DNA of 56,230 nucleotides, taken from the IMG/VR virus record IMGVR_UViG_3300023443_000297, positions 1 through 56,230 of that record. One strand, 5' to 3'. The DNA comes from a virus. The notes under the pieces were generated by a model. The model was not told where the DNA came from. It ran no database searches and was given only the letters and a program-made list of their open reading frames with translations. Shown here one piece after another: positions 1 to 56,230 of the stretch. A program made the translations under genes and the position numbers. Each line of letters opens with the position of its first letter. Position 1 is the stretch's first letter.

Positions 1-51
1 TTCCATTAGGCGGTACCCCCCTTGCTGGTTAAGGTTGTCCATAATGTCCAT
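1..51 (-). CDS. Partial duplicate: first 17 codons of the gene at 55832-56137
   Basis: This is the amino-terminal coding part of the 101-residue hypothetical protein that is complete at 55832-56137. It appears here only because the contig ends overlap, and it is not a separate gene. Confidence 0.9.
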   Translation of the reverse strand, partial: MDIMDNLNQQGGYRLME

Positions 52-144
52 TGTGCCTTAGTCCTCTATACTGGTATCGTACTGGGTGTAGGGAGTGCTA
101 GAGGTGGCAAAGGCGATGATCTCCGGGTCTACACCGCGCTCTAG
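1..144. repeat. Left copy of 144-bp terminal direct repeat
   Basis: Bases 1-144 are identical to 56087-56230. Reading frames continue across the join, and the gene starting at 56137 is cut by the left end. This is what a circular or circularly permuted genome looks like after assembly, and the unit length is then 56,086 bp. A true short terminal repeat of the packaged molecule is possible but is not needed to explain it. Confidence 0.95.
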
Positions 145-432
145 TAGCTTATCCGGGTTGGTACGTGGTTGGCCGGGGCGATTGCTGGGTCTGACTTGAG
201 CACCGTTGAAATCGAACCAGGTACTAGCATCGCCTTCCTGATGGTACTCATCTTGGTATTTGATTGCCATATTAGTTAGGGCTTCTTTAAGCACCTGTTC
301 TTCCTTTTCAAGGGATCTTCGGGCTGCTTTGATAGCGTGGTACTTGCGGATTACCTGTTCTATTTCAGGATCTATAAGTTGGATTGTGGATTTGGTATTA
401 GCTTTCTTGGTTTTGGACTTAGGTGTTGACAT
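58..432 (-). CDS. Hypothetical protein, basic N-terminus with coiled-coil stretch (124 aa)
   Basis: I do not recognise a family. The first 15 residues are rich in Lys, Ser and Thr. Residues about 22-60 are predicted helix with charged heptad-like spacing (IEQVIRKYHAIKAARRSLEK), followed by a turn-rich Pro/Asn segment and an acidic end. It sits in the polymerase-to-PurZ operon. Its stop lies 6 bases before the start of the next gene (at 56137 in the right-hand copy), and its start overlaps the stop of the upstream Cys-rich gene. The last 29 codons are duplicated in the terminal repeat. A role in DNA metabolism is only suggested by position. Confidence 0.75.
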   Translation of the reverse strand: MSTPKSKTKKANTKSTIQLIDPEIEQVIRKYHAIKAARRSLEKEEQVLKEALTNMAIKYQDEYHQEGDASTWFDFNGAQVRPSNRPGQPRTNPDKLLERGVDPEIIAFATSSTPYTQYDTSIED

Positions 433-673
433 TATATCCCCCTTTATTAAACCCTAGCCTAATCTGAGCAGCACCACATAAGCACACTGGACATGGAACA
501 ACCGACTGAGAATTGGCTTTAACTTCTAAAACGGTCTCATCATGGACCTGGAATGCCAATGTGCTACTCTCCACAACAAAATCTCGTGACAACAACTCCC
601 CACAATTGCACCGAAATTTTACAGTAATAACATCGCCTTTTGTTGGATTAGATGGTGGATTCTGTTTCTGCAT
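419..673 (-). CDS. Small putative zinc-binding protein (84 aa)
   Basis: Unrecognised family. Two Cys groups (CNCG near residue 22 and CPVCLCG near residue 65) are spaced like a zinc ribbon. I chose the start at 673 because GGAGG lies 7 bases before that ATG; a longer frame reaches 718 but lacks a ribosome binding site. The 3' end overlaps the next gene by 14 bases, consistent with coupled translation in the polymerase/PurZ operon. Confidence 0.7.
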   Translation of the reverse strand: MQKQNPPSNPTKGDVITVKFRCNCGELLSRDFVVESSTLAFQVHDETVLEVKANSQSVVPCPVCLCGAAQIRLGFNKGGYNVNT

Positions 674-718
674 AGTATCGCCTCCATATGGCCTTGTGAT
701 GATCCCAGTTCCTGTCAA

Positions 719-1039
719 TCATATGGTGTGGGTTAGCCAGTCCCAGATTCTTCTAAGGCCCTTCTGTTGTTTTTCTTGTTCCTTTTGTAGTTTCATCCTC
801 CAGAACAGGACATCGCGCATCAGTTCGAATTGCCGCAGTAAGTGGGTATTGCTTGGAGTCAGCCCTCTGTAATACTCTCCATCTTGGATAAATACCTCAC
901 CTCCACTGCTGCTGCAGTCCAGGATAGTGCGACCGGTGAAGTCGAACCCAGGCCTAGATCTCAGCCTGGCTATATAAACGTCTATTGATTCCTTTTCCTT
1001 TGCGAACCCTACTAGTGGCTCTTTCTCATACAATGTCAT
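719..1039 (-). CDS. Hypothetical protein (106 aa)
   Basis: No family recognised. The start overlaps the polymerase stop in a TAATG arrangement, which implies translational coupling to the polymerase gene. The C-terminal third (residues about 68-106) is strongly charged and helical, ending in a Trp-rich amphipathic segment (RRIWDWLTHTI). Such a coupled small protein could be a polymerase partner, but nothing in the sequence proves that. Confidence 0.7.
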   Translation of the reverse strand: MTLYEKEPLVGFAKEKESIDVYIARLRSRPGFDFTGRTILDCSSSGGEVFIQDGEYYRGLTPSNTHLLRQFELMRDVLFWRMKLQKEQEKQQKGLRRIWDWLTHTI

Positions 1040-4000
1040 TAGGTTAGGCTACCCCATCTCTCACCGGATTTCAGTTCCACCTTCAGCGGCACCGATAACT
1101 GCATTACGCTTTCCATTACTGGCTTTATCATCTGACCTAGAACCTCTATGTAATCACACTCTACCTCTAGAATAAGCTCATCGTGAACCTGAAGCAGGAA
1201 TCTAAACCACGGTAATTGCCCTGTGTCTCTGAGTTGGAATAGCCTATTGGTGGCGAGTTTAATAATGGCCTGTGCTCCAGATTGGATCGGCATGTTACCC
1301 GCTGCTCTCTCCCCATCACTCCTAATGCGGCGGATAGGGCAGAATAGCTCAGGCATGTACCGGCGGCGACCTACCATGTCTTGAACATACCCCGTGCGTT
1401 TGGCAAAATTGATATGGTGCTGAAGGAATTGCTTGATTTCTGGAAAGCGTTGGTCATATTCTACCAGAAGCCTAGCGCAATCATCAAGGGACCAGCCGTC
1501 AATGCCCTCCTCTATCAGGCCCTCATACAGACCAAGAGGGGTTATGCCGTAGATTATACTGAAGTTCATCCTCTTGGTGGGGTACCGGTATCTAGTCTGT
1601 TTAGCCTCTTCATATGGTATTCCAAACAGGATAGATGCGGTATAGGTGTGAATGTCCAGGTCTTCCCAGAATAACTGAATCAGGCGTTGGGATGCGGATG
1701 CGTGGGCCATTAGACGCATCTCTATTTGCGAGTTATGAGTATAGACACCACAAGTTAGGGCAAACAATGAGCTAGCATTGTCAATTTCTATATCCCATAC
1801 CGGCAGCGATCCTATAGCCTCAACAGAGACAACCTTATGGTTTAACCCGTTCTTACGCGCCTGGTCACTACACCCTATGGAGCAGAACTTCGCCTTCTTA
1901 GAGGGTGAGGCATAGAAGTCAGCTTCACAACAGAAGCAGACTAACATGGGGCCTTTTCGTTTGCCAAAGTTGGGATTATTCTCACCAACATAACTTCTGC
2001 GTTTGGATAGGGCTATCCTTAACCTTTCTAGTCGCAGGGTATGATCCTGACGCGCATAGGACTCTCGACCATCAATAGACATGTGCTCAAAATTGGGAAG
2101 GTACTCTAAGTTGTCTGGGGAGTTATTATGCTTATCTCCATCTTTGTGTTGAGTAGAGTACCCCACTGGTAAAGGACCATAAGCCCACCTAGCTACTTCG
2201 CGATGTTCATAGGTGTAATTGAAATACGATCCGGTATACAGAGTAGTATAGCCATTACCGGCATAGCTGCGCCGCAATGGCATTAGTCTATTACCAGGGG
2301 ATAACTCTGAGGCGTGTTTCAATACTCCTGTATTGAGAGGTACCCTATGGTTAGGAGTACAGGTGAACTGCTCACCGTTGCTTAATTGAACCCGAATACA
2401 CGCCCGCTCGCCAGAATAAACCTTAGCTTTAACCTCAGAGATCATCGGCCTATTGTCACGATCAACGCTGTAGATAGGATCTCCCGGCTCCAACAATTCA
2501 ATCGGCACTTCACCTAAGGGAGTATCCACCCCTGTTCCCTCAGCCAAACAGTAGTCAGGAGCAAGGAACAGATACCCAGGTGGGGCACAGAAGCCATCAC
2601 GGATGCGTCTGCCATCCTCTGACCTGACTGGCATAGCTTGTAGGTTAACCGGGTCAGATGTGGTGAGGCGACCTGTAGCTCCCCGGGTGGCGCGGATTTG
2701 ACACCGGACCCTAGGAATACCTGCTGAGTCCATAACAGCTACACGGGGGAGGACATCAGCGTAGGAGGTCTTGGCCTTGAGTATCTGCCGGTAGTTTAGG
2801 ATCTCCTGAACTAGAGGAATAACCTCATTGGTAGTGGAGTTGCGGATCTTCTTCAACTCTCTATCGTCAGTGGAGGGCAAACCCGATTCTGAGCGTTTGG
2901 TAATTGGGTGGTTTAGCTTACTGCTCCCGTACACCAGATCAGCTACCTGAACCGGGGAGTTGGGATTGAATGAGCCGTAGCCTCCAAGAATAGCACAGTC
3001 AGCAGCGGAAGTATTAAGGCGATCAGTAAACTCTGCGGATAGTTGATTAAGGTGAGGGGGATCTATAGGCATACCGACATCCATCATCTCATTGATAATA
3101 GGCAGCGTGGGAAGATCTATAGCATTGAGTACAAACCCAAGACCAGCCTCATCTATCATATGGAGTAGTTCATCACGGACCCTGATAGTGGCGTCAGCAT
3201 CTCTGCTTGAATAGTAAATAGTATCGGAGTAGGGTACTTGCTCTAGGCTGGCGTCCAGCATCAGGCCTATAACTGATTCTACTTCGGTTCGTTCTGCTGA
3301 GTTAATATCATGCCATCTGCGGTAAGCATCTGTTTCTGGTTTAGTTTCCACATCATCAAGTATCTTCCAGATTTTTCTACTGATATGATTAGGCTTCCTA
3401 TCGTGTGTGAGGATACTACCTGATTTGTTGTCCCATTTGGTCTCAGTTATGGGATCAGGCTCGGCCCAGAGTTCGCATTCCGCTGCCTGAAGATAGTCTA
3501 GAGCCTTACCCTGGCGGTACTGATGAACATAATCATCATAGGAATACATCTCCATCCCACACAGACGGAATGCCAGCTCCTTTAACCCCTGAGGTAACCC
3601 AAGCAGATAGGCTGCTACCATCGTGTCTATGAATCTGGGAATGCGAATGAATTGAGCATCGTAGAGGTAGTTGTGGACGGTTACTAAACTGGTATCAGGT
3701 ATGGCGGTTTGTGGATCTGGAATTAGATGGGCTGGGATAAACCAGGCTGTACCTGGTTCCATACTCACCTGAACTGACCAGAGCTTAGATCCGCCATCTG
3801 GCCCTGGAACAGTCTCAGTGTCCAGGGAGAACTCTGGCTGAGATAGCAAGGCAAGAGCGTGTTCGGTGCTGGTAACCTCTATGTAGTCAGGGTTGGGGTA
3901 GAGATCTGTCGGTACGAATGATAGGGGATCAGCGCCGTTGAGGATCTCCTTTAAGACTCGGAAATCATCGAAGACCATTCTCAGTTGCGGTGTAGTGTAA

Positions 4001-4536
4001 AGCCCTGCAGCAGGGTGATAGGTTGGAAATATTAGCGTGGGTGGAGCACCGTATTCCTCCTCAGCTGAATTACCGACGTACCGCCACTGTGGTATAGAAT
4101 GTGTGTGCTCTACGGTGAGGGTATCATCACCAAGGAGATAACGTATGGCTGGCTGACCCATTGCTACGATGATTTGAGGGCGAATTATATCTATTTCGAG
4201 TTGCAGCCATTTGTCAGCACAGTAGCGGGTGTCGGCTAGGGATGGTGTAGCATTGTTTCTGGGGCGGCATCGGACGCAATTGGTGATGTAGACTTCAGAT
4301 CGCAGGAGATTGAGATAGCTGAGAAGGTCATCCAGCATAATACCAGCAGCGCCGGTGAAGGGTATGCCATCCTCGTCTTCGTGCTCGCCGGGAGCCTCAC
4401 CAACGAAGAGAATGCGGGAGTTGATGGAGCCGATACCGGGTACAGGGCCAAGGCATGATTGGCGCAGATAGCAGTCAGTGCAGGATCGGACTGCTTGGTA
4501 GATGGGGAAGGTTGATGTTGAGGTTTGGGTTACCAT
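1039..4536 (-). CDS. Uracil-DNA glycosylase / 3'-5' exonuclease / family A DNA polymerase fusion, intein-containing (1165 aa)
   Basis: Replicative polymerase with four readable parts. Residues 1-200 are a family 4-type uracil-DNA glycosylase: GEAPGEHEDEDG at 46-57, likely 4Fe-4S cysteines C19, C22, C90 and C106, and the HP motif at H174. Residues about 215-460 are a DnaQ-like proofreading domain with D239/E241, N289-D293 and Y442xxxD446. Residues about 465-1165 are a PolA polymerase: motif A D661 continuing at S936 (DY/SQIEMRL), motif B R984-K988-F992-Y996-G997 and motif C QVHDE 1116-1120. An intein (663-935) interrupts motif A. The 5' nuclease domain of bacterial Pol I is absent. The gene heads an operon that reaches PurZ, dUTPase and ribonucleotide reductase, so it is a candidate DpoZ (2-aminoadenine-preferring polymerase); that preference is inferred, not visible. 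Phage SPO1 polymerase is, from memory, a precedent for a UDG-like fusion. Confidence 0.95.
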   Translation of the reverse strand: MVTQTSTSTFPIYQAVRSCTDCYLRQSCLGPVPGIGSINSRILFVGEAPGEHEDEDGIPFTGAAGIMLDDLLSYLNLLRSEVYITNCVRCRPRNNATPSLADTRYCADKWLQLEIDIIRPQIIVAMGQPAIRYLLGDDTLTVEHTHSIPQWRYVGNSAEEEYGAPPTLIFPTYHPAAGLYTTPQLRMVFDDFRVLKEILNGADPLSFVPTDLYPNPDYIEVTSTEHALALLSQPEFSLDTETVPGPDGGSKLWSVQVSMEPGTAWFIPAHLIPDPQTAIPDTSLVTVHNYLYDAQFIRIPRFIDTMVAAYLLGLPQGLKELAFRLCGMEMYSYDDYVHQYRQGKALDYLQAAECELWAEPDPITETKWDNKSGSILTHDRKPNHISRKIWKILDDVETKPETDAYRRWHDINSAERTEVESVIGLMLDASLEQVPYSDTIYYSSRDADATIRVRDELLHMIDEAGLGFVLNAIDLPTLPIINEMMDVGMPIDPPHLNQLSAEFTDRLNTSAADCAILGGYGSFNPNSPVQVADLVYGSSKLNHPITKRSESGLPSTDDRELKKIRNSTTNEVIPLVQEILNYRQILKAKTSYADVLPRVAVMDSAGIPRVRCQIRATRGATGRLTTSDPVNLQAMPVRSEDGRRIRDGFCAPPGYLFLAPDYCLAEGTGVDTPLGEVPIELLEPGDPIYSVDRDNRPMISEVKAKVYSGERACIRVQLSNGEQFTCTPNHRVPLNTGVLKHASELSPGNRLMPLRRSYAGNGYTTLYTGSYFNYTYEHREVARWAYGPLPVGYSTQHKDGDKHNNSPDNLEYLPNFEHMSIDGRESYARQDHTLRLERLRIALSKRRSYVGENNPNFGKRKGPMLVCFCCEADFYASPSKKAKFCSIGCSDQARKNGLNHKVVSVEAIGSLPVWDIEIDNASSLFALTCGVYTHNSQIEMRLMAHASASQRLIQLFWEDLDIHTYTASILFGIPYEEAKQTRYRYPTKRMNFSIIYGITPLGLYEGLIEEGIDGWSLDDCARLLVEYDQRFPEIKQFLQHHINFAKRTGYVQDMVGRRRYMPELFCPIRRIRSDGERAAGNMPIQSGAQAIIKLATNRLFQLRDTGQLPWFRFLLQVHDELILEVECDYIEVLGQMIKPVMESVMQLSVPLKVELKSGERWGSLT
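1732..2550 (-). other. Intein with HNH homing endonuclease domain inside polymerase motif A (273 aa)
   Basis: Host residues 663-935 are an intein. It begins with Cys663 (CLAEGT, block A), has a block B TxxH (T727-P-N-H730), block F (VWDIEIDNASSLFA) and ends VYTHN935 followed by Ser936 as the +1 nucleophile. Excision restores DY-SQIEMRL, the family A motif A. The middle carries an HNH-type endonuclease signature (HKDGDKHNNSPDNLEYL from H797) and a Cys cluster (CFCC, CSIGC at 867-889) typical of zinc-finger segments in such endonucleases. All splicing residues look intact. The endonuclease would target intein-free copies of the same polymerase site. Confidence 0.93.
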
Positions 4537-4743
4537 TTAACTAAACTGGAACTGAAGTACTGCCCTGACTGAGGTTGCTTCTTTAAGGACCGGCGCGTTG
4601 GCTATGAAATCAACGAACATATTCTTCCGCGTCTCTTGATGATTCCATGCTACTGCTGACTGGTAAGCCTGATCCATAGTCTCGAATTCTACGTTTCCGA
4701 TTACTATTTGTTGGGTCTCTTGGTTAGTCATCCAGAACTTCAT
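4537..4743 (-). CDS. Hypothetical protein (68 aa)
   Basis: Unrecognised. It lies directly upstream of the polymerase gene with no gap. It follows a 41-codon gene, and AGG is 7 bases ahead of the ATG. The sequence is neutral with two aromatic clusters and no membrane segment. Second gene of the polymerase/PurZ operon. Confidence 0.7.
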   Translation of the reverse strand: MKFWMTNQETQQIVIGNVEFETMDQAYQSAVAWNHQETRKNMFVDFIANAPVLKEATSVRAVLQFQFS

Positions 4744-4747
4744 TTCC

Positions 4748-4873
4748 TTACCTATTTACCGTCACTATGATTTTTCCCTTGGGAGTGTAGGTGATTTCTA
4801 CGCTTCGTCCGAGTCCTTCATGGAAACTTATGTAGTTCCAAGACTCGCTCTCTGTTATAAATACCTTCCTCAT
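4748..4873 (-). CDS. Hypothetical 41-residue protein, first gene of the polymerase/PurZ operon
   Basis: A short frame starting ATG at 4873 and stopping at 4748, encoding MRKVFITESESWNYISFHEG and 21 further residues. It begins about 30 bases downstream of a clear promoter (4909-4937). GGGGAG lies upstream of its start, and it ends 4 bases before the next gene. The tight fit to promoter, ribosome site and next gene supports it being real. Function unknown. Confidence 0.65.
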   Translation of the reverse strand: MRKVFITESESWNYISFHEGLGRSVEITYTPKGKIIVTVNR

Positions 4874-4908
4874 CTCTGCTCCCCTTGGTTGATTTCCTTG
4901 ACACCTTT

Positions 4909-4937
4909 ATAGTAGCATACCCTTGCCTGTATGTCAA
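4909..4937 (-). promoter_or_regulatory. Sigma70-type promoter A (extended -10) with operator-like spacer
   Basis: On the minus strand the -35 is TTGACA (4937-4932), the spacer is 17 bases, and the -10 is TACTAT (4914-4909) preceded by TGC. The first part of the spacer matches the shared element TTGACA-nnYAGRCAAGGG (4937-4920). An inverted TGTCAAGG follows the -10 near 4905-4898, bracketing it. The -35 overlaps the stop codon of the ERCC4-type nuclease gene. It would drive the polymerase, PurZ and ribonucleotide reductase operon. Confidence 0.8.
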
Positions 4938-5713
4938 GCCTTTTCAGAACCATTAACAGATTCATCTATAATCCTGTCTGCTAGAGTTTTGCCGATACCA
5001 TCCACCTGCATTAAGGCCTTGGTATCCCCCTCCAATATAGCCAGGCACAAATCAGCCAGAGAACTGAACCGTTGTTCAAATGCCCTAGACCGGACCCACC
5101 CTATATCAGGGAACTGAGATGCTACCCTCCTGAGCAGGCTAGGACGCTCAAGAAACCCAGCATAGGCATCGGGTGGTGTATAGAACTGGCGCAATGAGGT
5201 ATGGTCTTCCGGTGGCCGCTGGAATAAGTAGTACAGGTCCATAGCTATCTTGGCAGTCTCGCTAGGCGAGGATGATCGCCTGGATCTGACACTGAGATAG
5301 AGGTCAAGCTCATTAAGGTAATCATCCAAGCGCTTGTACTCCAAATCGGGTAGCTGTCCTCTACGGATTCTGACCTGACTCATAGGAACCCACTTAGACC
5401 CAGAACGGACCTCAATTAGACCGGACGTAGGACCAGGACGGAATATGCCCTCTACTATAATGAATATGAAGTCAAACCCCGCTGTACTGGCATCTTGGAC
5501 CTGCTGCATATGACGGCCTGAGGCAAGGATGCATTGGACTATATCATAGAGCTTCTTACGCTCAATGCAGACGCGGATGGGCTGGTGGTTTCCCCAGACT
5601 CCGAAGAATACTATATCTCCGTATGGTAAAGGTGTTGGTACCGCTAAGCCGCCAATCAAGGGAATCAGATCGTTATTAAACGGATCGTTGGGGGCACTGG
5701 CTACCAGGATCAT
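4934..5713 (-). CDS. XPF/MUS81-type (ERCC4) structure-specific nuclease (259 aa)
   Basis: The ERCC4 nuclease signature is visible as GD at 32-33, ERKK at 51-54 followed by D57, and GR at 66-67, matching the GDx(n)ERKx3D pattern of this fold. A C-terminal helix-hairpin-helix (residues about 232-248, DGIGKTLADRI) fits DNA binding, as in archaeal XPF/Hef proteins. Such enzymes cut branched DNA (flaps, forks, Holliday-like structures). It overlaps the upstream Cys-rich gene by ATGA and lies next to Sak4 and an exonuclease, so recombination-dependent replication or branch resolution is the likely role. Confidence 0.85.
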   Translation of the reverse strand: MILVASAPNDPFNNDLIPLIGGLAVPTPLPYGDIVFFGVWGNHQPIRVCIERKKLYDIVQCILASGRHMQQVQDASTAGFDFIFIIVEGIFRPGPTSGLIEVRSGSKWVPMSQVRIRRGQLPDLEYKRLDDYLNELDLYLSVRSRRSSSPSETAKIAMDLYYLFQRPPEDHTSLRQFYTPPDAYAGFLERPSLLRRVASQFPDIGWVRSRAFEQRFSSLADLCLAILEGDTKALMQVDGIGKTLADRIIDESVNGSEKA

Positions 5714-5898
5714 TTCCCGGCCCCCTGATTACGGGGTTCTACTCCTTTAGCTCGGCGTCTTACTCTGTCATGCTCACGCCTGCATGTAAGGCAATCTCTT
5801 CTATTCCCTTCAGGATAAGTATAAGTATTGCCAATCGTAAGCTCGTGCCTATTGATACAATAAGTAACTGACCAGGTATGGGATTGTTGAGTTGCCAT
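5710..5898 (-). CDS. Small HNH-associated/zinc-finger-like protein (62 aa)
   Basis: The pattern CINRHELTIGNTY...CLTCRREHDRVRRR, with Cys/His then CxxC and an Arg-rich helix, is common in small phage proteins and at the front of HNH endonucleases. No His-Asn-His catalytic core follows, so nuclease activity is doubtful and a nucleic-acid-binding zinc module is more likely. It overlaps the XPF-type nuclease gene by 4 bases. The 140 bases upstream (5899-6038) hold no convincing gene. Confidence 0.65.
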   Translation of the reverse strand: MATQQSHTWSVTYCINRHELTIGNTYTYPEGNRRDCLTCRREHDRVRRRAKGVEPRNQGAGK

Positions 5899-6038
5899 CT
5901 AATTAGCTCCCCTATACGGCAAGTATCATTGAGTTATTCCAGCAGTTATTACCCGGAGTTTAGGTTGGTTCTACCCCGTACAGATCAGGTTCCATAATCA
6001 AAAATCCATGCCTCTGAGAATATTCGTAGTCTGCCTTA

Positions 6039-6836
6039 TCAGACTCCGTTAGGAGACCACTGATGTACAAACCACTCTAGGTATTGAATCGAGAACTGAT
6101 CCCCACCTAGACTATAGCCGTTGCAGAATGGATTCTGCCGACAGTCCTTGACCCATGCACTGAAGTTAGGCAAGGTACCGGGTTGCTCTGGATCCTGTCG
6201 AGAATTCTGGATGTTGAGTTGGACCAGGAAATCCATATCCGAGAATCCCTTTACCTCAAGCTGCTCTGATTGGTACTTCTTGGCCATCTTGTGGATGAAG
6301 ATAGTTGTAGCGGTGGGGTGATCATAGGCCCAGCGCACCACCCCGCGCAGATCAGCATACACTACCGGATATTGGTTGGGCATAGCGCCGATCTTACCGA
6401 AGTGTGCCAGCCTGCTGAGTTCGTAGGCTTCAGTCCAGGTGTCCAAGATGACTGTGCCAGGGTTCATGCTATATGCGGTCCATAAGGCTTGCTTTAGACC
6501 CTCCCACTGTCGTAACCAGATCTGTTGTTGCTGCTGCTCCGTTCCAGTTGCGGCGCTCCTTTCAAAACGTACCTCATACAGGAATACATCTATGCCTGCT
6601 CTAGCGAATTTCTCGACTACGCCCTCGGTACCGATGTCCAGACTGAATACGTATACAGGGGAGCGACCAGTTAAGGCTAGGTGAGTCTTGCCAGTTTTCT
6701 CAGGGCCAGCTAGGTTGATTATAAGGCGCTGCGGAGTTTGGCTGGATGCGCGAACGAAACCCTGGTCTTGAATGTACTGAAGCTGTTCAGCGTTGTATGG
6801 TACTACTAATTGGGAATTCAGGGGTACAAGTGTCAT
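6039..6836 (-). CDS. Sak4-type RecA-like ATPase, putative single-strand annealing recombinase (265 aa)
   Basis: Walker A GPEKTGKT (44-51) and a Walker B-like VILDTWTE support a single AAA/RecA core of the size typical for the phage Sak4 family. These ATPases bind single-stranded DNA and promote annealing in phage recombination. Neighbours agree: a PD-(D/E)XK exonuclease is upstream and an XPF-type nuclease is downstream. The ATG at 6836 overlaps nothing and follows the Cys-rich gene at 6840 by 3 bases. A general AAA_24 ATPase is the alternative label. Confidence 0.8.
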   Translation of the reverse strand: MTLVPLNSQLVVPYNAEQLQYIQDQGFVRASSQTPQRLIINLAGPEKTGKTHLALTGRSPVYVFSLDIGTEGVVEKFARAGIDVFLYEVRFERSAATGTEQQQQQIWLRQWEGLKQALWTAYSMNPGTVILDTWTEAYELSRLAHFGKIGAMPNQYPVVYADLRGVVRWAYDHPTATTIFIHKMAKKYQSEQLEVKGFSDMDFLVQLNIQNSRQDPEQPGTLPNFSAWVKDCRQNPFCNGYSLGGDQFSIQYLEWFVHQWSPNGV

Positions 6837-6839
6837 AGG

Positions 6840-7034
6840 TCAAAGGTCCTTCCTTTTCGGAGTTTTCCCAAGATGGCGGCTGAATCCGCGATAGGGACGT
6901 TTGGGTTCGCTGTTACTGTCATAGCATCTCGAACACAGACCGTCACCTAGCTCGGATTCAACACCGCACTTGGAACAGTTGCCAGTAGTGGAATCAGGGC
7001 ATCTCGGGTTTGCGGGGTTATTCAGAGTCGTCAT
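6840..7034 (-). CDS. Small zinc-ribbon protein (64 aa)
   Basis: Two CxxC pairs (CSKCG and CSRCY, about 12 residues apart) form a zinc-ribbon-like module, followed by a basic tail (GKTPKRKDL). The ATG at 7034 lies inside the last codons of the upstream gene; a TTG at 7058 would add 8 residues. Function unknown; nucleic-acid or protein binding is likely. It lies between Sak4 and the exonuclease-linked genes. Confidence 0.6.
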   Translation of the reverse strand: MTTLNNPANPRCPDSTTGNCSKCGVESELGDGLCSRCYDSNSEPKRPYRGFSRHLGKTPKRKDL

Positions 7035-7368
7035 CTTCTGAGCTGTCGTCTTGCCCAAGGTACTCTTCCATCGTAGTGGCTAGTATCTTCCTACCCCAGG
7101 TGGCTTTGGTGGGAATTAGTTCTGTAAGCATGAGCCAAGCTGCCTTATAGTTCCCTGCTCCATCTATAGCAGCCTCTATTCGGTTGATGCCGCTTAGAAC
7201 AGCAGTCTCGAAATTATCAGTGACCGCAAAGGGTGTAACTTCGGGATACTTAGCTAAAGGGTTGACAGGGGTCCACATGGTACCACAGGATACACAGACT
7301 AGATTATGCCCTACCCCTTCTGGGTCTGGGATCCATTGTATTGTGACAGTATTGCAACAGTTTTCCAT
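7018..7368 (-). CDS. Hypothetical protein with N-terminal Cys-rich segment (116 aa)
   Basis: Residues 4-29 contain CC and CVSCG, suggesting metal binding. The remainder is helical and ends in a highly acidic tail (SSEDDDSE). GGAGA stands 7 bases before the ATG at 7368. An acidic tail is common on DNA-mimicking or protein-recruiting factors in recombination modules, but the function is not established. Confidence 0.65.
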   Translation of the reverse strand: MENCCNTVTIQWIPDPEGVGHNLVCVSCGTMWTPVNPLAKYPEVTPFAVTDNFETAVLSGINRIEAAIDGAGNYKAAWLMLTELIPTKATWGRKILATTMEEYLGQDDSSEDDDSE

Positions 7369-7394
7369 GACAGTTCTCCTTTTGGCTACTTTAC

Positions 7395-7991
7395 TTATGG
7401 CTTGTGGCTTTCTAGGTAGTCTTTGGTCTTGAGTATCATTTGCCAGTTTTCCTGAATCTCCTGCTCAGAGAAGTCCAGCATATAGATCCGGGAAGAGGCC
7501 GATGGGGGCCTAGTAGTGATATTGGCTACCGGCATCCACACCGACCTCACTCCGAATGCGTAGCAGTAACCCTTGCACTGGGCCATCCAGTCCAGGTTAT
7601 CGCGGGGATCAGACCTGGGAGTAAAGCGGAACTTGGACTCGTGTACTGCTATGATGGATTTAGCACTAGCCTCACTGAATACCAGACCGTCCACATTACA
7701 GATTACCCCATCACATTCTCGCTGCTCGGGTAGACTGGTGTTAAACCCGAGTTTACGAACCCTACCATTAAAGGAAGAGCGTGAGGCCTCCTCCCAGAAC
7801 CGCCCCATGTCCATCAACCCTTGTACCATATCATCCGGCTCCTCTCTTGGTGTGATAGGTTTGTTCCTTGCTATGAGCTTAGACGCTCGGATAAGATCGG
7901 TTAAGTGGTATCCGGGTGCCCTAGTCGGTGCCATGCTGAGATAATCAGCTATGAAACCTAGACTGAAGTCCATTTCAGCGAGACCAACCAT
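7395..7991 (-). CDS. PD-(D/E)XK nuclease, RecB/Cas4/YqaJ-like exonuclease (198 aa)
   Basis: The core reads DG (CNVDGLVF, residue about 100), then ExK-like HESKFR (about 117) and a helix QCKGYCYAFG (about 137). This is the D...ExK...Q arrangement of RecB-like, Cas4-like and viral YqaJ exonucleases. Such enzymes resect DNA ends to make single strands for an annealing protein, here probably the downstream Sak4. AGGA sits 6-7 bases before the ATG. The exact subfamily is uncertain. Confidence 0.7.
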   Translation of the reverse strand: MVGLAEMDFSLGFIADYLSMAPTRAPGYHLTDLIRASKLIARNKPITPREEPDDMVQGLMDMGRFWEEASRSSFNGRVRKLGFNTSLPEQRECDGVICNVDGLVFSEASAKSIIAVHESKFRFTPRSDPRDNLDWMAQCKGYCYAFGVRSVWMPVANITTRPPSASSRIYMLDFSEQEIQENWQMILKTKDYLESHKP

Positions 7992-8000
7992 TGAGGGTCC

Positions 8001-8087
8001 TCATTGAATAAGGGATAGGGAACCGGTAACTACCCATGCCTCGTTTATTGCTCTTAGGCTGTCAGGCGTTGCGAATCGCCCTTTCAT
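8001..8087 (-). CDS. Hypothetical 28-residue peptide
   Basis: ATG at 8087, TGA at 8001, encoding MKGRFATPDSLRAINEAWVV and 8 more residues. A GGGGG purine run lies 6 bases before the start. The frame fills the otherwise empty space between two clear genes. No function known; it may equally be a coupling leader for the exonuclease gene. Confidence 0.45.
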   Translation of the reverse strand: MKGRFATPDSLRAINEAWVVTGSLSLIQ

Positions 8088-8109
8088 CACCGGCCCCCTA
8101 AGCCCCCTC

Positions 8110-9114
8110 TTATCGGGAAACGTTATGGCCCTGTACTTGATATCCTACAGACTGCAACGCTGCCGTGAACTCAGGAGAGAACACATGGGTTGCTAGTTGG
8201 TCCCGGAACGGGTATTGATTCTGATCGGCATAGGTTGAATACACCGATGCCATCACCTGCTGTAGAGTGAACTGAGGACCGAGCGCGGGTAGCAATCCCA
8301 TAGCGGTGCCACCTAGGTCTACTCCGTTAACTGGAGGAACGGGGGCGATAGGAGCAACTGGTGCTACTGGTACGGGTGCAGCTGGTACAGGGGGTGCAAC
8401 TGGCGCTACCGGTGCTACAGGAACAGCAGCAACAGCAGCAACGGCGGCAACTGGGACAGCAGGGGCAATAGGAGCACCGGGCATCGTGGGGGCAGCGGGG
8501 GCAGCAGCAGTAGGAGCAGCAACTGGGGCACCAACAGCTTGAGCTTGCCAAGGGAACCGGTGGATCTGTGTTGGCACCAATATCATATTCTGGCGATTCT
8601 GCTGTTGCTGTGTTCTACTTAGTCCAGGCCTAGGAGGCTCTACCTGGCCATCCCAGTACGCATACAGACCCTCCATGACTGAGATATCACCATCCTTCAG
8701 CCTGTCCACTGGGAATTGGCAATTGGCAAGCGCCGTCATTAGGATACCATGGTTGGAGTTCTTGCTGATACCCGTTGCACCTGTTAAGAGCATGACCTTT
8801 TTCTTGTCTACGCTGGGCATGAACCTGGTAGGGTCACCAATGCTGTAGTGTTGGGGGCTGAGGGTTTGACCATTGTCATCCACAAAGACCAGCTTAAGGG
8901 CTACAGTCTGGGGGGCCTTGCCATTGTAGTCGTAGTAGTCAATGGTGGCCTCCTTGACGGTGAGGTTCTGCTGAACCGGGGGACCACCACCCTCAACCAT
9001 GTCATCCGGGGCCATTGACGCTGCTACTCCCTGTTGAGTCGCTTGAGGCTGTCCCGGTACACCTGGGGGAGCACCTGGCATAGGGGTAGGTGGTACGAAC
9101 GGTTGCTGTGTCAT
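8110..9114 (-). CDS. Pro/Ala-rich two-domain protein, possible single-strand DNA-binding protein (334 aa)
   Basis: Residues about 50-190 form a folded domain with beta-rich stretches ([19 protein letters not shown]). A low-complexity linker of PVAPVAP-type repeats covers roughly 195-275, and a compact C-terminal domain follows. The start at 9114 is set by a perfect AGGAGG 8 bases upstream; the frame also runs to 9141. It directly follows promoter B and precedes the exonuclease and Sak4, where phages often encode a single-strand-binding protein. That assignment rests on context, since I cannot see an OB-fold signature with confidence. Confidence 0.7.
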
Positions 9115-9164
9115 CTGGGTATCCTCCTTTATTTGGGTCACGATTTTGGTACGTTTGGGGTGTT

Positions 9165-9194
9165 ATGGTAGCATACGGTTTGAGTGCCTGTCAA
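9165..9194 (-). promoter_or_regulatory. Sigma70-type promoter B
   Basis: Minus strand -35 TTGACA (9194-9189), 18-base spacer, -10 TACCAT (9170-9165) preceded by TATGC. It drives the gene at 8110-9114 and probably the exonuclease/Sak4/XPF genes beyond. The operator-like spacer element is the most diverged copy here (GGCACTCAAACC). Confidence 0.7.
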
Positions 9195-9227
9195 GGGCTC
9201 AACCGTAGATAGCGAAGAGCTGCTCCA

Positions 9228-9431
9228 TTATTCAAAGTCCTGGGGAACAGGCGCTAAATGGTGTACATGCGCCAGTTGCGCCATTATCAATCTAGCCACT
9301 CCATAGGTATCTCCGGCAATTAAGCTGTAGGCGCTATTTCTAATTAATACTTGGACTTCATTGGTTAGGTTCATAAAAGTTTCAGAGGAGTTAACTCGGT
9401 TAGTTTCTAGGTCTAATGTCCAATCTTCCAT
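9228..9431 (-). CDS. Hypothetical protein (67 aa)
   Basis: Unrecognised, predicted mostly helical, no Cys clusters or membrane segment. It follows the helicase gene and ends just before promoter B. A GGGAGA stretch lies 12 bases upstream of the ATG, so initiation may be weak or coupled. Confidence 0.6.
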   Translation of the reverse strand: MEDWTLDLETNRVNSSETFMNLTNEVQVLIRNSAYSLIAGDTYGVARLIMAQLAHVHHLAPVPQDFE

Positions 9432-9483
9432 CAGGTAATATTCTCCCTGTGTATGATCTCAGCTAAGTCTGGGAATGGGGGCA

Positions 9484-11145
9484 CTATCTAGGTGGGAGGT
9501 CAATAGGTACCACTATCACTCCTTTATTGGTATCGGGTGGGAGTTGATTTATTGGTGGGTATTCTGAGCGTTGAGGGGGATCAGGCACCACGTCAGTCCT
9601 CCTTAGTAATCTATCGCGGAACCACTGAGGGGCAAATTGGCTGTTCCTATTCCAGAACCAGCCCCAATGATCATCAACGATCAACACCTCACAGTGATCA
9701 GATGCCGACCTAGTACCCCTACCAGCCTCTTGGACTAAGGTCTGCATTGCATCGAAGCCGCCGAATTCTGGATCATCCTCTGTTCTCGCCTTAGTTACCG
9801 GACTGCGACCGTCAGCGAAAGGGATCTTGCCTACGATTATATATTCGCATTCGGCACCGGGAAAATCCCAGCCTGACGTAACTGCTGGGGACACCAACAG
9901 AGCAGGAGCAGGAGCATGGCGGAACTTGTTAACCATCTCTACTACGTTATCCTGATCATGCGAATGCAGGTATCCTTGGTGTCTGCTATAGGCCATGAAG
10001 AAGTTCCGGCGCTCATAGCTTACTGGAAATAGGATGCCCTTGCGATCCATGCGCCGGTCCATTATCTGATCTATCCTGGCTACCCATTGACGCCGGTCTG
10101 CGTCTGTAGCGCGATGGTCTAGCCTGACTGTCTTGATATGCTGGACCGGTGTATTTCGTGGAGGGTAATAGCTCGGTACTTCTAACCATTGACGCTCTGA
10201 TTCTGGTACACCGAGTAGATCAGCAGTCTTGGGGGTGATTATGGCAGACATCAAGAGTATCTTGCCTGAGTCCTGGTATAGCAATGGCGCATAGACACCC
10301 GGCCATACTGGAGTGAAGGCAAATCCAGTATACTTAGGTTCCCAGGTCCATCTACCTATAGCACCATGAATTGACCTGAGCTTCCTAACTGTTGAGGTTA
10401 TCCTTTTGAGTGCTCGTAGCTCACCAGAAGGAGGAGGGTTGCCGGTGTCATTTGCTGATTTGATATTCGCCTTTAATTCGGTCTCCACATTGGCTACTAC
10501 CTCAGCTGCATTGAAGGCCCATTGCTTCCAGCTAGTCCAATCATCATAGCCTCTCCTAGACAGACGGACGCCGGTTGATTCCACCTCATCTCGGCCTATA
10601 TATACCGACAGGTGCGATTCGATAGCCTTGAAAGCTAGGTGGGCCTCATCCATCACCAGTAGCGGGGCCTTGCCTAAGCCCTCAGGTTGCTGGCTTTGAG
10701 CTAGATAGTAGCTGTAGTTGGTGACGACTAGCTGAGATGATTTGGCTATGCTAAGCTGGTCGTAATAATGACAGCCGTTATTCCTATGCTCACACCATAC
10801 ACCAGCATGACAAGGGCCATCATCTACATTGACCTCTGGGTTTAGGTTACAGACATAGGAGTTCTGGCCTCTAATATCGTTCATGCCGATTTGTGCGAAG
10901 TCTTGAAGCAGTTGGGATTGGAGGCCCTTGGTAGCGGTGAGGATTACAGTGCGATTGCCAGAGACTGAGGATGCTAGAGCTGCTAGAAGGGATTTGCCTG
11001 AGCCAGTGGGAATGGACGCACAGAGGAATCGCTTGTCAGATGCAAGCCAGTCCATGATGGATGAGAACACGCGGTCTTGGCCCTCATACCAAGATGGGAA
11101 TCGGGGGTGGTTGAGGATCAAGGATGGTGCTGGTAAGATAGTCAT
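9484..11145 (-). CDS. DinG/XPD-type superfamily 2 DNA helicase (553 aa)
   Basis: Walker A PTGSGKS (about 46-52), a DEAH box (166-169) and a motif VI-like QEAGRGTRS identify an SF2 helicase. Four cysteines at 99, 112, 118 and 125, between motifs I and II, match the 4Fe-4S cluster of the XPD/DinG/FancJ group, which unwinds 5' to 3'. It is likely to act in phage replication or recombination. It follows a 59-residue gene expressed from promoter C. Length is short of cellular DinG, consistent with a compact phage version. Confidence 0.85.
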   Translation of the reverse strand: MTILPAPSLILNHPRFPSWYEGQDRVFSSIMDWLASDKRFLCASIPTGSGKSLLAALASSVSGNRTVILTATKGLQSQLLQDFAQIGMNDIRGQNSYVCNLNPEVNVDDGPCHAGVWCEHRNNGCHYYDQLSIAKSSQLVVTNYSYYLAQSQQPEGLGKAPLLVMDEAHLAFKAIESHLSVYIGRDEVESTGVRLSRRGYDDWTSWKQWAFNAAEVVANVETELKANIKSANDTGNPPPSGELRALKRITSTVRKLRSIHGAIGRWTWEPKYTGFAFTPVWPGVYAPLLYQDSGKILLMSAIITPKTADLLGVPESERQWLEVPSYYPPRNTPVQHIKTVRLDHRATDADRRQWVARIDQIMDRRMDRKGILFPVSYERRNFFMAYSRHQGYLHSHDQDNVVEMVNKFRHAPAPALLVSPAVTSGWDFPGAECEYIIVGKIPFADGRSPVTKARTEDDPEFGGFDAMQTLVQEAGRGTRSASDHCEVLIVDDHWGWFWNRNSQFAPQWFRDRLLRRTDVVPDPPQRSEYPPINQLPPDTNKGVIVVPIDLPPR

Positions 11146-11161
11146 AGGTGAAGATGCTCCC

Positions 11162-11341
11162 CTACACCTTCATCCGGGGAGCATCGCCAACAGGTGCCCA
11201 AGCGTATCCCCGCTTGGGGTTGGAGTTCTGGCTGTTCTGCCGTTTGCAGAACTCTATAGCTTCCTCCTTGGTGAGGTGGGTAGCAGCCTTGGTGTAGAAC
11301 GGGGTCCCCTGGGTCTGACGCCACTCAAAACTTACGAACAT
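11162..11341 (-). CDS. Hypothetical protein (59 aa)
   Basis: The start at 11341 is fixed by AAGGAG 7 bases upstream; a longer frame runs into promoter C and is rejected. The product begins MFVSFEWRQT and contains a helical segment (TKEEAIEFCKRQ) then a short Pro-containing tail. No family recognised. It is the first gene after promoter C and precedes the helicase. Confidence 0.65.
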   Translation of the reverse strand: MFVSFEWRQTQGTPFYTKAATHLTKEEAIEFCKRQNSQNSNPKRGYAWAPVGDAPRMKV

Positions 11342-11378
11342 TTGATTTCTCCTTAGCTTCCCTTTCCTTGACACCTTT

Positions 11379-11407
11379 ATTATGTCATACCTCTGTCTGG
11401 TTGTCAA
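11379..11407 (-). promoter_or_regulatory. Sigma70-type promoter C (extended -10) with inverted TGTCAAG
   Basis: Minus strand -35 TTGACA (11407-11402), 17-base spacer, -10 CATAAT (11384-11379) preceded by TGA. The spacer carries the shared CAGRCA element. The 18 bases from the -10 onward (ATAAAGGTGTCAAGGAAA) are identical to the same place in promoter A, giving an inverted TTGACA/TGTCAA pair 28 bases apart. It drives the helicase operon. Confidence 0.8.
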
Positions 11408-11410
11408 GGG

Positions 11411-12664
11411 TTATAGTCGAACAATCTCATCCCCAGTCTGCATCAGCCTATCCCTGGCGATGCTACAGTAATCCTCTTCAGTATCGATGCCAATGGAATC
11501 GAATCCCTCATTCCTAGCTGCTATCAGAGTGCTGCCTGAGCCTGAGAAGGGATCAAGGATTAGGCCGCTTGGGGGAGTTATAAGGCGGCAGAGGTAGCGC
11601 ATGAGTTGGAGGGGTTTTACAGTTGGATGATTGTTACTTTCACTCCTGTCTTTCTTAGAAGCTTTGGCACAGTAGAAGAATCGAGCAGCAGAACCGCCCA
11701 TGTCTCCTGGAATTTTCATGGCAGTGTTGTATGAATCGTTGGTACCTTTACCAAAATAAGATTTTTCTGTGATTACTGAGTCTTTAATGTTTCCCGCCTT
11801 GCCTGTATATGGAAACAACTCCACCACTTCATCACTACCATCATGGATCAGATTAGCAGGCCAGCGTCCTTGGGGTTGATTATATTCCTTCCCAGTTGTT
11901 TTCTTGGGAGCCATCATACCAGCAGCAGCATCACTTCTTTGCCCGCCAGGGAGGTCTTGCCTATTTCCTTTATCAGCATACGCCCCACCACCTAAATTTT
12001 CATAGGTCTCTATCCTGCACCCATTAACATTCAGCCCACCAGTGCCGTATTCCAACACATTAGCAGCGACAGTCATCCCCTTACCTAGAGGCTTCCTGGC
12101 TAGGATGATTGGCTCCCACGCTGGCTTGAGTGCGGTACCCCAGCCTTCCCATTGTTTAGCTGCGTCAGTAGTACTAATTTCTACACCAGGTTGAAATATG
12201 CGTCCATTATCTTTAATCCATGAACCAGTATGGTCCTGATCAGCGCCAGGAATCATTCTCTTTACAGGACTCCCTACCGGGACTTTCTTTCTATCAGCAC
12301 CTGCAGCTTTATCTATTGCCTTGCTGACATCCAAACTCTTAGGAAACCCACTCCCATAAACCCACATCAGGCAATCCCTGATCTCGAACCCAGCATCCTC
12401 AATAGCCACCGTGAGCCGGTGATGAGTCCTGGTACCACCAAACGCTAACAGATGCGCTCCAGGCTTCATCACCCCCATTATAGCTTCCCAGAACACCACC
12501 CCGGGCACGCCATGATCCCAGTCCTTCCCCATGAATTCCAGACCATAAGGAGGATCAGTCACCACAGCATCCACCACATAGGGCAGTTGGGGTAGGATAT
12601 CCAGGCAATCACCGTGATAAATACTGGTGAGGGTATCCTGACCTGATATTAGGTAACCGGACAC
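11411..12664 (-). CDS. Site-specific DNA methyltransferase, beta class (417 aa)
   Basis: Motif IV DPPY (37-40) comes near the N-terminus and motif I DPFSGSGS (371-378) near the C-terminus, after HPTVKP (346-351). This IV-before-I order is the beta class of amino-methyltransferases, which make N6-methyladenine or N4-methylcytosine. The long middle (110-330) would hold the target-recognition region. No cognate restriction gene is adjacent, so it is probably a solitary phage enzyme for evading host restriction. It uses a GTG start 4 bases after the upstream stop. Confidence 0.88.
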   Translation of the reverse strand: MSGYLISGQDTLTSIYHGDCLDILPQLPYVVDAVVTDPPYGLEFMGKDWDHGVPGVVFWEAIMGVMKPGAHLLAFGGTRTHHRLTVAIEDAGFEIRDCLMWVYGSGFPKSLDVSKAIDKAAGADRKKVPVGSPVKRMIPGADQDHTGSWIKDNGRIFQPGVEISTTDAAKQWEGWGTALKPAWEPIILARKPLGKGMTVAANVLEYGTGGLNVNGCRIETYENLGGGAYADKGNRQDLPGGQRSDAAAGMMAPKKTTGKEYNQPQGRWPANLIHDGSDEVVELFPYTGKAGNIKDSVITEKSYFGKGTNDSYNTAMKIPGDMGGSAARFFYCAKASKKDRSESNNHPTVKPLQLMRYLCRLITPPSGLILDPFSGSGSTLIAARNEGFDSIGIDTEEDYCSIARDRLMQTGDEIVRL

Positions 12665-12668
12665 CTAA

Positions 12669-13187
12669 CTATTCACCACCAATCAGATCAGCTACATTAT
12701 CCAGACTCATCAGATACCCGAACCGGGAATTCAACTCAGACATGTACTGATCCCGCCACCCACCGTCTGGCATAGACTCAATCTGGTTCATCACCCTGCT
12801 CACCAGGGACTTGGCACGGTCCACTTGACCCACGCCAACGTAACTGCCTATTCTCTCACTGAGACGGTCGAACACTTGGCGGAAGTCCTCATTGAATTCC
12901 TCCTCTCGGACTATCTCTATAATGGCATCCACCTGTGCCGTGACAGACGGTACCGGTGCCAAGGTCTCAAGCCAGTCTAGATGCCTCCTTACAGCATGAC
13001 GGATGATGTCGCCCTTAGAGCGGTAAGGGAAGGCCGATGAACCTGCTATGGTATCTAGTTGGCGATCATGTCCGGGCTGTATACGGAACCATGCTCGCTC
13101 TGAGTGGCCATTGGTATCGTTAGCCGGGACCCTGAACTCCTCTGGTGCTATTGGAGATATGAATTGTTCTTGCTGATCCTGTGCCAT
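12669..13187 (-). CDS. Putative ribbon-helix-helix-like protein (172 aa)
   Basis: Residues about 32-75 (WFRIQPGHDRQLDTIAGS, then YRSKGDIIRHAVRRHLDWLE) resemble a short beta strand followed by two helices, as in ribbon-helix-helix DNA binders. The rest is helical. It directly follows promoter D and precedes the methyltransferase, so it may regulate this segment. The fold is read by eye and is uncertain. Confidence 0.65.
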   Translation of the reverse strand: MAQDQQEQFISPIAPEEFRVPANDTNGHSERAWFRIQPGHDRQLDTIAGSSAFPYRSKGDIIRHAVRRHLDWLETLAPVPSVTAQVDAIIEIVREEEFNEDFRQVFDRLSERIGSYVGVGQVDRAKSLVSRVMNQIESMPDGGWRDQYMSELNSRFGYLMSLDNVADLIGGE

Positions 13188-13212
13188 CTATCCTCTCAAA
13201 TACAATTGGTGT

Positions 13213-13241
13213 ACGTTAGCATACCATTGCCTCTGTGTCAA
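13213..13241 (-). promoter_or_regulatory. Probable promoter D
   Basis: Minus strand -35 TTGACA (13241-13236), 17-base spacer, weak -10 TAACGT (13218-13213) with an upstream TGC that could compensate. The spacer contains AGGCAATGG, matching the shared operator-like element. It lies just ahead of the gene at 12669-13187. Confidence 0.6.
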
Positions 13242-13474
13242 GCCCTAGCTATACCCAGGACTAAGAGTTGGTCTCGTAGTACTCTGTCTAGCCATACTCC
13301 TCCCCCGATAGGGTGCTCTTCCTCCAACCACTTTTGTACCCCCCAGAGCACCTTCCCTAGTTGAGCATCAGCCACAATCTGCGGCGAGAAGTAAGAAAAT
13401 CCCCCAGGTAGCTCTCGCTGCAAAGTTTGTCGGTACTCCTCAGGTGTTAGTTTCAGGTCCTCAATGTTTAGCAT
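13238..13474 (-). CDS. Hypothetical protein (78 aa)
   Basis: Contains DAQLGKVLWGVQKWLEE, a helix pattern seen in small phage proteins of unknown function. It overlaps the upstream Cys-rich gene by 14 bases. Its stop overlaps the -35 of promoter D, so it is the last gene of the HNH unit. Confidence 0.65.
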   Translation of the reverse strand: MLNIEDLKLTPEEYRQTLQRELPGGFSYFSPQIVADAQLGKVLWGVQKWLEEEHPIGGGVWLDRVLRDQLLVLGIARA

Positions 13475-13745
13475 CTGATCTCTCCTCAGCTTCAGCAGAC
13501 CTAGGCCATACCGATCTGTAATCCAATATGGCTAAGATCTGGCTTACGCAATCATTAACAGTCGGAGTTCTGCGCAAGTACCGCTGGCGCTTACTCCGAC
13601 ACTCCCTGCATATCCTCTCTTTGGAGACCTTGTGTGGTAGGCTGGTGGTGTACCCTCCATCGAAGGGTTCATCTTGACCAGTAACCCATTTCCACCTGAA
13701 CTCGGAATCCTCTTTGGACTTCAGGCATTTGGAACACCTATTCAT
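13461..13745 (-). CDS. Small zinc-finger-like protein (94 aa)
   Basis: CSKC near the N-terminus and CREC about 45 residues later, followed by an Arg-rich helix (SKRQRYLRR), form a paired CxxC module like those preceding HNH domains. The start at 13745 is supported by an ATGA overlap with the HNH gene and GAGGG upstream. No catalytic His is visible. Confidence 0.65.
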   Translation of the reverse strand: MNRCSKCLKSKEDSEFRWKWVTGQDEPFDGGYTTSLPHKVSKERICRECRSKRQRYLRRTPTVNDCVSQILAILDYRSVWPRSAEAEERSDAKH

Positions 13746-13978
13746 TTGCTGCCCTCGATACTCCATCCATATTGTTGCGATATGCTTCTCATTAGAGGAG
13801 TTTGGTTAATTAGTACAGCAATTGGAAATGTATAGCTTCCTTTTATATTGTTACACTTACTACAGCAGGGTTCTATATTATTTGGGTCGTTAGTGCCGCC
13901 CTTGTGTTTCGGAATAACATGATCCCAAGTATCTGCGAATTGTCCGCAAATATAACACTCCATATTTTCCGGTTTCAT
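13742..13978 (-). CDS. Free-standing HNH endonuclease (78 aa)
   Basis: Shows the full HNH core: CYICG, then DHVIPKHKGG, NNIEP, CSKCNNIKG. This is a metal-dependent endonuclease fold with a Cys4 zinc site. In this position, far from the terminase genes, a homing or defence-like nuclease is as likely as a packaging cofactor. Its own promoter has an extended -10 at 13992-13997 within the repeat region. Confidence 0.85.
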   Translation of the reverse strand: MKPENMECYICGQFADTWDHVIPKHKGGTNDPNNIEPCCSKCNNIKGSYTFPIAVLINQTPLMRSISQQYGWSIEGSK

Positions 13979-14149
13979 ACCGCCTGCTTATATTATACCA
14001 CACAGCAGTAGGGGATAGTGTGACCCTGTGCTATCAGCACTCGCGTAGGGGATAGTGTGTCTACGGTGATCGCCTGCGCTATATATAATAATACGGTCAA
14101 CGTATCCCCTACTGCGGTGACAGATAATGCCACTAGGTCAACGTATCCC
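13979..14149. other. Noncoding repeat region, candidate replication origin or operator
   Basis: About 170 bases without a gene. Four copies of GTAGGGGATA occur: forward at 14008 and 14045 (each followed by GTGTG), reverse at 14103-14112 and 14144-14153. The reverse copies sit in 18-base exact repeats (ggtcaacgtatcccctac) at 14095 and 14136, 41 bases apart. The inverted pairs flank an AT-rich core (14080-14093). Iterons around an AT-rich segment are typical of replication origins; a complex operator is the alternative. Confidence 0.6.
13992..13997 (-). promoter_or_regulatory. Extended -10 promoter element for the HNH gene
   Basis: Minus strand TGGTATAAT, a consensus TATAAT with extended TGn. 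No TTGACA-like -35 lies at the right distance. Instead, one of the GTAGGGGATA repeats (14008-14017) covers the -35 area, suggesting control by whatever binds those repeats. Confidence 0.6.
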
Positions 14150-14153
14150 CTAC
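14095..14153. repeat. Two 18-bp direct repeats, 41-bp period
   Basis: Exact copies at 14095-14112 and 14136-14153. The second runs into the stop codon of the downstream-listed gene at 14150. A period of 41 bases is close to four helical turns, putting both on the same face of DNA. Confidence 0.85.
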
Positions 14154-14665
14154 AACTGTGCTGACATAGATTTGAGCTGATATTGAGCTAGATCTGGTAA
14201 GGATTCAATAACTAGAATGCTACGGGCTTGGTTCTCCATGTCAAGATCCCCTCTAAGCTTCGCGGCGCATTCAGTATGCGTGTGGATCCTGGTGACTCCT
14301 GAGAAGGGGATTCCGTCACCTATATCAATTGGGCCAAAGGTCTGTATAAGAATGTGGCTCACTGAAGACCTGGTATTGGTTTTCTTCTTGCTATTGTACT
14401 GAGCTATAGAATCTATCACCTTACCACATACGCAAGACCTGGTAGGAACATCTCTAGTTTTAGATATGTGCCAGTCCCGCTTGTACTGCCACACTGATGT
14501 GCGATCCCGGATCAGTTCTCGATCTACTTGAGCTTGGCACTCATCACAGGGGCAGTCCTCCGGGTCGCCAGGCATCCAAGTGAAATCGTGATAGGCAGCT
14601 ATATAGTCTAGGTCTGAGTCCGGTTCCAGCTCAGATTTCTTTGGCTTCCTTGGCATCCTTGGCAC
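14150..14665 (-). CDS. Hypothetical protein with Cys motifs (171 aa)
   Basis: Contains CPCDEC (about residue 38) and CVCG (about residue 78) plus a His-rich short stretch (RIHTHTEC), suggesting zinc coordination. The basic N-terminus (MPRMPRKPKK) may bind nucleic acid. Unrecognised. Last gene of the unit starting at promoter E, ending at the repeat region. Confidence 0.65.
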   Translation of the reverse strand: MPRMPRKPKKSELEPDSDLDYIAAYHDFTWMPGDPEDCPCDECQAQVDRELIRDRTSVWQYKRDWHISKTRDVPTRSCVCGKVIDSIAQYNSKKKTNTRSSVSHILIQTFGPIDIGDGIPFSGVTRIHTHTECAAKLRGDLDMENQARSILVIESLPDLAQYQLKSMSAQL

Positions 14666-14666
14666 C

Positions 14667-15083
14667 TTAGTCCTCAGTAGTATCTTTTGGCTCGTCCCAG
14701 CATGGGTTCGGGATAGGGATTAGCCCCTCAGCCTTAATTGTCAATGCTTGAGTGCGATATTCTGAATCTTGGTCACCTTTGATAAATACCCTCACACATT
14801 CTGGGGCCTCCCATATGCACTGCTTGATATGATCCATAAAACTATCAAGGTCCAAATAGTTAAATGCACCAATGAACACCGGCATCATTATCTTATCCCC
14901 ACCCCATCTCACCCCGGTGACCTCAGTGCTTACTAATCCAGTCCTATATCCTCCGCGATCTGGATCGGTTAAATATGAATTTACTTCATCAATCACAGGA
15001 AATGAATCGGGTCCATCATTCTTGTTATGCTCGATATAGTTCTCTGGCCCTATGGTAAGAATAACATCTGTTATGCTACTCAT
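14667..15083 (-). CDS. Hypothetical protein (138 aa)
   Basis: No family recognised. Mixed alpha/beta composition with no Cys clusters or membrane segments. It overlaps the upstream gene by ATGA and ends one base before the next start, so it belongs to a tight operon of small accessory genes. Confidence 0.65.
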   Translation of the reverse strand: MSSITDVILTIGPENYIEHNKNDGPDSFPVIDEVNSYLTDPDRGGYRTGLVSTEVTGVRWGGDKIMMPVFIGAFNYLDLDSFMDHIKQCIWEAPECVRVFIKGDQDSEYRTQALTIKAEGLIPIPNPCWDEPKDTTED

Positions 15084-15382
15084 TCCTGGCTCACCTCTTC
15101 GATATTGACGGTTATGGGGCCAGTGAGCTTTGGCTTCCCTATTAAAACGCTGTCGTCGAAAGGGTGGACCACTAATTCGACAGATTGGGGAGAGACATAC
15201 TTTTGACCCCTTAGGCCGCCAGATCCTCCCCAGTTAATTCCCCAACTATAGGTTTCTTCTTCTAGGTCAAGGAACTTGGCCATTTGGAGCGCCATCGGGC
15301 AGCACTCAGCCCCTCTGTGTCCGAGTGCCCACAGTTCGTAGGCGCGGTCGATAGTTTCCTGGGTGACAATTAGTTCAGGCAT
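15080..15382 (-). CDS. Hypothetical protein (100 aa)
   Basis: Unrecognised. Residues 1-45 contain AYELWALGHRGAECCPMALQ, a short helical stretch with two adjacent Cys, followed by beta-like segments. Overlaps the previous stop by one base and the next gene by four. Confidence 0.65.
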   Translation of the reverse strand: MPELIVTQETIDRAYELWALGHRGAECCPMALQMAKFLDLEEETYSWGINWGGSGGLRGQKYVSPQSVELVVHPFDDSVLIGKPKLTGPITVNIEEVSQE

Positions 15383-15627
15383 CAGTGGACCTCCATTTCT
15401 TGATCAGTCTTAACTCCACAAACGGGACAGAAAGGTAAGGGGTGCCAATCAGATGTGACGGTCAATCTACCGGAGGGGGTTTCTTTTAATCCTCTAAGAA
15501 TGGGCTGAAATTCCCCTTTGCCTGATTTCGTATCAACGATGTATCCATAATCAAGGAATTTCACCTGGTGCTTGGCTCCTGGGATGGACTGGGGTTTTGC
15601 TAAGAACTCGATATGTTTGCAGGCCAT
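15382..15627 (-). CDS. Hypothetical Cys-containing protein ending in EVH (81 aa)
   Basis: The ATG at 15627 directly follows the upstream stop at 15632, with GGAGGTCCAC just before it. A longer frame to 15735 is rejected. Contains a C-terminal CPVCG. Its own last codons (GAG GTC CAC TGA) provide the ribosome binding site for the next gene, as in its two neighbours. Confidence 0.65.
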   Translation of the reverse strand: MACKHIEFLAKPQSIPGAKHQVKFLDYGYIVDTKSGKGEFQPILRGLKETPSGRLTVTSDWHPLPFCPVCGVKTDQEMEVH

Positions 15628-15631
15628 ACCT

Positions 15632-15886
15632 TTAGTGGACCTCCGCAGTTGGTTTATTGTCGTAATACTCTTGAATAGACCACCTACGAGTATGGCGAGT
15701 ATCCTCACGGCCTGTTGATACAACGAGAGCATCATGATTGTTCATTGCTGGTGTTGGTTGATGCCCACATGGGCACTCACAGCGACCGTGACACGAGTTG
15801 CTGAGGAATGGCTCCTCAAAGTGAATCCATCCACGATGTGTACACTCATCGTGTCTCTTAAGATTACACGTCACTGACCTGTTCAT
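15632..15886 (-). CDS. Cys/His-rich small protein ending in EVH (84 aa)
   Basis: Many Cys and His in residues 6-42 (CNLKRHDECTH, CHGRCECPCGH) suggest a metal-binding module. The end of the gene encodes -AEVH, where GGAGGTCCAC is both codons and ribosome site for the downstream gene. Function unknown. Confidence 0.65.
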   Translation of the reverse strand: MNRSVTCNLKRHDECTHRGWIHFEEPFLSNSCHGRCECPCGHQPTPAMNNHDALVVSTGREDTRHTRRWSIQEYYDNKPTAEVH

Positions 15887-15887
15887 A

Positions 15888-16106
15888 TCAGTGTACCTCC
15901 GCAGTTAGATTGGGCTGTTTCCCAGAGTGGCGAGTGCCGAAGCAACAGATTTTCGCCAGCTTTGCAGCTGTCATCCAAGGGACTGATTTGTAGTAGAGGT
16001 TGACACAAGTCCGGTGTCCACATTGCACATAGACACCATTCCTAACATATGCCCTGTTTGTAAAGTCGAATTTCAGAACGTCCTTGACTTCTATAGCGGT
16101 TTCCAT
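15888..16106 (-). CDS. Hypothetical Cys-containing protein ending in EVH (72 aa)
   Basis: Contains CGHRTC and CCFG groups, possibly metal binding. It is the third consecutive gene ending in EVH, with GGAGGTACAC immediately upstream of the next ATG. Unrecognised family. Confidence 0.6.
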   Translation of the reverse strand: METAIEVKDVLKFDFTNRAYVRNGVYVQCGHRTCVNLYYKSVPWMTAAKLAKICCFGTRHSGKQPNLTAEVH

Positions 16107-16123
16107 ATCTGTTCTCCCTCCTT

Positions 16124-24497: not shown

Positions 24498-24797
24498 TTA
24501 GTTTGGTGGAGATTGGACTTTACGGGCTATTTCCTCAGTGTTGGTGAAGAGGAATATATCTTGGAACCATTGGTAATCCATTTCCTCTATCTCCTCAGGG
24601 AGCTTATGAAGCATCTTGGCAACAGTGAAGATGTTGTACCGCTCAATCCGTTCTCTATCCAGTTCCGTCCTAGGTTCCCATCCTGGGTTGAGTAAAGAAG
24701 CCCAGATTACTCTATCTTCTCTTCCACCGCTATCTGTTGGAACTGCACTCTGAGGGCTAAAGGGAGGAATTCTTGTATTATCTCCCAGATAGCCCAA
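24498..24797 (-). CDS. Downstream frame of the tail chaperone pair (T-like part)
   Basis: This frame has no good start of its own (first possible codon TTG at 24797) and overlaps the upstream gene by 91 bases. It is therefore expected to be translated mainly by frameshifting. It is acidic and helical, ending near the tape measure start. Confidence 0.75.
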   Translation of the reverse strand: MGYLGDNTRIPPFSPQSAVPTDSGGREDRVIWASLLNPGWEPRTELDRERIERYNIFTVAKMLHKLPEEIEEMDYQWFQDIFLFTNTEEIARKVQSPPN

Positions 24798-25060
24798 GCG
24801 ATACCTAGGTCAAGGTCAGCTATGTTCTCCTCACTGATCCCCGCTACTTCATCAGTATCATCATCGTTAAGGAATGACCAGCCCTTGATTGCCCTGAACA
24901 GAACACCGGCGATTGGTGCGTCACTGTCACCTATATCCATCACCATCTTGACAGTGACCCCAGTGGATATTTCCACCCATTCCTCGCGATCCAGTACCGG
25001 GTAATCATCGGGGGATAAGATGACTTTGGTTATACTCCGCTTACTTACAAACGCGCTCAT
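24498..25060 (-). CDS. Tail assembly chaperone fusion produced by -1 frameshift (about 187 aa)
   Basis: Reading starts at 25060 and shifts -1 at CCCTTTA (24764-24758), joining residues 1-101 of the upstream frame to the downstream frame that ends at 24498. This is the G/GT arrangement conserved in long-tailed phages just ahead of the tape measure. Both the fused and unfused products normally act as chaperones of the tape measure. Confidence 0.82.
24707..25060 (-). CDS. Tail assembly chaperone (G-like, 117 aa)
   Basis: Product without the frameshift. Its position between tail-tube and tape measure genes, acidic helical composition and overlap with a second frame identify it. The slippery site lies at residue 100-101 (Pro-Leu). 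It would be made in excess over the fusion. Confidence 0.82.
   Translation of the reverse strand: MSAFVSKRSITKVILSPDDYPVLDREEWVEISTGVTVKMVMDIGDSDAPIAGVLFRAIKGWSFLNDDDTDEVAGISEENIADLDLGIAWAIWEIIQEFLPLALRVQFQQIAVEEKIE
24758..24764 (-). promoter_or_regulatory. Slippery heptamer CCCTTTA for -1 ribosomal frameshift
   Basis: On the minus strand the zero-frame codons are CTC CCT TTA. The X XXY YYZ heptamer allows CCT/TTA to re-pair as CCC/TTT. It lies within the overlap of the two chaperone frames and the frame relation is exactly -1. Confidence 0.85.
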
Positions 25061-25103
25061 GGTAGCTATCAGCTCCTTTTGCGTTCTTGTGCTTAGTGAT
25101 GAC

Positions 25104-25583
25104 CTAGTGGGTGCCTATAGTAACATCGCCATCCACCTGAAGATTAGCATCCATTAGCACCATCTCACCTAGTCTTGCTCTTTCTGTTAGTGCAGTTATA
25201 AAGCACTCTCCAGTGAATTTGCGTTTGCCTGATCCAGTGGAGTCAGGTGAGAATTCGAAGGATCTGGTTTTGGTTGAGGTAGCAGCAGTTGATAGGTCCC
25301 CGAACCACTCCTCTAGGGCAAAGGGGAATCCTTCACCACTGGATGACTTATCCGAATTCCACATCAGATTTATGGCCACCTGAGCATTCTTCATAGTGTC
25401 GTTAAAGAACTTACGCCCTGTGTCCGCTAATGAAGTGATCTCAGCTTGCTCTATCTCACCTGGAAGGCCTTCTATACCAGTCACGTAAGCCGATATATCC
25501 TGTAATGACAGTAAGTGATTACTGGAGCCAGACGGTATATCAAATTTGATTACCGAAGCCTTGGAGTGCTGAAAACCAGCCAT
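25104..25583 (-). CDS. Tail tube (major tail) protein, paralogue 1 (159 aa)
   Basis: Shares the start MAGFQHSK, the YVTGIEGLPGE segment, GECFIT/GECWLT and the ending VDGDVTIG/VDGAPTIT with the gene at 25730-26164. Beta-rich composition, size and location between the terminator-like protein and tail chaperones fit the tail tube subunit. Two paralogues may both enter the tube or one may cap it. Confidence 0.8.
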   Translation of the reverse strand: MAGFQHSKASVIKFDIPSGSSNHLLSLQDISAYVTGIEGLPGEIEQAEITSLADTGRKFFNDTMKNAQVAINLMWNSDKSSSGEGFPFALEEWFGDLSTAATSTKTRSFEFSPDSTGSGKRKFTGECFITALTERARLGEMVLMDANLQVDGDVTIGTH

Positions 25584-25599
25584 TAGTGGGACCTCCTGT

Positions 25600-25719
25600 T
25601 TATGGTAGGTTTAACCAGAGTCTGTATACAAACTCAAGGGTAAAGGTAGAACAGCAGGGGAGTCGAATACCAAGCTCTGAAATGAAATCTACAAAGTCAG
25701 CCGAATCCTCACTGTCCAT
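25600..25719 (-). CDS. Hypothetical 39-residue peptide between tail-tube paralogues
   Basis: ATG at 25719, TAA at 25600, encoding MDSEDSADFVDFISELGIRL and 19 more residues. It fills most of the 146-base gap between the paralogues, but its ribosome site is weak. It may instead be a remnant from the tube duplication. Confidence 0.4.
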   Translation of the reverse strand: MDSEDSADFVDFISELGIRLPCCSTFTLEFVYRLWLNLP

Positions 25720-25729
25720 GTCGTGTCTT

Positions 25730-26164
25730 TTAAGTAATAGTTGGAGCGCCATCTACTTGGAACTCAGCCCTACCTGCTACTGCCTCGCCTACTCTAGACG
25801 TAATTGGCATAGAGGTTAGCCAGCACTCACCGCTGATGGACCGTATACCACCTACAGAGGATTGGCCGTCTGGATAGAACTCGAAGGACTTGGTAGCGGT
25901 GGAGCCGAATATACCTAGGGCAAGATCAGTGAATCCTCCGCTTGAGGACGCATCTGAGTTGTACATGAAATCCAGGGTGAATGTAGCATTCTTCAAGCCG
26001 GGTATGAACTTGTGCCCGGCATCCCCAAACGCAGAGATATCAGATAGTTCCTGCTCGCCGGGTAGGCCCTCAACTCCAGTCACGTATGCTGTGACCTTTC
26101 GTATAGTACCGGCACTATCATCTATGTTGAACCTAGAATTTTTGGAGTGCTGAAAACCAGCCAT
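25730..26164 (-). CDS. Tail tube (major tail) protein, paralogue 2 (144 aa)
   Basis: Closely similar in layout to the protein at 25104-25583: identical first eight residues, shared YVTGVEGLPGE, MYNSD/MWNSD, SFEF and GECWLT positions. Probably the product of gene duplication in the tail-tube locus. Strong ribosome site context (AGGAGG-like before the start). Confidence 0.8.
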   Translation of the reverse strand: MAGFQHSKNSRFNIDDSAGTIRKVTAYVTGVEGLPGEQELSDISAFGDAGHKFIPGLKNATFTLDFMYNSDASSSGGFTDLALGIFGSTATKSFEFYPDGQSSVGGIRSISGECWLTSMPITSRVGEAVAGRAEFQVDGAPTIT

Positions 26165-26176
26165 TGGTCTATCCTC

Positions 26177-26602
26177 CTAAATGGATTTGATTATGCCAAA
26201 GGTAAACTGACAGGAGTATTCCCAAGGTCCCATGCCATCCCTATCACGCTCCACCTGGCCAGAGCTTATTAGGGTAGTCACGTCTACTTTGGATCCCAAG
26301 GTGTCATCTGTTCTGAGACCCCTTTTGATACTCTCAGTGCCTGTCGGTGAGCGGTACTTATCCATCTCATTCCATACCTCTCTGGAATTAGCGCCAAAGA
26401 GATACAAGGTGGCATGGACGTTGAACCTGAGACTATTACCGCTAAGGTCGAGATTATGGTACTCAATCGGATCATGCTCAATCACTAAGGCTGGCTTGCT
26501 TTGCACTCCCTCATCTGGAGGGTAGGTATAGACTGTGATGCCCGGGTTTGCTGTTTCTAGGATCGATTTCAAACCGTCACGTATGTCGCTGAGATCAGAC
26601 AT
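26177..26602 (-). CDS. Putative tail terminator/completion protein (141 aa)
   Basis: Begins with SDLSDIRDGLKSILETANPGITVYTYPPDE, the style of phage gpU-like or Gp17-like proteins that cap the tail tube (short helix then beta strands). It lies between the gp10-like protein and the tail tube genes, the standard place. Confidence 0.7.
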   Translation of the reverse strand: MSDLSDIRDGLKSILETANPGITVYTYPPDEGVQSKPALVIEHDPIEYHNLDLSGNSLRFNVHATLYLFGANSREVWNEMDKYRSPTGTESIKRGLRTDDTLGSKVDVTTLISSGQVERDRDGMGPWEYSCQFTFGIIKSI

Positions 26603-26654
26603 TAGGGTAAGTCTCTCGCCTTACAAGAACTCATCTCCCTCTCCTTACTGTCGG

Positions 26655-27131
26655 TTACCTGCGTTTCCAAACGGATTCAATTTCTTTGGCAGCGGAGTTA
26701 AGTCGTGCTTGGAAGAACGGTCTAGTAGCCTGCATGCCATCCCTTAGCATGTGGTCGCCTTTGGTACCTCGTCTTGAGATTGCCCTAGCTATTAGGAAGG
26801 CTCCTCCTTTGCCGAAACCATGACGCCTAGCCCAGGGTTGCAGTGCCGATATCGGGGGGAAGTGAGGTGCAGAGCCGAATTCGAGAGGTAGGATATATTC
26901 CAGCCTACTGGATATCTTGGCCCACTTCGGTATCCTACCCCTATCCACACTGGTCTCCCAGCTTCCCCTAGCACGGCCTGTGTCTACACGGGTTCTCTCT
27001 TGTGTCTGTCCTTTGGCATACTCAATAGATTGACTTAAGGCCCTGCGTAATGGTCTGCCGAACAGATTGGGATCGCTGAGTTTGCGCCTCCATCGGTCTA
27101 GATTCTTAATTTCAAATCCGGTCTCAGCCAT
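26655..27131 (-). CDS. HK97 gp10-like neck/tail completion protein (158 aa)
   Basis: Basic protein with an AKGQTQERTRVDTGRARGSW segment, the conserved RVDTGRLRGS-like motif of the HK97 gp10 family, and FGSAPHFPP further on. It acts at the head-tail junction or in tail completion. The ATG at 27131 is preferred over a TTG at 27155 because it follows the stop of the small membrane peptide by 2 bases. Confidence 0.8.
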   Translation of the reverse strand: MAETGFEIKNLDRWRRKLSDPNLFGRPLRRALSQSIEYAKGQTQERTRVDTGRARGSWETSVDRGRIPKWAKISSRLEYILPLEFGSAPHFPPISALQPWARRHGFGKGGAFLIARAISRRGTKGDHMLRDGMQATRPFFQARLNSAAKEIESVWKRR

Positions 27132-27133
27132 TA

Positions 27134-27256
27134 CTATAGCCCTAGAGAACCGCAATCAAAACGCGGGGCTAAATACCAAGCTGCCCCAGCAGTGATCGCT
27201 AATAGTATAGTACCAGCCAATACCGTGCCAATCAAAGTCCAAATCCAGCCCTTCAT
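27134..27256 (-). CDS. Single-span membrane peptide (40 aa)
   Basis: ATG at 27256, TAG at 27134. The sequence begins MKGWIWTLIGTVLAGTILLA, a clear transmembrane helix with a positive N-terminus, followed by a short tail. Overlaps the preceding 29-residue peptide by ATGA. Role unknown; small membrane proteins of this kind can be holin-like or affect infection of the membrane. Confidence 0.65.
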   Translation of the reverse strand: MKGWIWTLIGTVLAGTILLAITAGAAWYLAPRFDCGSLGL

Positions 27257-27342
27257 ACTACGTAAACTGCCACAATACACCCGACTACTATTAGGGCAAC
27301 AGCAACTGCCCCGACTCGGAACATAAACTCACTATTAGGCAT
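27253..27342 (-). CDS. Single-span membrane peptide (29 aa)
   Basis: ATG at 27342 inside the end of the upstream gene, TGA at 27253. Residues 10-29 (VGAVAVALIVVGCIVAVYVV) form one hydrophobic span. Tandem with the 40-residue membrane peptide, both coupled, so the two probably act together. Confidence 0.6.
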   Translation of the reverse strand: MPNSEFMFRVGAVAVALIVVGCIVAVYVV

Positions 27343-27544
27343 TGTCGGCTGCTTCCTCTTCCGCTATCATCTGGCCAAGTATATCTATCAGCATACGGTC
27401 AGCGTTGTATAGCTTTTTGAACAGGCTAACCAGCCTAACATAAGACAGGGAATCTACATCGCCACCCCACTCAACCTCGGACAACTGGTCCCTTAGTTGC
27501 ATTATGTCCTTAGCTTCTGAGTCCAAGTCCTCCATAGTAGTCAT
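27335..27544 (-). CDS. Hypothetical acidic helical protein (69 aa)
   Basis: The start at 27544 has GGAGGT 7 bases upstream; an ATG at 27559 is less favoured. Acidic, helical, no Cys. Lies between connector and neck genes, so a minor head-tail factor is possible. Confidence 0.6.
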   Translation of the reverse strand: MTTMEDLDSEAKDIMQLRDQLSEVEWGGDVDSLSYVRLVSLFKKLYNADRMLIDILGQMIAEEEAADNA

Positions 27545-27574
27545 TTCAAGCACCTCCATCCTACCCAGATCGTG

Positions 27575-28447
27575 CTAGGCTACCATCTTGATATAGGGCC
27601 TGATTAGGTCTCTGATATCACGATCCAATCCAGTCACTACCGGACCGACTTGGCCTGTCTCTTGAAATCCTATCTGGTTGGCGAATCCCTGTCCGCGCCT
27701 AGTCCACAGTCTGGAGGTTTGTTCTATAGTGGCCTCAACTATTGGGGATGGATAGATGTAGACCTGTATATCAGTGTCGTTAGTATGGGCAGCTGCTGTA
27801 GTGCCGTTAATTCCTCTGATGACCGTGATATCCCCATCTATAGCAGTAGAGCGATCAGTAACGTACATCTGCTCGGAACCCATCTTGATAGTAGCGCCAA
27901 CCTCAATCTTGGTGGATGGGGCTGCTGAGGTTGAGGTATTTATTCCGGTCTGGGTAGCAGACATCGATGAATTGAGATTTATCCCAACATCATTCAGCCA
28001 TTCCCAGTATCCGAACCTAGCCGCTATCTCATAACGCTTCTGGCCTTTGAGGAATATATCTTGTGATCCGTTTGAACGAAGGTTGACCTCTATAGCTTGG
28101 TAGGGACTAGATCGCTGTACTTCAGCAGTGGGATCAGCATCATAGGGCCAGAGTTCATAATCAGTGGAAGACCAGGTGATATTGTAGGTACCATCGCCAT
28201 TGTCATCCTCCTTTAGTGCAGTGATGGCGACTATATCCCAGTCCGGAAACAGGATGCGGGTCTTGTCGTTACCAGCAAAGTAGCGGGTAGCTGTGATAGA
28301 GTTGAAATGGCGGCGGGTATAGCCGTCAAATTCCACGCTAACTGCTTCAATCAGGCGGCGAAGGCGCAGATCATCTGTAGAGCCAGCGATATTCAAAGCT
28401 CCACGGCTCTTGAAGAAATCCAAGGTGGCATAGGAGAGATTAGGCAT
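27575..28447 (-). CDS. Head-tail connector/adaptor protein (290 aa)
   Basis: The N-terminal half (LIEAVSVEFDGYTRRHF, then TRYFAGNDKTRILFPDW) matches the helical gp6-like adaptor pattern. A central insertion (about 155-235) contains repeated turn-rich beta sequence. It lies upstream of the gp10-like protein. Assignment is from motif style and order. Confidence 0.75.
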   Translation of the reverse strand: MPNLSYATLDFFKSRGALNIAGSTDDLRLRRLIEAVSVEFDGYTRRHFNSITATRYFAGNDKTRILFPDWDIVAITALKEDDNGDGTYNITWSSTDYELWPYDADPTAEVQRSSPYQAIEVNLRSNGSQDIFLKGQKRYEIAARFGYWEWLNDVGINLNSSMSATQTGINTSTSAAPSTKIEVGATIKMGSEQMYVTDRSTAIDGDITVIRGINGTTAAAHTNDTDIQVYIYPSPIVEATIEQTSRLWTRRGQGFANQIGFQETGQVGPVVTGLDRDIRDLIRPYIKMVA

Positions 28448-28453
28448 TATAAC

Positions 28454-28948
28454 TCAGACTTCAACAGCTACACCATCAGGGCTAACTGGGGCAGCTGTAG
28501 ACTCTTTAGACTCTTTAGGCTCTTTAGGCTCTTTAGTTTGCACGTTGTTGCTTAGCCACTCCATCAGGTGTGCCCAATCCGCACTGGCCCACAACCGTAT
28601 TTGCTCAGTAAGTCGAGCTTTCATCCAGTCAAAGTCATTGCGGCTCATTTCCACCCAGTCAAACCCCTCATCATTTGCGTACTGTAACAAACGCACAATG
28701 TCCTTTGATCGGTGTGCTCCCTCCAGATCCTTCACTTCAAAGCGACGGACCGAATGTATCAGAACATCAAGAAGCGCAGAGTCATGCTCGCAGTCTATCT
28801 GAGGGCAAGAACCGGGTTTACAAATGTGAAGCCCTAGGGTTCCCTGATACGCCCACGCCTCACCAACAATATTCAGGAACTCATCAGGGACTGGAATATA
28901 GGATGCCTGCTTTGCAACTGCCGCCTTACTTCGCTTTCCTGTTGGCAC
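28454..28948 (-). CDS. Hypothetical protein with KEP/KES tripeptide repeats (164 aa)
   Basis: No family recognised. Residues 1-130 appear globular with scattered Cys; residues about 138-150 are KEPKEPKESKES encoded by four 9-base tandem units (28501-28536). It lies in the head-tail module. Function unknown. Confidence 0.65.
   Translation of the reverse strand: MPTGKRSKAAVAKQASYIPVPDEFLNIVGEAWAYQGTLGLHICKPGSCPQIDCEHDSALLDVLIHSVRRFEVKDLEGAHRSKDIVRLLQYANDEGFDWVEMSRNDFDWMKARLTEQIRLWASADWAHLMEWLSNNVQTKEPKEPKESKESTAAPVSPDGVAVEV
28501..28536. repeat. 9-bp tandem repeat (actctttag / gctctttag, 4 copies)
   Basis: Four consecutive 9-base units encode the KEP/KES repeats of the gene at 28454-28948. 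Confidence 0.9.
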
Positions 28949-28951
28949 GGT

Positions 28952-29176
28952 TTACTCCTCCTTTGCAAATTTCAAGTTGATTTTATCAGAGGAAGCACTG
29001 AACGACATATTCCCAACTTTAATAGGTATCGGCTCAGCCACCATTGTAAGACTGAAACGCTCCCCCACAAGTGTTTCAAGGATAATTTTCTTATCCCCTA
29101 CTTCAATAACTTTAGCCCCGACTAGGGCATCCCGTGCATCCTCCAAGGTCTTTATGGCGTCAAAGTTGCGTAGCAT
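28952..29176 (-). CDS. Hypothetical protein (74 aa)
   Basis: The ATG at 29176 has AGAGGGG 6 bases upstream and follows the stop of the preceding gene; a longer form from 29203 is possible. Beta-rich in the middle (VIEVGDKKIILETLVGERF). Unrecognised. Confidence 0.6.
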   Translation of the reverse strand: MLRNFDAIKTLEDARDALVGAKVIEVGDKKIILETLVGERFSLTMVAEPIPIKVGNMSFSASSDKINLKFAKEE

Positions 29177-29186
29177 GTTACCCCTC

Positions 29187-29459
29187 TTATCTACTGTCAT
29201 CAACAGTTGGGGGGACTCTTACATCCTCTAGACCTGACACTGGTCCAGTTTCTATCAGGTATCCCAGGGTATTATTCACAAGCAGCTTATGCTGCCAGGC
29301 GATAATATCGTCGTTGGTGGCTGCTCGTGGCTCGTCTTGGGCATCTAATAGGGATGTGCCCGCCGTAAGAGCATCCCTGTGGTTGGTTAGCTCACGTTCG
29401 GTTACGGTAATCCCAGCGCGTCCGAAAGTGGTTATCATTTGTGCATCCGTGGTTGGCAT
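29187..29459 (-). CDS. Hypothetical protein (90 aa)
   Basis: Starts by TAATG overlap with the small gene upstream. Mostly helical, no distinctive motifs. Located just downstream of the fibre gene in transcription order. Confidence 0.6.
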   Translation of the reverse strand: MPTTDAQMITTFGRAGITVTERELTNHRDALTAGTSLLDAQDEPRAATNDDIIAWQHKLLVNNTLGYLIETGPVSGLEDVRVPPTVDDSR

Positions 29460-29629
29460 TATCTACCCTCTAAAAGGTTATTTTTCCTGATACGTATACA
29501 TACCCGACCAAACCAGTTCGGTAGCCTGCATACCTTATGCCCACACCACCAAAAATGTGTTTTATTACCTAGATCCCCTGCTTCGAAAGTATATCCAGTG
29601 TCCCCTTTCCCGAAAGTAAGATCCACCAT
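29459..29629 (-). CDS. Hypothetical basic 56-residue protein
   Basis: ATG at 29629, TAA at 29459, coupled at both ends by TAATG overlaps with the fibre gene and the next gene. Contains WWCGHKVCRLP and a basic end (RIRKNNLLEGR). GGAGGGAAGATA before its ATG comes from the fibre's last codons. Context makes it very likely real; function unknown. Confidence 0.7.
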   Translation of the reverse strand: MVDLTFGKGDTGYTFEAGDLGNKTHFWWCGHKVCRLPNWFGRVCIRIRKNNLLEGR

Positions 29630-31188
29630 TATCTTCCCTCCAATACAGCTACCCGCTCCCGCAGGTCAGCGTTTTCTTGTTTTAGTTCCTCTAGTTCATT
29701 ATCCACAGCCTTGAATCCAAGAACCATATAACCCAGGGTGTTTACCGGACTCACCATGCTTCCCTCGTGGTGCATGGCCCAGGGAGCTTCATCAGCCATC
29801 ACCCCAACGTATTCTGTTAGGAAGTCACCCGTTCCTCGCATCCCTTCTGCGTAGTTAAACCGGTACACCGGAGTATCAAGAATCTGGTCTAGCGCATCAT
29901 GTGGAATACCCCACTCACCGTGGATAATTTTGTTTTCACGCCGAGATGCTGCAGAGGCCCAAATTACTACGGCACCGGCTCCAGCAGACTCTAGTTGTTC
30001 TCCAGCAGCCCCTTCAGTTGGGGTGGCCTCAGCAAAAATAGAGCTGGTAAGCAAAAGAGGTCCATCAATCTCTGCCGCGAGATTTCTGGTGGCGGTTACT
30101 TCCGCGTCTGAAACATCAGCGGCTGCAACATAAAAAGTACTTAGTTGGGTAATGATTACGGCAGAGTCGCTGGCTACTACTGGAGCAAGGATTCTAAGTC
30201 CTAATCCGTCAATCGGGGTGGTAATGTTAACCCCACCATTAAAGTTGTGAGTCCGAGCCTGGACCCCAATCATATGAGCTGATGTGGTGGCGTCTGACGT
30301 GACTGTCATGTCTGGGGCATCGAATAGGGCTACGGTTAGATTATCTGTAGTGGTAGCCCCATCCATTCGCAATATCGCAAAGTTGCCAGCAAATAACCCC
30401 AGAATATTGGTGTTTACACGCCCCATTCCGGTGTCAGGGTCGCCCCTAAATGTGTACGCTACCGTCCCACCTATTTGAGCTAGCTGAGGCCCTTGAGATG
30501 AAAGTGATCTAAATGAGGTAGTTGTAAATTCCCAGTCATTATCTCCTGCTATAGCAATAGATAACACGTTGCCCGCACTCGAATAAATCCCATCAGTTCC
30601 AGTCCCAAATGCAAATGTCGGCGTAGCAGAATCGTTCTCCTGGGGCAGGGTCAGCTTGCTGCCAGTGACAGGAGCGATGCCGATCCCCACCTCCTGAGCG
30701 TTGTTGATGGTCATGGCAGTGGTAAGGTCATCAGCAGAAGCACCAGCAGCAGTAGAGAACACCATGTCGCCACCAATACTACTCCCAGTGGGGGAACTAT
30801 CATCTACTGTTACTTGAATCCGCGCAACAACAGTCCCAAAATTGTCCCCATCAGCCCCTACCCACTGGATATTTCCAAGAACATCGTTGTCCTCCACAAT
30901 CGCAAAATCGCCAATTGTAGTCCCTCTACTCTTACCGAAGATAAAATTGGGACCATCGGCACTGTCGCCCCATCTAGCAAAAAGCTGAGAAGAATCATTA
31001 CCTCCTGTTCCATGAATCTGAAACTCACCTGTTGTGGCACCTATAGCTGCTATCTGCGCCGTATGCCCGATGACCACCCCAAAACCATCGCCAATAAAGA
31101 CATCAGCATTGAAGGTCTGATCAGCGGTCCAGGTATTTGCACTCCCTAAGGAAACACCACCCGATATTAGTCTAATGCTGTTTTCCAT
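29629..31188 (-). CDS. Tail fibre/spike with C-terminal S74 intramolecular chaperone (519 aa)
   Basis: Residues 1-410 are Gly/Ala/Thr-rich with repeated beta-strand spacing typical of trimeric fibres. The C-terminal 110 residues (FRYNYAEG-like region, YVGVMADEAPWAMHHEGSMV, LGYMVLGFKAVDNELEELKQ) match the Peptidase_S74 chaperone domain, which folds the trimer and may be self-cleaved, ending in a coiled coil. It probably binds the host receptor. Its place between head and neck genes, away from the tail tip, is unusual and could also mean a head fibre. Confidence 0.85.
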   Translation of the reverse strand: MENSIRLISGGVSLGSANTWTADQTFNADVFIGDGFGVVIGHTAQIAAIGATTGEFQIHGTGGNDSSQLFARWGDSADGPNFIFGKSRGTTIGDFAIVEDNDVLGNIQWVGADGDNFGTVVARIQVTVDDSSPTGSSIGGDMVFSTAAGASADDLTTAMTINNAQEVGIGIAPVTGSKLTLPQENDSATPTFAFGTGTDGIYSSAGNVLSIAIAGDNDWEFTTTSFRSLSSQGPQLAQIGGTVAYTFRGDPDTGMGRVNTNILGLFAGNFAILRMDGATTTDNLTVALFDAPDMTVTSDATTSAHMIGVQARTHNFNGGVNITTPIDGLGLRILAPVVASDSAVIITQLSTFYVAAADVSDAEVTATRNLAAEIDGPLLLTSSIFAEATPTEGAAGEQLESAGAGAVVIWASAASRRENKIIHGEWGIPHDALDQILDTPVYRFNYAEGMRGTGDFLTEYVGVMADEAPWAMHHEGSMVSPVNTLGYMVLGFKAVDNELEELKQENADLRERVAVLEGR

Positions 31189-31201
31189 ACTAGCTACTAA
31201 C

Positions 31202-31528
31202 CTAAGCCTTTATTGCGTAGAAATCCACCCCATCACTGGACGCACCACCGTTGATAAAGAAACTGCTAAGTCTGACTGGAACTATACTACCGGGGCCGTA
31301 TTCTAACCCCTTTCCTGCATCAAACCCTCGTACCTGTGACGACGCAACAATTTCGCTGCTGCCTATTAGAATCTGGCTGCTATTGTCATCCATAGCCACA
31401 ATAGCTATAGACTTAATTCTCACAGAACTGCTGCTGGGTCCCGTATCTAAGGAGATAACGGTACCAGAGGTGCCAATCAGTTGATAACCGTGGATAAGCC
31501 CTGGATGTTTAGTATTGAAGGCTCCCAT
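31202..31528 (-). CDS. Hypothetical virion-associated protein (108 aa)
   Basis: Ser/Gly-rich with beta-like strands (RIKSIAIVAMDDNSSQILIG), resembling small capsid-decoration or fibre-base proteins. It lies immediately before the fibre gene. No definite family. Confidence 0.6.
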   Translation of the reverse strand: MGAFNTKHPGLIHGYQLIGTSGTVISLDTGPSSSSVRIKSIAIVAMDDNSSQILIGSSEIVASSQVRGFDAGKGLEYGPGSIVPVRLSSFFINGGASSDGVDFYAIKA

Positions 31529-31533
31529 ACTAG

Positions 31534-31836
31534 CTAGCTCCTTCTGTTACGCCTGGGCCGGGGTTGAGCCACTCCAGTCTGATAATCTTCCTCTCCAGAC
31601 TCCCCAGACTCCCCAGACTGCATATCAGATGTCAGGTGCTCTCCTGAGTCCGATACCCCCTCCTCTAGGTCAGAGAGATTGGGGTCAGTGAATTTGCTAG
31701 GGTGCAGCCTGCGAACCAACCTAGCTACTCCATCGGGAACATCTAGAGTCTCACCAGGGTCCCATAAATATCGGCTACCGCCTGACCCGGGTTCTTGATA
31801 CCGATGGGGTGCATTACTGTAATTAGTTACTAGCAT
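31534..31836 (-). CDS. Hypothetical protein with SGE repeats (100 aa)
   Basis: The start at 31836 has GGAGGA upstream and overlaps the preceding gene; a longer frame to 31908 is rejected. N-terminal half (TNYSNAPHRYQEPG, LWDPGETLDVPDGVARLVRR) resembles small head-completion style proteins; the C-terminal half has acidic SGESGESGE repeats then a basic tail. Function unknown. Confidence 0.6.
   Translation of the reverse strand: MLVTNYSNAPHRYQEPGSGGSRYLWDPGETLDVPDGVARLVRRLHPSKFTDPNLSDLEEGVSDSGEHLTSDMQSGESGESGEEDYQTGVAQPRPRRNRRS
31592..31618. repeat. 9-bp tandem repeat (ccccagact, 3 copies)
   Basis: Three 9-base units, the first with one mismatch, encode the SGE tripeptides of the gene at 31534-31836. 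Confidence 0.88.
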
Positions 31837-32710
31837 CGGTTTCCTCCAAGTCCTGGTATTCCTGCCCTGTTTGGCCATTGAGGTTAAGCCCTGGTGGGTG
31901 ATACTCATCCGGATTACCGCTATTCTCTAGCGATATCTTAGGCTCTTCTAATAGGGATAATAGCAGTTCAAGAGCTTGTATCGCACCGTGAACCGCGTTT
32001 AGGCTGTTTTCGGTTTGTCTGCGTTGTGTGTAAATTCGGCTAAGACGAGTTTTGATGATTTCCTTGGTAAGGTAGGGACGCCGTGCTGCTCCATACAGTG
32101 GAGTCTCCAACATCGGGCAGCTATCAGGGAGATAGAGCTTGGTACCAGAACCCCGGATCATCCCTAACCAGAAGTTACAGGACGGTAGTTGGTGAGTGTA
32201 TTCGGTGGGGGATGACATATTGATTCCGAGAACCCTAATCTCCCCGAATCCCTCGCACAATGCCAACGCTAGCATGTAATCTATGGTGCTGCCCAACATC
32301 AGATTCTTTAGACTGTCCGGGCTGTTGAGGTCAACACTGGGGAAGAACTTGTCTCTGATAATATGGTATGGGTATTGTACCGAGCCGGGAATATCATCCC
32401 AGTGCTGAAGCATGTAGATCGTACTGGGGAATGACTTCAGGAACTTTACGTGCTCCTCACCATCAGCCTCCCAAACAGAACGCTCGTGAATCTCAAACCA
32501 GCGGTTGGCGTTCTCTACAAAAGTATAGCAGTCGTTAAGCGCCCATATCTCGGTATCCGGGTCTTGTTCGTTAGCCTCCATACGGGAAGAAGGTGCAGTA
32601 CCACAGATGGCTACACGCCGGTACTGCACCTCTACCCCTGAGTCTGAATGTGATTGGTCTTGTTGTTGTTTGTCCTGTTGATCTGTGATTGGCTTAGGGA
32701 CACTAATCAT
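31823..32710 (-). CDS. Conserved phage protein with Rossmann-like GTAPSS motif, possible nucleotide-sugar-using enzyme (295 aa)
   Basis: Residues about 33-72 read VAICGTAPSSRMEANEQD then EIWALNDCY and RWFEIHE, a pattern found in many tailed-phage genomes without assigned function. Later segments (FGEIRVLGINMSSPTEY) look like a second half of a Rossmann-type fold. I suspect a transferase related to DUF115/Maf-like enzymes that use nonulosonic sugars, because this genome encodes such a pathway; that is an inference. The C-terminus is low complexity. Confidence 0.65.
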   Translation of the reverse strand: MISVPKPITDQQDKQQQDQSHSDSGVEVQYRRVAICGTAPSSRMEANEQDPDTEIWALNDCYTFVENANRWFEIHERSVWEADGEEHVKFLKSFPSTIYMLQHWDDIPGSVQYPYHIIRDKFFPSVDLNSPDSLKNLMLGSTIDYMLALALCEGFGEIRVLGINMSSPTEYTHQLPSCNFWLGMIRGSGTKLYLPDSCPMLETPLYGAARRPYLTKEIIKTRLSRIYTQRRQTENSLNAVHGAIQALELLLSLLEEPKISLENSGNPDEYHPPGLNLNGQTGQEYQDLEETDASN

Positions 32711-32752
32711 GGTGTCTTTTCTCCTTTGCTTTGGTTAGTTTGGTTCGTTAGG

Positions 32753-33292
32753 CTAAGAACTATGGAAGGGAACCACCTCAATCAGAGCGTACCCTGCAAG
32801 GGATGATCCAGTACCTAATATCAGCTTTCCAGTAAGCCAGGCATCGGAAGAGTTACCGTTCTTTTCCCAGACAGACACACCGCCAGCACTGAGGTGAAGA
32901 CCGGATGATCCTGATCCACCTACCGGAGTGTATCCAACAGGCAGATGGAATGCCCCAATAGTCCCGGGAGGACCGGCAGCGGCACCGTTGAAGATATCGG
33001 ATGCAGACTTGGACGAGGAAGCCACTATCCCTATATCTATGGAGCATGATGTTTGACCCGGCGTTTGGACTACCAAGCTAACCTGTCTAATGATTAGTGG
33101 GTAGCTCTCCGGGTTTTGCACAGCTAGGACTATTCCGCTTGATGTTCCCGTAGCAAGGGGAGCCATAATAGTCCTCGGGGTAATATAGTTAGCCCCGCCG
33201 GATGAGGACTTAGAGGCATCACTCAGGGTCTTCCCTGCCAGGCCTTGAGCTAGCTCTGCTATTGGTACACTCTGGTTCTTGATTCTAGGCAT
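32753..33292 (-). CDS. Putative capsid-decoration or head-associated protein (179 aa)
   Basis: Ser/Gly-rich beta-type sequence with several short strands (LIIRQVSLVVQTPGQ, WLTGKLILGTGSSLAGYALI), immediately downstream of the major capsid gene. The place and composition suggest a decoration or head-stabilising protein. No family recognised. Confidence 0.6.
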   Translation of the reverse strand: MPRIKNQSVPIAELAQGLAGKTLSDASKSSSGGANYITPRTIMAPLATGTSSGIVLAVQNPESYPLIIRQVSLVVQTPGQTSCSIDIGIVASSSKSASDIFNGAAAGPPGTIGAFHLPVGYTPVGGSGSSGLHLSAGGVSVWEKNGNSSDAWLTGKLILGTGSSLAGYALIEVVPFHSS

Positions 33293-33361
33293 TTTCCTTA
33301 ACTCCCTCCTTTAGTATTTTGGTTCATTAGGAGCGTTTGGCTCAGTGTTATCAGTGTTAGC

Positions 33362-34738
33362 TTAATTGACTCCGGTGATGTTGGACCGCTGAGCTACAGC
33401 ATTATCAGAGGTGTTGTCATTACGTCCCTCAAAGGCCATCCGGAAGCTCACCACCATGATGGTCTGGCGTTTCTCAATGGACCGGTCAACCTCTATCAGC
33501 AACTCGCGGCGGGTGCCGACCCAGTATTGGGTGCGGTTGACTATGATGAATCTGCCAGTATCGGTGCCGTTGCCCCCGCTGGAAACCTTGCCATCAGTGT
33601 CAGCTAGGAGCATTTGCTCGGACACGATCACGGGGATACCTTCAACCGCCCCTAGCTGACCTGTCATGATGGTGGCTTGTGGACCGAACTTGTCTAGAGT
33701 CCGGAACTCAGATAGGGATTGAGCCCGAATGTAGGTATTCAAGTCCATCACAATAGCCATTTCAGACGGACGAACACCATACTTGTCCAGCTTAGACCGC
33801 ACCTCATTGTACATGTCATTGGTTACGGCAGAGCTGGTAGTAACATGTTGGCTGGTGTTACTTACCACTGGTATTTTAATGAGACCATCAAAGGACAGGA
33901 AGTGATCTAGACCAGCAGCGCCTGATAGAGCACCGGATGCAGCGCCGTCCGCATTGATGTTTATACCAGCATCAGAGGTGTCACCATTGAGGATCATATC
34001 GTCCATGACCTCAGCAGCGTTCCTGACTAGGGTAGCCCTGATCTCGGGAAGCATGGCTATTACGGCATCCTCATCTAGGTCATAAGCCCAGGCTACCACT
34101 GACACCAATTCCTGAGCACTCAGGGTGCGCCTATTGGTCGCGGGATCAGACGAGGTAGCTGCTACATTGGCCACCCCACGGTACCAGTTCACATTTCCTA
34201 ATTGAAGAGGAATATTGAACGGATTAGTGGGCATACTGACTGACCGGAACATGCTCTTAACTGAAGTAGCCAAGTGGATATCATTCCACATTTCTGGAAG
34301 ATCAGCGGTGGGTACCAGTTCATCACCGCTGCCAACGGTTGTGGAATCCAGAGCACGTTTCACTGTCTTGATGTTCTCTTCCCACTCCGGTAGAGCACTG
34401 ATCTGCTCCTGAGTTAGGCGTCCGGTACCAACGTCCTTCCTCATAGACCAATAGAAGGCGTTGATTATCTTCACGTCCACTTCATCAACGTATCTGGTCT
34501 CACCACCGCTGGCCCTATACGTGACCATCGGAGTAGTTGCGTCATAGACTCTGAGCAAGGCCAGCCGGTCAATCTCGGCTTTGGTCTTGAGTAGCTCACT
34601 GACGGAATCTACTAGCCGCGCAGTCTCCTCTGTTATCAGGCCAACAGCTTGAGCTAGGGGGTCATATTTCTCCTTGATGAATTGGTTGATCTCGGATATA
34701 TCCTGGGTAAATTGGTCGATAGTAGTCGGTTCTGGCAT
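33362..34738 (-). CDS. Major capsid protein, HK97 fold (458 aa)
   Basis: The N-terminal 60 residues form a helical scaffolding-like delta region. The body carries HK97-type features: a long spine-helix stretch, DMILNGDTSD, AIVMDLNTYIRAQ and a late RRELLIEVDRSIEKRQTIM strand region. It follows the prohead protease by 5 bases and is the usual size for this family. Maturation cleavage would remove the N-terminal region. Confidence 0.93.
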   Translation of the reverse strand: MPEPTTIDQFTQDISEINQFIKEKYDPLAQAVGLITEETARLVDSVSELLKTKAEIDRLALLRVYDATTPMVTYRASGGETRYVDEVDVKIINAFYWSMRKDVGTGRLTQEQISALPEWEENIKTVKRALDSTTVGSGDELVPTADLPEMWNDIHLATSVKSMFRSVSMPTNPFNIPLQLGNVNWYRGVANVAATSSDPATNRRTLSAQELVSVVAWAYDLDEDAVIAMLPEIRATLVRNAAEVMDDMILNGDTSDAGININADGAASGALSGAAGLDHFLSFDGLIKIPVVSNTSQHVTTSSAVTNDMYNEVRSKLDKYGVRPSEMAIVMDLNTYIRAQSLSEFRTLDKFGPQATIMTGQLGAVEGIPVIVSEQMLLADTDGKVSSGGNGTDTGRFIIVNRTQYWVGTRRELLIEVDRSIEKRQTIMVVSFRMAFEGRNDNTSDNAVAQRSNITGVN

Positions 34739-34743
34739 CGTCG

Positions 34744-35559
34744 TTAACCCTCCTTTACTCTAGCCATAATTTCGCTTATTTGGTTGATTGCGTCAGCAGA
34801 CATACCGGGTTCAGGATCTGATCTGGTTTGTCTGGTTGATGTAGCAGTCCTGAGTTTTGTTATGCCCTCGTCAAGCGAATCTAGTCTGCTGAGTACAACC
34901 GCTATTTGGCCTCTGACTTCCTTTAGCTCCTCTCGGGACTTATCGGAATCAGCAGAGAATAGGAGGGCGTGGTCTTCTTCTGTGCCAAATGCCTTCCTTA
35001 ATGCCTTGGGATGAGCAGGTACCGGGACCGCCGATATTTCCAGTAGTTCTTGCTGAGTGAATACGATGCCGCCGTCATTTTTGTCATTGGCCTTGTATTC
35101 CAGAGGCCGGAATCCCACTGATACTGCCCTCATGAACCGCTTAGCGTACTTGTTCTGGATCATGGCAGCGAAGGGGTCGTCCATATCCCACTTCACAGAC
35201 CCTAGGAGTTGCTTTGAGTCCTCACTGGGGCCTATACCAATCTGGGTAACGCGGCCTACCGCAGGCTGTCGGCTATTGTGAGCGAAGAGGAATACAGGGT
35301 TGCGTTTGAAGTTGGTTAGCCTCCACCCCTTGGCCTCTATTATGTCTCCGAATCGGTCTTCGGATTCCTCAGAGGCAACGAAATCCATTACCTCATCCCC
35401 CTCAGCCCTCATTTGGTAATCACCAAACCCAGCAGCCTTGTAAATGACAGGGGCATCCTCAGTTCCGCTGCGGAAGGATTCCAGGTCCTCTAGCTCTTGA
35501 TACCGGGCTGCTTCCTCTTCGTTTGCCAGCACCAGCATTGGATGTAAGGGTTGGCTCAT
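34744..35559 (-). CDS. HK97-type prohead protease (271 aa)
   Basis: Motifs of phage prohead proteases are visible: VFLFAHNSRQPAVGRV containing the catalytic His, and MRAVSVGFRPLEY containing the catalytic Ser in SVGF. It cleaves the capsid delta domain during maturation. The start at 35559 has AGGAG 5 bases upstream; the frame open to 35736 lies in a leader with a hairpin and is rejected. The C-terminal 60 residues are coiled coil, a possible scaffold. It is the first gene after the capsid promoter. Confidence 0.9.
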   Translation of the reverse strand: MSQPLHPMLVLANEEEAARYQELEDLESFRSGTEDAPVIYKAAGFGDYQMRAEGDEVMDFVASEESEDRFGDIIEAKGWRLTNFKRNPVFLFAHNSRQPAVGRVTQIGIGPSEDSKQLLGSVKWDMDDPFAAMIQNKYAKRFMRAVSVGFRPLEYKANDKNDGGIVFTQQELLEISAVPVPAHPKALRKAFGTEEDHALLFSADSDKSREELKEVRGQIAVVLSRLDSLDEGITKLRTATSTRQTRSDPEPGMSADAINQISEIMARVKEG

Positions 35560-35616
35560 AGTCACTCCTAGCTTAGGCTGCTTATGGTAGGTGGTGTCGG
35601 TGGTGTCCAGAACAGC

Positions 35617-35645
35617 AAAAGCCCCCACTAAAGCAGAGTGGAGGC
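35617..35645 (-). terminator. Hairpin with short T-run in the prohead protease leader
   Basis: Minus strand GCCTCCACT-CTGCTTT-AGTGGGGGC forms a 9-bp stem with one wobble, followed by TTTT. It lies between the capsid promoter and the protease gene. It may be an attenuator, or an end point for the portal transcript. Confidence 0.55.
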
Positions 35646-35701
35646 TTACTGAGTGGAGGTTGTGGTTCCGGCCTCTTGGCAACAGACAGTATTTAGTGTT
35701 C

Positions 35702-35732
35702 ATTGTACTGCATATACGGCTAATAAGGTCAA
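35702..35732 (-). promoter_or_regulatory. Candidate capsid-operon promoter
   Basis: Minus strand TTGACC (35732-35727), 19-base spacer, TACAAT (35707-35702). The long spacer weakens it, but the location upstream of protease and capsid genes fits. No operator-like CAGRCAAGG element is present, unlike the early promoters. Confidence 0.5.
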
Positions 35733-35761
35733 GCATTGATTAGGGGACAAACCTGTGAGCC

Positions 35762-35953
35762 CTAATTGCTACTCCCCTTCATTCGGTCCTCCATAGCCTT
35801 AACGTATTCTGGGTCCTTACTACTGATGAGCTTGTGTATGGTGAGGTTGTGAGTTCTGCCATGCACCCGGGCCTTGATTTCTATCCTGTTACCCAGGTCC
35901 ATAGCCATGATCTGACCACACCCACAATCACAGTAGAGGGCCTTACCTTCCAT
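35762..35953 (-). CDS. Small zinc-ribbon-like protein (63 aa)
   Basis: CDCGCG at residues 8-13, followed by a basic region (RVHGRTHNLTIHK) and a charged helix. It overlaps the portal stop by one base. Similar short Cys proteins next to portal genes are common in metagenomic phages; function unknown. Confidence 0.65.
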   Translation of the reverse strand: MEGKALYCDCGCGQIMAMDLGNRIEIKARVHGRTHNLTIHKLISSKDPEYVKAMEDRMKGSSN

Positions 35954-38154
35954 TATTCCTCTTCTATACTAAATACTGGGGTAGTGGTGCAGCGGCAGTT
36001 GACCACCTCACTAGCAGGGCCATCGCCTGGCATTATCATCTCATGACCCCCCACCAAGAACGATTGGTCTCGCTCCACAGTTTGGCCATGAGCATCGGAA
36101 TGGGTACCCCGCGTCCTGTCATCAATGGAGGCCAGCCAACGCTTGCGAGGTATATCAGCTTGGCGATACGCCTCCAAGTTACCGTGATTAGAGGATGCAG
36201 AGGCCTCAGTTCTGGCTACCCTCTCAGAACGGAATTCCTCACTGAAATTGAATACCTTGTTGACGCGATCTTGGAGTTTCTTTATACTCTCCCCCTCTGA
36301 TATGCCAACCTGAATTTCTTCGGTGATGAGTTTAGCAGTTTCGGCATTGACACGCTCAGTCCAGAACTTGGCCCGTTCATCAATCCAGGCCTGAGCCTCC
36401 GCACTGAGGTGGAAATCACGGGTATCCAGGTTAGCTTTAGGGGTGAGGCCAAACTCCTCTATCTGGGCCTCAGCAGACCTTTCTAGTGATGCAGTGATAA
36501 GTGGGGTACCAGCTTCTATGAATCGCTCCCACCATTCGATAGGCTCGAATATTCCCCCCGGACCGTCACGAGATGGTGTCAGATTAAGGAGAGTATCCTC
36601 ACGCTGTTCTTGGAATAGAGAGTTCATTAGTTCATGAAAGTCCTCAGTACTTTTGTCAAATCGCTTGATGAAGGATCCCCACACCTCTCTATCTAGGTCA
36701 GTTATGTCTGTGCTTGAGGACTTACCTTTGCCAAGCACCCTGATGATCTGGCCAGAAATAGTTGGAACAGCAGGAACAAAGGAGGCTGTAGGGATAGGGG
36801 TTGGGGGTACTAGTTCATTACCAGTCAGGGTAACCACCTGGACACCTACCGGTATGTAAAGGACATTACCTTGGGGTATCGGAGCCATACCAGTTGACTC
36901 ACGGTACTCATTTAACGTCCTAGTACCGGAAGCAACCTCTTTTAGGTGACGCTCACTGCGACGGTCAATGTTCTCCTGTAGTGCTGGTACCTCATCCCGA
37001 TCAAAGGCCAACAGCACATTCCGAAGCCTGCCAGGGAGTTGAGGGACGAACTTCTCCTGTTGTCCGGATTCGAGTAACACCCATTCCTGCTCTACGGTGG
37101 ACTCATAGAACTCTTTACGGGCTTCCTCTCGGTTGCTGAATGTCGCATGCCTGGCACCGGGTATTAGCTCTTCTGGTACTCCATAGGTCGCCAGGATATA
37201 TTCTTTGGACAGTTGCAGGCCCTCAAGAAACTCCATTTCTTTGTTGCTAAAGCCCATGTTCTTAACATCACCCTGTCCCATATCCGAGACTATAGGCTTG
37301 TTGGAGTTGCCCGGACCAGCATGCCTTTCAGCCAGTCTCTCATAGAAAGTCTCAACTTGTATCGGAGATAGTGGCCCCTTCATCAAAAAGGCTAGGTTGC
37401 TAGTGAGGAGTCCGTTGCGAAATAGGTCACGGTTGGTGCTAAGCATGGAGGCTTGCATATCGATTACCAATCTAGTAGGAGCTATCGGACTGAGACCTGA
37501 GAACTCATCCAATGGGTTGAAGTACCTATCCCAGACCACATCCTCACGCAACATGGGGAACTTAGCACCGCCAGGATCGTAAATGAAACCCTTTATGTAT
37601 TGGTTCTGTGGACCAGGGGAAGATTTATCCACTACAATAGCTACACGATCAGGCCTGAGCACCCAGATTTCCCACGAACTTGGGTCAGATGTAGGCTTGT
37701 TAATCCACCTAAAGCAGCTGCCCCAGAGTGATAGATAAGTTTCAACCGCCCTCCACATATCGACTCGGGACCAGAACGGGTTAACGTGGTCGAGTAGCTT
37801 CTGGACCACGTGGTTCTCGCCGACCCACACCCTCTCACCCCTGTTATTGAGAACCCACGCCTTTAGTCTAGCACTGGCTACTGCATCTGCCCTGAGCTTG
37901 ACAGCACGGTAAACATGGGTAGTGGTAGCATAGTACTCACCAAACTTAGTGTTAGCCCAACTGATACCCTGCTGATCGGATCCCCCAGACCTTTTCAGGT
38001 AAGCGGCTAGGGGTTCATTTGCCTTTTCAAGGTAGGTGATAAGACTACGGAAATCCTGGTCCATTGCTGTACGGACTAGGGCGTCGGATTCAGGAGATCT
38101 CCATAGGCCGGGTATTCGCTTAGTTAGGGGATATAGAATATCTTTTATAGCCAC
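35953..38154 (-). CDS. Portal protein with C-terminal MuF-type head morphogenesis domain (733 aa)
   Basis: Residues 1-about 480 have the HK97/SPP1 portal pattern (SLWGSCFRWINKP, LRPDRVAIVVDK, then EELIPGARHATFSNREEARKEF in parts), forming the DNA channel. Residues about 600-733 show the MuF/SPP1 gp7 motif (ARTEASASSNHGNLEAYRQ, DDRTRGTHSDAHGQTV, and CRC near the end), usually a separate minor head protein. The fusion is therefore portal plus MuF in one chain. Some such C-terminal domains carry toxins, but here it looks like the plain morphogenesis domain. Confidence 0.9.
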   Translation of the reverse strand: MAIKDILYPLTKRIPGLWRSPESDALVRTAMDQDFRSLITYLEKANEPLAAYLKRSGGSDQQGISWANTKFGEYYATTTHVYRAVKLRADAVASARLKAWVLNNRGERVWVGENHVVQKLLDHVNPFWSRVDMWRAVETYLSLWGSCFRWINKPTSDPSSWEIWVLRPDRVAIVVDKSSPGPQNQYIKGFIYDPGGAKFPMLREDVVWDRYFNPLDEFSGLSPIAPTRLVIDMQASMLSTNRDLFRNGLLTSNLAFLMKGPLSPIQVETFYERLAERHAGPGNSNKPIVSDMGQGDVKNMGFSNKEMEFLEGLQLSKEYILATYGVPEELIPGARHATFSNREEARKEFYESTVEQEWVLLESGQQEKFVPQLPGRLRNVLLAFDRDEVPALQENIDRRSERHLKEVASGTRTLNEYRESTGMAPIPQGNVLYIPVGVQVVTLTGNELVPPTPIPTASFVPAVPTISGQIIRVLGKGKSSSTDITDLDREVWGSFIKRFDKSTEDFHELMNSLFQEQREDTLLNLTPSRDGPGGIFEPIEWWERFIEAGTPLITASLERSAEAQIEEFGLTPKANLDTRDFHLSAEAQAWIDERAKFWTERVNAETAKLITEEIQVGISEGESIKKLQDRVNKVFNFSEEFRSERVARTEASASSNHGNLEAYRQADIPRKRWLASIDDRTRGTHSDAHGQTVERDQSFLVGGHEMIMPGDGPASEVVNCRCTTTPVFSIEEE

Positions 38155-38208
38155 GGCGCTTACTTCCTGCTTACTTTATTGATTAGTTAATTCACCCCAG
38201 GGTGTAGG

Positions 38209-38685
38209 TTAAAGGTCCTTCCTACAAACCTTATATTGTACATCCACATTACTAAAGAAGTTACCAAAGAACGGTAGACTAATAAATCCCATCCCTCTAA
38301 ATAAAGCTACGGATGGCGCATTATCTATGTGAACCTTGGCATAACAGCTCTCTTGGCCTCTGTCTTTCATTACGCTAAGCAAGAGTTGACAGGCTATGGT
38401 TGCAATTCCTTTGCTCCTTAGTTCAGGCTCAGCGATGTGAATTGATATCCACCAACGACTGATATCGTGTCTGATACCGACAGTGCCTACTCTGTGGTTG
38501 CCATACCAGATCATGTATTCTTTGTGGTTAGGACTATTGAACCACTTCACATGTGTTTCCCAGGAAGACGGCTTGACACCTTCAGTCTCAGATAGCAGAT
38601 GCCGCCATGAGAATAGTAATTCCAGATCATCCCCGGTTGCAGGAGTGATGGCTACCTGGTCTACTTGAACTCTAGTAGTTACCAT
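38209..38685 (-). CDS. GNAT N-acetyltransferase, PseH-like (158 aa)
   Basis: GNAT features: GDDLELLFSWRH near the start (PseH-like WRN/WRH), acceptor-region beta strands, and the acetyl-CoA loop LRSKGIATIACQLLL. It resembles PseH and related sugar N-acetyltransferases acting on UDP-4-amino sugars. It ends the sugar cassette, next to the portal. Substrate is inferred from neighbours. Confidence 0.78.
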   Translation of the reverse strand: MVTTRVQVDQVAITPATGDDLELLFSWRHLLSETEGVKPSSWETHVKWFNSPNHKEYMIWYGNHRVGTVGIRHDISRWWISIHIAEPELRSKGIATIACQLLLSVMKDRGQESCYAKVHIDNAPSVALFRGMGFISLPFFGNFFSNVDVQYKVCRKDL

Positions 38686-38697
38686 TTCTACCCTGTG

Positions 38698-38829
38698 CTA
38701 GCAACATAGTAAACCGTGTGTTGGGGTGTGACCGTGTATAAGCTTATGCCACCAACCTTCAACATAGAACCTGGTGCAAATGTCGCAATAATGCCCCCCA
38801 AGTAAACGAGACTGAGCGGGGGGTGGCAT
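38698..38829 (-). CDS. Small Cys/His protein, truncated paralogue of the 42744-42980 gene (43 aa)
   Basis: ATG at 38829, TAG at 38698. The segment CDICTRFYVEGWWHKLIHGH parallels CAVCGRYYICTFWHRLTRGH in the gene at 42744-42980, and both continue T-x-T-(H/K)-G. This copy ends at LLCC, where the other continues to a CTLCG zinc pair. Looks like a decayed or shortened duplicate. Confidence 0.5.
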   Translation of the reverse strand: MPPPAQSRLLGGHYCDICTRFYVEGWWHKLIHGHTPTHGLLCC

Positions 38830-38858
38830 ACCTAGTCTTGGTATTTTCTGGCTATGCT

Positions 38859-39536
38859 TCACGGTAACACTCTCCTACAACCCGCTAGACCTACTCTCAG
38901 ACTGCTGGCTAGTCTTCTTACCAGGTGCAGGTCTTCAGGGTAATCTACATCTACCCCGCGATATCTGGGAACAACATAAGGCCTGAGGTTGTTTACATAT
39001 ACTGTTGATAACCCCGCGAACTGGTTGGGTGGAAAGGTATACAAGGCCCCAGCGTCAATATAGAACCCTGGTTTATCGTCGGCACCATCATAGTATTGGA
39101 ACGGACGCTGTAGTACCTCACCATCCTTGAATTTAACTATTTCACTAACACGGTAGGGAAGCTCAGTCACTATCATCACCGGGTCTTGTTCAACTGTGGA
39201 TAGGCGTAGTGCTCCAATGATATCACTGGGCTGAATTAGAGCAGCAGTAGCCAGTATGATAGTGATACGATCTGTGTAGATGCCACCTAATATATCGTGC
39301 GTGGTTTGAACCACAGTGGAGGGGGATTGAGGTGCTATCTGGACTGGGTATACAGAAACAGTATCCCTGACATCCTGGCTGTCGGTACTGATCGCTATAG
39401 AGTCAAATTTGTTGCTGGCTATAGCGGCTTCAATAACCCAGCACACAGACGGCCTGCCGTTAATCAAGGCCATGTTCTTACCAGGGCATCTGGTAGATTC
39501 GGCTTTACAGGGTATATGTAGGATGCTATGGACCAT
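38859..39536 (-). CDS. CMP-sugar cytidylyltransferase, SpsF/NeuA/PseF-like (225 aa)
   Basis: N-terminal IPCKAESTRCPGKN fits the CTP-binding (A/K)R-x-x-S-x-R-x-P-G-K-N motif of the NeuA family. The later YIDAGALYTF and GVDVDYPEDLHLV match the conserved GxIxxFxxxxxxG-like and metal-binding VDIDxxED regions. It should couple CTP to an eight- or nine-carbon acid sugar. It lies in the same cassette as two NeuB-type synthases. Confidence 0.85.
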   Translation of the reverse strand: MVHSILHIPCKAESTRCPGKNMALINGRPSVCWVIEAAIASNKFDSIAISTDSQDVRDTVSVYPVQIAPQSPSTVVQTTHDILGGIYTDRITIILATAALIQPSDIIGALRLSTVEQDPVMIVTELPYRVSEIVKFKDGEVLQRPFQYYDGADDKPGFYIDAGALYTFPPNQFAGLSTVYVNNLRPYVVPRYRGVDVDYPEDLHLVRRLASSLRVGLAGCRRVLP

Positions 39537-39549
39537 CTTCTTACTCTAA

Positions 39550-39711
39550 CTATCTGACAAGAGTCTCTTTTTTAGTTCGCCTCTTATACTCTGGCCCACG
39601 GTCGTGATGGAGTCGGTACTTACGTTGGTACCCGGCTAATCTAGTACGGTGTTCGCCCTCAGTCTCTATCAGCCTATCTACCCGATGCCAACTCCTGCCT
39701 ATAGTACCCAC
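39550..39711 (-). CDS. Small basic protein (53 aa), GTG start
   Basis: GTG at 39711 with AAGG 5 bases upstream, TAG at 39550. The sequence is highly basic in its second half (GYQRKYRLHHDRGPEYKRRT). It lies between the cytidylyltransferase and membrane-protein genes and starts 2 bases after the upstream stop. Function unknown. Confidence 0.55.
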   Translation of the reverse strand: MGTIGRSWHRVDRLIETEGEHRTRLAGYQRKYRLHHDRGPEYKRRTKKETLVR

Positions 39712-39712
39712 T

Positions 39713-39949
39713 TCAGCCTTGCCCCATTACTAGCTTTATTATTTGCCTCTCCATTCGGCTTATTTCGCCATCTTTGTCTAACACCCTCTGATGGCAAGCA
39801 GCAAGCTCTCGTTCTAGTCTATCAATCCTCCGGTCTTGGGTCTCAGCGTGGTTATTCCCCACCTTTCCACGTAGGCTAATGACAGAGAATACAAGAGTAG
39901 CAACAGATATTACCAGCGCACCTAATGGGATCGCCCAAACCGCTTCCAA
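39713..39949 (-). CDS. Single-span membrane protein with coiled coil (78 aa)
   Basis: A likely TTG start at 39949 (GGAG upstream) overlaps the end of the four-helix membrane protein gene; longer frames are out of phase with coding signal. Residues about 5-27 (WAIPLGALVISVATLVFSVI) span the membrane and residues 40-74 form a coiled coil (RRIDRLERELAACHQRVLDK). This layout resembles holin- or spanin-associated proteins, but lysis function is not shown. Confidence 0.6.
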   Translation of the reverse strand: MEAVWAIPLGALVISVATLVFSVISLRGKVGNNHAETQDRRIDRLERELAACHQRVLDKDGEISRMERQIIKLVMGQG

Positions 39950-40341
39950 GGCACTCCTATGTGATCCAGAATTGCTATGGTATGGAATACGGCTGCTGCT
40001 ATAGAGGTAACCATCGCGCCCGCTATTTGAATGCGTGGAGCGGATGTTCCTACAGCAAACTCGCCAGCTAAGACAAAGGCAACAGCACCGGCAGCAGCGA
40101 CCATCAACGCTAATTGCTGGGGGAGAACCAATAGTATCCACCACTTCTGTTTTTTCACTAAGCCTACTGTGGATGATACCGCCACAGCTATTAATACGCT
40201 ACCCAATAGGTAGTGATTATCGAAAATGCCTCTTAGATGGAAGAGAGAAAACCCCTTCCCGGCAGCATCGCTGACTATGGTTGTGATTCCCCAATACAAA
40301 TGCAGGGTAATAGCGTACCAGATAATCCAAGGTTGTTGCAT
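39922..40341 (-). CDS. Multi-span membrane protein, possible holin-like (139 aa)
   Basis: Four hydrophobic segments (about 5-25, 45-65, 68-92, 105-125), starting MQQPWIIWYAITLHLYWGIT, a pattern seen in uncharacterised phage membrane proteins. Together with the downstream coiled-coil membrane protein it could form a lysis or membrane-modifying pair. No endolysin lies beside it. Confidence 0.65.
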   Translation of the reverse strand: MQQPWIIWYAITLHLYWGITTIVSDAAGKGFSLFHLRGIFDNHYLLGSVLIAVAVSSTVGLVKKQKWWILLVLPQQLALMVAAAGAVAFVLAGEFAVGTSAPRIQIAGAMVTSIAAAVFHTIAILDHIGVPWKRFGRSH

Positions 40342-40401
40342 AGTTATCGCTCACGCCTGGAGTCCCTGGCTTCCTCTTAAAATCTTCATGCCATCTACCG
40401 C

Positions 40402-41610
40402 CTATTGCATCCTATAAGGGATCTGGCTTGGGGTGCCTTCTAATGCAGCCTCAAGATCAGGAGTGTTAAGAGCTAGATTGCTTACCTCAGCATAAACACC
40501 AGCGACCTGATTGACGTGCTTTTCAGTGTGGGATAGGGATAGGTTGTGAGCACCGCCCATGAAGAGTATGCCTCTCTTAGCACATTCCTGCTGGAAGAAA
40601 TCAAGCTCTGTACTAGTCCAGGGATGGCTGAGAATTACCCTGGCACCATTAGCACCGGACCATACTCCATGCTCTGCCATCCACCATACTCCATTACCGG
40701 CTGCCCTATTGATCTTGGTCTGAAGTAGGGCAGCGATATAGACCAGGTACTTGGGGTCCATGTGGGTTAAAGTAGCTTCACACGCAGCCAGTCCAGTAGT
40801 CTCACCAAAGAAGGTACCGGAGAAGAACACCCCGCCTATGTCCAGTACAGACATGATATCCCTTTTACCTACCAGGGCCGATATACTGAAGCCGTTACCT
40901 ATGGACTTACCAAAGCAGGCTAAGTCTGGTATGATCTCAGGTACTGCCGATCCCATTTTAGACCGGAACCCGGAGAGGACTTCATCGAATATCAATACAG
41001 TACCAGACTTGGTGCACTCCTTACGCAGATCAGTTAGCCAACTGAGTTCATTTAGGGTGACTTCGCCTTTGGGAGCTATCTCCACTATGACAGCAGCATC
41101 CCAGCTAACTGGTATCAGGTCCCCTAGCCATTCGAGTTTCACTGTGTTATAAGAAGTGGGTATTCCCAGAGCCGGAGGGGTTACTGCTACAGACCAGTCA
41201 GCCCAGCCGTGATAACCATGTGAGAGGATACGGTCTCGGTTGGTATAGGCTCTAGCCACTCTCACGGCAGCAGTAGTGACATCGGTTCCTGTCTTACCGA
41301 AGCGTACTTGCTCAGCCCAAGGTATGTGACTGAGTAGAGCCTCAGCAGTTCTAGTTTCACGATAGGAGGACAAGGTGAATAGGGGTCCTTCCCCTATAGC
41401 CTCTATTACTGCCTTATTCACCTCTGTATGATTATACCCTAGTACGCAAGCACCCAGGGCCATACTGAAATCCAGATAGGTCTGCCCTCTGATATCAGTC
41501 AAGTAACATCCAGACGCTAATTCAGCAATGGTCGGCACATCCGGGGACCCAACAAATCTGGATGGGGATTTCGATGCAGTCATAGCACCGCCTGGTATTA
41601 GGTCATTCAC
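40402..41610 (-). CDS. PLP aminotransferase class III, glutamate-1-semialdehyde-aminomutase-like (402 aa)
   Basis: Fold-type I PLP enzyme: GKTGTDVTTAAVRVAR and SHGYHGWADW in the N-terminal half, IFDEVLSGFR, and the Schiff-base Lys in ACFGKSIGNGFS. Close to GSA-aminomutase-like proteins that accompany SpsF/NeuB genes in bacterial surface-sugar loci, where they likely transaminate a sugar or a linker. GTG start with AAGGGG upstream. Exact substrate unknown. Confidence 0.85.
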   Translation of the reverse strand: MNDLIPGGAMTASKSPSRFVGSPDVPTIAELASGCYLTDIRGQTYLDFSMALGACVLGYNHTEVNKAVIEAIGEGPLFTLSSYRETRTAEALLSHIPWAEQVRFGKTGTDVTTAAVRVARAYTNRDRILSHGYHGWADWSVAVTPPALGIPTSYNTVKLEWLGDLIPVSWDAAVIVEIAPKGEVTLNELSWLTDLRKECTKSGTVLIFDEVLSGFRSKMGSAVPEIIPDLACFGKSIGNGFSISALVGKRDIMSVLDIGGVFFSGTFFGETTGLAACEATLTHMDPKYLVYIAALLQTKINRAAGNGVWWMAEHGVWSGANGARVILSHPWTSTELDFFQQECAKRGILFMGGAHNLSLSHTEKHVNQVAGVYAEVSNLALNTPDLEAALEGTPSQIPYRMQ

Positions 41611-41612
41611 AA

Positions 41613-41771
41613 TTACCCCTTGCCGCAGTAATCACACTGAACCGGTGTTCCATCTGATCTCGTAGCGTCTTCACAAATCTTACATACGGGAGGACACTGC
41701 TGCTTGACTGTATAAGGGTGGTCATCTTCTGGCTGATCACACTGGACGCACCTGCCTGTTGTTTCAACCAT
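41613..41771 (-). CDS. Small zinc-ribbon protein (52 aa)
   Basis: CVQCD, CKICED and CDYCGKG give three Cys pairs, a small zinc module. ATG at 41771 has AGG upstream; a GTG at 41795 overlapping the upstream stop by GTGA would add 8 residues. It alternates with sugar enzymes in the cassette. Confidence 0.6.
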   Translation of the reverse strand: MVETTGRCVQCDQPEDDHPYTVKQQCPPVCKICEDATRSDGTPVQCDYCGKG

Positions 41772-41791
41772 TAGACCTGTCTGTCTGAATC

Positions 41792-42742
41792 TCACAGTGC
41801 ATAAATTTGCCTAACGAACTCCAGAGCACGAAACGGATCCGGAACCATCTCAGGCCTATTACCTGTTTCAACCCAGCGGATAAAGGCCTCTGTCTCGGAG
41901 ATGTAGCTCTGGTCTAGGTTCGGGTCCTGATGACCGTGTTCTGTCCAGGTAGCCTCTTCACCGTTGAGTCCCATAGCGGAGTGTTGTCTGAGTCTGGGTA
42001 TGCGAAGATAATCGAATTCTAGAACAGCGTGGGTTGAGGACCCAGGCTGTATTGCAGTAGTGAGGGAGACGTATTCACTGTCTGCCGTGATATCGCTACC
42101 TTCAGTTAACTGGCGATGGCTGACTGGCTCTAGCCCGCCCGTGATTTCCAGAGCAAGGTCTATATCTTGAAGGCAGTCCAGCAGCACTCCACCACCTTGA
42201 GCACGGTACCTGCTATAGGGATCGGTGTTGGCTCTTACCCAGTTGGTGAGGAGATTACCGTACCTGGCATGATAGCTGATGATCTGGCCTAGAGATTTAC
42301 AGTTGGATTGGAATTGGTGGAAGCCTTTGTGCCAGAGCAGGTTATAGCCGACCATTACAGGGGCCTTAGGCTGGTGGTCGTATAAGGAACGGATTACGCC
42401 TACCCCAGCCGGTTCGCAAATAGGTTTTTCAACGAACACAGGTACCTGACTGGCAAGCAGCCCATATACCCAACTAATGTGATCGCTTGGCGGTGTGCAG
42501 ATAAATACCAGATCGTACTTGATAGCACCATCAAGGCTGATCTTCAGCAAGTCACCGTTGACAGGATCAACAGTGGTGCGTTTCCAATTAGGCCTGAGAT
42601 CATGAATGATCTTGGACCGGCGCTGACCCATAGAGCCATTGCCTATGATGAGTACCGACTTAGGGTGTGGACTGACTCCAGCAGTAACAATCGCAGGTCC
42701 TGGTATAGGTTTTGGCGGTCCTGGTCTAGGTTTTGGCATCAC
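41792..42742 (-). CDS. Gfo/Idh/MocA-family sugar oxidoreductase (316 aa)
   Basis: After a Pro-rich N-terminus, LIIGNGSMGQRRSK is the NAD(P)-binding Rossmann loop and FVEKPI contains the family's conserved EKP. C-terminal segments (HAVLEFDYLRIPR) fit the alpha/beta domain. These enzymes oxidise or reduce sugar carbons; members occur beside NeuB, SpsF and aminotransferase genes in surface-sugar loci. Substrate unknown. Confidence 0.85.
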   Translation of the reverse strand: MMPKPRPGPPKPIPGPAIVTAGVSPHPKSVLIIGNGSMGQRRSKIIHDLRPNWKRTTVDPVNGDLLKISLDGAIKYDLVFICTPPSDHISWVYGLLASQVPVFVEKPICEPAGVGVIRSLYDHQPKAPVMVGYNLLWHKGFHQFQSNCKSLGQIISYHARYGNLLTNWVRANTDPYSRYRAQGGGVLLDCLQDIDLALEITGGLEPVSHRQLTEGSDITADSEYVSLTTAIQPGSSTHAVLEFDYLRIPRLRQHSAMGLNGEEATWTEHGHQDPNLDQSYISETEAFIRWVETGNRPEMVPDPFRALEFVRQIYAL

Positions 42743-42743
42743 G

Positions 42744-42980
42744 TCACCTCAGCATAGAAAGCGGTTTAGGTTTTTCGTAGGGTTTGCGAGTATCCGGTGC
42801 GATAGCTAACACACCGCAGAGAGTACACAGAACTGTTATCCCTTTGGTAGCTGTATGACCTCTGGTTAGCCGATGCCAAAAGGTGCAAATGTAATACCTT
42901 CCACAGACAGCGCAGTCCTGCCCCTCAGTGTACTCAACAGAAGACCGCAACCACTTGTGTTGGCAATCACTAGAGGTCAT
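42744..42980 (-). CDS. Small zinc-finger-like protein (78 aa)
   Basis: CAVCG and CTLCG flank a conserved RYYICTFWHRLTRGHTATKG segment, giving a zinc module with a loop of about 25 residues. A truncated relative lies at 38698-38829. Sits between NeuB-type and Gfo/Idh genes and overlaps the NeuB gene's stop by one base. Confidence 0.65.
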   Translation of the reverse strand: MTSSDCQHKWLRSSVEYTEGQDCAVCGRYYICTFWHRLTRGHTATKGITVLCTLCGVLAIAPDTRKPYEKPKPLSMLR

Positions 42981-43840
42981 TATACTTCCACTCCTCCACT
43001 AGCCTCAGTTATTGTATCGACGAATTCCTGTATTTCCTGGGGTTCTAAGCACATCAGGTGTTCAATGCCAGGCTGCTTGCGGTCTAAGGTGATCCCCTTC
43101 TCTATATATCTGGCACCCGCTAAGACAGCCTTTACACAGTCAGTTATGCCGGGAGAATGGGAGGTGAATCCGATGACGTACTCGGGGTAGTCCGCTTTGA
43201 GTTCAGTGATACGGTTTAGGTTTGGGTCTGTAGTAGGGTATCCGGTGGGGGTGTGGACTATGATCGGCAACTCGTCATAATACTCCCTATCAATCGGATC
43301 AAATATATCCAGCGCCATTTTAACAATCTCTAGGGCAGCGTCTAGTTCGTCCTTGCCGCCCCTGGTATCCAGCAGCACCCTGAGACCGGTATTAGCGGCT
43401 GCTGCTATTAGGTCAGTGCGGCCCATATCAGCACCGGCTACCTTAATGCCGCAGCAGTGGAATTGGTGTGAGGGGCTAGGGCCTTGACAGTTGCCTAGGG
43501 TCTTGGCTGTTGCAGGGGTGTCAGGTGTGGAGAACCAAGGTAACCCAACCTCAGAACAGTATTGGTCAATCATAACCCAGTCATGCCAGGCTAACTCCCT
43601 CTCTCTTAGCATGTCCAATATAGGGCGGCGATGCTCTCCATTGAAGTCCCTGTACGTTAGTGATCCAGTGCGGTGGTTGGCTAGGTTGCCAGCCCAGACA
43701 GTTTGGAATTTGATAGCACTCACTCTAAAATCACGGCAACATGCAGCGTCTATCATCTCCATTACCTGTTTGATATTGCCGTTATGAGTAGCACCTGCCT
43801 CTAGAACTATTATCGGGTTATTGTCTGGTAACTGCTGCAT
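42980..43840 (-). CDS. NeuB-type nonulosonate synthase, paralogue A (286 aa)
   Basis: TIM-barrel signature of the NeuB/PseI/SpsE family: EAGATHNGN at the start, KFQT, FSTPD, KVAGADM, VLLDTRGG, then GFTSHSPGITDCVKAVLAGARYIEKGIT. These condense phosphoenolpyruvate with a six-carbon amino sugar. It lacks an SAF (antifreeze-like) C-terminal domain, so it is shorter than bacterial NeuB. Catalytic His/Lys motifs appear present. Second synthase at 44229-45113. Confidence 0.88.
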   Translation of the reverse strand: MQQLPDNNPIIVLEAGATHNGNIKQVMEMIDAACCRDFRVSAIKFQTVWAGNLANHRTGSLTYRDFNGEHRRPILDMLRERELAWHDWVMIDQYCSEVGLPWFSTPDTPATAKTLGNCQGPSPSHQFHCCGIKVAGADMGRTDLIAAAANTGLRVLLDTRGGKDELDAALEIVKMALDIFDPIDREYYDELPIIVHTPTGYPTTDPNLNRITELKADYPEYVIGFTSHSPGITDCVKAVLAGARYIEKGITLDRKQPGIEHLMCLEPQEIQEFVDTITEASGGVEV

Positions 43841-43842
43841 TA

Positions 43843-44229
43843 TTAACCTCCCGTATTCTCTGGCAGTCTTTCAGTCCAGCTGCCATCCCTCCATAGTGTA
43901 ATTGGTGCTCCGTTTATATCGAAGCCGTTTCTAGACAAAAGCCTGTCATCCCACCAAGGCTCCAACCGCTTTGCTAATCCGCCGGAAATCACTTCCCCTT
44001 TGTTGTACCCATACCTAAGCCAGTCGTTGATTGAGTCAAACTCCTCTTCCTCACAGCTGGTACGCACCAGAAATGGAGCTAGATTGATACCGAGAGGAAA
44101 GTAAACTCCACCAGCATCCACAAACCTGTACCATATATACATTACCCCAGTAATCGGAACGCCAGTGTAGGCAGCACGGGCTTGTCTGGACTGTTCTCCC
44201 CAAGTTAGTGAGGGATTTATCTCACACAT
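43843..44229 (-). CDS. Hypothetical protein between the two NeuB-type synthases (128 aa)
   Basis: Unrecognised. Aromatic-rich (MYIWYRFVDAGG, EPWWDDRLLS) with a single Cys, no membrane span. It lies between paralogous synthases and overlaps the second by one base, so a role in the same sugar pathway is possible (for example the missing nucleotide-sugar hydrolase), but nothing in the sequence shows that. Confidence 0.6.
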   Translation of the reverse strand: MCEINPSLTWGEQSRQARAAYTGVPITGVMYIWYRFVDAGGVYFPLGINLAPFLVRTSCEEEEFDSINDWLRYGYNKGEVISGGLAKRLEPWWDDRLLSRNGFDINGAPITLWRDGSWTERLPENTGG

Positions 44230-45113
44230 TAGTGATAATGTCCCCCCGCTAAACGTCCAATGGGAAACTCTACTTCAATAGTATTAGTAATAGGCCAAGA
44301 ACCGGGCTCATCTACAGCCTCTGAGATCTTAACCGTATACTGCTGCATCTCTGCCTCGCTAGGTTGGACTTGCTTAACACCAGTACCCAGGGCTTGCTCT
44401 ACCTCTCGGATCATGGTAACCATCTGTTTGAATTGGCTGGGCTCTATGGCTACTCGATGGTCCGGGCCTAATCTCATCCGATCATCGGTGAAGTGCTTCT
44501 CTATAATCCTAGCACCCAAAGCAACAGCGGCTACAGGACAGGTGATCCCGGGGGTATGATCCGACAGCCCGTACATCCCGTTGTGCTGGTAATTCAGTCT
44601 AGGCATGGCCCTAAGATTGGCTTCTGATATAGGAGCAGGATAAGCTGAGGTACAATGAAGCACAGCCCAGAGCGAGTCCCCCAGTACGTCGATTGACTTA
44701 ACCACCTGATCCTGATTCATCATACCGGTACTAAGTATGGTGGGTTTAGCGGTCTGCCTGACTTGGGATAGGTACTGAAGGTCCTGGGCCTCGAAGCTGG
44801 CTATCTTGTGCGTGCTCACATAAGGATCCACAGTCATAAGTCCCCAGGCATCGTAAGCAGTACACAGGAAATCAATACCCAGGGCGTTAGCATAATCCCT
44901 AAGCACCGGTAGCCAGGAATCGGGCATTTCGTTTGCTTTGTACATGGCCCAGTATTCAGAGGCGTTTCGGCGCTCAACTAGGGAATCAGCCCTGAAGAAT
45001 TGGAATTTGACTGCACTTGCCCCTGCTTCTTTTGCTAGGTAGATCAGGTCCTTAGCTCGGTATAGGATGGAGTCGTGGTTGCTGGCTATTTCGGCGATTA
45101 TGTAGGTTTTCAT
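44229..45113 (-). CDS. NeuB-type nonulosonate synthase, paralogue B (294 aa)
   Basis: Begins MKTYIIAEIASNHDS, then AGASAVKFQFFRADSL, DFLCTAYD, STHKIASFEAQD, ILSTGMMN, and GLSDHTPGITCPVAAVALGARIIEKHFT. This matches NeuB/PseI closely, including the EKHFT motif, and also lacks the SAF domain. Start chosen at 45113 (2 bases after the upstream stop). Divergence from paralogue A suggests different substrates or a heteromer. Confidence 0.9.
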   Translation of the reverse strand: MKTYIIAEIASNHDSILYRAKDLIYLAKEAGASAVKFQFFRADSLVERRNASEYWAMYKANEMPDSWLPVLRDYANALGIDFLCTAYDAWGLMTVDPYVSTHKIASFEAQDLQYLSQVRQTAKPTILSTGMMNQDQVVKSIDVLGDSLWAVLHCTSAYPAPISEANLRAMPRLNYQHNGMYGLSDHTPGITCPVAAVALGARIIEKHFTDDRMRLGPDHRVAIEPSQFKQMVTMIREVEQALGTGVKQVQPSEAEMQQYTVKISEAVDEPGSWPITNTIEVEFPIGRLAGGHYH

Positions 45114-45114
45114 A

Positions 45115-45303
45115 TCAGGTATCGCTATCCTTATCACCGCCAAAGGTTGCTGCAATCCAAGCCAGTGTCAGTTGTAGAGTGTGCTCAGAGTTTATGTCAC
45201 CTTGGTCCATAATAGTCTGGTACATGATAGCAATAGCCTTTCCTATAAGACGGGAAGACTCTTCCATCTGCTCCAATGCTGGTAAATCTAAATTAGGCAT
45301 CAT
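45115..45303 (-). CDS. Hypothetical protein (62 aa)
   Basis: Helical, no Cys. ATG ATG at the start with GGGAG about 9 bases upstream. Its stop is 2 bases before the NeuB B start. Unrecognised. Confidence 0.6.
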   Translation of the reverse strand: MMPNLDLPALEQMEESSRLIGKAIAIMYQTIMDQGDINSEHTLQLTLAWIAATFGGDKDSDT

Positions 45304-45339
45304 TAGTTCTGACTCCCTCTTAATCTGGGGTTAGGCATC

Positions 45340-45561
45340 TCAGGCATTGGGTTTCCCTCTCAATCTTGGGTTGTGCTGGCTACAGTATTTGTTGGCAAAC
45401 TCCCTAGCCTGGGATATGACTCGAAGGAATATAAACCGTTGGAATCCGCAATCAGGGTAAGGGCAGGTGGATAAGATGTACCTACCACCACCAACGCGAC
45501 CTACTTCGCTAGCCTTCTTGATTGTATACTGAGATTCTATAGCCTCAATATCATATATCAA
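45340..45561 (-). CDS. Small zinc-binding protein (73 aa)
   Basis: CPYPDCGFQRF and CSQH form a CxxxxC...CxxH-like site. It overlaps the methyltransferase gene by 11 bases. One of several small Cys proteins alternating with sugar enzymes. Confidence 0.6.
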   Translation of the reverse strand: MIYDIEAIESQYTIKKASEVGRVGGGRYILSTCPYPDCGFQRFIFLRVISQAREFANKYCSQHNPRLRGKPNA

Positions 45562-46333
45562 TTCTCACCTCGCCCGGGCCGAATTGGACATCCATCACAC
45601 CCTGAATCCTAGCACGTTCTGCCTTCATTACCCGAGACAGAGACAGTGATAAGGATCCCGCTATGCTTATGGGTGTTGGAATATCATCAAGGTCAGCTTC
45701 AGTAAGATAGGCCATAAGGTGCCTGGCTGCTTCAGGTGTAGTCATGCCAGAGGATTCCGGTCTCAACATCCGCACTGTATCAGGATGGGAACCTGGTCTG
45801 TGAAGCTGAGCATTACGGATATCATCTACAGAGTAAGGATCTATTGTAACCCAGGCCCCGAATCCATCCACTACTATCATCTTACACCATTGCAGAGATA
45901 GCGATCCTTTTCGTATGTTAATAGCCTTGGGACCAAGATTAGATATGCAAAGGTCTACTCTTGGCCATTTATCTAGGTCATCCGGGTCTAGCCACTGCAC
46001 TTCAATTTCATTTACTCTGAATACCTCAGCGGCAAAGTCCGCTGCCCTAGAGTCTATTTCAGTAGCGAATATTCTAACAGCGCCGAGTAGGGACGCCGCA
46101 ACCGATACTATTCCGGTACCGGCACCTAGGTCGATAATGGACCTCATTTCTGAACCTGATTCGTGTTCCAGATGCAGGGCTTGCAGGGTAGACTTGGTGC
46201 TTTGATGCCATCCACCGCCATGAATACCGGGTGGGATTGGGGGCATGATTATGGGCAGTCTAGACTGGAGATGGTCTGGTATGAGGTGGATTTGATGTAG
46301 ACTGACTATAAGGAACGGGTCGAGATCTATCAT
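45551..46333 (-). CDS. PrmA-like SAM-dependent methyltransferase (260 aa)
   Basis: SAM motif I IIDLGAGTGIVSVAASLLGA (residues about 66-85), acidic loop ATEID and a motif IV-like CISNLGPK. Upstream HQSTKSTLQALHLE resembles the HxTT motif of PrmA, which methylates amino groups. In this cassette it may N-methylate or O-methylate a sugar or its carrier; a protein target is also possible. Confidence 0.8.
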   Translation of the reverse strand: MIDLDPFLIVSLHQIHLIPDHLQSRLPIIMPPIPPGIHGGGWHQSTKSTLQALHLEHESGSEMRSIIDLGAGTGIVSVAASLLGAVRIFATEIDSRAADFAAEVFRVNEIEVQWLDPDDLDKWPRVDLCISNLGPKAINIRKGSLSLQWCKMIVVDGFGAWVTIDPYSVDDIRNAQLHRPGSHPDTVRMLRPESSGMTTPEAARHLMAYLTEADLDDIPTPISIAGSLSLSLSRVMKAERARIQGVMDVQFGPGEVRIDI

Positions 46334-46542
46334 GACGGCCTCTTAATCCCACACTTAATTGATGAGCACTGGCACCTAATTCCCATTACACTCGTTATAC
46401 CACCGGATTCGTTTATAAACTCAGCCCAAGTAGGGAATCTCGGAGACCCACAAACAGAGCACCGACCGTACGAGCATTCACAATCGATATCGGTCAGGTC
46501 CACTATAGGAACGGAGTTGAGACTTTGAGTGCTGTACTGCAT
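46330..46542 (-). CDS. Small zinc-ribbon protein (70 aa)
   Basis: CECSYGRCSVCG and CQCSSIKCG give two clusters of Cys. Overlaps the methyltransferase gene by ATGA. Function unknown. Confidence 0.6.
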   Translation of the reverse strand: MQYSTQSLNSVPIVDLTDIDCECSYGRCSVCGSPRFPTWAEFINESGGITSVMGIRCQCSSIKCGIKRPS

Positions 46543-46545
46543 ACA

Positions 46546-47343
46546 TTAACCCCTAAGGTCTCCTGCCGCTACCCACTGTTGACGCCATTCACTTGACTTA
46601 GCTTCTGGGTTCTCCTCAACGGTTTGTAGCCATTCGTGCATCTTCTCACCTAGCCTCGTGCCCGCTATTTCAATAGGGTGTCCTGGTGCTCTCTCATCGA
46701 TTATCTCTAGTACAGAGCGGCCTTGAAGATTAGGTACATGGAGACCCGGGTTGAATAGGTGTTCAAGAACGAAGTCAGCTGCCTCCTCTACAGTCCACCA
46801 GAATCTTGTCATGTTAGGGTGGGTAACGGGTATTGGGATGTCTTCAAGCACACATTTATCTATTATATCAAGTAGGCTACCCCTGCTACCTAGGACGTTG
46901 CCGTAGCGGACCACACTAAGACCGGCACTTAGGAACAGACGCTCAGCTAGTGCTTTTGTCAGGCCGTAGACGTTGATCGGGTATACTGCCTTATCCGAAC
47001 TGGTGAGCACCGCCGGAGCTGAACAATCGTAGGCAGCATCGGAGACGTTCCGTGATCCTGTTACGTTAGTTTCAATGAATTCGCTGGGGTTCTGCTCACC
47101 GGTATCTACTTGCTTTAGGGCTGCTGCATGGATAACGGCATCCACACTACTAACAGCGGCTAGGACTCTTACAGAGTCTCGGACATCCCCCAACATGAAC
47201 TCAGCATCGGGGAATGCCTGGCGCTGCTGGGATTGCTTGTACTCATCACGGCTGAAGATGACTGGTGTATTACTACCGAGGAGCAGCTTGCTAGTAAGAG
47301 CATGGCCTAGAGTACCGGTGCCGCCTGTTATTAGAACTCTCAT
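46546..47343 (-). CDS. NAD(P)-dependent sugar nucleotide dehydratase/epimerase, PseB/FnlA-like (265 aa)
   Basis: Extended SDR: GGTGTLGHALTSKLL NAD loop, IHAAALKQVDTGEQNP, YGLTKALAE (YxxxK catalytic pair) and VVRYGNVLGSRGS. The AALKQVxxxExNP and TR-x-W patterns are those of inverting UDP-GlcNAc 4,6-dehydratases (PseB, FlaA1, CapE). It would open the pathway to a 4-amino-6-deoxy sugar. It is the first enzyme of the cassette in transcription order. Confidence 0.87.
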   Translation of the reverse strand: MRVLITGGTGTLGHALTSKLLLGSNTPVIFSRDEYKQSQQRQAFPDAEFMLGDVRDSVRVLAAVSSVDAVIHAAALKQVDTGEQNPSEFIETNVTGSRNVSDAAYDCSAPAVLTSSDKAVYPINVYGLTKALAERLFLSAGLSVVRYGNVLGSRGSLLDIIDKCVLEDIPIPVTHPNMTRFWWTVEEAADFVLEHLFNPGLHVPNLQGRSVLEIIDERAPGHPIEIAGTRLGEKMHEWLQTVEENPEAKSSEWRQQWVAAGDLRG

Positions 47344-47348
47344 TCGAC

Positions 47349-47672
47349 CTACCCTAGTTCTAGTTCTGGGTCTGGGTCTGGGGCAGTACCACCAAGCATC
47401 AAAGCCTCCAGCCTATCGAATAACTGAGGAGCATCACAGTCATCGCAGTGTAGAGCACTTCCGAAACCAATATAGTGACCTTCAACAATCACTCTGCCAC
47501 CCTCTTGGTCCTCTACGTAATCGACGTATTGATCCAACTTCGTACGGAACCAGACCACGAATCGGTTACCAAGATGAGCGCACTTGATAATCGAGGTACC
47601 AGGACCAAAATAGTCAGATCGCGGGTGTCTCTCACATTCTGTTTCGTAAGGTTCGTAAGGTTCGTAAGGCAT
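47349..47672 (-). CDS. Hypothetical protein with PYE repeats (107 aa)
   Basis: ATG at 47672 with AAGG 5 bases upstream, preceded by a membrane peptide gene that overlaps by one base. Starts with PYEPYEPYE encoded by three exact 9-base repeats. CDDC near residue 80 may bind metal. Acidic Pro-rich end. Unrecognised. Confidence 0.6.
   Translation of the reverse strand: MPYEPYEPYETECERHPRSDYFGPGTSIIKCAHLGNRFVVWFRTKLDQYVDYVEDQEGGRVIVEGHYIGFGSALHCDDCDAPQLFDRLEALMLGGTAPDPDPELELG
47643..47669. repeat. 9-bp tandem repeat (ttcgtaagg, 3 exact copies)
   Basis: Three perfect 9-base units at the start of the gene at 47349-47672, encoding PYE tripeptides. Confidence 0.95.
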
Positions 47673-47821
47673 TACCACCTTAGACTAAGCAAAGGCTCAA
47701 AGGACATGACCCAGCAATACAGTGCATTTAGCGGAGTAAACAGGGCCAACCCGATCCCTACACCGATTACTAGAACTACTTTTTGCTTAGTTACGATCCT
47801 TGTTGTTTTAGCATTCAGCAT
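47672..47821 (-). CDS. Single-span membrane peptide (49 aa)
   Basis: ATG at 47821 inside the end of the lipoprotein gene, TAA at 47672. A basic N-terminus (MLNAKTTRIVTKQK) precedes a hydrophobic helix (VVLVIGVGIGLALFTPLNAL). Coupled at both ends. Beside a lipoprotein this could be an inner-membrane partner, as in spanin pairs, but it is short for that. Confidence 0.65.
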   Translation of the reverse strand: MLNAKTTRIVTKQKVVLVIGVGIGLALFTPLNALYCWVMSFEPLLSLRW

Positions 47822-48135
47822 TTTATCTCGTCCATCCTCTTTATGGTGTACTCAGCATATGAGAGGGATTTGCTACGAGAGCCGCTGCCGGGGGGAAACC
47901 TTTCAGCGTGATCCATAGCTGTATTGAATTCCTGCTGAAGTACAGAGCAGTCGGTTAGGGTGTCAATGCGGACATAGACAGCTGGATGGCCCACCTGCTC
48001 ATTAGCACTACCAGCACAGGCTACTGCTAAAAAAACGAATGCCAATGCAATCACACTTATACAGAGGGTAACCCATTCGGCGTAACACCTGTCACTGGTA
48101 GCTGTAATTTTAGGGTTTATGTTGTTCGATTTCAT
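47815..48135 (-). CDS. Predicted lipoprotein (106 aa)
   Basis: A hydrophobic segment (about 23-39) ends in LAVAC with Cys40 as the probable lipidated residue, then a Tyr/Asp-containing domain (VYVRIDTLTDCSVLQQEFNT) of a type often seen in phage genomes. It would be anchored on the outer face of the cytoplasmic membrane or carried to the outer membrane. Possible roles are superinfection exclusion or an outer spanin. It overlaps the terminase gene's end by ATGA. Confidence 0.7.
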   Translation of the reverse strand: MKSNNINPKITATSDRCYAEWVTLCISVIALAFVFLAVACAGSANEQVGHPAVYVRIDTLTDCSVLQQEFNTAMDHAERFPPGSGSRSKSLSYAEYTIKRMDEIKC

Positions 48136-49337
48136 AGATAAATACCTATTCCTGTCCTTCCTAATTGCAGTCCACTAACAGCTAAGGCTAAGGCGTCAAC
48201 ACAGTCATCATGGAACCCTGGTGGCGCGGTGTACCTGACCCCAGTCCTGGTGTACTCATACTCGAACTCCTCAAGCTCAGCTATAATGATGCTGCTTTCT
48301 GGGATGCCGATATCATGGGATTGGATAGCCACTGCTAGACCCTCCATTATCTGTTGCTTCGAGGATGGTGAGAACTTAAAGGCCTCAATATAACCGCTGC
48401 TAGCTCTTTGCAGCCTTTCGACCACAGGATCACCAACTCCAGTAGCATCAGCCTTAGCTGGAATGCGTCCCACCAGCCTAGTGATGATGCTAAAGGTCTC
48501 TTCCCATGATTTCTGGAATCGTTCAAAACGGCAGACATGACCTCGGTAATCCAATCCAATACACACCGTCCAGTCTATGGATTTAGCAAGGTCTATACCC
48601 CAAATTACGGGGTCATCTTCGCTAAGACCGGCGATTGCACACTCAGCAATGGAGGTTATGCCAAATGGGTTACCTTGGTCATCGGAAGCCTCAGCCCAGT
48701 AAAGCTCCCGGTATACAGCCCCGGGTAGTATATATTCCGCATCACTGATCTCATCTGCGCTAAGAACACCAGCGTCTACCGCATCTTGGGCGGTGATCTT
48801 ATGGTAGGCCATTGTAGCACTGGGATCGGACTCAGCACGACGAGCCAAACGGTATGCCCAATTGCGACGGCCCTTGACATTGCCAATGATGCGAATAGGA
48901 CCCCGGGTGGCGGTAAGAGTGGATCGTACCGCAAACCATGATTCTTCTTTGCAGCGTGTGGCCTCATCGATGACAGCGGCATAGACATCCTCCCCGTAGA
49001 GAGAATCCGGGTCATTAGCACCCTTGAACCACATAACAGCGCCATTGAATAAGGTGATAGTCAGCTCGCTCTCATTAGCCTTATATAGTTGAGATGGGAG
49101 AGCACGCTTGGCACGGCGGAACACTACCTTGGCTTGAGCGTAGATCGGGGATACCCACCAGAAGTTCTGGCCATCTGAGGCCTGTAGGGCTAGTTCTATC
49201 AGCCAGCACATACAGCCTATGGTCTTGCCGGACTTGGTAGAGGCTTCGATTATGCTGTAGCGAGCAGGGTCAAATACAGCACCCTGCTGTTTGGGGTAAA
49301 GACTGGGGCGGGTATAGTGGAGGTTTAGAGTTGTCAT
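48132..49337 (-). CDS. Terminase large subunit (401 aa)
   Basis: ATPase: Walker A EASTKSGKT (31-39) and Walker B VIDEA (122-126). RNase H-like nuclease: D249 (WGIDLA), D297 (DATGVGD) and D377/D378/D381 (HDDCVDALALA). It packages DNA through the portal. Shorter than many terminases but with all catalytic residues. Its first nine codons are duplicated 265 bases upstream (49576-49602). Confidence 0.95.
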   Translation of the reverse strand: MTTLNLHYTRPSLYPKQQGAVFDPARYSIIEASTKSGKTIGCMCWLIELALQASDGQNFWWVSPIYAQAKVVFRRAKRALPSQLYKANESELTITLFNGAVMWFKGANDPDSLYGEDVYAAVIDEATRCKEESWFAVRSTLTATRGPIRIIGNVKGRRNWAYRLARRAESDPSATMAYHKITAQDAVDAGVLSADEISDAEYILPGAVYRELYWAEASDDQGNPFGITSIAECAIAGLSEDDPVIWGIDLAKSIDWTVCIGLDYRGHVCRFERFQKSWEETFSIITRLVGRIPAKADATGVGDPVVERLQRASSGYIEAFKFSPSSKQQIMEGLAVAIQSHDIGIPESSIIIAELEEFEYEYTRTGVRYTAPPGFHDDCVDALALAVSGLQLGRTGIGIYL

Positions 49338-49338
49338 G
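49312..49338 (-). repeat. 27-bp direct repeat A, copy 1 (true terminase start)
   Basis: The bases gtatagtggaggtttagag plus ttgtcatg occur here and, identically, at 49576-49602. This copy encodes the terminase start (MTTLNLHYT). Confidence 0.95.
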
Positions 49339-49528
49339 TAGCTGCTTTTGGTGGAGCAAGTTGTCCATTCTCATCAAGAAGCCTTATAGTCCCATCAACT
49401 ATACCTCTCTCTAAGTCCCAAGCCTCTTGATAGATATTCATTACCTCAGCATCCAAGGTTCGACCAGCATAGAAGGCGAGAATTTTAGCGATTGCCTCTG
49501 CTGTTGTTATGTTCACCTCAATGCCCAT
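49334..49528 (-). CDS. Hypothetical protein (64 aa) between duplicated boundaries
   Basis: ATG at 49528 with AAGGGGA upstream; overlaps the terminase start by ATGA. Helical protein with no recognised family. It is bounded by repeat B (upstream) and repeat A (downstream), the same boundaries that flank the next gene, so it looks like an alternative gene for one locus. Confidence 0.65.
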   Translation of the reverse strand: MGIEVNITTAEAIAKILAFYAGRTLDAEVMNIYQEAWDLERGIVDGTIRLLDENGQLAPPKAAT

Positions 49529-49547
49529 TATTCCCCTTCTATATCCT

Positions 49548-49568
49548 GGTGTCCGTTCTGACTCCACT
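49548..49568 (-). repeat. 21-bp direct repeat B, copy 2
   Basis: The 21 bases ggtgtccgttctgactccac plus t are identical to 49916-49936, where they encode the end of the gene at 49900-50184. Here they are a noncoding remnant adjoining a second terminase-start fragment. Confidence 0.95.
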
Positions 49569-49575
49569 GAGACGA

Positions 49576-49602
49576 GTATAGTGGAGGTTTAGAGTTGTCA
49601 TG
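49576..49602 (-). repeat. 27-bp direct repeat A, copy 2 (vestigial terminase start)
   Basis: Identical to 49312-49338. The ATG here runs only MTTLNLHYTRLSGVRTDTRI before a stop, so it is a broken duplicate of the terminase beginning fused to the end of another gene. Confidence 0.93.
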
Positions 49603-49606
49603 GGTA

Positions 49607-49897
49607 CTAACTTTGTTTGTCCTTGGCGATCACCTGCCGGACTTCAACATTTCCAAACACTAAAACCCAGGGATCCCAAGGATTCGGGGCTGCGAAGACC
49701 GTCTGATTTATCGCCACAACTACACCGGGAAGTCCGGGCACTGCCTCATTTACACTATGAGTAATATCCTCCCCATCCAATAGGATCATAATGCCATCTT
49801 GTTGACAGTCCCCAAATCGAACGGCTACATGTCCTTCATTTATCCGGTCACCCCCGATAGGTGAAAGTTTATGATATATGCTCAGGCTATCCACCAT
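49607..49897 (-). CDS. Hypothetical protein (96 aa) between duplicated boundaries
   Basis: ATG at 49897; a GTG at 49903 overlapping the upstream stop would add 2 residues. Beta-rich (VAVRFGDCQQDGIMILLDGE), no family recognised. It occupies the first of two slots flanked by repeat B and repeat A. Confidence 0.65.
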   Translation of the reverse strand: MVDSLSIYHKLSPIGGDRINEGHVAVRFGDCQQDGIMILLDGEDITHSVNEAVPGLPGVVVAINQTVFAAPNPWDPWVLVFGNVEVRQVIAKDKQS

Positions 49898-49899
49898 TT

Positions 49900-50184
49900 T
49901 CACTGCCCACGCGTGGGTGTCCGTTCTGACTCCACTCTAGCTTTTTCTGGCTTCACCTGAAGTAGTACTGGTAATGCTTGCTCAAGGTTCAGAGGGTGCA
50001 TGGAGATTAGTGGTTTCTGTTCCTGCTGGTCATGTTGGATTGCTGAGGTTTGTAGAGTTTCTTCTTCTATCAGGGCTTGAATGTTGTTTATCAAGCTATC
50101 TAGATCGGATAACCGTAATCTCAGCCTGCTAGCCTCGGCTGTATATTGGGAGAGGCGGCCTTCCAACCCTTGTACGAAATTCAT
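49900..50184 (-). CDS. Hypothetical coiled-coil protein (94 aa)
   Basis: Residues about 5-45 are a coiled coil (EGRLSQYTAEASRLRLRLSD), the rest Gln/Pro-rich. It overlaps the small terminase stop by ATGA. Could be a packaging cofactor; unproven. Confidence 0.6.
   Translation of the reverse strand: MNFVQGLEGRLSQYTAEASRLRLRLSDLDSLINNIQALIEEETLQTSAIQHDQQEQKPLISMHPLNLEQALPVLLQVKPEKARVESERTPTRGQ
49916..49936 (-). repeat. 21-bp direct repeat B, copy 1 (within the 49900-50184 gene)
   Basis: Encodes the end of the coiled-coil protein (VESERTP). The identical 21 bases recur at 49548-49568. It adjoins a 12-base palindrome (cccacgcgtggg, 49907-49918). Confidence 0.95.
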
Positions 50185-50726
50185 AACGCTCCAGATTCCT
50201 GATGACCATTCTGATTCTGGTCCGTGTCATGGTCCAGATGCCATTGAGGAGATTCAATTACCCCCATATCTGAATCATCGCTACCACCGTCATCCTCATT
50301 GGCACTGCCCGGCGTATCAAAGCTAATGGTGAAATTGAGATTGCGCTGGTCTATCTTGACAGGCGCATCCAGACCCAGCAGCTTGCATCGGCGGTCGATG
50401 CACTTAAGAACACCATCCAGGAGACTGATAAAAGGCTCAAGCTCGTACGCCTCCCAGTAGGTAGCTTCAAGATCATTCAGCTTAGCTAGCTCATTAGCCT
50501 TCCGGAGATCCAACCGGAGATTGGTTTGCTGCTCCCACTGCTTCTGAACCATTTTGAGATCATAGCTGATCTGTGCTGGTGTGACATTGAGTTCCGCAGC
50601 TATTTTGTAATTGGGTATGCCGCGAAGATTCATACGGATTGCTTTAGAACGGTCAAGGTCACGTTGGAGATTAGAGCGCTTCCGTTGTGCTGGGTTTTGT
50701 GGATTAGATGAATTAGCTAAAGTCAT
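50181..50726 (-). CDS. Terminase small subunit (181 aa)
   Basis: A helix-turn-helix (NYKIAAELNVTPAQISYDLKM) sits in the N-terminal third, followed by a long helical oligomerisation region and an acidic tail (ANEDDGGSDDSDM). This is the usual layout of phage small terminases, which recognise the packaging site. The ATG at 50726 is chosen over a TTG at 50849 that would overlap the promoter region. The ribosome site is weak. Confidence 0.8.
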   Translation of the reverse strand: MTLANSSNPQNPAQRKRSNLQRDLDRSKAIRMNLRGIPNYKIAAELNVTPAQISYDLKMVQKQWEQQTNLRLDLRKANELAKLNDLEATYWEAYELEPFISLLDGVLKCIDRRCKLLGLDAPVKIDQRNLNFTISFDTPGSANEDDGGSDDSDMGVIESPQWHLDHDTDQNQNGHQESGAL

Positions 50727-50868
50727 AGTGGTTATCTTATTAAAGATCGGACTCCGTTGGTGGTATAGGAGCAGATGTTGTAGCTGTTGTAGGCGTAGGT
50801 ACTTATGCACTATAGGCGTGGGGCGGGATTGGCTGCAAGGGCTTGACAACTAGACAAGGGGTGTGGTA
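50727..50868. other. Noncoding region upstream of the terminase genes
   Basis: 142 bases without a gene. It holds the plus-strand promoter and a weak minus-strand promoter possibility (TTGCAG at 50838-50833, TATAGT at 50814-50809, 18-base spacer) that might serve the terminase operon. A packaging site could lie here too, but I see no repeat that marks one. Confidence 0.4.
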
Positions 50869-50872
50869 TCAT
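50843..50872 (+). promoter_or_regulatory. Plus-strand sigma70-type promoter G with operator-like element
   Basis: Plus strand -35 TTGACA (50843-50848), 18-base spacer, extended -10 TGGTATCAT (hexamer 50867-50872). Bases 50843-50860 match the operator-like motif found in promoters A, C, D, E and next to F. It is the only such element facing right. Confidence 0.72.
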
Positions 50873-51072
50873 AATGGGCCTGAATCAGTTAGCTTTGCCC
50901 GTATACCCTGCAATGTCTGAATCCCAACCTCTGAGATAAAAACACCCCTTTTATGTGCGGGGTGTTTTCCGTTGGCAATATAACTAGAACCCTTATTTTC
51001 GACCTGAGCAAGAACTCCAAGTGTTAACCAAAGCTGGCAAGCCTCCTTTTGGGTCAGAGTAACTGTTATCAT
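50869..51072 (-). CDS. Hypothetical protein (67 aa), gene contains a terminator hairpin
   Basis: MITVTLTQKEACQLWLTLGV at the start looks like ordinary coding sequence, and GAGGAG lies 9 bases before the ATG. A 10-bp hairpin with a T-run falls in codons for GKHPAHKRGVF, so part of the transcripts may end inside the gene. A plus-strand RNA from promoter G would be antisense to its second half. It is the last gene of the ribonucleotide reductase operon. Confidence 0.55.
   Translation of the reverse strand: MITVTLTQKEACQLWLTLGVLAQVENKGSSYIANGKHPAHKRGVFISEVGIQTLQGIRAKLTDSGPL
50879..50969 (+). ncRNA. Candidate antisense small RNA (about 90 nt)
   Basis: Predicted from promoter G (start near 50879) to the hairpin at 50939-50968. 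There is no plus-strand open frame with a ribosome site. It would be complementary to the 3' half of the gene at 50869-51072. Prediction only. Confidence 0.45.
50939..50968. terminator. Bidirectional Rho-independent terminator
   Basis: AAAACACCCC-ttttatgtgc-GGGGTGTTTT forms a perfect 10-bp stem. On the minus strand it is followed by TTTTTAT-type sequence; on the plus strand the stem itself ends in TTTT. It would end the polymerase/PurZ/ribonucleotide reductase transcript and any plus-strand RNA from promoter G. Confidence 0.78.
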
Positions 51073-51111
51073 GCCTTCTCACTCCTCTCATTAAGCTGTC
51101 TAGGCTGGCCA

Positions 51112-51318
51112 TTATAACCGGCTGAAGCTACTGGGTACTGGCGGGGTCTGGTTATCAAACGCTCGGACCTTACCACACTTTTTACATACACCGGGGCTCA
51201 TGCGTCTACTGTTGGACACCTCAATCAGCCAGTGATGGACGCACCTAGTAGGATCCCGGGCAGTGCCCCTGGCGGTGCTACTACTCGCAACTGGTGAATC
51301 CACACGCAAGGCAGACAT
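51112..51318 (-). CDS. Small zinc-ribbon protein (68 aa)
   Basis: CVHHWLIE and CKKCGKVRAF make a Cys/His zinc site of a type common in small phage proteins. The ATG at 51318 lies within the end of the ribonucleotide reductase gene with GGGGG upstream, so translation is coupled. Function unknown. Confidence 0.65.
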   Translation of the reverse strand: MSALRVDSPVASSSTARGTARDPTRCVHHWLIEVSNSRRMSPGVCKKCGKVRAFDNQTPPVPSSFSRL

Positions 51319-53776
51319 CGCAACCCCCTCTCTTGGTCATTACTTTTTGCGAGCACTTGGGGCATATTGCGCCAAGATTACTAGTTCCATCAAAATAGGA
51401 ATCCAAAATAGTCTTAGCCGCTTTGGGTGTTATTTCTTCCTCGTCCACGTCTACACTACCCTCCTCATTACCAAGCTCACCAGCTATAGCATAGCTCAGA
51501 GCATCATAAACCGAGGTCACTAACCGACCATCTACCCAGGCTGAATGACCACAATCGATACCCCTAAGTTGTTCAATTATGACACTGGAATCCACATCAG
51601 ATCGCAAAGCCATAGATATCAGACGGCCTACTGCTGTCGCTCCTGCTCTGACACAGGGGTTATTCTCTGCTGGAGTTAGGAATACCTCTACTGGCTGACC
51701 ATCATTTAGGCTGGTGTTAACAGTGAAGAACCAGGAGCCATGACCGGTATTGGAATGGATGGTATGGCCGGGGAGGGATCGCGGTCTGGGTTGGGGCTTG
51801 CTATGGGTATGGGTGTGGGTTTGTTGGGACTGCGACTTACTGATGTGGTCTGCAGGTTCATAGTTAGGATTCCATTGGTCCCAAGTCCGGACTGGCATAA
51901 CTGGTATAACTGGCATAACTGGCGCTGTCCAAGACTTAAACACTGGGAGATCAGATAACTCAATGGGTACATCGCCGGTGTTATGGATCTCAAAAGTCTT
52001 AAGCTCGGGCTTAGGGTTAGGTCGCCTACCGACCTCCTCAACTGAGCTAAGAGAGCTAAGGATCTGGGTCCCCTTGCTGTTGTCCCTATACACAGTGACG
52101 GCCTTACAGCCTAGATTATGTGCGAGCTTGAAAGCGTCACTGATGTCCTTTACAGTAGCAGATTCGGGTAGGTTTATGGTTTTGCTAATGCTGTTCGTAA
52201 TTCCAGATTGCCAAGCTGCCTGCATTCGGACGTGGTTCTCTGGGGATATCTGGTGAGCAGTGCGGAATAGGTTCAGTTTCTCCTTTCCGATTTGTGACTC
52301 TATCTCTCCAGGACTCATTAGATAATAGGGGCCTTCAGGCAGCATTTCCCATAGAGGTGCTGGGCATTCTATGAAGGTAGACCTATTTTCGCCATCGGAG
52401 TGCCAGATAGCCTTGCGTTCCCACATGAGAGCGTAATGGGGCTCAATACCGCTGGAGCAGCCTGCGATTATGGAGATGCTACCGGTAGGAGCGATGCAGG
52501 TGACTGAGGAATTGCGATAACCGTATTCCGCTATTACATCGGAGTTTCTTCTGAGACTGGACTCAGGCCAGTTGGGGAATGCACCCTTTTCCTTAGCCAG
52601 TGCAGCAGAGGCATCCCAGGCGGTAATGGTTATGAACTGGCTGAGAGTCTTGGCTAGGTCTAGAGCGGTATTGGAGTCATACTTGATGCCCATACGCACT
52701 AGGAGATCAGCCCAGCCCATCACACCAAGACCTATGCGACGGGTAAGTTGATTCATCTCGGAGAACCGGGCAACTGGGAATTGGTTGACATCTATCACGT
52801 TGTCTAAGAACCGGACTGCTGTATAGATATCGTCCTCTAATAGAGCATAATTAATTACAGTGTCCCCAGTAGGGACAAGGCGGTCCAAAGTAGCATAGAG
52901 GCTGAGGTTGAGGGAGCCTAGGTTACAGCTAGAGCCATCCTCTAGGAATTCCTCACCGCAGGGGTTGGAGGACTGGATAGGGCCTAGATTGGCATTGGGG
53001 GCATCTTCGTGCACCCGGTCCATGAACACCACACCAGGATCACCGGTAGCCCAGGCTGATTGACAGATGGCATCCCATATCTCTTTGGCATCTACAGTTC
53101 TCACCACATCGCCGTTCCTAGGGTTAATAAGAGATACGAATTCTCCCATTGCCCCCTTAGACAGAGTATCCATGAACTCATCGGTGATCTGCACACTGAT
53201 GTTGAAATTAGACAGGGTATCAGTTGGCTTCAGGCACTTATCCTTGCAGTGGATGAACTCCATTATGTCAGGGTGAGTGCAGTGAAGTTGAGCCATATGC
53301 GCCCCCTGTCTGATCGCACCTTGAGTAAAGGTGCTGCCTCCGACTGAGTACCAATTGAGAGTGCGTACCGGTCCACAAGCACCATCCTCATGAGGACCTA
53401 CTTTATCACCAGCTGGGCGAAGGCGAGATAGACCAAATCCTACACCACCGCCAGAAGCCTCAATTAGGGCCATCTGTGCACCTACTTTGATGATGGACTC
53501 CAGGGTATCGGTGGGTGAGTCCACGAAGCAGGCAGATAGACAGTGGGTTGAGTTGGGAACGCCAGCATGTGCTAGGGTAGGGGTATTGGGGAGGAACCGG
53601 AGGGAGGACATGAGGTTGTAGAACTTGTCCTCCCACTTATCCACCCTATTTGGAACCGTCTCAGCGCCAGCTACATGCCTAGCTACACGGCGGAACATAT
53701 CATCCGGAGTCTCACCGTGCTGTATGTAGGGGCGCTGGTAGATAACCTCAAGAGCATTACGAGTTAGCTGGACCAT
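51281..53776 (-). CDS. nrdJ: Class II (adenosylcobalamin-dependent) ribonucleotide reductase (831 aa)
   Basis: Reduces ribonucleotides to deoxyribonucleotides using vitamin B12. Key residues: C83 in LSACFV and C284 in SCNLGSLNL as the redox pair, C273 in NPCGEE as the radical Cys. IGLGVMGWADLL and a PTGSISIIAG-type loop are also present. A TSCPD-like domain lies about 690-780 and the C-terminus has CPKC...CLACGFTSC, a zinc/thiol region used to reload electrons. The N-terminal ATP cone is absent. Length is normal and no intein is present. Located after dUTPase and PurZ, it feeds dNTP supply. Confidence 0.94.
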   Translation of the reverse strand: MVQLTRNALEVIYQRPYIQHGETPDDMFRRVARHVAGAETVPNRVDKWEDKFYNLMSSLRFLPNTPTLAHAGVPNSTHCLSACFVDSPTDTLESIIKVGAQMALIEASGGGVGFGLSRLRPAGDKVGPHEDGACGPVRTLNWYSVGGSTFTQGAIRQGAHMAQLHCTHPDIMEFIHCKDKCLKPTDTLSNFNISVQITDEFMDTLSKGAMGEFVSLINPRNGDVVRTVDAKEIWDAICQSAWATGDPGVVFMDRVHEDAPNANLGPIQSSNPCGEEFLEDGSSCNLGSLNLSLYATLDRLVPTGDTVINYALLEDDIYTAVRFLDNVIDVNQFPVARFSEMNQLTRRIGLGVMGWADLLVRMGIKYDSNTALDLAKTLSQFITITAWDASAALAKEKGAFPNWPESSLRRNSDVIAEYGYRNSSVTCIAPTGSISIIAGCSSGIEPHYALMWERKAIWHSDGENRSTFIECPAPLWEMLPEGPYYLMSPGEIESQIGKEKLNLFRTAHQISPENHVRMQAAWQSGITNSISKTINLPESATVKDISDAFKLAHNLGCKAVTVYRDNSKGTQILSSLSSVEEVGRRPNPKPELKTFEIHNTGDVPIELSDLPVFKSWTAPVMPVIPVMPVRTWDQWNPNYEPADHISKSQSQQTHTHTHSKPQPRPRSLPGHTIHSNTGHGSWFFTVNTSLNDGQPVEVFLTPAENNPCVRAGATAVGRLISMALRSDVDSSVIIEQLRGIDCGHSAWVDGRLVTSVYDALSYAIAGELGNEEGSVDVDEEEITPKAAKTILDSYFDGTSNLGAICPKCSQKVMTKRGGCDVCLACGFTSCE
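51892..51918. repeat. 9-bp tandem repeat (ctggcataa, 3 copies) in the ribonucleotide reductase gene
   Basis: Three 9-base units, one with a single change, encode an MPVIPVMPV stretch in the linker before the TSCPD domain. Confidence 0.9.
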
Positions 53777-53969
53777 TAGGGTATTTTCCTCCTAGTGCGT
53801 TTAGCTTTCTTAGTATTGGTCTGGTGCTGCCCCCGATAGGCTGGTCATAGAAACTGCTGCCGCAATGGGGGCATTTATCTGGGATCTCAACTCTGCTATC
53901 CCAACAGTGACCACACCGAACACAGTGGTGATAATCGTGACAACCTGAATCAGAGTCCAGTTGAGCCAT
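53757..53969 (-). CDS. Small rubredoxin/zinc-ribbon-like protein (70 aa)
   Basis: CVRCGHCW and CPHCGSS, about 18 residues apart, form a Cx2C...Cx2C metal site like zinc ribbons. The ATG at 53969 sits inside the dUTPase end with AAGGG close upstream. Next to ribonucleotide reductase, a redox role is conceivable but unproven. Confidence 0.65.
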   Translation of the reverse strand: MAQLDSDSGCHDYHHCVRCGHCWDSRVEIPDKCPHCGSSFYDQPIGGSTRPILRKLNALGGKYPNGPANS

Positions 53970-54381
53970 AACCCTTGTCACCTCTATCGGATTGGGATAA
54001 TTTGTCCACTAGCAGAACATTGGGGGTTACCAGGGGAATAAGTACCAACTGAGCTATGCGATCCCCCACTTTGATATGAACATCCTCACCGTTTAGGTTA
54101 AGGACTGTGGCATTGACAGGTCCCCGATAACCATTATCCAAGACGCCAGTCATTACGTGCAGACCGCGAACCTGTAGAGATGAGGATCTGCCTGCTATAA
54201 GTCCCCACGTTCCAACGGGAGGCTCAATGTTAAGATTGTGCCCTATATTGACAACTATGTTAGGGGGGATAATGTAGTCCTCTGCAACATAGAGATCATA
54301 GCCACAGTCGCCTAGGTGGGACTTGGTTGGTAAGTGGAAATAGATGCCATGGTTAATCACACTGACTTTGATAGTTAACAT
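53950..54381 (-). CDS. dut: dUTPase (143 aa)
   Basis: All five trimeric dUTPase motifs are visible: GYDLYV, GRSSSL, GVLDNGYRG, KVGDRIAQLV and DRGDKGYGSTG. It hydrolyses dUTP to dUMP, keeping uracil out of DNA and making thymidylate precursor. This complements the uracil-DNA glycosylase domain of the polymerase. ATG at 54381 overlaps the PurZ stop (TAATG). Confidence 0.95.
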   Translation of the reverse strand: MLTIKVSVINHGIYFHLPTKSHLGDCGYDLYVAEDYIIPPNIVVNIGHNLNIEPPVGTWGLIAGRSSSLQVRGLHVMTGVLDNGYRGPVNATVLNLNGEDVHIKVGDRIAQLVLIPLVTPNVLLVDKLSQSDRGDKGYGSTGL

Positions 54382-55439
54382 TATAAAGCTGCTCCCACTC
54401 TGCACCGTGTAGCCAATTGCGGAGTTATTATACCAGGCCCAGTGCTAACCCATTTGATATCAATATCGCAGACCTCCTCAAGAGAATCCAATGTCTTACC
54501 GGCGAACTCTCTAATATCATCCTCGTTAGTGGAGTTCTTTAGAAATGGGTGTAGATAGTCTAAGAAGGTCAGGCAAACAAAATCAGGCCTGCATACCTTA
54601 ACCATACGGCGGATCTGGTCAGGGTCGAACTCACCGACACGCCTGACTCTGCCAGTGACTGTAGTGTATTCTTCAGGCTGGCCTATGCTACCCCAGGTGG
54701 TCTCATGTGCCATTGGACCTGAGGTACCTGCAACACGTATAGGGAAGGTTCGGACCACTGCAATTACCTGGTGATCAAGTCGGGAGGATAATCCGGCGTC
54801 ATTTAGGATCTGACCTGGGGTGACATCACGGCTGGTAGTGTACGGGTAATGTCCGGAATGAGTCAGGCTGAGATCGAAGCCTTGGGTAGACTCAATGATG
54901 ATGTCCTTACCCGAGTCGTATATGGAGTTGAGTTCATCCGAAACTGAGCCTACTTTGAAGTTGGGATTGGTAAGGTGCTGGGCTAGTTGGGCTGACCTTC
55001 TTGTGTGGTTGGCTCGGGCACTACCGATGCCCTCCTTAGTTGAGGATATAGAGGACATCATGGTTGATTTCTGTTCTTCGATTTTGTCACTGTCTTGGAT
55101 GATGATTGCAGACCGGTCAATAACTAACCTGGGAACTAACCTGGGAGGACGATCTTCTAACAAAATACTGGTCTGGGCAAGCTCATTGGTAAGAACCTTG
55201 TAATCTATCAGGGAACCAGGCCCGATGAACAGTGGGACATCAGGCAAGTGCCAAGCGCAGGGGATTTGCCGCATCTTATAGGGGATCTGGTTATAGGTCA
55301 TGGTATGTCCAGCGTTGGGTCCTCCTGTGCGAACCACTGCACCAAGAGTGCCAGAGGAATAGAGCTTGGTAGCGAGATAGGCTACGAATTCACCCTTGCC
55401 CTCAGAACCAGCTTGGCCTCCCATTACTAAGTAGATCAC
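54381..55439 (-). CDS. purZ: PurZ: N6-succino-2-amino-2'-deoxyadenylate synthase (352 aa)
   Basis: Homologue of adenylosuccinate synthetase that uses dGMP and Asp to start synthesis of the base Z (2-aminoadenine). The P-loop reads GGQAGSEGKG (7-16): Ser12 stands where PurA has its catalytic Asp (GDEGKG), the known signature of PurZ. Other conserved segments remain: GGPNAGHT (39-46, with His45), ESTQGFDLSLTHSGHYPY, TVTGRVRRVG and STGPG. The protein is shorter than cellular PurA (about 430), as in other PurZ. GTG start with AGGAGGT 6-7 bases upstream. The host PurB is normally needed to finish the reaction. Confidence 0.92.
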   Translation of the reverse strand: MIYLVMGGQAGSEGKGEFVAYLATKLYSSGTLGAVVRTGGPNAGHTMTYNQIPYKMRQIPCAWHLPDVPLFIGPGSLIDYKVLTNELAQTSILLEDRPPRLVPRLVIDRSAIIIQDSDKIEEQKSTMMSSISSTKEGIGSARANHTRRSAQLAQHLTNPNFKVGSVSDELNSIYDSGKDIIIESTQGFDLSLTHSGHYPYTTSRDVTPGQILNDAGLSSRLDHQVIAVVRTFPIRVAGTSGPMAHETTWGSIGQPEEYTTVTGRVRRVGEFDPDQIRRMVKVCRPDFVCLTFLDYLHPFLKNSTNEDDIREFAGKTLDSLEEVCDIDIKWVSTGPGIITPQLATRCRVGAAL

Positions 55440-55459
55440 CGTGTCACCTCCTGTAGTAT

Positions 55460-55519
55460 TTAGTTTATCTCAAGCTCATGCTGATCAACACCGGGCCGTT
55501 TGATTATCCTAGCTTCCAT
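55460..55519 (-). CDS. Possible 19-residue peptide
   Basis: ATG at 55519 with AAAGGTG close upstream, TAA at 55460, sequence MEARIIKRPGVDQHELEIN. It fills the space before PurZ. Too short to judge; it may only be a leader that couples translation to PurZ. Confidence 0.3.
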   Translation of the reverse strand: MEARIIKRPGVDQHELEIN

Positions 55520-55820
55520 TTCGCACCTTTTGTGCCTCTTGTGCCTCTTGCCTCAAGAGCCGGTAGTTAACGGCATCAGCGTAGTCATCATCTTCAAAGC
55601 CAAGCCATTCCTCAACACTACGGTCATCATGTATGTACTTGATAGTACCTTTCACCATGTTCTGTGCCAGCCTCAGTGCGAATTGCTCTATCAACCTAAG
55701 CTTAGGTTGGAGCCGGTCGTATTCATCATCTGTTAGGCCGAGACCGGATGCAGTTATGAGGACACGGAAGTTCTCGCTATCGCAAGCCTCGCTTAATCTG
55801 GATTCCCAATCCTTGGTCAT
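55509..55820 (-). CDS. Hypothetical acidic helical protein (103 aa)
   Basis: Mostly helical (LRLIEQFALRLAQNMVKGTI), with EAQEAQ from two 9-base repeats near its end. No MazG-type ExxE pattern or HD motif, so I do not call it MazZ or DatZ, though its place beside PurZ would fit such a helper. Unrecognised. Confidence 0.65.
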   Translation of the reverse strand: MTKDWESRLSEACDSENFRVLITASGLGLTDDEYDRLQPKLRLIEQFALRLAQNMVKGTIKYIHDDRSVEEWLGFEDDDYADAVNYRLLRQEAQEAQKVRNGS

Positions 55821-55831
55821 GCCTTCCCCCT

Positions 55832-56137
55832 TTAGGTTATCTTCTCACCGTCCATGATCTCCTGAAGGTCCTTAAGAACATCGAATTCATAGATGAATTG
55901 AAGAGTAGACGCTATGCCAGATATCATACCAAAAACGGCATCAGGACACCTATCGTACTCTTCGGCCTCTACTAACAATTTAGGTATGTAAACCCTAAGA
56001 GCCTCATACAAATGCTCATTGGGCGTATACCCATGCTGCTGGCCCCCTTCAGTTGCGTGTTTCATTAGATCGGCTACTGTTCTAGTTTCCATTAGGCGGT
56101 ACCCCCCTTGCTGGTTAAGGTTGTCCATAATGTCCAT
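55832..56137 (-). CDS. Hypothetical helical protein spanning the contig join (101 aa)
   Basis: No family recognised. AAGG precedes the ATG at 56137; a second ATG at 56128 is also possible. Predicted helical with a hydrophobic middle (AVFGMISGIASTLQFIYEF) that is probably amphipathic core, not membrane. Its first 17 codons also appear at 1-51. Confidence 0.7.
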   Translation of the reverse strand: MDIMDNLNQQGGYRLMETRTVADLMKHATEGGQQHGYTPNEHLYEALRVYIPKLLVEAEEYDRCPDAVFGMISGIASTLQFIYEFDVLKDLQEIMDGEKIT

Positions 56138-56230
56138 TGTGCCTTAGTCCTCTATACTGGTATCGTACTGGGTGTAGGGAGTGCTAGAGGTGGCAAAGGC
56201 GATGATCTCCGGGTCTACACCGCGCTCTAG
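56087..56230. repeat. Right copy of 144-bp terminal direct repeat
   Basis: Identical to 1-144; marks where the circular genome was opened. Confidence 0.95.
56144..56230 (-). CDS. Partial duplicate: last 29 codons of the gene at 58-432
   Basis: C-terminal coding part of the 124-residue hypothetical protein; the complete copy is at the left end. Present only because the contig ends overlap. Confidence 0.9.
   Translation of the reverse strand, partial: LERGVDPEIIAFATSSTPYTQYDTSIED

Follow-up and report, generated by a model that had tools for sequence, protein, structure and literature searches.

A polymerase gene on the minus strand of a 56,230-nucleotide viral contig (IMG/VR record IMGVR_UViG_3300023443_000297; this whole stretch is referred to here as the window) carries 273 extra residues in the middle of its catalytic motif A, which raises the question of what this insert is, whether it is mobile and what it means for the polymerase that contains it. 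The explanation favoured here, with high confidence, is a class 1 homing intein with an HNH endonuclease, one that occupies a set position within motif A of phage family A DNA polymerases. The direct results are its anatomy, its predicted fold, a family of inteins at the same site, empty alleles, a patchy distribution, and the exchange and loss of endonucleases.

The polymerase gene and its insert

Translation of the open reading frame at 1039-4536 showed no internal stop codon across the full 1165 residues. Pfam and NCBIfam profiles matched, in order, a family 4 UDG (UDG profile 101.4 bits against a cut-off of 24.3; TIGR00758 137.4 bits against 125.3), a 3'-5' exonuclease-like domain and a family A DNA polymerase domain in two stretches (DNA_pol_A 292.6 bits against 34.3). 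By these matches, the product is a family A DNA polymerase fused to a family 4 UDG and an exonuclease-like domain. The same UDG-polymerase layout is present in most relatives. The features of the gene are as follows (all on the minus strand):

1039-4536, minus: polymerase open reading frame, 1165 aa, ATG to TAA, with the stop codon at 1039-1041
2551-4536, minus: N-extein, residues 1-662, with the UDG (33-182), the exonuclease-like domain (225-330) and the polymerase as far as the motif A Asp-Tyr (Pfam, NCBIfam)
2551-2556, minus: motif A Asp661-Tyr662, adjoining the intein, placed by alignment to Taq 1taq_A
1732-2550, minus: intein, 273 aa, Cys1 to Asn273 (precursor residues 663-935), identified by exact junctions, open frame, predicted Hint fold and same-site relatives
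2266-2550, minus: N-terminal splicing part, intein residues 1-95, with Cys1 and Thr65-x-x-His68, conserved in same-site HNH inteins
2080-2208, minus: HNH_3 endonuclease domain (Pfam PF13392), intein residues 115-157, with catalytic His135 and Asn147
2149-2151, minus: Gln134, directly before the catalytic His, unlike all relatives in its alignment column
1957-2055, minus: linker helix and NUMOD3-like segment, intein residues 166-198, from a weak NUMOD3 match and conservation
1870-1938, minus: Cys cluster C205-C208-C223-C227, from the alignment of same-site HNH inteins
1732-1845, minus: C-terminal splicing part, intein residues 236-273, with His272-Asn273, from the same alignment
1042-1731, minus: C-extein, residues 936-1165, beginning SQIEMRL, the remainder of the polymerase domain, where the DNA_pol_A profile restarts at residue 936

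The insert is flanked by Asp661-Tyr662 and by Ser936-Gln-Ile-Glu (SQIEMRL being residues 936-942). A first-pass annotation of the sequence had described a 273-residue HNH intein from Cys663 to Asn935, ahead of Ser936, at 1732-2550 and splitting motif A between DY and SQIEMRL; every coordinate and residue number of that description is exact, and both the flanking residues and the HNH_3 match agree with it. Ser936, the first residue of the C-extein, aligns with position 612 of the full-length Taq chain (1taq_A), which places the insert directly after the motif A Asp-Tyr. The C-extein matched 65 PDB polymerase sequences at E values up to 1e-10, and the host protein minus the insert is continuous, the DNA_pol_A match lying in two stretches around the intein.

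The intein contains a complete set of splicing residues, namely Cys1, Thr65-x-x-His68, His272-Asn273 and Ser936 as Ser+1. Alignment of the eight HNH inteins found at this site showed Cys1, His68 and Asn273 in all eight, Thr65 in seven and His272 in three. A model was built with AlphaFold2 from the window's intein and four same-site inteins (mean pLDDT 80.2, low at residues 157-168, 183-188 and 193-196), and the predicted structure is a Hint fold that superposes on the splicing domain of the Mtu RecA intein (2imz_A) with a Z score of 21.0 and an rmsd of 1.9 over 137 aligned residues, and on many other solved inteins with Z scores of 15 to 21. Generic intein profiles scored just under their curated cut-offs (Intein_splicing 32.8 against 35.8 bits, Hint_2 25.7 against 28.4, TIGR01445 24.2 against 24.5), which is likely a lack of profile sensitivity. 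Seven residues from the end of the intein lies Cys267 (window 1748-1752), present also in L152 and L287 and replaced by Asn, Ser or Asp in the other five aligned inteins; it is a possible candidate for a redox partner.

In the proposed mechanism, one 1165-residue precursor would be translated from the polymerase gene, and the Hint domain would excise itself by Cys1, Asn273 and Ser+1 chemistry, joining Asp-Tyr to Ser-Gln-Ile-Glu and restoring motif A. The unspliced precursor would have no polymerase activity; from general knowledge of polymerases this is very likely, because the insert adjoins the metal-binding catalytic Asp of motif A. The HNH module, together with the NUMOD3-like segment and the Cys cluster, would cut intein-free polymerase alleles of co-infecting phages, and repair of the cut allele would copy the intein in. 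We infer all three of splicing, precursor inactivity and DNA cleavage by the window's copy.

Empty and occupied alleles at the motif A junction

In order to sample the junction in related genes, viral contigs were scanned with C-extein alignments, and the 159 loci examined, minus 28 duplicates and 1 unreadable locus, left 130 distinct, readable relatives; the window's C-extein alone as a query gave no match in the viral contigs. The junction is empty, with the polymerase continuous across it, in 125 of these relatives and occupied in five (L056, L058, L152, L172 and L194). Intein-free alleles in related phages, which the first-pass annotation had named as a check on its reading, are therefore the common state, and the window's nearest relatives are among them. 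Scans based on the intein and on the junction added L208, L269, L279, L283 (with an identical copy, L284, in a second contig), L285 and L287, so that 12 distinct polymerase genes in viral contigs, the window's and 11 others, have an intein at this junction. The junction scan requires an Asn before SQIE, which biases it to occupied genes, and it is left out of occupancy rates.

The window's intein alone as a query matched 36 loci in viral contigs, mostly over the HNH part, and 2 weak loci came up when genome contigs were scanned using the alignment of HNH inteins. No intein more than 51% identical to that of the window was found in the viral-contig scans, and consequently no near-identical empty partner is known.

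An HNH module is present in eight of the 12 inteins (the window, L152, L058, L172, L194, L269, L287 and L208, the last having no HNH_3 match and being assigned by alignment). The inteins of L279 and L283 instead match LAGLIDADG_3 (E values of 1.4e-10 and 1.1e-18, respectively), and that of L056 has a weak LAGLIDADG_3 match only (E value of 0.033). L285 has a 143-residue mini-intein without an endonuclease at the same junction; over the shared part it is 56% identical to the 279-residue HNH intein of L287, and the exteins of the two genes are 57% identical. A single junction is thus found in empty, HNH, LAGLIDADG and mini-intein states. An intein allele is thereby defined at the catalytic motif best known in family A polymerases. 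All stages of the homing cycle are represented at one codon junction (no intein, an HNH intein, a LAGLIDADG intein and an intein lacking an endonuclease), and the series provides a natural test set for the loss or exchange of an endonuclease while splicing is kept. It also offers a tight splicing reporter, since polymerase activity should appear only once motif A has been rejoined, and it exposes an annotation risk, such genes being easily taken for broken polymerases or free-standing HNH genes.

The window's nearest relatives (L047/L129, L048/L130 and L131) have their polymerase gene in two open reading frames, UDG-exonuclease and polymerase, split near the equivalent of window residue 471-478 with approximately 80 to 600 bases between them. 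No Rfam intron match was found in L129, L130, L131 or L152.

The endonuclease module and the history of the insert

The first-pass annotation had also noted an HNH core and a Cys cluster, and both are borne out: the HNH_3 match is over its cut-off (E value of 3e-10, 40.0 bits against 24.8), and C205, C207, C208, C223 and C227 are all present. C205, C208 and C223 are found in all eight same-site HNH inteins and C227 in seven, and the C205-C208-C223-C227 cluster probably binds zinc. The NUMOD3 match in the window is weak (12.4 bits against 20.4), and the linker and NUMOD3-like segment is nevertheless the best-conserved part of the eight inteins, with a mean pairwise identity of 51% against 35% for the HNH domain, 39% for the Cys region, and 32% and 35% for the two splicing parts. 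The nuclease part being conserved as well as the splicing part, the nucleases of this intein family are probably under selection.

The catalytic His135 and Asn147 columns are invariant in 66 distinct HNH relatives, a non-random sample picked from the fetched loci by profile at an E value of 1e-4. In the column directly before the catalytic His the same sample has His in 32, Asn in 19, Asp in 14 and Gln in one, the window. The corresponding residue of I-HmuI is an Asp that serves as a metal ligand. The window's own endonuclease may therefore be weakened by Gln134.

The distribution of the intein was examined on a tree of 130 polymerase rows, eight of them occupied; these include L208 and L269, which were found through the intein, so that the unbiased occupancy rate is the five of 130 given above. 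Occupancy required 8 changes, compared with a mean of 7.8 for shuffled labels (500 of 500 shuffles were as low), on a quick tree supported by SH-aLRT only and with L208 as a long branch. One-off clustering of occupancy is rejected by this result, the labels being as scattered as when shuffled. The five rows nearest to the window by tree path (L129, L131, L130, L139 and L143) are all empty, and the window and L287 are 41% identical in their inteins and 27% in their exteins. Scattered occupancy, empty nearest relatives and the higher intein than extein identity with L287 point to movement of the intein. Around the junction, the DNA of ten empty relatives matches that of the window at 11 to 20 of 24 bases.

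Other comparisons speak for stability. Intein and extein identities correlate among the eight HNH inteins (r of 0.68; 42 of 40,320 permutations as high) and among seven of them (r of 0.75; 33 of 5,040 permutations as high), a correlation that favours long residence over frequent transfer. The window's intein has the codon usage of its phage: with the other genes as reference it scores 0.311, where those genes average 0.322 and 38 of 70 pieces reach or exceed its value. A recent foreign origin, as judged by codon usage, was accordingly rejected. The picture these alignments suggest is one of repeated gain and loss, with long residence in some lineages.

These observations bear on whether the window's copy still homes. 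An intein that remains competent for splicing and has lost homing, descending vertically with an HNH domain weakened by Gln at a putative metal-ligand position and moving towards a mini-intein of the kind found in L285, is a possibility to be taken seriously, although a clearly less probable one than an intact homing intein. It would account for a Gln134 unique among the 66 relatives, for the phage-typical codon usage and for the correlated identities, and an endonuclease-less intein does exist at the same site. However, the window's intein keeps both catalytic residues (His and Asn) as well as its Cys cluster and an unbroken frame, and Gln may act as Asn does in 19 relatives. The mobility proposed in the first-pass annotation consequently stands for the family, through its empty nearest relatives, patchy distribution, varied endonuclease types and endonuclease-less derivative, and is weakened for the window's own copy by Gln134, at a position where the other 65 of the 66 have His, Asn or Asp.

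It is improbable that regulated splicing, responding for example to redox state, zinc or temperature, gates phage replication. The position of the insert beside the catalytic Asp implies that splicing would have to come before activity, and the intein contains additional cysteines, among them C267 close to its C-terminal junction, which L152 and L287 also have; however, the absence of an intein here from 125 of 130 relatives argues that there is no conserved need for a switch. The earlier suggestion that replication could be conditional on splicing therefore finds no support in its regulated sense. The sequence comes from one metagenomic record, but an assembly artefact or a dead insertion breaking the polymerase is hardly credible given the open 1165-codon frame, the full set of splicing residues and the related inteins at the same codon junction in independent contigs, and chance or misassembly is ruled out by these inteins together with the predicted Hint fold. 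A group I intron as the HNH-bearing insert was also rejected, as no Rfam match was found in the window at the gathering score and the insert and both exteins form one open frame.

Known polymerase inteins and genes with several inteins

The window's intein has counterparts in described phage polymerases. The DNA polymerase intein of Rhodobacter phage RcKickapoo (OP009274.1, L042) also carries HNH_3 and also sits in a phage family A polymerase that has a UDG-like domain upstream; over intein residues 1-158 it is 37.7% identical to the window's. Its insertion point is different, namely the TGR motif that precedes motif A, and the alignment shows no matching Cys cluster. The P45 DNA polymerase of bacteriophage APSE-2 also contains an intein in a phage family A polymerase, called as an intein here from the translation, but its site just precedes the conserved Gln region that follows motif B, and its motif A is empty.

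The inteins of archaeal family B polymerases mostly carry LAGLIDADG endonucleases. They resemble the present case in occupying a replicative polymerase at active-site positions, and differ in polymerase family; PMC549080 reports as many as three inteins in these enzymes, placed at conserved positions of the active site, and counts bacteriophage DNA polymerase I as an intein host. A table in PMC5874633 lists phage or bacterial PolA as a host as well. The group I intron of Bacillus phage SPO1 gene 31, with I-HmuI, brings an HNH_3-type endonuclease near the active site of a UDG-like/PolA gene, but is removed at the RNA level and lies between Asn675 and Leu676 in Klenow numbering (PMC2814812). The SPO1 gp34.33 helicase (L277:32382-35318) has an annotated 275-residue intein, and SPO1 thus has both a helicase intein and a polymerase intron. 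The dCTP deaminase intein of Aphanizomenon phage CL131 is a phage HNH_3 intein in a different host protein, 29.7% identical over residues 17-163, and self-excises in E. coli according to PMC6293099. Mycobacteriophage terminase (TerL) inteins, also in a different host protein, are similarly concentrated at functional motifs, and are spliced and cut intein-free alleles (PMC5050341).

These sources already record inteins both in phage PolA and at active-site motifs, and no first report is claimed. The literature searched, mostly partial texts and journals without subscription, did not yield a described case of a family A polymerase with its motif A interrupted by an intein. What may be new is the motif A insertion allele and the heavy colonisation of such genes, with up to three inteins per gene.

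The more interesting part is that one gene can be interrupted by two or three inteins, each at its own catalytic motif. The 1773-residue polymerase frame of L194 (1389-6707; IMGVR_UViG_3300037461_000585) has three, one after TGRL, one at motif A (HNH) and one after the conserved PIQ. L283 (1830-6710, identical in L284), a polymerase without UDG, also has three, at its TGR-like motif, at motif A (with LAGLIDADG) and immediately ahead of TPIQG. Two are present in L201 (2481-6710), at the TGRL and PIQ sites with motif A empty, and two in L285 (3252-6131), the endonuclease-less intein of motif A together with a second that splits motif B between NFGL and SY, placed by comparison with the continuous motif B of L287. 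It is conceivable, if improbable, that such stacked inteins (up to three, among the TGR motif, motif A, motif B and the conserved Gln region) time phage replication, and that the window's copy, with its altered nuclease, is kept for timing and not for homing. Were this so, the catalytic core of phage family A polymerases would be a general intein target from which all inteins have to be removed before any DNA is made.

Elsewhere in the window, a 733-residue open reading frame at 35953-38154 matches portal protein over the greater part of its sequence, with head morphogenesis families matched at the C-terminal end, and by these matches appears to be a portal-MuF-like fusion.

What the first reader, a model, noticed from the sequence alone, without database searches (positions are those of the whole stretch)
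50843..50969. Lone rightward promoter and terminator define a possible antisense RNA
All genes face left, yet a strong extended -10 promoter faces right and a 10-bp hairpin terminator lies 70 bases downstream, giving an RNA of about 90 nt antisense to the end of the ribonucleotide reductase operon, right at the boundary with the packaging genes. It could control the early-to-late switch.
Basis: partly seen in the sequence, partly recalled or inferred. Interest (0 to 1): 0.72.

Follow-up and report, generated by a model that had tools for sequence, protein, structure and literature searches.

The report
Gene-less reverse promoter-terminator unit in phage
A phage whose genes all point one way has one copy of its own early promoter pointing the other way into a terminator; related phages keep a whole reversed gene in this slot, so this is probably an emptied version that can make only a roughly 90-letter RNA, whose function is unproven.

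Summary
A rightward promoter (50843-50872, TTGACA-18-TGG-TATCAT) faces a perfect 10-bp hairpin (50939-50968) between the end of the RNR operon and the terminase genes; all recognisable genes face left. It is not a lone consensus match: it belongs to a six-member promoter family of this phage that shares a spacer dyad (CTTGAC-N5-GNCAA) overlapping the -35. The other five drive leftward early genes. The same promoter type occurs in PurZ actinophages, Korravirus (Arthrobacter) and Goodmanvirus (Microbacterium). There, in the same slot between dUTPase and terS, reverse promoters of this type drive reverse genes; in Goodman-like phages one reverse gene runs toward a convergent hairpin. The window keeps promoter and hairpin but no gene; a relative of the missing gene lies at 17316-18026. 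The hairpin is at least as good a terminator leftward, and one of only two perfect stems of 9 bp or more in the window, both at operon borders. Best reading: a gene-less version of a known counter-oriented early unit, making a short RNA or insulating the border. A dedicated antisense switch is possible but unsupported: overlap with coding sequence is doubtful, and the two closest terminase-bearing contigs lack the promoter.

The parts
50843..50872 (+). rightward promoter TTGACA-18-TGG-TATCAT, sixth member of the phage's early promoter family
50842..50858 (.). operator-like dyad CTTGACAACTAGACAAG overlapping the -35, one base from the perfect dyad in L071
   Evidence: binding by any protein not shown
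50879..50972 (+). predicted short RNA of about 90-94 nt; no ribosome site or credible ORF
   Evidence: inferred from promoter and hairpin; folds; not observed
50939..50968 (.). perfect 10-bp hairpin with T-runs on both sides: probable bidirectional terminator, leftward for the early operon and rightward for the RNA
50869..51072 (-). 67-aa ORF overlapped by the RNA; first half scores like coding sequence, second half (holding the hairpin) does not; no relatives found
50181..50726 (-). terS-like gene (ATG at 50726) on the other side of the promoter
48132..49337 (-). terminase large subunit
51281..53776 (-). ribonucleotide reductase, end of the early operon
17205..17234 (-). leftward family promoter
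13213..13241 (-). leftward family promoter
11379..11407 (-). leftward family promoter
9165..9194 (-). leftward family promoter (weakest spacer match)
4909..4937 (-). leftward family promoter
17256..17280 (-). perfect 11-bp hairpin with leftward tail TAATTTTT, at the other operon border
17316..18026 (-). protein with the CLCGCG...QGHD motif, distant relative of the reverse genes in Goodman and Korravirus
18023..18322 (-). HTH_3 protein, candidate regulator of the dyad
   Evidence: binding not tested

Best explanation
The feature is a counter-oriented early transcription unit without a gene. Shown by sequence: its promoter is one of six copies of the phage's promoter/operator family, and it points into a hairpin that can also end the leftward early operon. 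Related phages have the same promoter type at the same genome position, driving reverse protein genes. Inferred: this phage or an ancestor lost or moved the reverse gene, leaving promoter and terminator, so the unit can make only a short untranslated RNA of about 90 nt when the early promoters are on. Inferred: its most likely present effect, if any, is at the boundary itself, where head-on transcription plus the bidirectional hairpin keeps early transcription from running into the packaging operon; the dyad would shut this promoter off together with the other early promoters. A function of the RNA itself as an antisense molecule is not shown.
For: Spacer and dyad shared with five leftward early promoters. 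Same promoter type in Korravirus and Goodmanvirus, with reverse copies in the dUTPase-terS slot driving reverse genes. Six further Goodman-like phages have the reverse promoter 90-92 bp from the terS side (window: 117 bp from the terS ATG) and one reverse gene; a convergent hairpin just beyond the gene was found in all of the seven except Jera. All other family promoters that were read lead to start codons; this one leads to a hairpin after 66 nt. A relative of the slot's gene lies elsewhere in the window. The hairpin has T-runs on both sides and the window's only other perfect stem of 9 bp or more also sits at an operon border.
Against: The two closest contigs by terminase, L071 and L074, lack the reverse promoter, so gene loss from an ancestral reverse unit is not demonstrated. 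The gene relation rests on a short motif (E=0.002 over 20-50 residues). Goodman and Korravirus are distant (PurZ 35-36%). The rightward T-run is short (TTTTCC). No expression data.
Confidence: 0.55

Rival explanations
1. Dedicated cis-antisense RNA of the lambda OOP kind: the RNA pairs with the 3' end of the last early gene on read-through mRNA, triggers cleavage, and so helps the early-to-late change.
For: The anatomy matches: short RNA, promoter just downstream of the overlapped ORF's stop and pointing back into it, terminator inside that ORF. Promoter of the early family.
Against: The overlapped half of the ORF does not score as coding and the ORF has no relatives. Absent from L071 and L074. 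Relatives carry a protein gene in the slot. The leftward transcript probably ends at the same hairpin, so the shared duplex would be short.
Confidence: 0.2
2. Inert relic: promoter and hairpin remain after gene loss and the rightward transcript has no effect at all.
For: No gene, no ribosome site, no trans pairing of 11 nt or more; patchy presence in relatives.
Against: Promoter and dyad are intact and as good as the working family members, which an old relic should not be.
Confidence: 0.18
3. Replication element: the rightward transcript primes or opens an origin at the early/late border.
For: Cumulative GC skew has its minimum near 50-51 kb.
Against: Third-codon-position skew of genes does not flip there; nothing else at the site marks an origin; the skew can follow gene-module composition.
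Confidence: 0.05

Closest known systems
Reverse gene unit at the dUTPase-terS junction of Microbacterium phage Goodman and relatives (gene 62)
   Same: Position, orientation against all neighbouring genes, same promoter family, hairpin at the convergent end
   Different: There a gene of about 160 codons lies between promoter and hairpin; here only 66 nt
Five leftward genes of Arthrobacter Korravirus (cluster AK), Glenn genes 54-58
   Same: Same slot after dUTPase, several reverse promoters of the family; five leftward genes noted in PMC5513430
   Different: Several protein genes instead of none; cos-ended genome
Lambda pO and OOP RNA
   Same: Short RNA from a lone reverse promoter just downstream of a gene, terminator inside that gene's 3' end; pO also acts by convergent transcription (PMC3985674)
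   Different: OOP has a shown target (cII) and effect; here target, effect and even expression are unknown; no sequence relation tested
Repeated intergenic motifs of Microbacterium phage clusters EC, EG and EI (PMC7302621)
   Same: Repeated motifs upstream of phage genes in the same host group, some of them inverted repeats
   Different: Different sequences; none reported in that paper's text for cluster EJ (Goodman)

Membership tests
Phage early promoter family (TTGACA with dyad spacer, extended -10) | TTGACA, 17-18 nt spacer, TGn, TANNNT | tested here: met
Phage early promoter family (TTGACA with dyad spacer, extended -10) | shared spacer and flank beyond the sigma-70 consensus | tested here: met
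   best untrained position in the window, though only just ahead of one without TTGACA
Phage early promoter family (TTGACA with dyad spacer, extended -10) | leads to a start codon | tested here: not met
   the feature describes the other members' use rather than the promoter itself
Counter-oriented unit of Goodmanvirus | lies between the end of the early operon and terS, pointing away from terS | tested here: met
Counter-oriented unit of Goodmanvirus | convergent hairpin shared with the early operon | tested here: met
Counter-oriented unit of Goodmanvirus | carries a CxCGCG-PGHD protein gene | tested here: not met
   only 66 nt between promoter and hairpin
OOP-like cis-antisense RNA | short RNA from a reverse promoter just downstream of a gene | tested here: met
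   by sequence only
OOP-like cis-antisense RNA | overlaps the coding end of a real gene | tested here: inconclusive
OOP-like cis-antisense RNA | lowers the target through RNase III | not testable with these tools
   needs RNA from infection
Known structured RNA families (Rfam 15) | match above gathering score | tested here: not met
   no match in the window

The most novel reading that the evidence does not exclude
An early-regulated, RNA-only counter-transcription unit that holds early transcription out of the packaging operon while the early promoters are active, and is released when a regulator binds the shared dyad: a transcription insulator for the early/late border, coupled to the early promoters by a common operator.
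Probability: 0.17. Interest if true: 0.6.

Novelty: new variant of a known kind. Interest (0 to 1): 0.36.

Why it matters
It ties a sequence-only hint of an antisense RNA to a promoter/operator family shared by PurZ phages of Arthrobacter, Microbacterium and uncultured hosts; the texts read on those phages do not mention promoters. It points to a repeatedly occupied reverse slot at the early/late border, and makes testable whether that slot's promoter matters by itself or only for the gene it carries elsewhere.

Tried and rejected
Close DNA relatives: no match for 49.0-53.8 kb in 50,697 phage records. Relatives of the overlapped ORF: none. terS alone as query: none; an alignment found 14 loci, none with a family promoter facing away from terS in the region scanned. 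RNR relatives L009-L011 are distant (32-41%) and carry no family promoter. Bacterial genomes holding the strict promoter pattern: six scattered MAG hits, no host signal. tRNA or Rfam identity: none. Trans pairing of the RNA: nothing of 11 nt or more. A leftward promoter for terS: only a weak candidate (TTGCAG-18-TATAGT, 50838 to 50809), which did not reach the score cut-off of the scan. Replication origin from GC skew: not backed by third-position skew. The first codon-score run scored some stretches out of frame; one search replaces it. The single-sequence fold of the 67-aa ORF was uninformative.

Full report
The record. The window is a 56,230-base linear IMG/VR virus record. Recognised genes are all on the minus strand: DNA polymerase 1039-4536, helicase 9484-11145, tape measure 21897-24473, capsid and portal 33-38 kb, TerL 48132-49337, RNR 51281-53776, dUTPase 53950-54405 and PurZ 54381-55439.

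The observation. A rightward TTGACA-18-TGG-TATCAT lies at 50843-50872 and a perfect 10-bp stem at 50939-50968. By sigma-70 matrix score the promoter ranks third in the window; 5% of shuffled windows contain a site as good. Alone that is only suggestive.

Why the promoter is probably real. The spacer matches that of five strong leftward promoters (4937, 9194, 11407, 13241, 17234); the consensus is about CTTGACA-NNN-AGRCAAGG-..-TRTGn-TANNNT. A matrix built from those five finds 50843 and no further site on either strand. That matrix includes the sigma-70 elements I had selected on, so I repeated the test with hexamers and TG removed: 50843 is still the best untrained position of 112,380, though the next is close (12.7 against 12.4, without a TTGACA), and the six family sites stand apart from the other 31 TTGACA sites (10.3 or more against at most 1.9). 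The shared part is a dyad, CTTGAC-N5-GNCAAG, overlapping the -35; contig L071 (81% identical TerL) has the perfect form CTTGACAACTAGTCAAG in a forward promoter. It looks like an operator for a phage regulator. An HTH_3 protein at 18023-18322 is a candidate, but binding is not shown. The five leftward promoters lie in the early region, 4.9-17.2 kb, and lead to start codons. No strict family member lies in the late region between terS and 17.3 kb. The sixth sits at the early/late border and faces backward.

The hairpin. It has T-runs on both sides, TTTTTATC leftward and TTTTCCGTT rightward, and folds as well leftward as rightward. It is one of two perfect stems of 9 bp or more in the window; the other (17256-17280, leftward tail TAATTTTT) sits at the opposite border, just ahead of promoter 17234. 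Relative L074 has a T-tailed GC-rich hairpin just ahead of terS (sequence). So its first job is probably to end the leftward early operon, and it would end the rightward RNA as well (inference).

What the RNA overlaps. Not RNR, which ends at 51281, but the second half of a 67-aa ORF (50869-51072). That ORF has a plausible ribosome site; its first half scores like coding sequence and its second half, which holds the hairpin, does not (short stretches, so weak). It has no relatives and no confident fold.

Relatives and the slot. A pattern scan for the promoter led to Arthrobacter phage Glenn, and PurZ similarity to Microbacterium phage Goodman. Both have this window's gene order, ending in PurZ, dUTPase and then a small reverse-strand block before terS. 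In Goodman the block is one gene, driven by a reverse promoter GGACTTGACACGAAGTCACGGGTATGGTTGACT. Rasovi, Typher, Jera, Cicada, IndiRoo and SBlackberry have the same kind of promoter 90-92 bp from the terS-side end of the record and one reverse gene; a 10-11 bp convergent hairpin just beyond the gene was found in all of the seven except Jera. Goodman's genome is circularly permuted (PMC7302621), so the record end joins terS. In Korravirus, genes 54-58 occupy the slot with several reverse promoters of the family; cluster AK's five leftward genes are noted in PMC5513430. The word promoter occurs in neither paper's main text. Gordonia phage Ghobes has no reverse gene there.

The cargo. Goodman gp62 and Glenn gp56-58 share a CxCGCG...(Y)xPGHD motif. 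The window has a relative at 17316-18026 next to its HTH gene, as do contigs G001 and G002. So this phage has that gene type elsewhere and an empty reverse slot. The match is short (E=0.002), so movement of a gene is inference.

Closest contigs. L071 has no RNR between its zinc-ribbon gene and terS and no reverse promoter; L074 has an RNR end, small ORFs, a hairpin and a forward promoter ahead of terS, but no reverse promoter. The unit is therefore scattered among relatives, and its history is uncertain.

How it most likely works. When early promoters fire, RNA polymerase starts near 50879, runs about 90 nt and stops at the shared hairpin (inferred). No ribosome site is visible on the RNA. The probable effect is local, through convergent transcription and termination at the border; control by the dyad would couple it to the early promoters. 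Lambda pO shows that such a convergent promoter can act by polymerase interference rather than through its RNA (PMC3985674), which is a lead and not a test. Antisense action on a read-through transcript remains possible.

Verdict. The promoter, the hairpin and the border are as described; most likely this is a gene-less form of a counter-oriented early unit that related actinophages carry with genes. The host is probably an actinobacterium (inference from promoter type and gene order). No expression evidence exists.

Noticed in passing
1039-4536 (-): The DNA polymerase frame (1165 aa) carries an HNH-endonuclease-like stretch (about residues 758-896) between polymerase-matching parts: possibly an intein.
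   Followed up: no
17316-18026 (-); contigs G001, G002, G008; Goodman gp62; Glenn gp56-58: A small protein family with a CxC...GHD motif recurs next to promoters of this family in several phage groups; function unknown.
   Followed up: partly
L056/G002, L046/G008, L160-L162, L071: The promoter/operator type TTGACA-N5-GNCAA-..-TGn-(TATAAT-like) recurs within several phages and appears to be a shared control motif.
   Followed up: partly
50740-50878 (-): The leftward leader before terS is C-rich, G-poor and unstructured (fold z = +0.47; local GC skew +0.36 on the + strand); it could be a Rho-loading or packaging site.
   Followed up: no
50869-53776, compared with L071:2057-2293: RNR with its two small downstream ORFs is an extra segment relative to L071, which goes straight from the zinc-ribbon gene to terS.
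   Followed up: partly
18344-18373 (-): TTGACC-18-TATAAT ahead of the HTH gene, with a second dyad-like copy (TTGACTCCTAGACAAAGG) just upstream: a weaker possible seventh family member.
   Followed up: partly
L011:10504 and L011:11826: An RNR-bearing 79-kb contig has its own repeated promoter, TTGACAACTTTTTAAAAGGATG(C/T)TACACT, with a different spacer.
   Followed up: no
16124-16510 (-): Weak similarity to Q-like antiterminators (PHROG 127, E=2e-4), not confirmed by Pfam.
   Followed up: partly

What the first reader, a model, noticed from the sequence alone, without database searches (positions are those of the whole stretch)
54381..55439. PurZ signature implies a 2-aminoadenine (Z) genome
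The P-loop GGQAGSEGKG has Ser12 in place of the PurA catalytic Asp, the change that marks PurZ enzymes of Z-DNA phages, while His45 and the nucleotide-binding segments remain. Co-transcription with a family A polymerase, dUTPase and ribonucleotide reductase fits a DNA-building role rather than host AMP synthesis.
Basis: partly seen in the sequence, partly recalled or inferred. Interest (0 to 1): 0.9.

Follow-up and report, generated by a model that had tools for sequence, protein, structure and literature searches.

The report
Divergent PurZ–DutZ pair in uncultured phage
An uncultured virus of bacteria carries a deeply divergent version of the enzyme pair that known viruses use to replace the DNA letter A with 2-aminoadenine (Z), so its DNA probably contains Z; but the serine 'signature' that suggested this also occurs in many ordinary bacteria and is not proof by itself.

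Summary
ORF 54381-55439(-) is a 352-aa adenylosuccinate-synthetase homologue with GGQAGSEGKG, Ser12 instead of Asp, and His45. It also has PurZ-type Ser133 and Thr259 and the PurZ/PurZ0-type insertion after Val236. It groups with Ser-type PurZ/PurZ0 proteins, apart from ordinary PurA (100/99), but forms its own deep branch there. It scores 237 bits against NCBIfam PurZ (cut-off 300). Its donor pocket (Asp294) is of the PurZ0/PurA type.

The stronger evidence is next door. The 'dUTPase' is DutZ-like: its best phage matches are Duts of PurZ phages, and it has RSS instead of RSG in motif 2. DutZ hydrolyses dATP and dGTP in characterised PurZ0 phages. A 144-bp terminal repeat shows the genome is complete; on the circle the family A polymerase lies about 1.7 kb upstream of purZ. 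That polymerase (UDG-exonuclease-PolA with an intein) is outside both DpoZ clades, so Z selectivity is not predicted. DatZ, MazZ, DmtZ and PurB were not found.

The inference 'Ser12 therefore Z genome' is unsafe: bacterial chromosomes in many phyla encode Ser-type homologues beside normal PurA. A Z-containing genome remains likely, resting on PurZ plus DutZ.

The parts
54381..55439 (-). purZ-like gene, 352 aa, Ser-type adenylosuccinate synthetase homologue
   Evidence: AlphaFold model pLDDT 87, best PDB matches 5k7x (archaeal PurA), 7vf6 (PurZ0), 6fko (phiVC8 PurZ)
55392..55421 (-). P-loop GGQAGSEGKG (residues 7-16) with Ser12
55041..55043 (-). Ser133 (= S-2L Ser131; Thr in PurA), nucleotide pocket
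   Evidence: pocket residues from PMC8342488
54711..54731 (-). PurZ/PurZ0-type insertion AGTSGPM after Val236 (the loop that pushes Val against the ribose 2'-OH in PurZ)
   Evidence: alignment; PMC8342488
54663..54665 (-). Thr259 (= S-2L Thr273; Gly in PurA), aspartate loop
54558..54560 (-). Asp294 (= S-2L Gln308): PurZ0/PurA-type donor pocket, probably GTP rather than ATP
   Evidence: PMC8342488; inference
53950..54405 (-). dutZ-like gene (dUTPase fold), overlapping the end of purZ; likely ATG start at 54381
54178..54192 (-). DutZ-type motif 2 GRSSS (RSG in ordinary dUTPases)
53757..53981 (-). 74-aa Cys-rich (zinc-ribbon-like) protein, overlaps dutZ and RNR
51281..53776 (-). ribonucleotide reductase (barrel, N-terminal and TSCPD domains), supplies deoxynucleotides
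1039..4536 (-). DNA polymerase: family-4 UDG domain, 3'-5' exonuclease domain, PolA domain with intein; not DpoZ-1 or DpoZ-2
1732..2550 (-). 273-residue HNH intein inserted in polymerase motif A (APDY | intein | SQIEMR)
3991..4440 (-). family-4 uracil-DNA glycosylase domain fused to the polymerase
4909..4937 (-). sigma-70-like promoter TTGACA-17-TACTAT upstream of the polymerase block; inside a 46-bp repeat also present at 11363-11408
   Evidence: consensus match only
1..144 (.). direct terminal repeat, identical to 56087-56230; shows a complete, circularly assembled genome
56087..56230 (.). second copy of the direct terminal repeat

Best explanation
The gene encodes a divergent PurZ (PurZ0-grade) enzyme that works with the DutZ-like diphosphatase beside it to make 2-aminoadenine nucleotides for the phage's own DNA. 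Proposed steps: (1) the phage RNR raises dNTP supply; (2) DutZ cleaves dATP to dAMP, removing A, and dGTP to dGMP, feeding PurZ; (3) PurZ joins dGMP and aspartate, probably using GTP, to give succino-2-aminodeoxyadenylate (dSMP); (4) host PurB and host kinases turn dSMP into dZMP and dZTP; (5) the phage's UDG-PolA polymerase copies DNA from a dATP-poor, dZTP-rich pool, so Z replaces most or all A without needing a Z-selective polymerase, as described for S-2L with its PrimPol. Shown here by sequence: the fold, the PurZ-specific residues and loop, the DutZ motif and kinship, the gene order, and the failure of DpoZ membership. Inferred from characterised relatives: steps 2-4. Inference only: step 5 and the presence of Z in virion DNA.
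For: PurZ residues Ser12, Ser133, Thr259, Val236 and the insertion loop. Ser-type clade apart from Asp-type PurA at 100/99. PurZ is its best NCBIfam model, 237 bits against 159 for purA. The adjacent Dut: best matches among 1016 phage records with a dUTPase are Duts of PurZ phages (108 bits); the one that looked like an exception, Streptomyces phage Keanu, proved to carry a PurA-like gene and PurB. RSS in motif 2, shared by 57 of 58 Duts found at viral purZ loci and absent from 7 of 7 controls. dut follows purZ on the same strand within 2.5 kb in 57 of 76 viral loci. DutZ of Ghobes and Wayne hydrolyses dATP and dGTP, and all 98 PurZ0 genomes in that study have dutZ (PMC12884076). Complete genome with polymerase, purZ, dut and RNR in one same-strand block. 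Klenow polymerase does not discriminate A from Z, and S-2L uses an unselective PrimPol (PMC8342488, PMC8599892).
Against: Below the curated PurZ cut-off (237 of 300). Its branch is unresolved: AU p = 0.51 with PurZ, 0.27 with PurZ0, 0.27 with PurA, 0.058 with the bacterial Ser-type clade. Bacterial Ser-type proteins share the same key residues. The polymerase is not DpoZ. No DatZ, MazZ, DmtZ or PurB found. The phage also encodes a DPPY-type adenine-methylase-like enzyme (11411-12664), which is odd if A is absent, although Z keeps the N6 amino group.
Confidence: 0.6

Rival explanations
1. PurZ and DutZ work, but the unselective polymerase and incomplete dATP removal give a mixed A/Z genome instead of full replacement.
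For: The polymerase lies outside DpoZ-1 and DpoZ-2 and keeps the helix-O Tyr. DatZ and MazZ are absent. The predicted adenine-type methylase would still have substrate. E. coli expressing the S-2L Z-cluster reached only about 12-23% Z in plasmid DNA (PMC8342488).
Against: Many PurZ-bearing viral contigs have polymerases with Tyr in helix O, so Phe is not general; S-2L replaces all A with an unselective polymerase.
Confidence: 0.2
2. The enzyme is a Ser-type PurA paralogue of the kind seen on bacterial chromosomes, making an amino-purine nucleotide for another purpose, such as counter-defence or pool manipulation; the phage DNA is ordinary.
For: A bacterial and archaeal Ser-type family shares the key residues and sits in operons with nucleotide-handling genes. 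The window protein scores about the same on the PurZ model as a bacterial member (237 and 233 bits).
Against: Grouping the window with the bacterial clade is nearly rejected (AU p 0.058). Its partner is a DutZ-type Dut, not the DCD-like or DUF7002 partners of the bacterial operons. It lies in the phage replication block.
Confidence: 0.13
3. Ordinary AMP-pathway PurA captured from a host, with Ser12 a neutral or inactivating change.
For: The AU test does not reject placing the window beside PurA (p 0.27). The closest fold by E-value is an archaeal PurA, 5k7x.
Against: Ser133, Thr259 and the PurZ insertion loop are all present. PurZ and the archaeal PurA model score far above bacterial purA. A dedicated DutZ partner is present.
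Confidence: 0.05

Closest known systems
PurZ0 phages (Gordonia Ghobes/Sapo/Archimedes, Arthrobacter Wayne, Microbacterium Goodman, Curtobacterium Parvaparticeps)
   Same: PurZ0-like residues and loop, Asp in the donor pocket, DutZ close downstream on the same strand, family A polymerase upstream
   Different: About 35-38% identity at best; window PurZ lies outside the PurZ0 clade (100/100); polymerase is not DpoZ-1; no DmtZ or PurB found
PurZ phages (phiVC8, S-2L, SH-Ab 15497, ZP6)
   Same: Ser at the PurA Asp position, insertion loop, TSRDVT-like segment
   Different: Gln/Asn donor pocket in PurZ, Asp in the window; PurZ phages use DatZ and MazZ, absent here; window outside the PurZ clade (100/99)
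Chromosomal Ser-type PurA homologues of bacteria and archaea (this study)
   Same: Same key active-site residues
   Different: Different operon partners (DCD-like, RNase H/kinase protein, DUF7002, YfbR-like); additional to normal PurA; separate clade (97/84)
Bacterial Pol I and UDG-PolA phage polymerases (SPO1-like)
   Same: Polymerase domain 38% identical to bacterial Pol I; a UDG-fused PolA also occurs at PurZ loci L034, L069, L071, L084 and L096
   Different: An HNH intein splits motif A

Membership tests
PurZ/PurZ0 (2-aminoadenylosuccinate synthetases) | Ser in place of PurA catalytic Asp13 | tested here: met
   Ser12
PurZ/PurZ0 (2-aminoadenylosuccinate synthetases) | PurZ-specific pocket: Ser131 and Thr273 (S-2L numbering) and insertion after the conserved Val | tested here: met
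   Ser133, Thr259, Val236-AGTSGPM; bacterial Ser-type proteins share these features too
PurZ/PurZ0 (2-aminoadenylosuccinate synthetases) | NCBIfam NF038379 amino_Aden_PurZ curated cut-off, 300 bits | tested here: not met
   236.9 bits, yet the best-scoring model; Ghobes 346, phiVC8 397
PurZ/PurZ0 (2-aminoadenylosuccinate synthetases) | Placement inside the PurZ or PurZ0 clade | tested here: inconclusive
   Own deep branch in the Ser-type clade; AU p 0.51 (PurZ) and 0.27 (PurZ0)
PurZ/PurZ0 (2-aminoadenylosuccinate synthetases) | Makes dSMP from dGMP and aspartate | not testable with these tools
   needs purified enzyme
DutZ (dATP/dGTP diphosphatase of PurZ0 phages) | dUTPase fold grouping with Duts of purZ loci rather than ordinary Duts | tested here: met
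   Inside a starred group (95) of 41 rows: window, 34 purZ-locus Duts, 4 DutZ references, and Keanu and BpsS140, which also carry purZ-like genes; quick tree, SH-aLRT only
DutZ (dATP/dGTP diphosphatase of PurZ0 phages) | RSS in motif 2 (a feature found here, not from the literature) | tested here: met
   GRSSS
DutZ (dATP/dGTP diphosphatase of PurZ0 phages) | Hydrolyses dATP and dGTP | not testable with these tools
   needs purified enzyme
DpoZ (Z-selective family A polymerase) | NCBIfam DpoZ_1 (cut-off 500) or DpoZ_2 (cut-off 350) | tested here: not met
   72 and 45 bits
DpoZ (Z-selective family A polymerase) | Phe instead of Tyr in helix O, shared by both characterised clades (PMC8599892) | tested here: not met
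   NFSIIYG
Z-DNA phage | 2-aminoadenine in virion DNA | not testable with these tools
   needs LC-MS or restriction tests

The most novel reading that the evidence does not exclude
A separate, previously unsampled solution to Z-DNA: a deep-branching PurZ plus DutZ alone, working with a bacterial Pol I-like, UDG-fused, intein-bearing polymerase with no Z selectivity, so that A is excluded by nucleotide-pool control rather than by a DpoZ, in a phage lineage distant from the known Z phages.
Probability: 0.45. Interest if true: 0.6.

Novelty: new variant of a known kind. Interest (0 to 1): 0.48.

Why it matters
If true, Z-DNA metabolism extends to a phage lineage whose PurZ branches outside both known subgroups and whose polymerase is not a DpoZ, supporting the idea that pool control (PurZ plus DutZ) can suffice. 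The work also shows that the Ser-for-Asp signature is no safe marker of Z phages, because a broad bacterial and archaeal family shares it, and it offers a better two-gene marker: purZ followed by a Dut with RSS in motif 2.

Tried and rejected
Single-protein scans of viral contigs with the window PurZ, polymerase and portal found no close relatives, so the lineage is unsampled there; the RNR scan gave three distant relatives, in which a motif search found no PurZ. Searches for DatZ, MazZ, DmtZ and PurB in the window found nothing significant. I first took Keanu's Dut as a counterexample to the DutZ grouping; its genome proved to hold a PurA-like gene. I first took Tyr in helix O as evidence against Z; many purZ-bearing contigs also have Tyr, so it is neutral. 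The fold search cannot separate PurZ from archaeal PurA. The AU test against the 11-row viral clade did not finish. PADLOC found no named system for the bacterial Ser-type operons, and paper searches found none described.

Full report
What is there. The P-loop reads GGQAGSEGKG, with Ser12 where PurA has its catalytic Asp, and His45 is kept. The closest annotated phage proteins are only about 35-38% identical: Gordonia, Microbacterium, Arthrobacter and Curtobacterium PurZ0 proteins.

The genome is complete. The window's first and last 144 bases are identical, so the contig closes into 56,086 bp. This matters because on the linear window purZ and the polymerase lie at opposite ends. On the circle the polymerase stop is about 1.7 kb upstream of the purZ start, on the same strand, with small ORFs between. 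A 10/12 sigma-70-like promoter at 4937-4909(-), inside a 46-bp repeat, lies upstream of the polymerase block. The consensus scan found no minus-strand terminator-like site in 50800-56230 and one weak one inside the polymerase gene. Co-transcription is plausible but inferred.

Active site. Using the S-2L pocket described in PMC8342488, the window has the substrate-contacting features that separate PurZ from PurA: Ser12 (S-2L Ser23), Ser133 (Ser131) and Thr259 (Thr273). It also has the insertion after the conserved Val (AGTSGPM). At the donor pocket it has Asp294, like PurZ0 and PurA, where PurZ has Gln or Asn. I infer GTP as donor. PMC12884076 states the donor preferences of PurZ0 and PurZ the other way round from what these residues suggest, so this should be assayed.

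Phylogeny. In a 67-row careful tree, Ser-type proteins separate from Asp-type PurA at 100/99. Inside are PurZ (11 rows, 100/99), PurZ0 (16 rows, 100/100), an IMG/VR-only viral clade (11 rows, 99/99) and a bacterial/archaeal clade (21 rows, 97/84). The window falls in none of them and forms its own long branch. AU tests leave it free: with PurZ p 0.51, with PurZ0 0.27, with PurA 0.27, with the bacterial clade 0.058. NCBIfam's PurZ model is its best hit but below cut-off (236.9 of 300). The AlphaFold model (pLDDT 87) matches archaeal PurA 5k7x, PurZ0 7vf6 and PurZ 6fko, so fold alone does not decide.

The neighbour is DutZ-like. PMC12884076 showed that 'dUTPases' of PurZ0 phages hydrolyse dATP and dGTP and that all 98 PurZ0 genomes studied carry one. 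Among 1016 phage records with a dUTPase, the window's best matches are Duts of PurZ phages. In a quick tree it lies in a group (95) of purZ-locus Duts, apart from ordinary Duts. Motif 2 reads RSS instead of RSG in 57 of 58 Duts found at viral purZ loci and in the PurZ-phage references; all 7 controls have RSG or KSG; the window has GRSSS. Caveats: the loci were found through PurZ and their Duts by similarity to the window's Dut, and the controls are few. dut lies on the same strand within 2.5 kb downstream of purZ in 57 of 76 viral loci.

The polymerase is not a DpoZ. It is a family-4 UDG plus exonuclease plus PolA protein with a 273-residue HNH intein in motif A. Its polymerase domain is 38% identical to a bacterial Pol I and lies outside both DpoZ clades. 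It fails both DpoZ models and keeps Tyr in helix O, where both characterised DpoZ clades have Phe (PMC8599892). Many purZ-bearing viral contigs also have Tyr, so this does not count against Z. It removes polymerase selectivity from the argument.

The signature is not specific. A scan of genome contigs with a PurZ0-type alignment gave 335 relatives; the 80 kept all have Ser at the key position and lie mostly on bacterial chromosomes across many phyla, with some archaea. Eleven of twelve such genomes tested also encode normal PurA. Short forms (about 345 aa) mostly sit between an HHH/RNase H/kinase-like protein and a DCD-like protein. Long forms (about 540 aa) are fused to an N-terminal P-loop domain and are followed by DUF7002, often with a YfbR-like HD protein nearby. 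Their function is unknown to me; PADLOC and paper searches found nothing.

Verdict. PurZ chemistry is likely; a Z-containing genome is likely because of PurZ plus DutZ, not because of Ser12 alone; full replacement of A and polymerase selectivity are not shown.

Noticed in passing
L103-L182 (80 loci from genome contigs): A broad bacterial/archaeal family of Ser-type PurA homologues in conserved operons: short form with an RNase H/kinase-like protein and a DCD-like protein; long form fused to a P-loop domain with DUF7002, M78-Macro and YfbR-like neighbours. Its parts resemble phage Z-clusters; possibly a bacterial amino-purine nucleotide or defence system.
   Followed up: partly
L019, L021, L022, L027, L031-L035, L054, L074: A clade of IMG/VR PurZ proteins outside PurZ and PurZ0 (99/99), many followed directly by a DutZ-type gene.
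   Followed up: partly
Duts at viral purZ loci: RSS instead of RSG in dUTPase motif 2 marks DutZ-type proteins and could serve as a search signature.
   Followed up: partly
1039-4536 (-); also L034, L069, L071, L084, L096: Family-4 UDG fused to a family A polymerase recurs at PurZ loci; in the window it also carries an HNH intein in motif A.
   Followed up: partly
11411-12664 (-): DPPY-type beta-class DNA methyltransferase resembling CcrM-type adenine methylases, odd for a genome that may lack A unless it methylates Z.
   Followed up: no
38859-47343 (-): Cluster of sugar genes: two NeuB-like synthases (42980-43840 by Pfam; 44229-45155 by inspection), a cytidylyltransferase, class-III aminotransferase, Gfo/Idh oxidoreductase and an NAD-epimerase-like protein; may make a nonulosonic-acid-type sugar.
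   Followed up: no
4893-4938 and 11363-11408: A 46-bp repeat (80% identical) with TTGACA-type promoter sequence on the minus strand and palindromic TTGACA/TGTCAA ends; a candidate promoter-operator pair.
   Followed up: no
19074-19936 (-): Two adjacent genes of similar size (143 and 141 aa) share duplicated segments (77% identical, spacing 431 bases), a probable tandem duplication.
   Followed up: no
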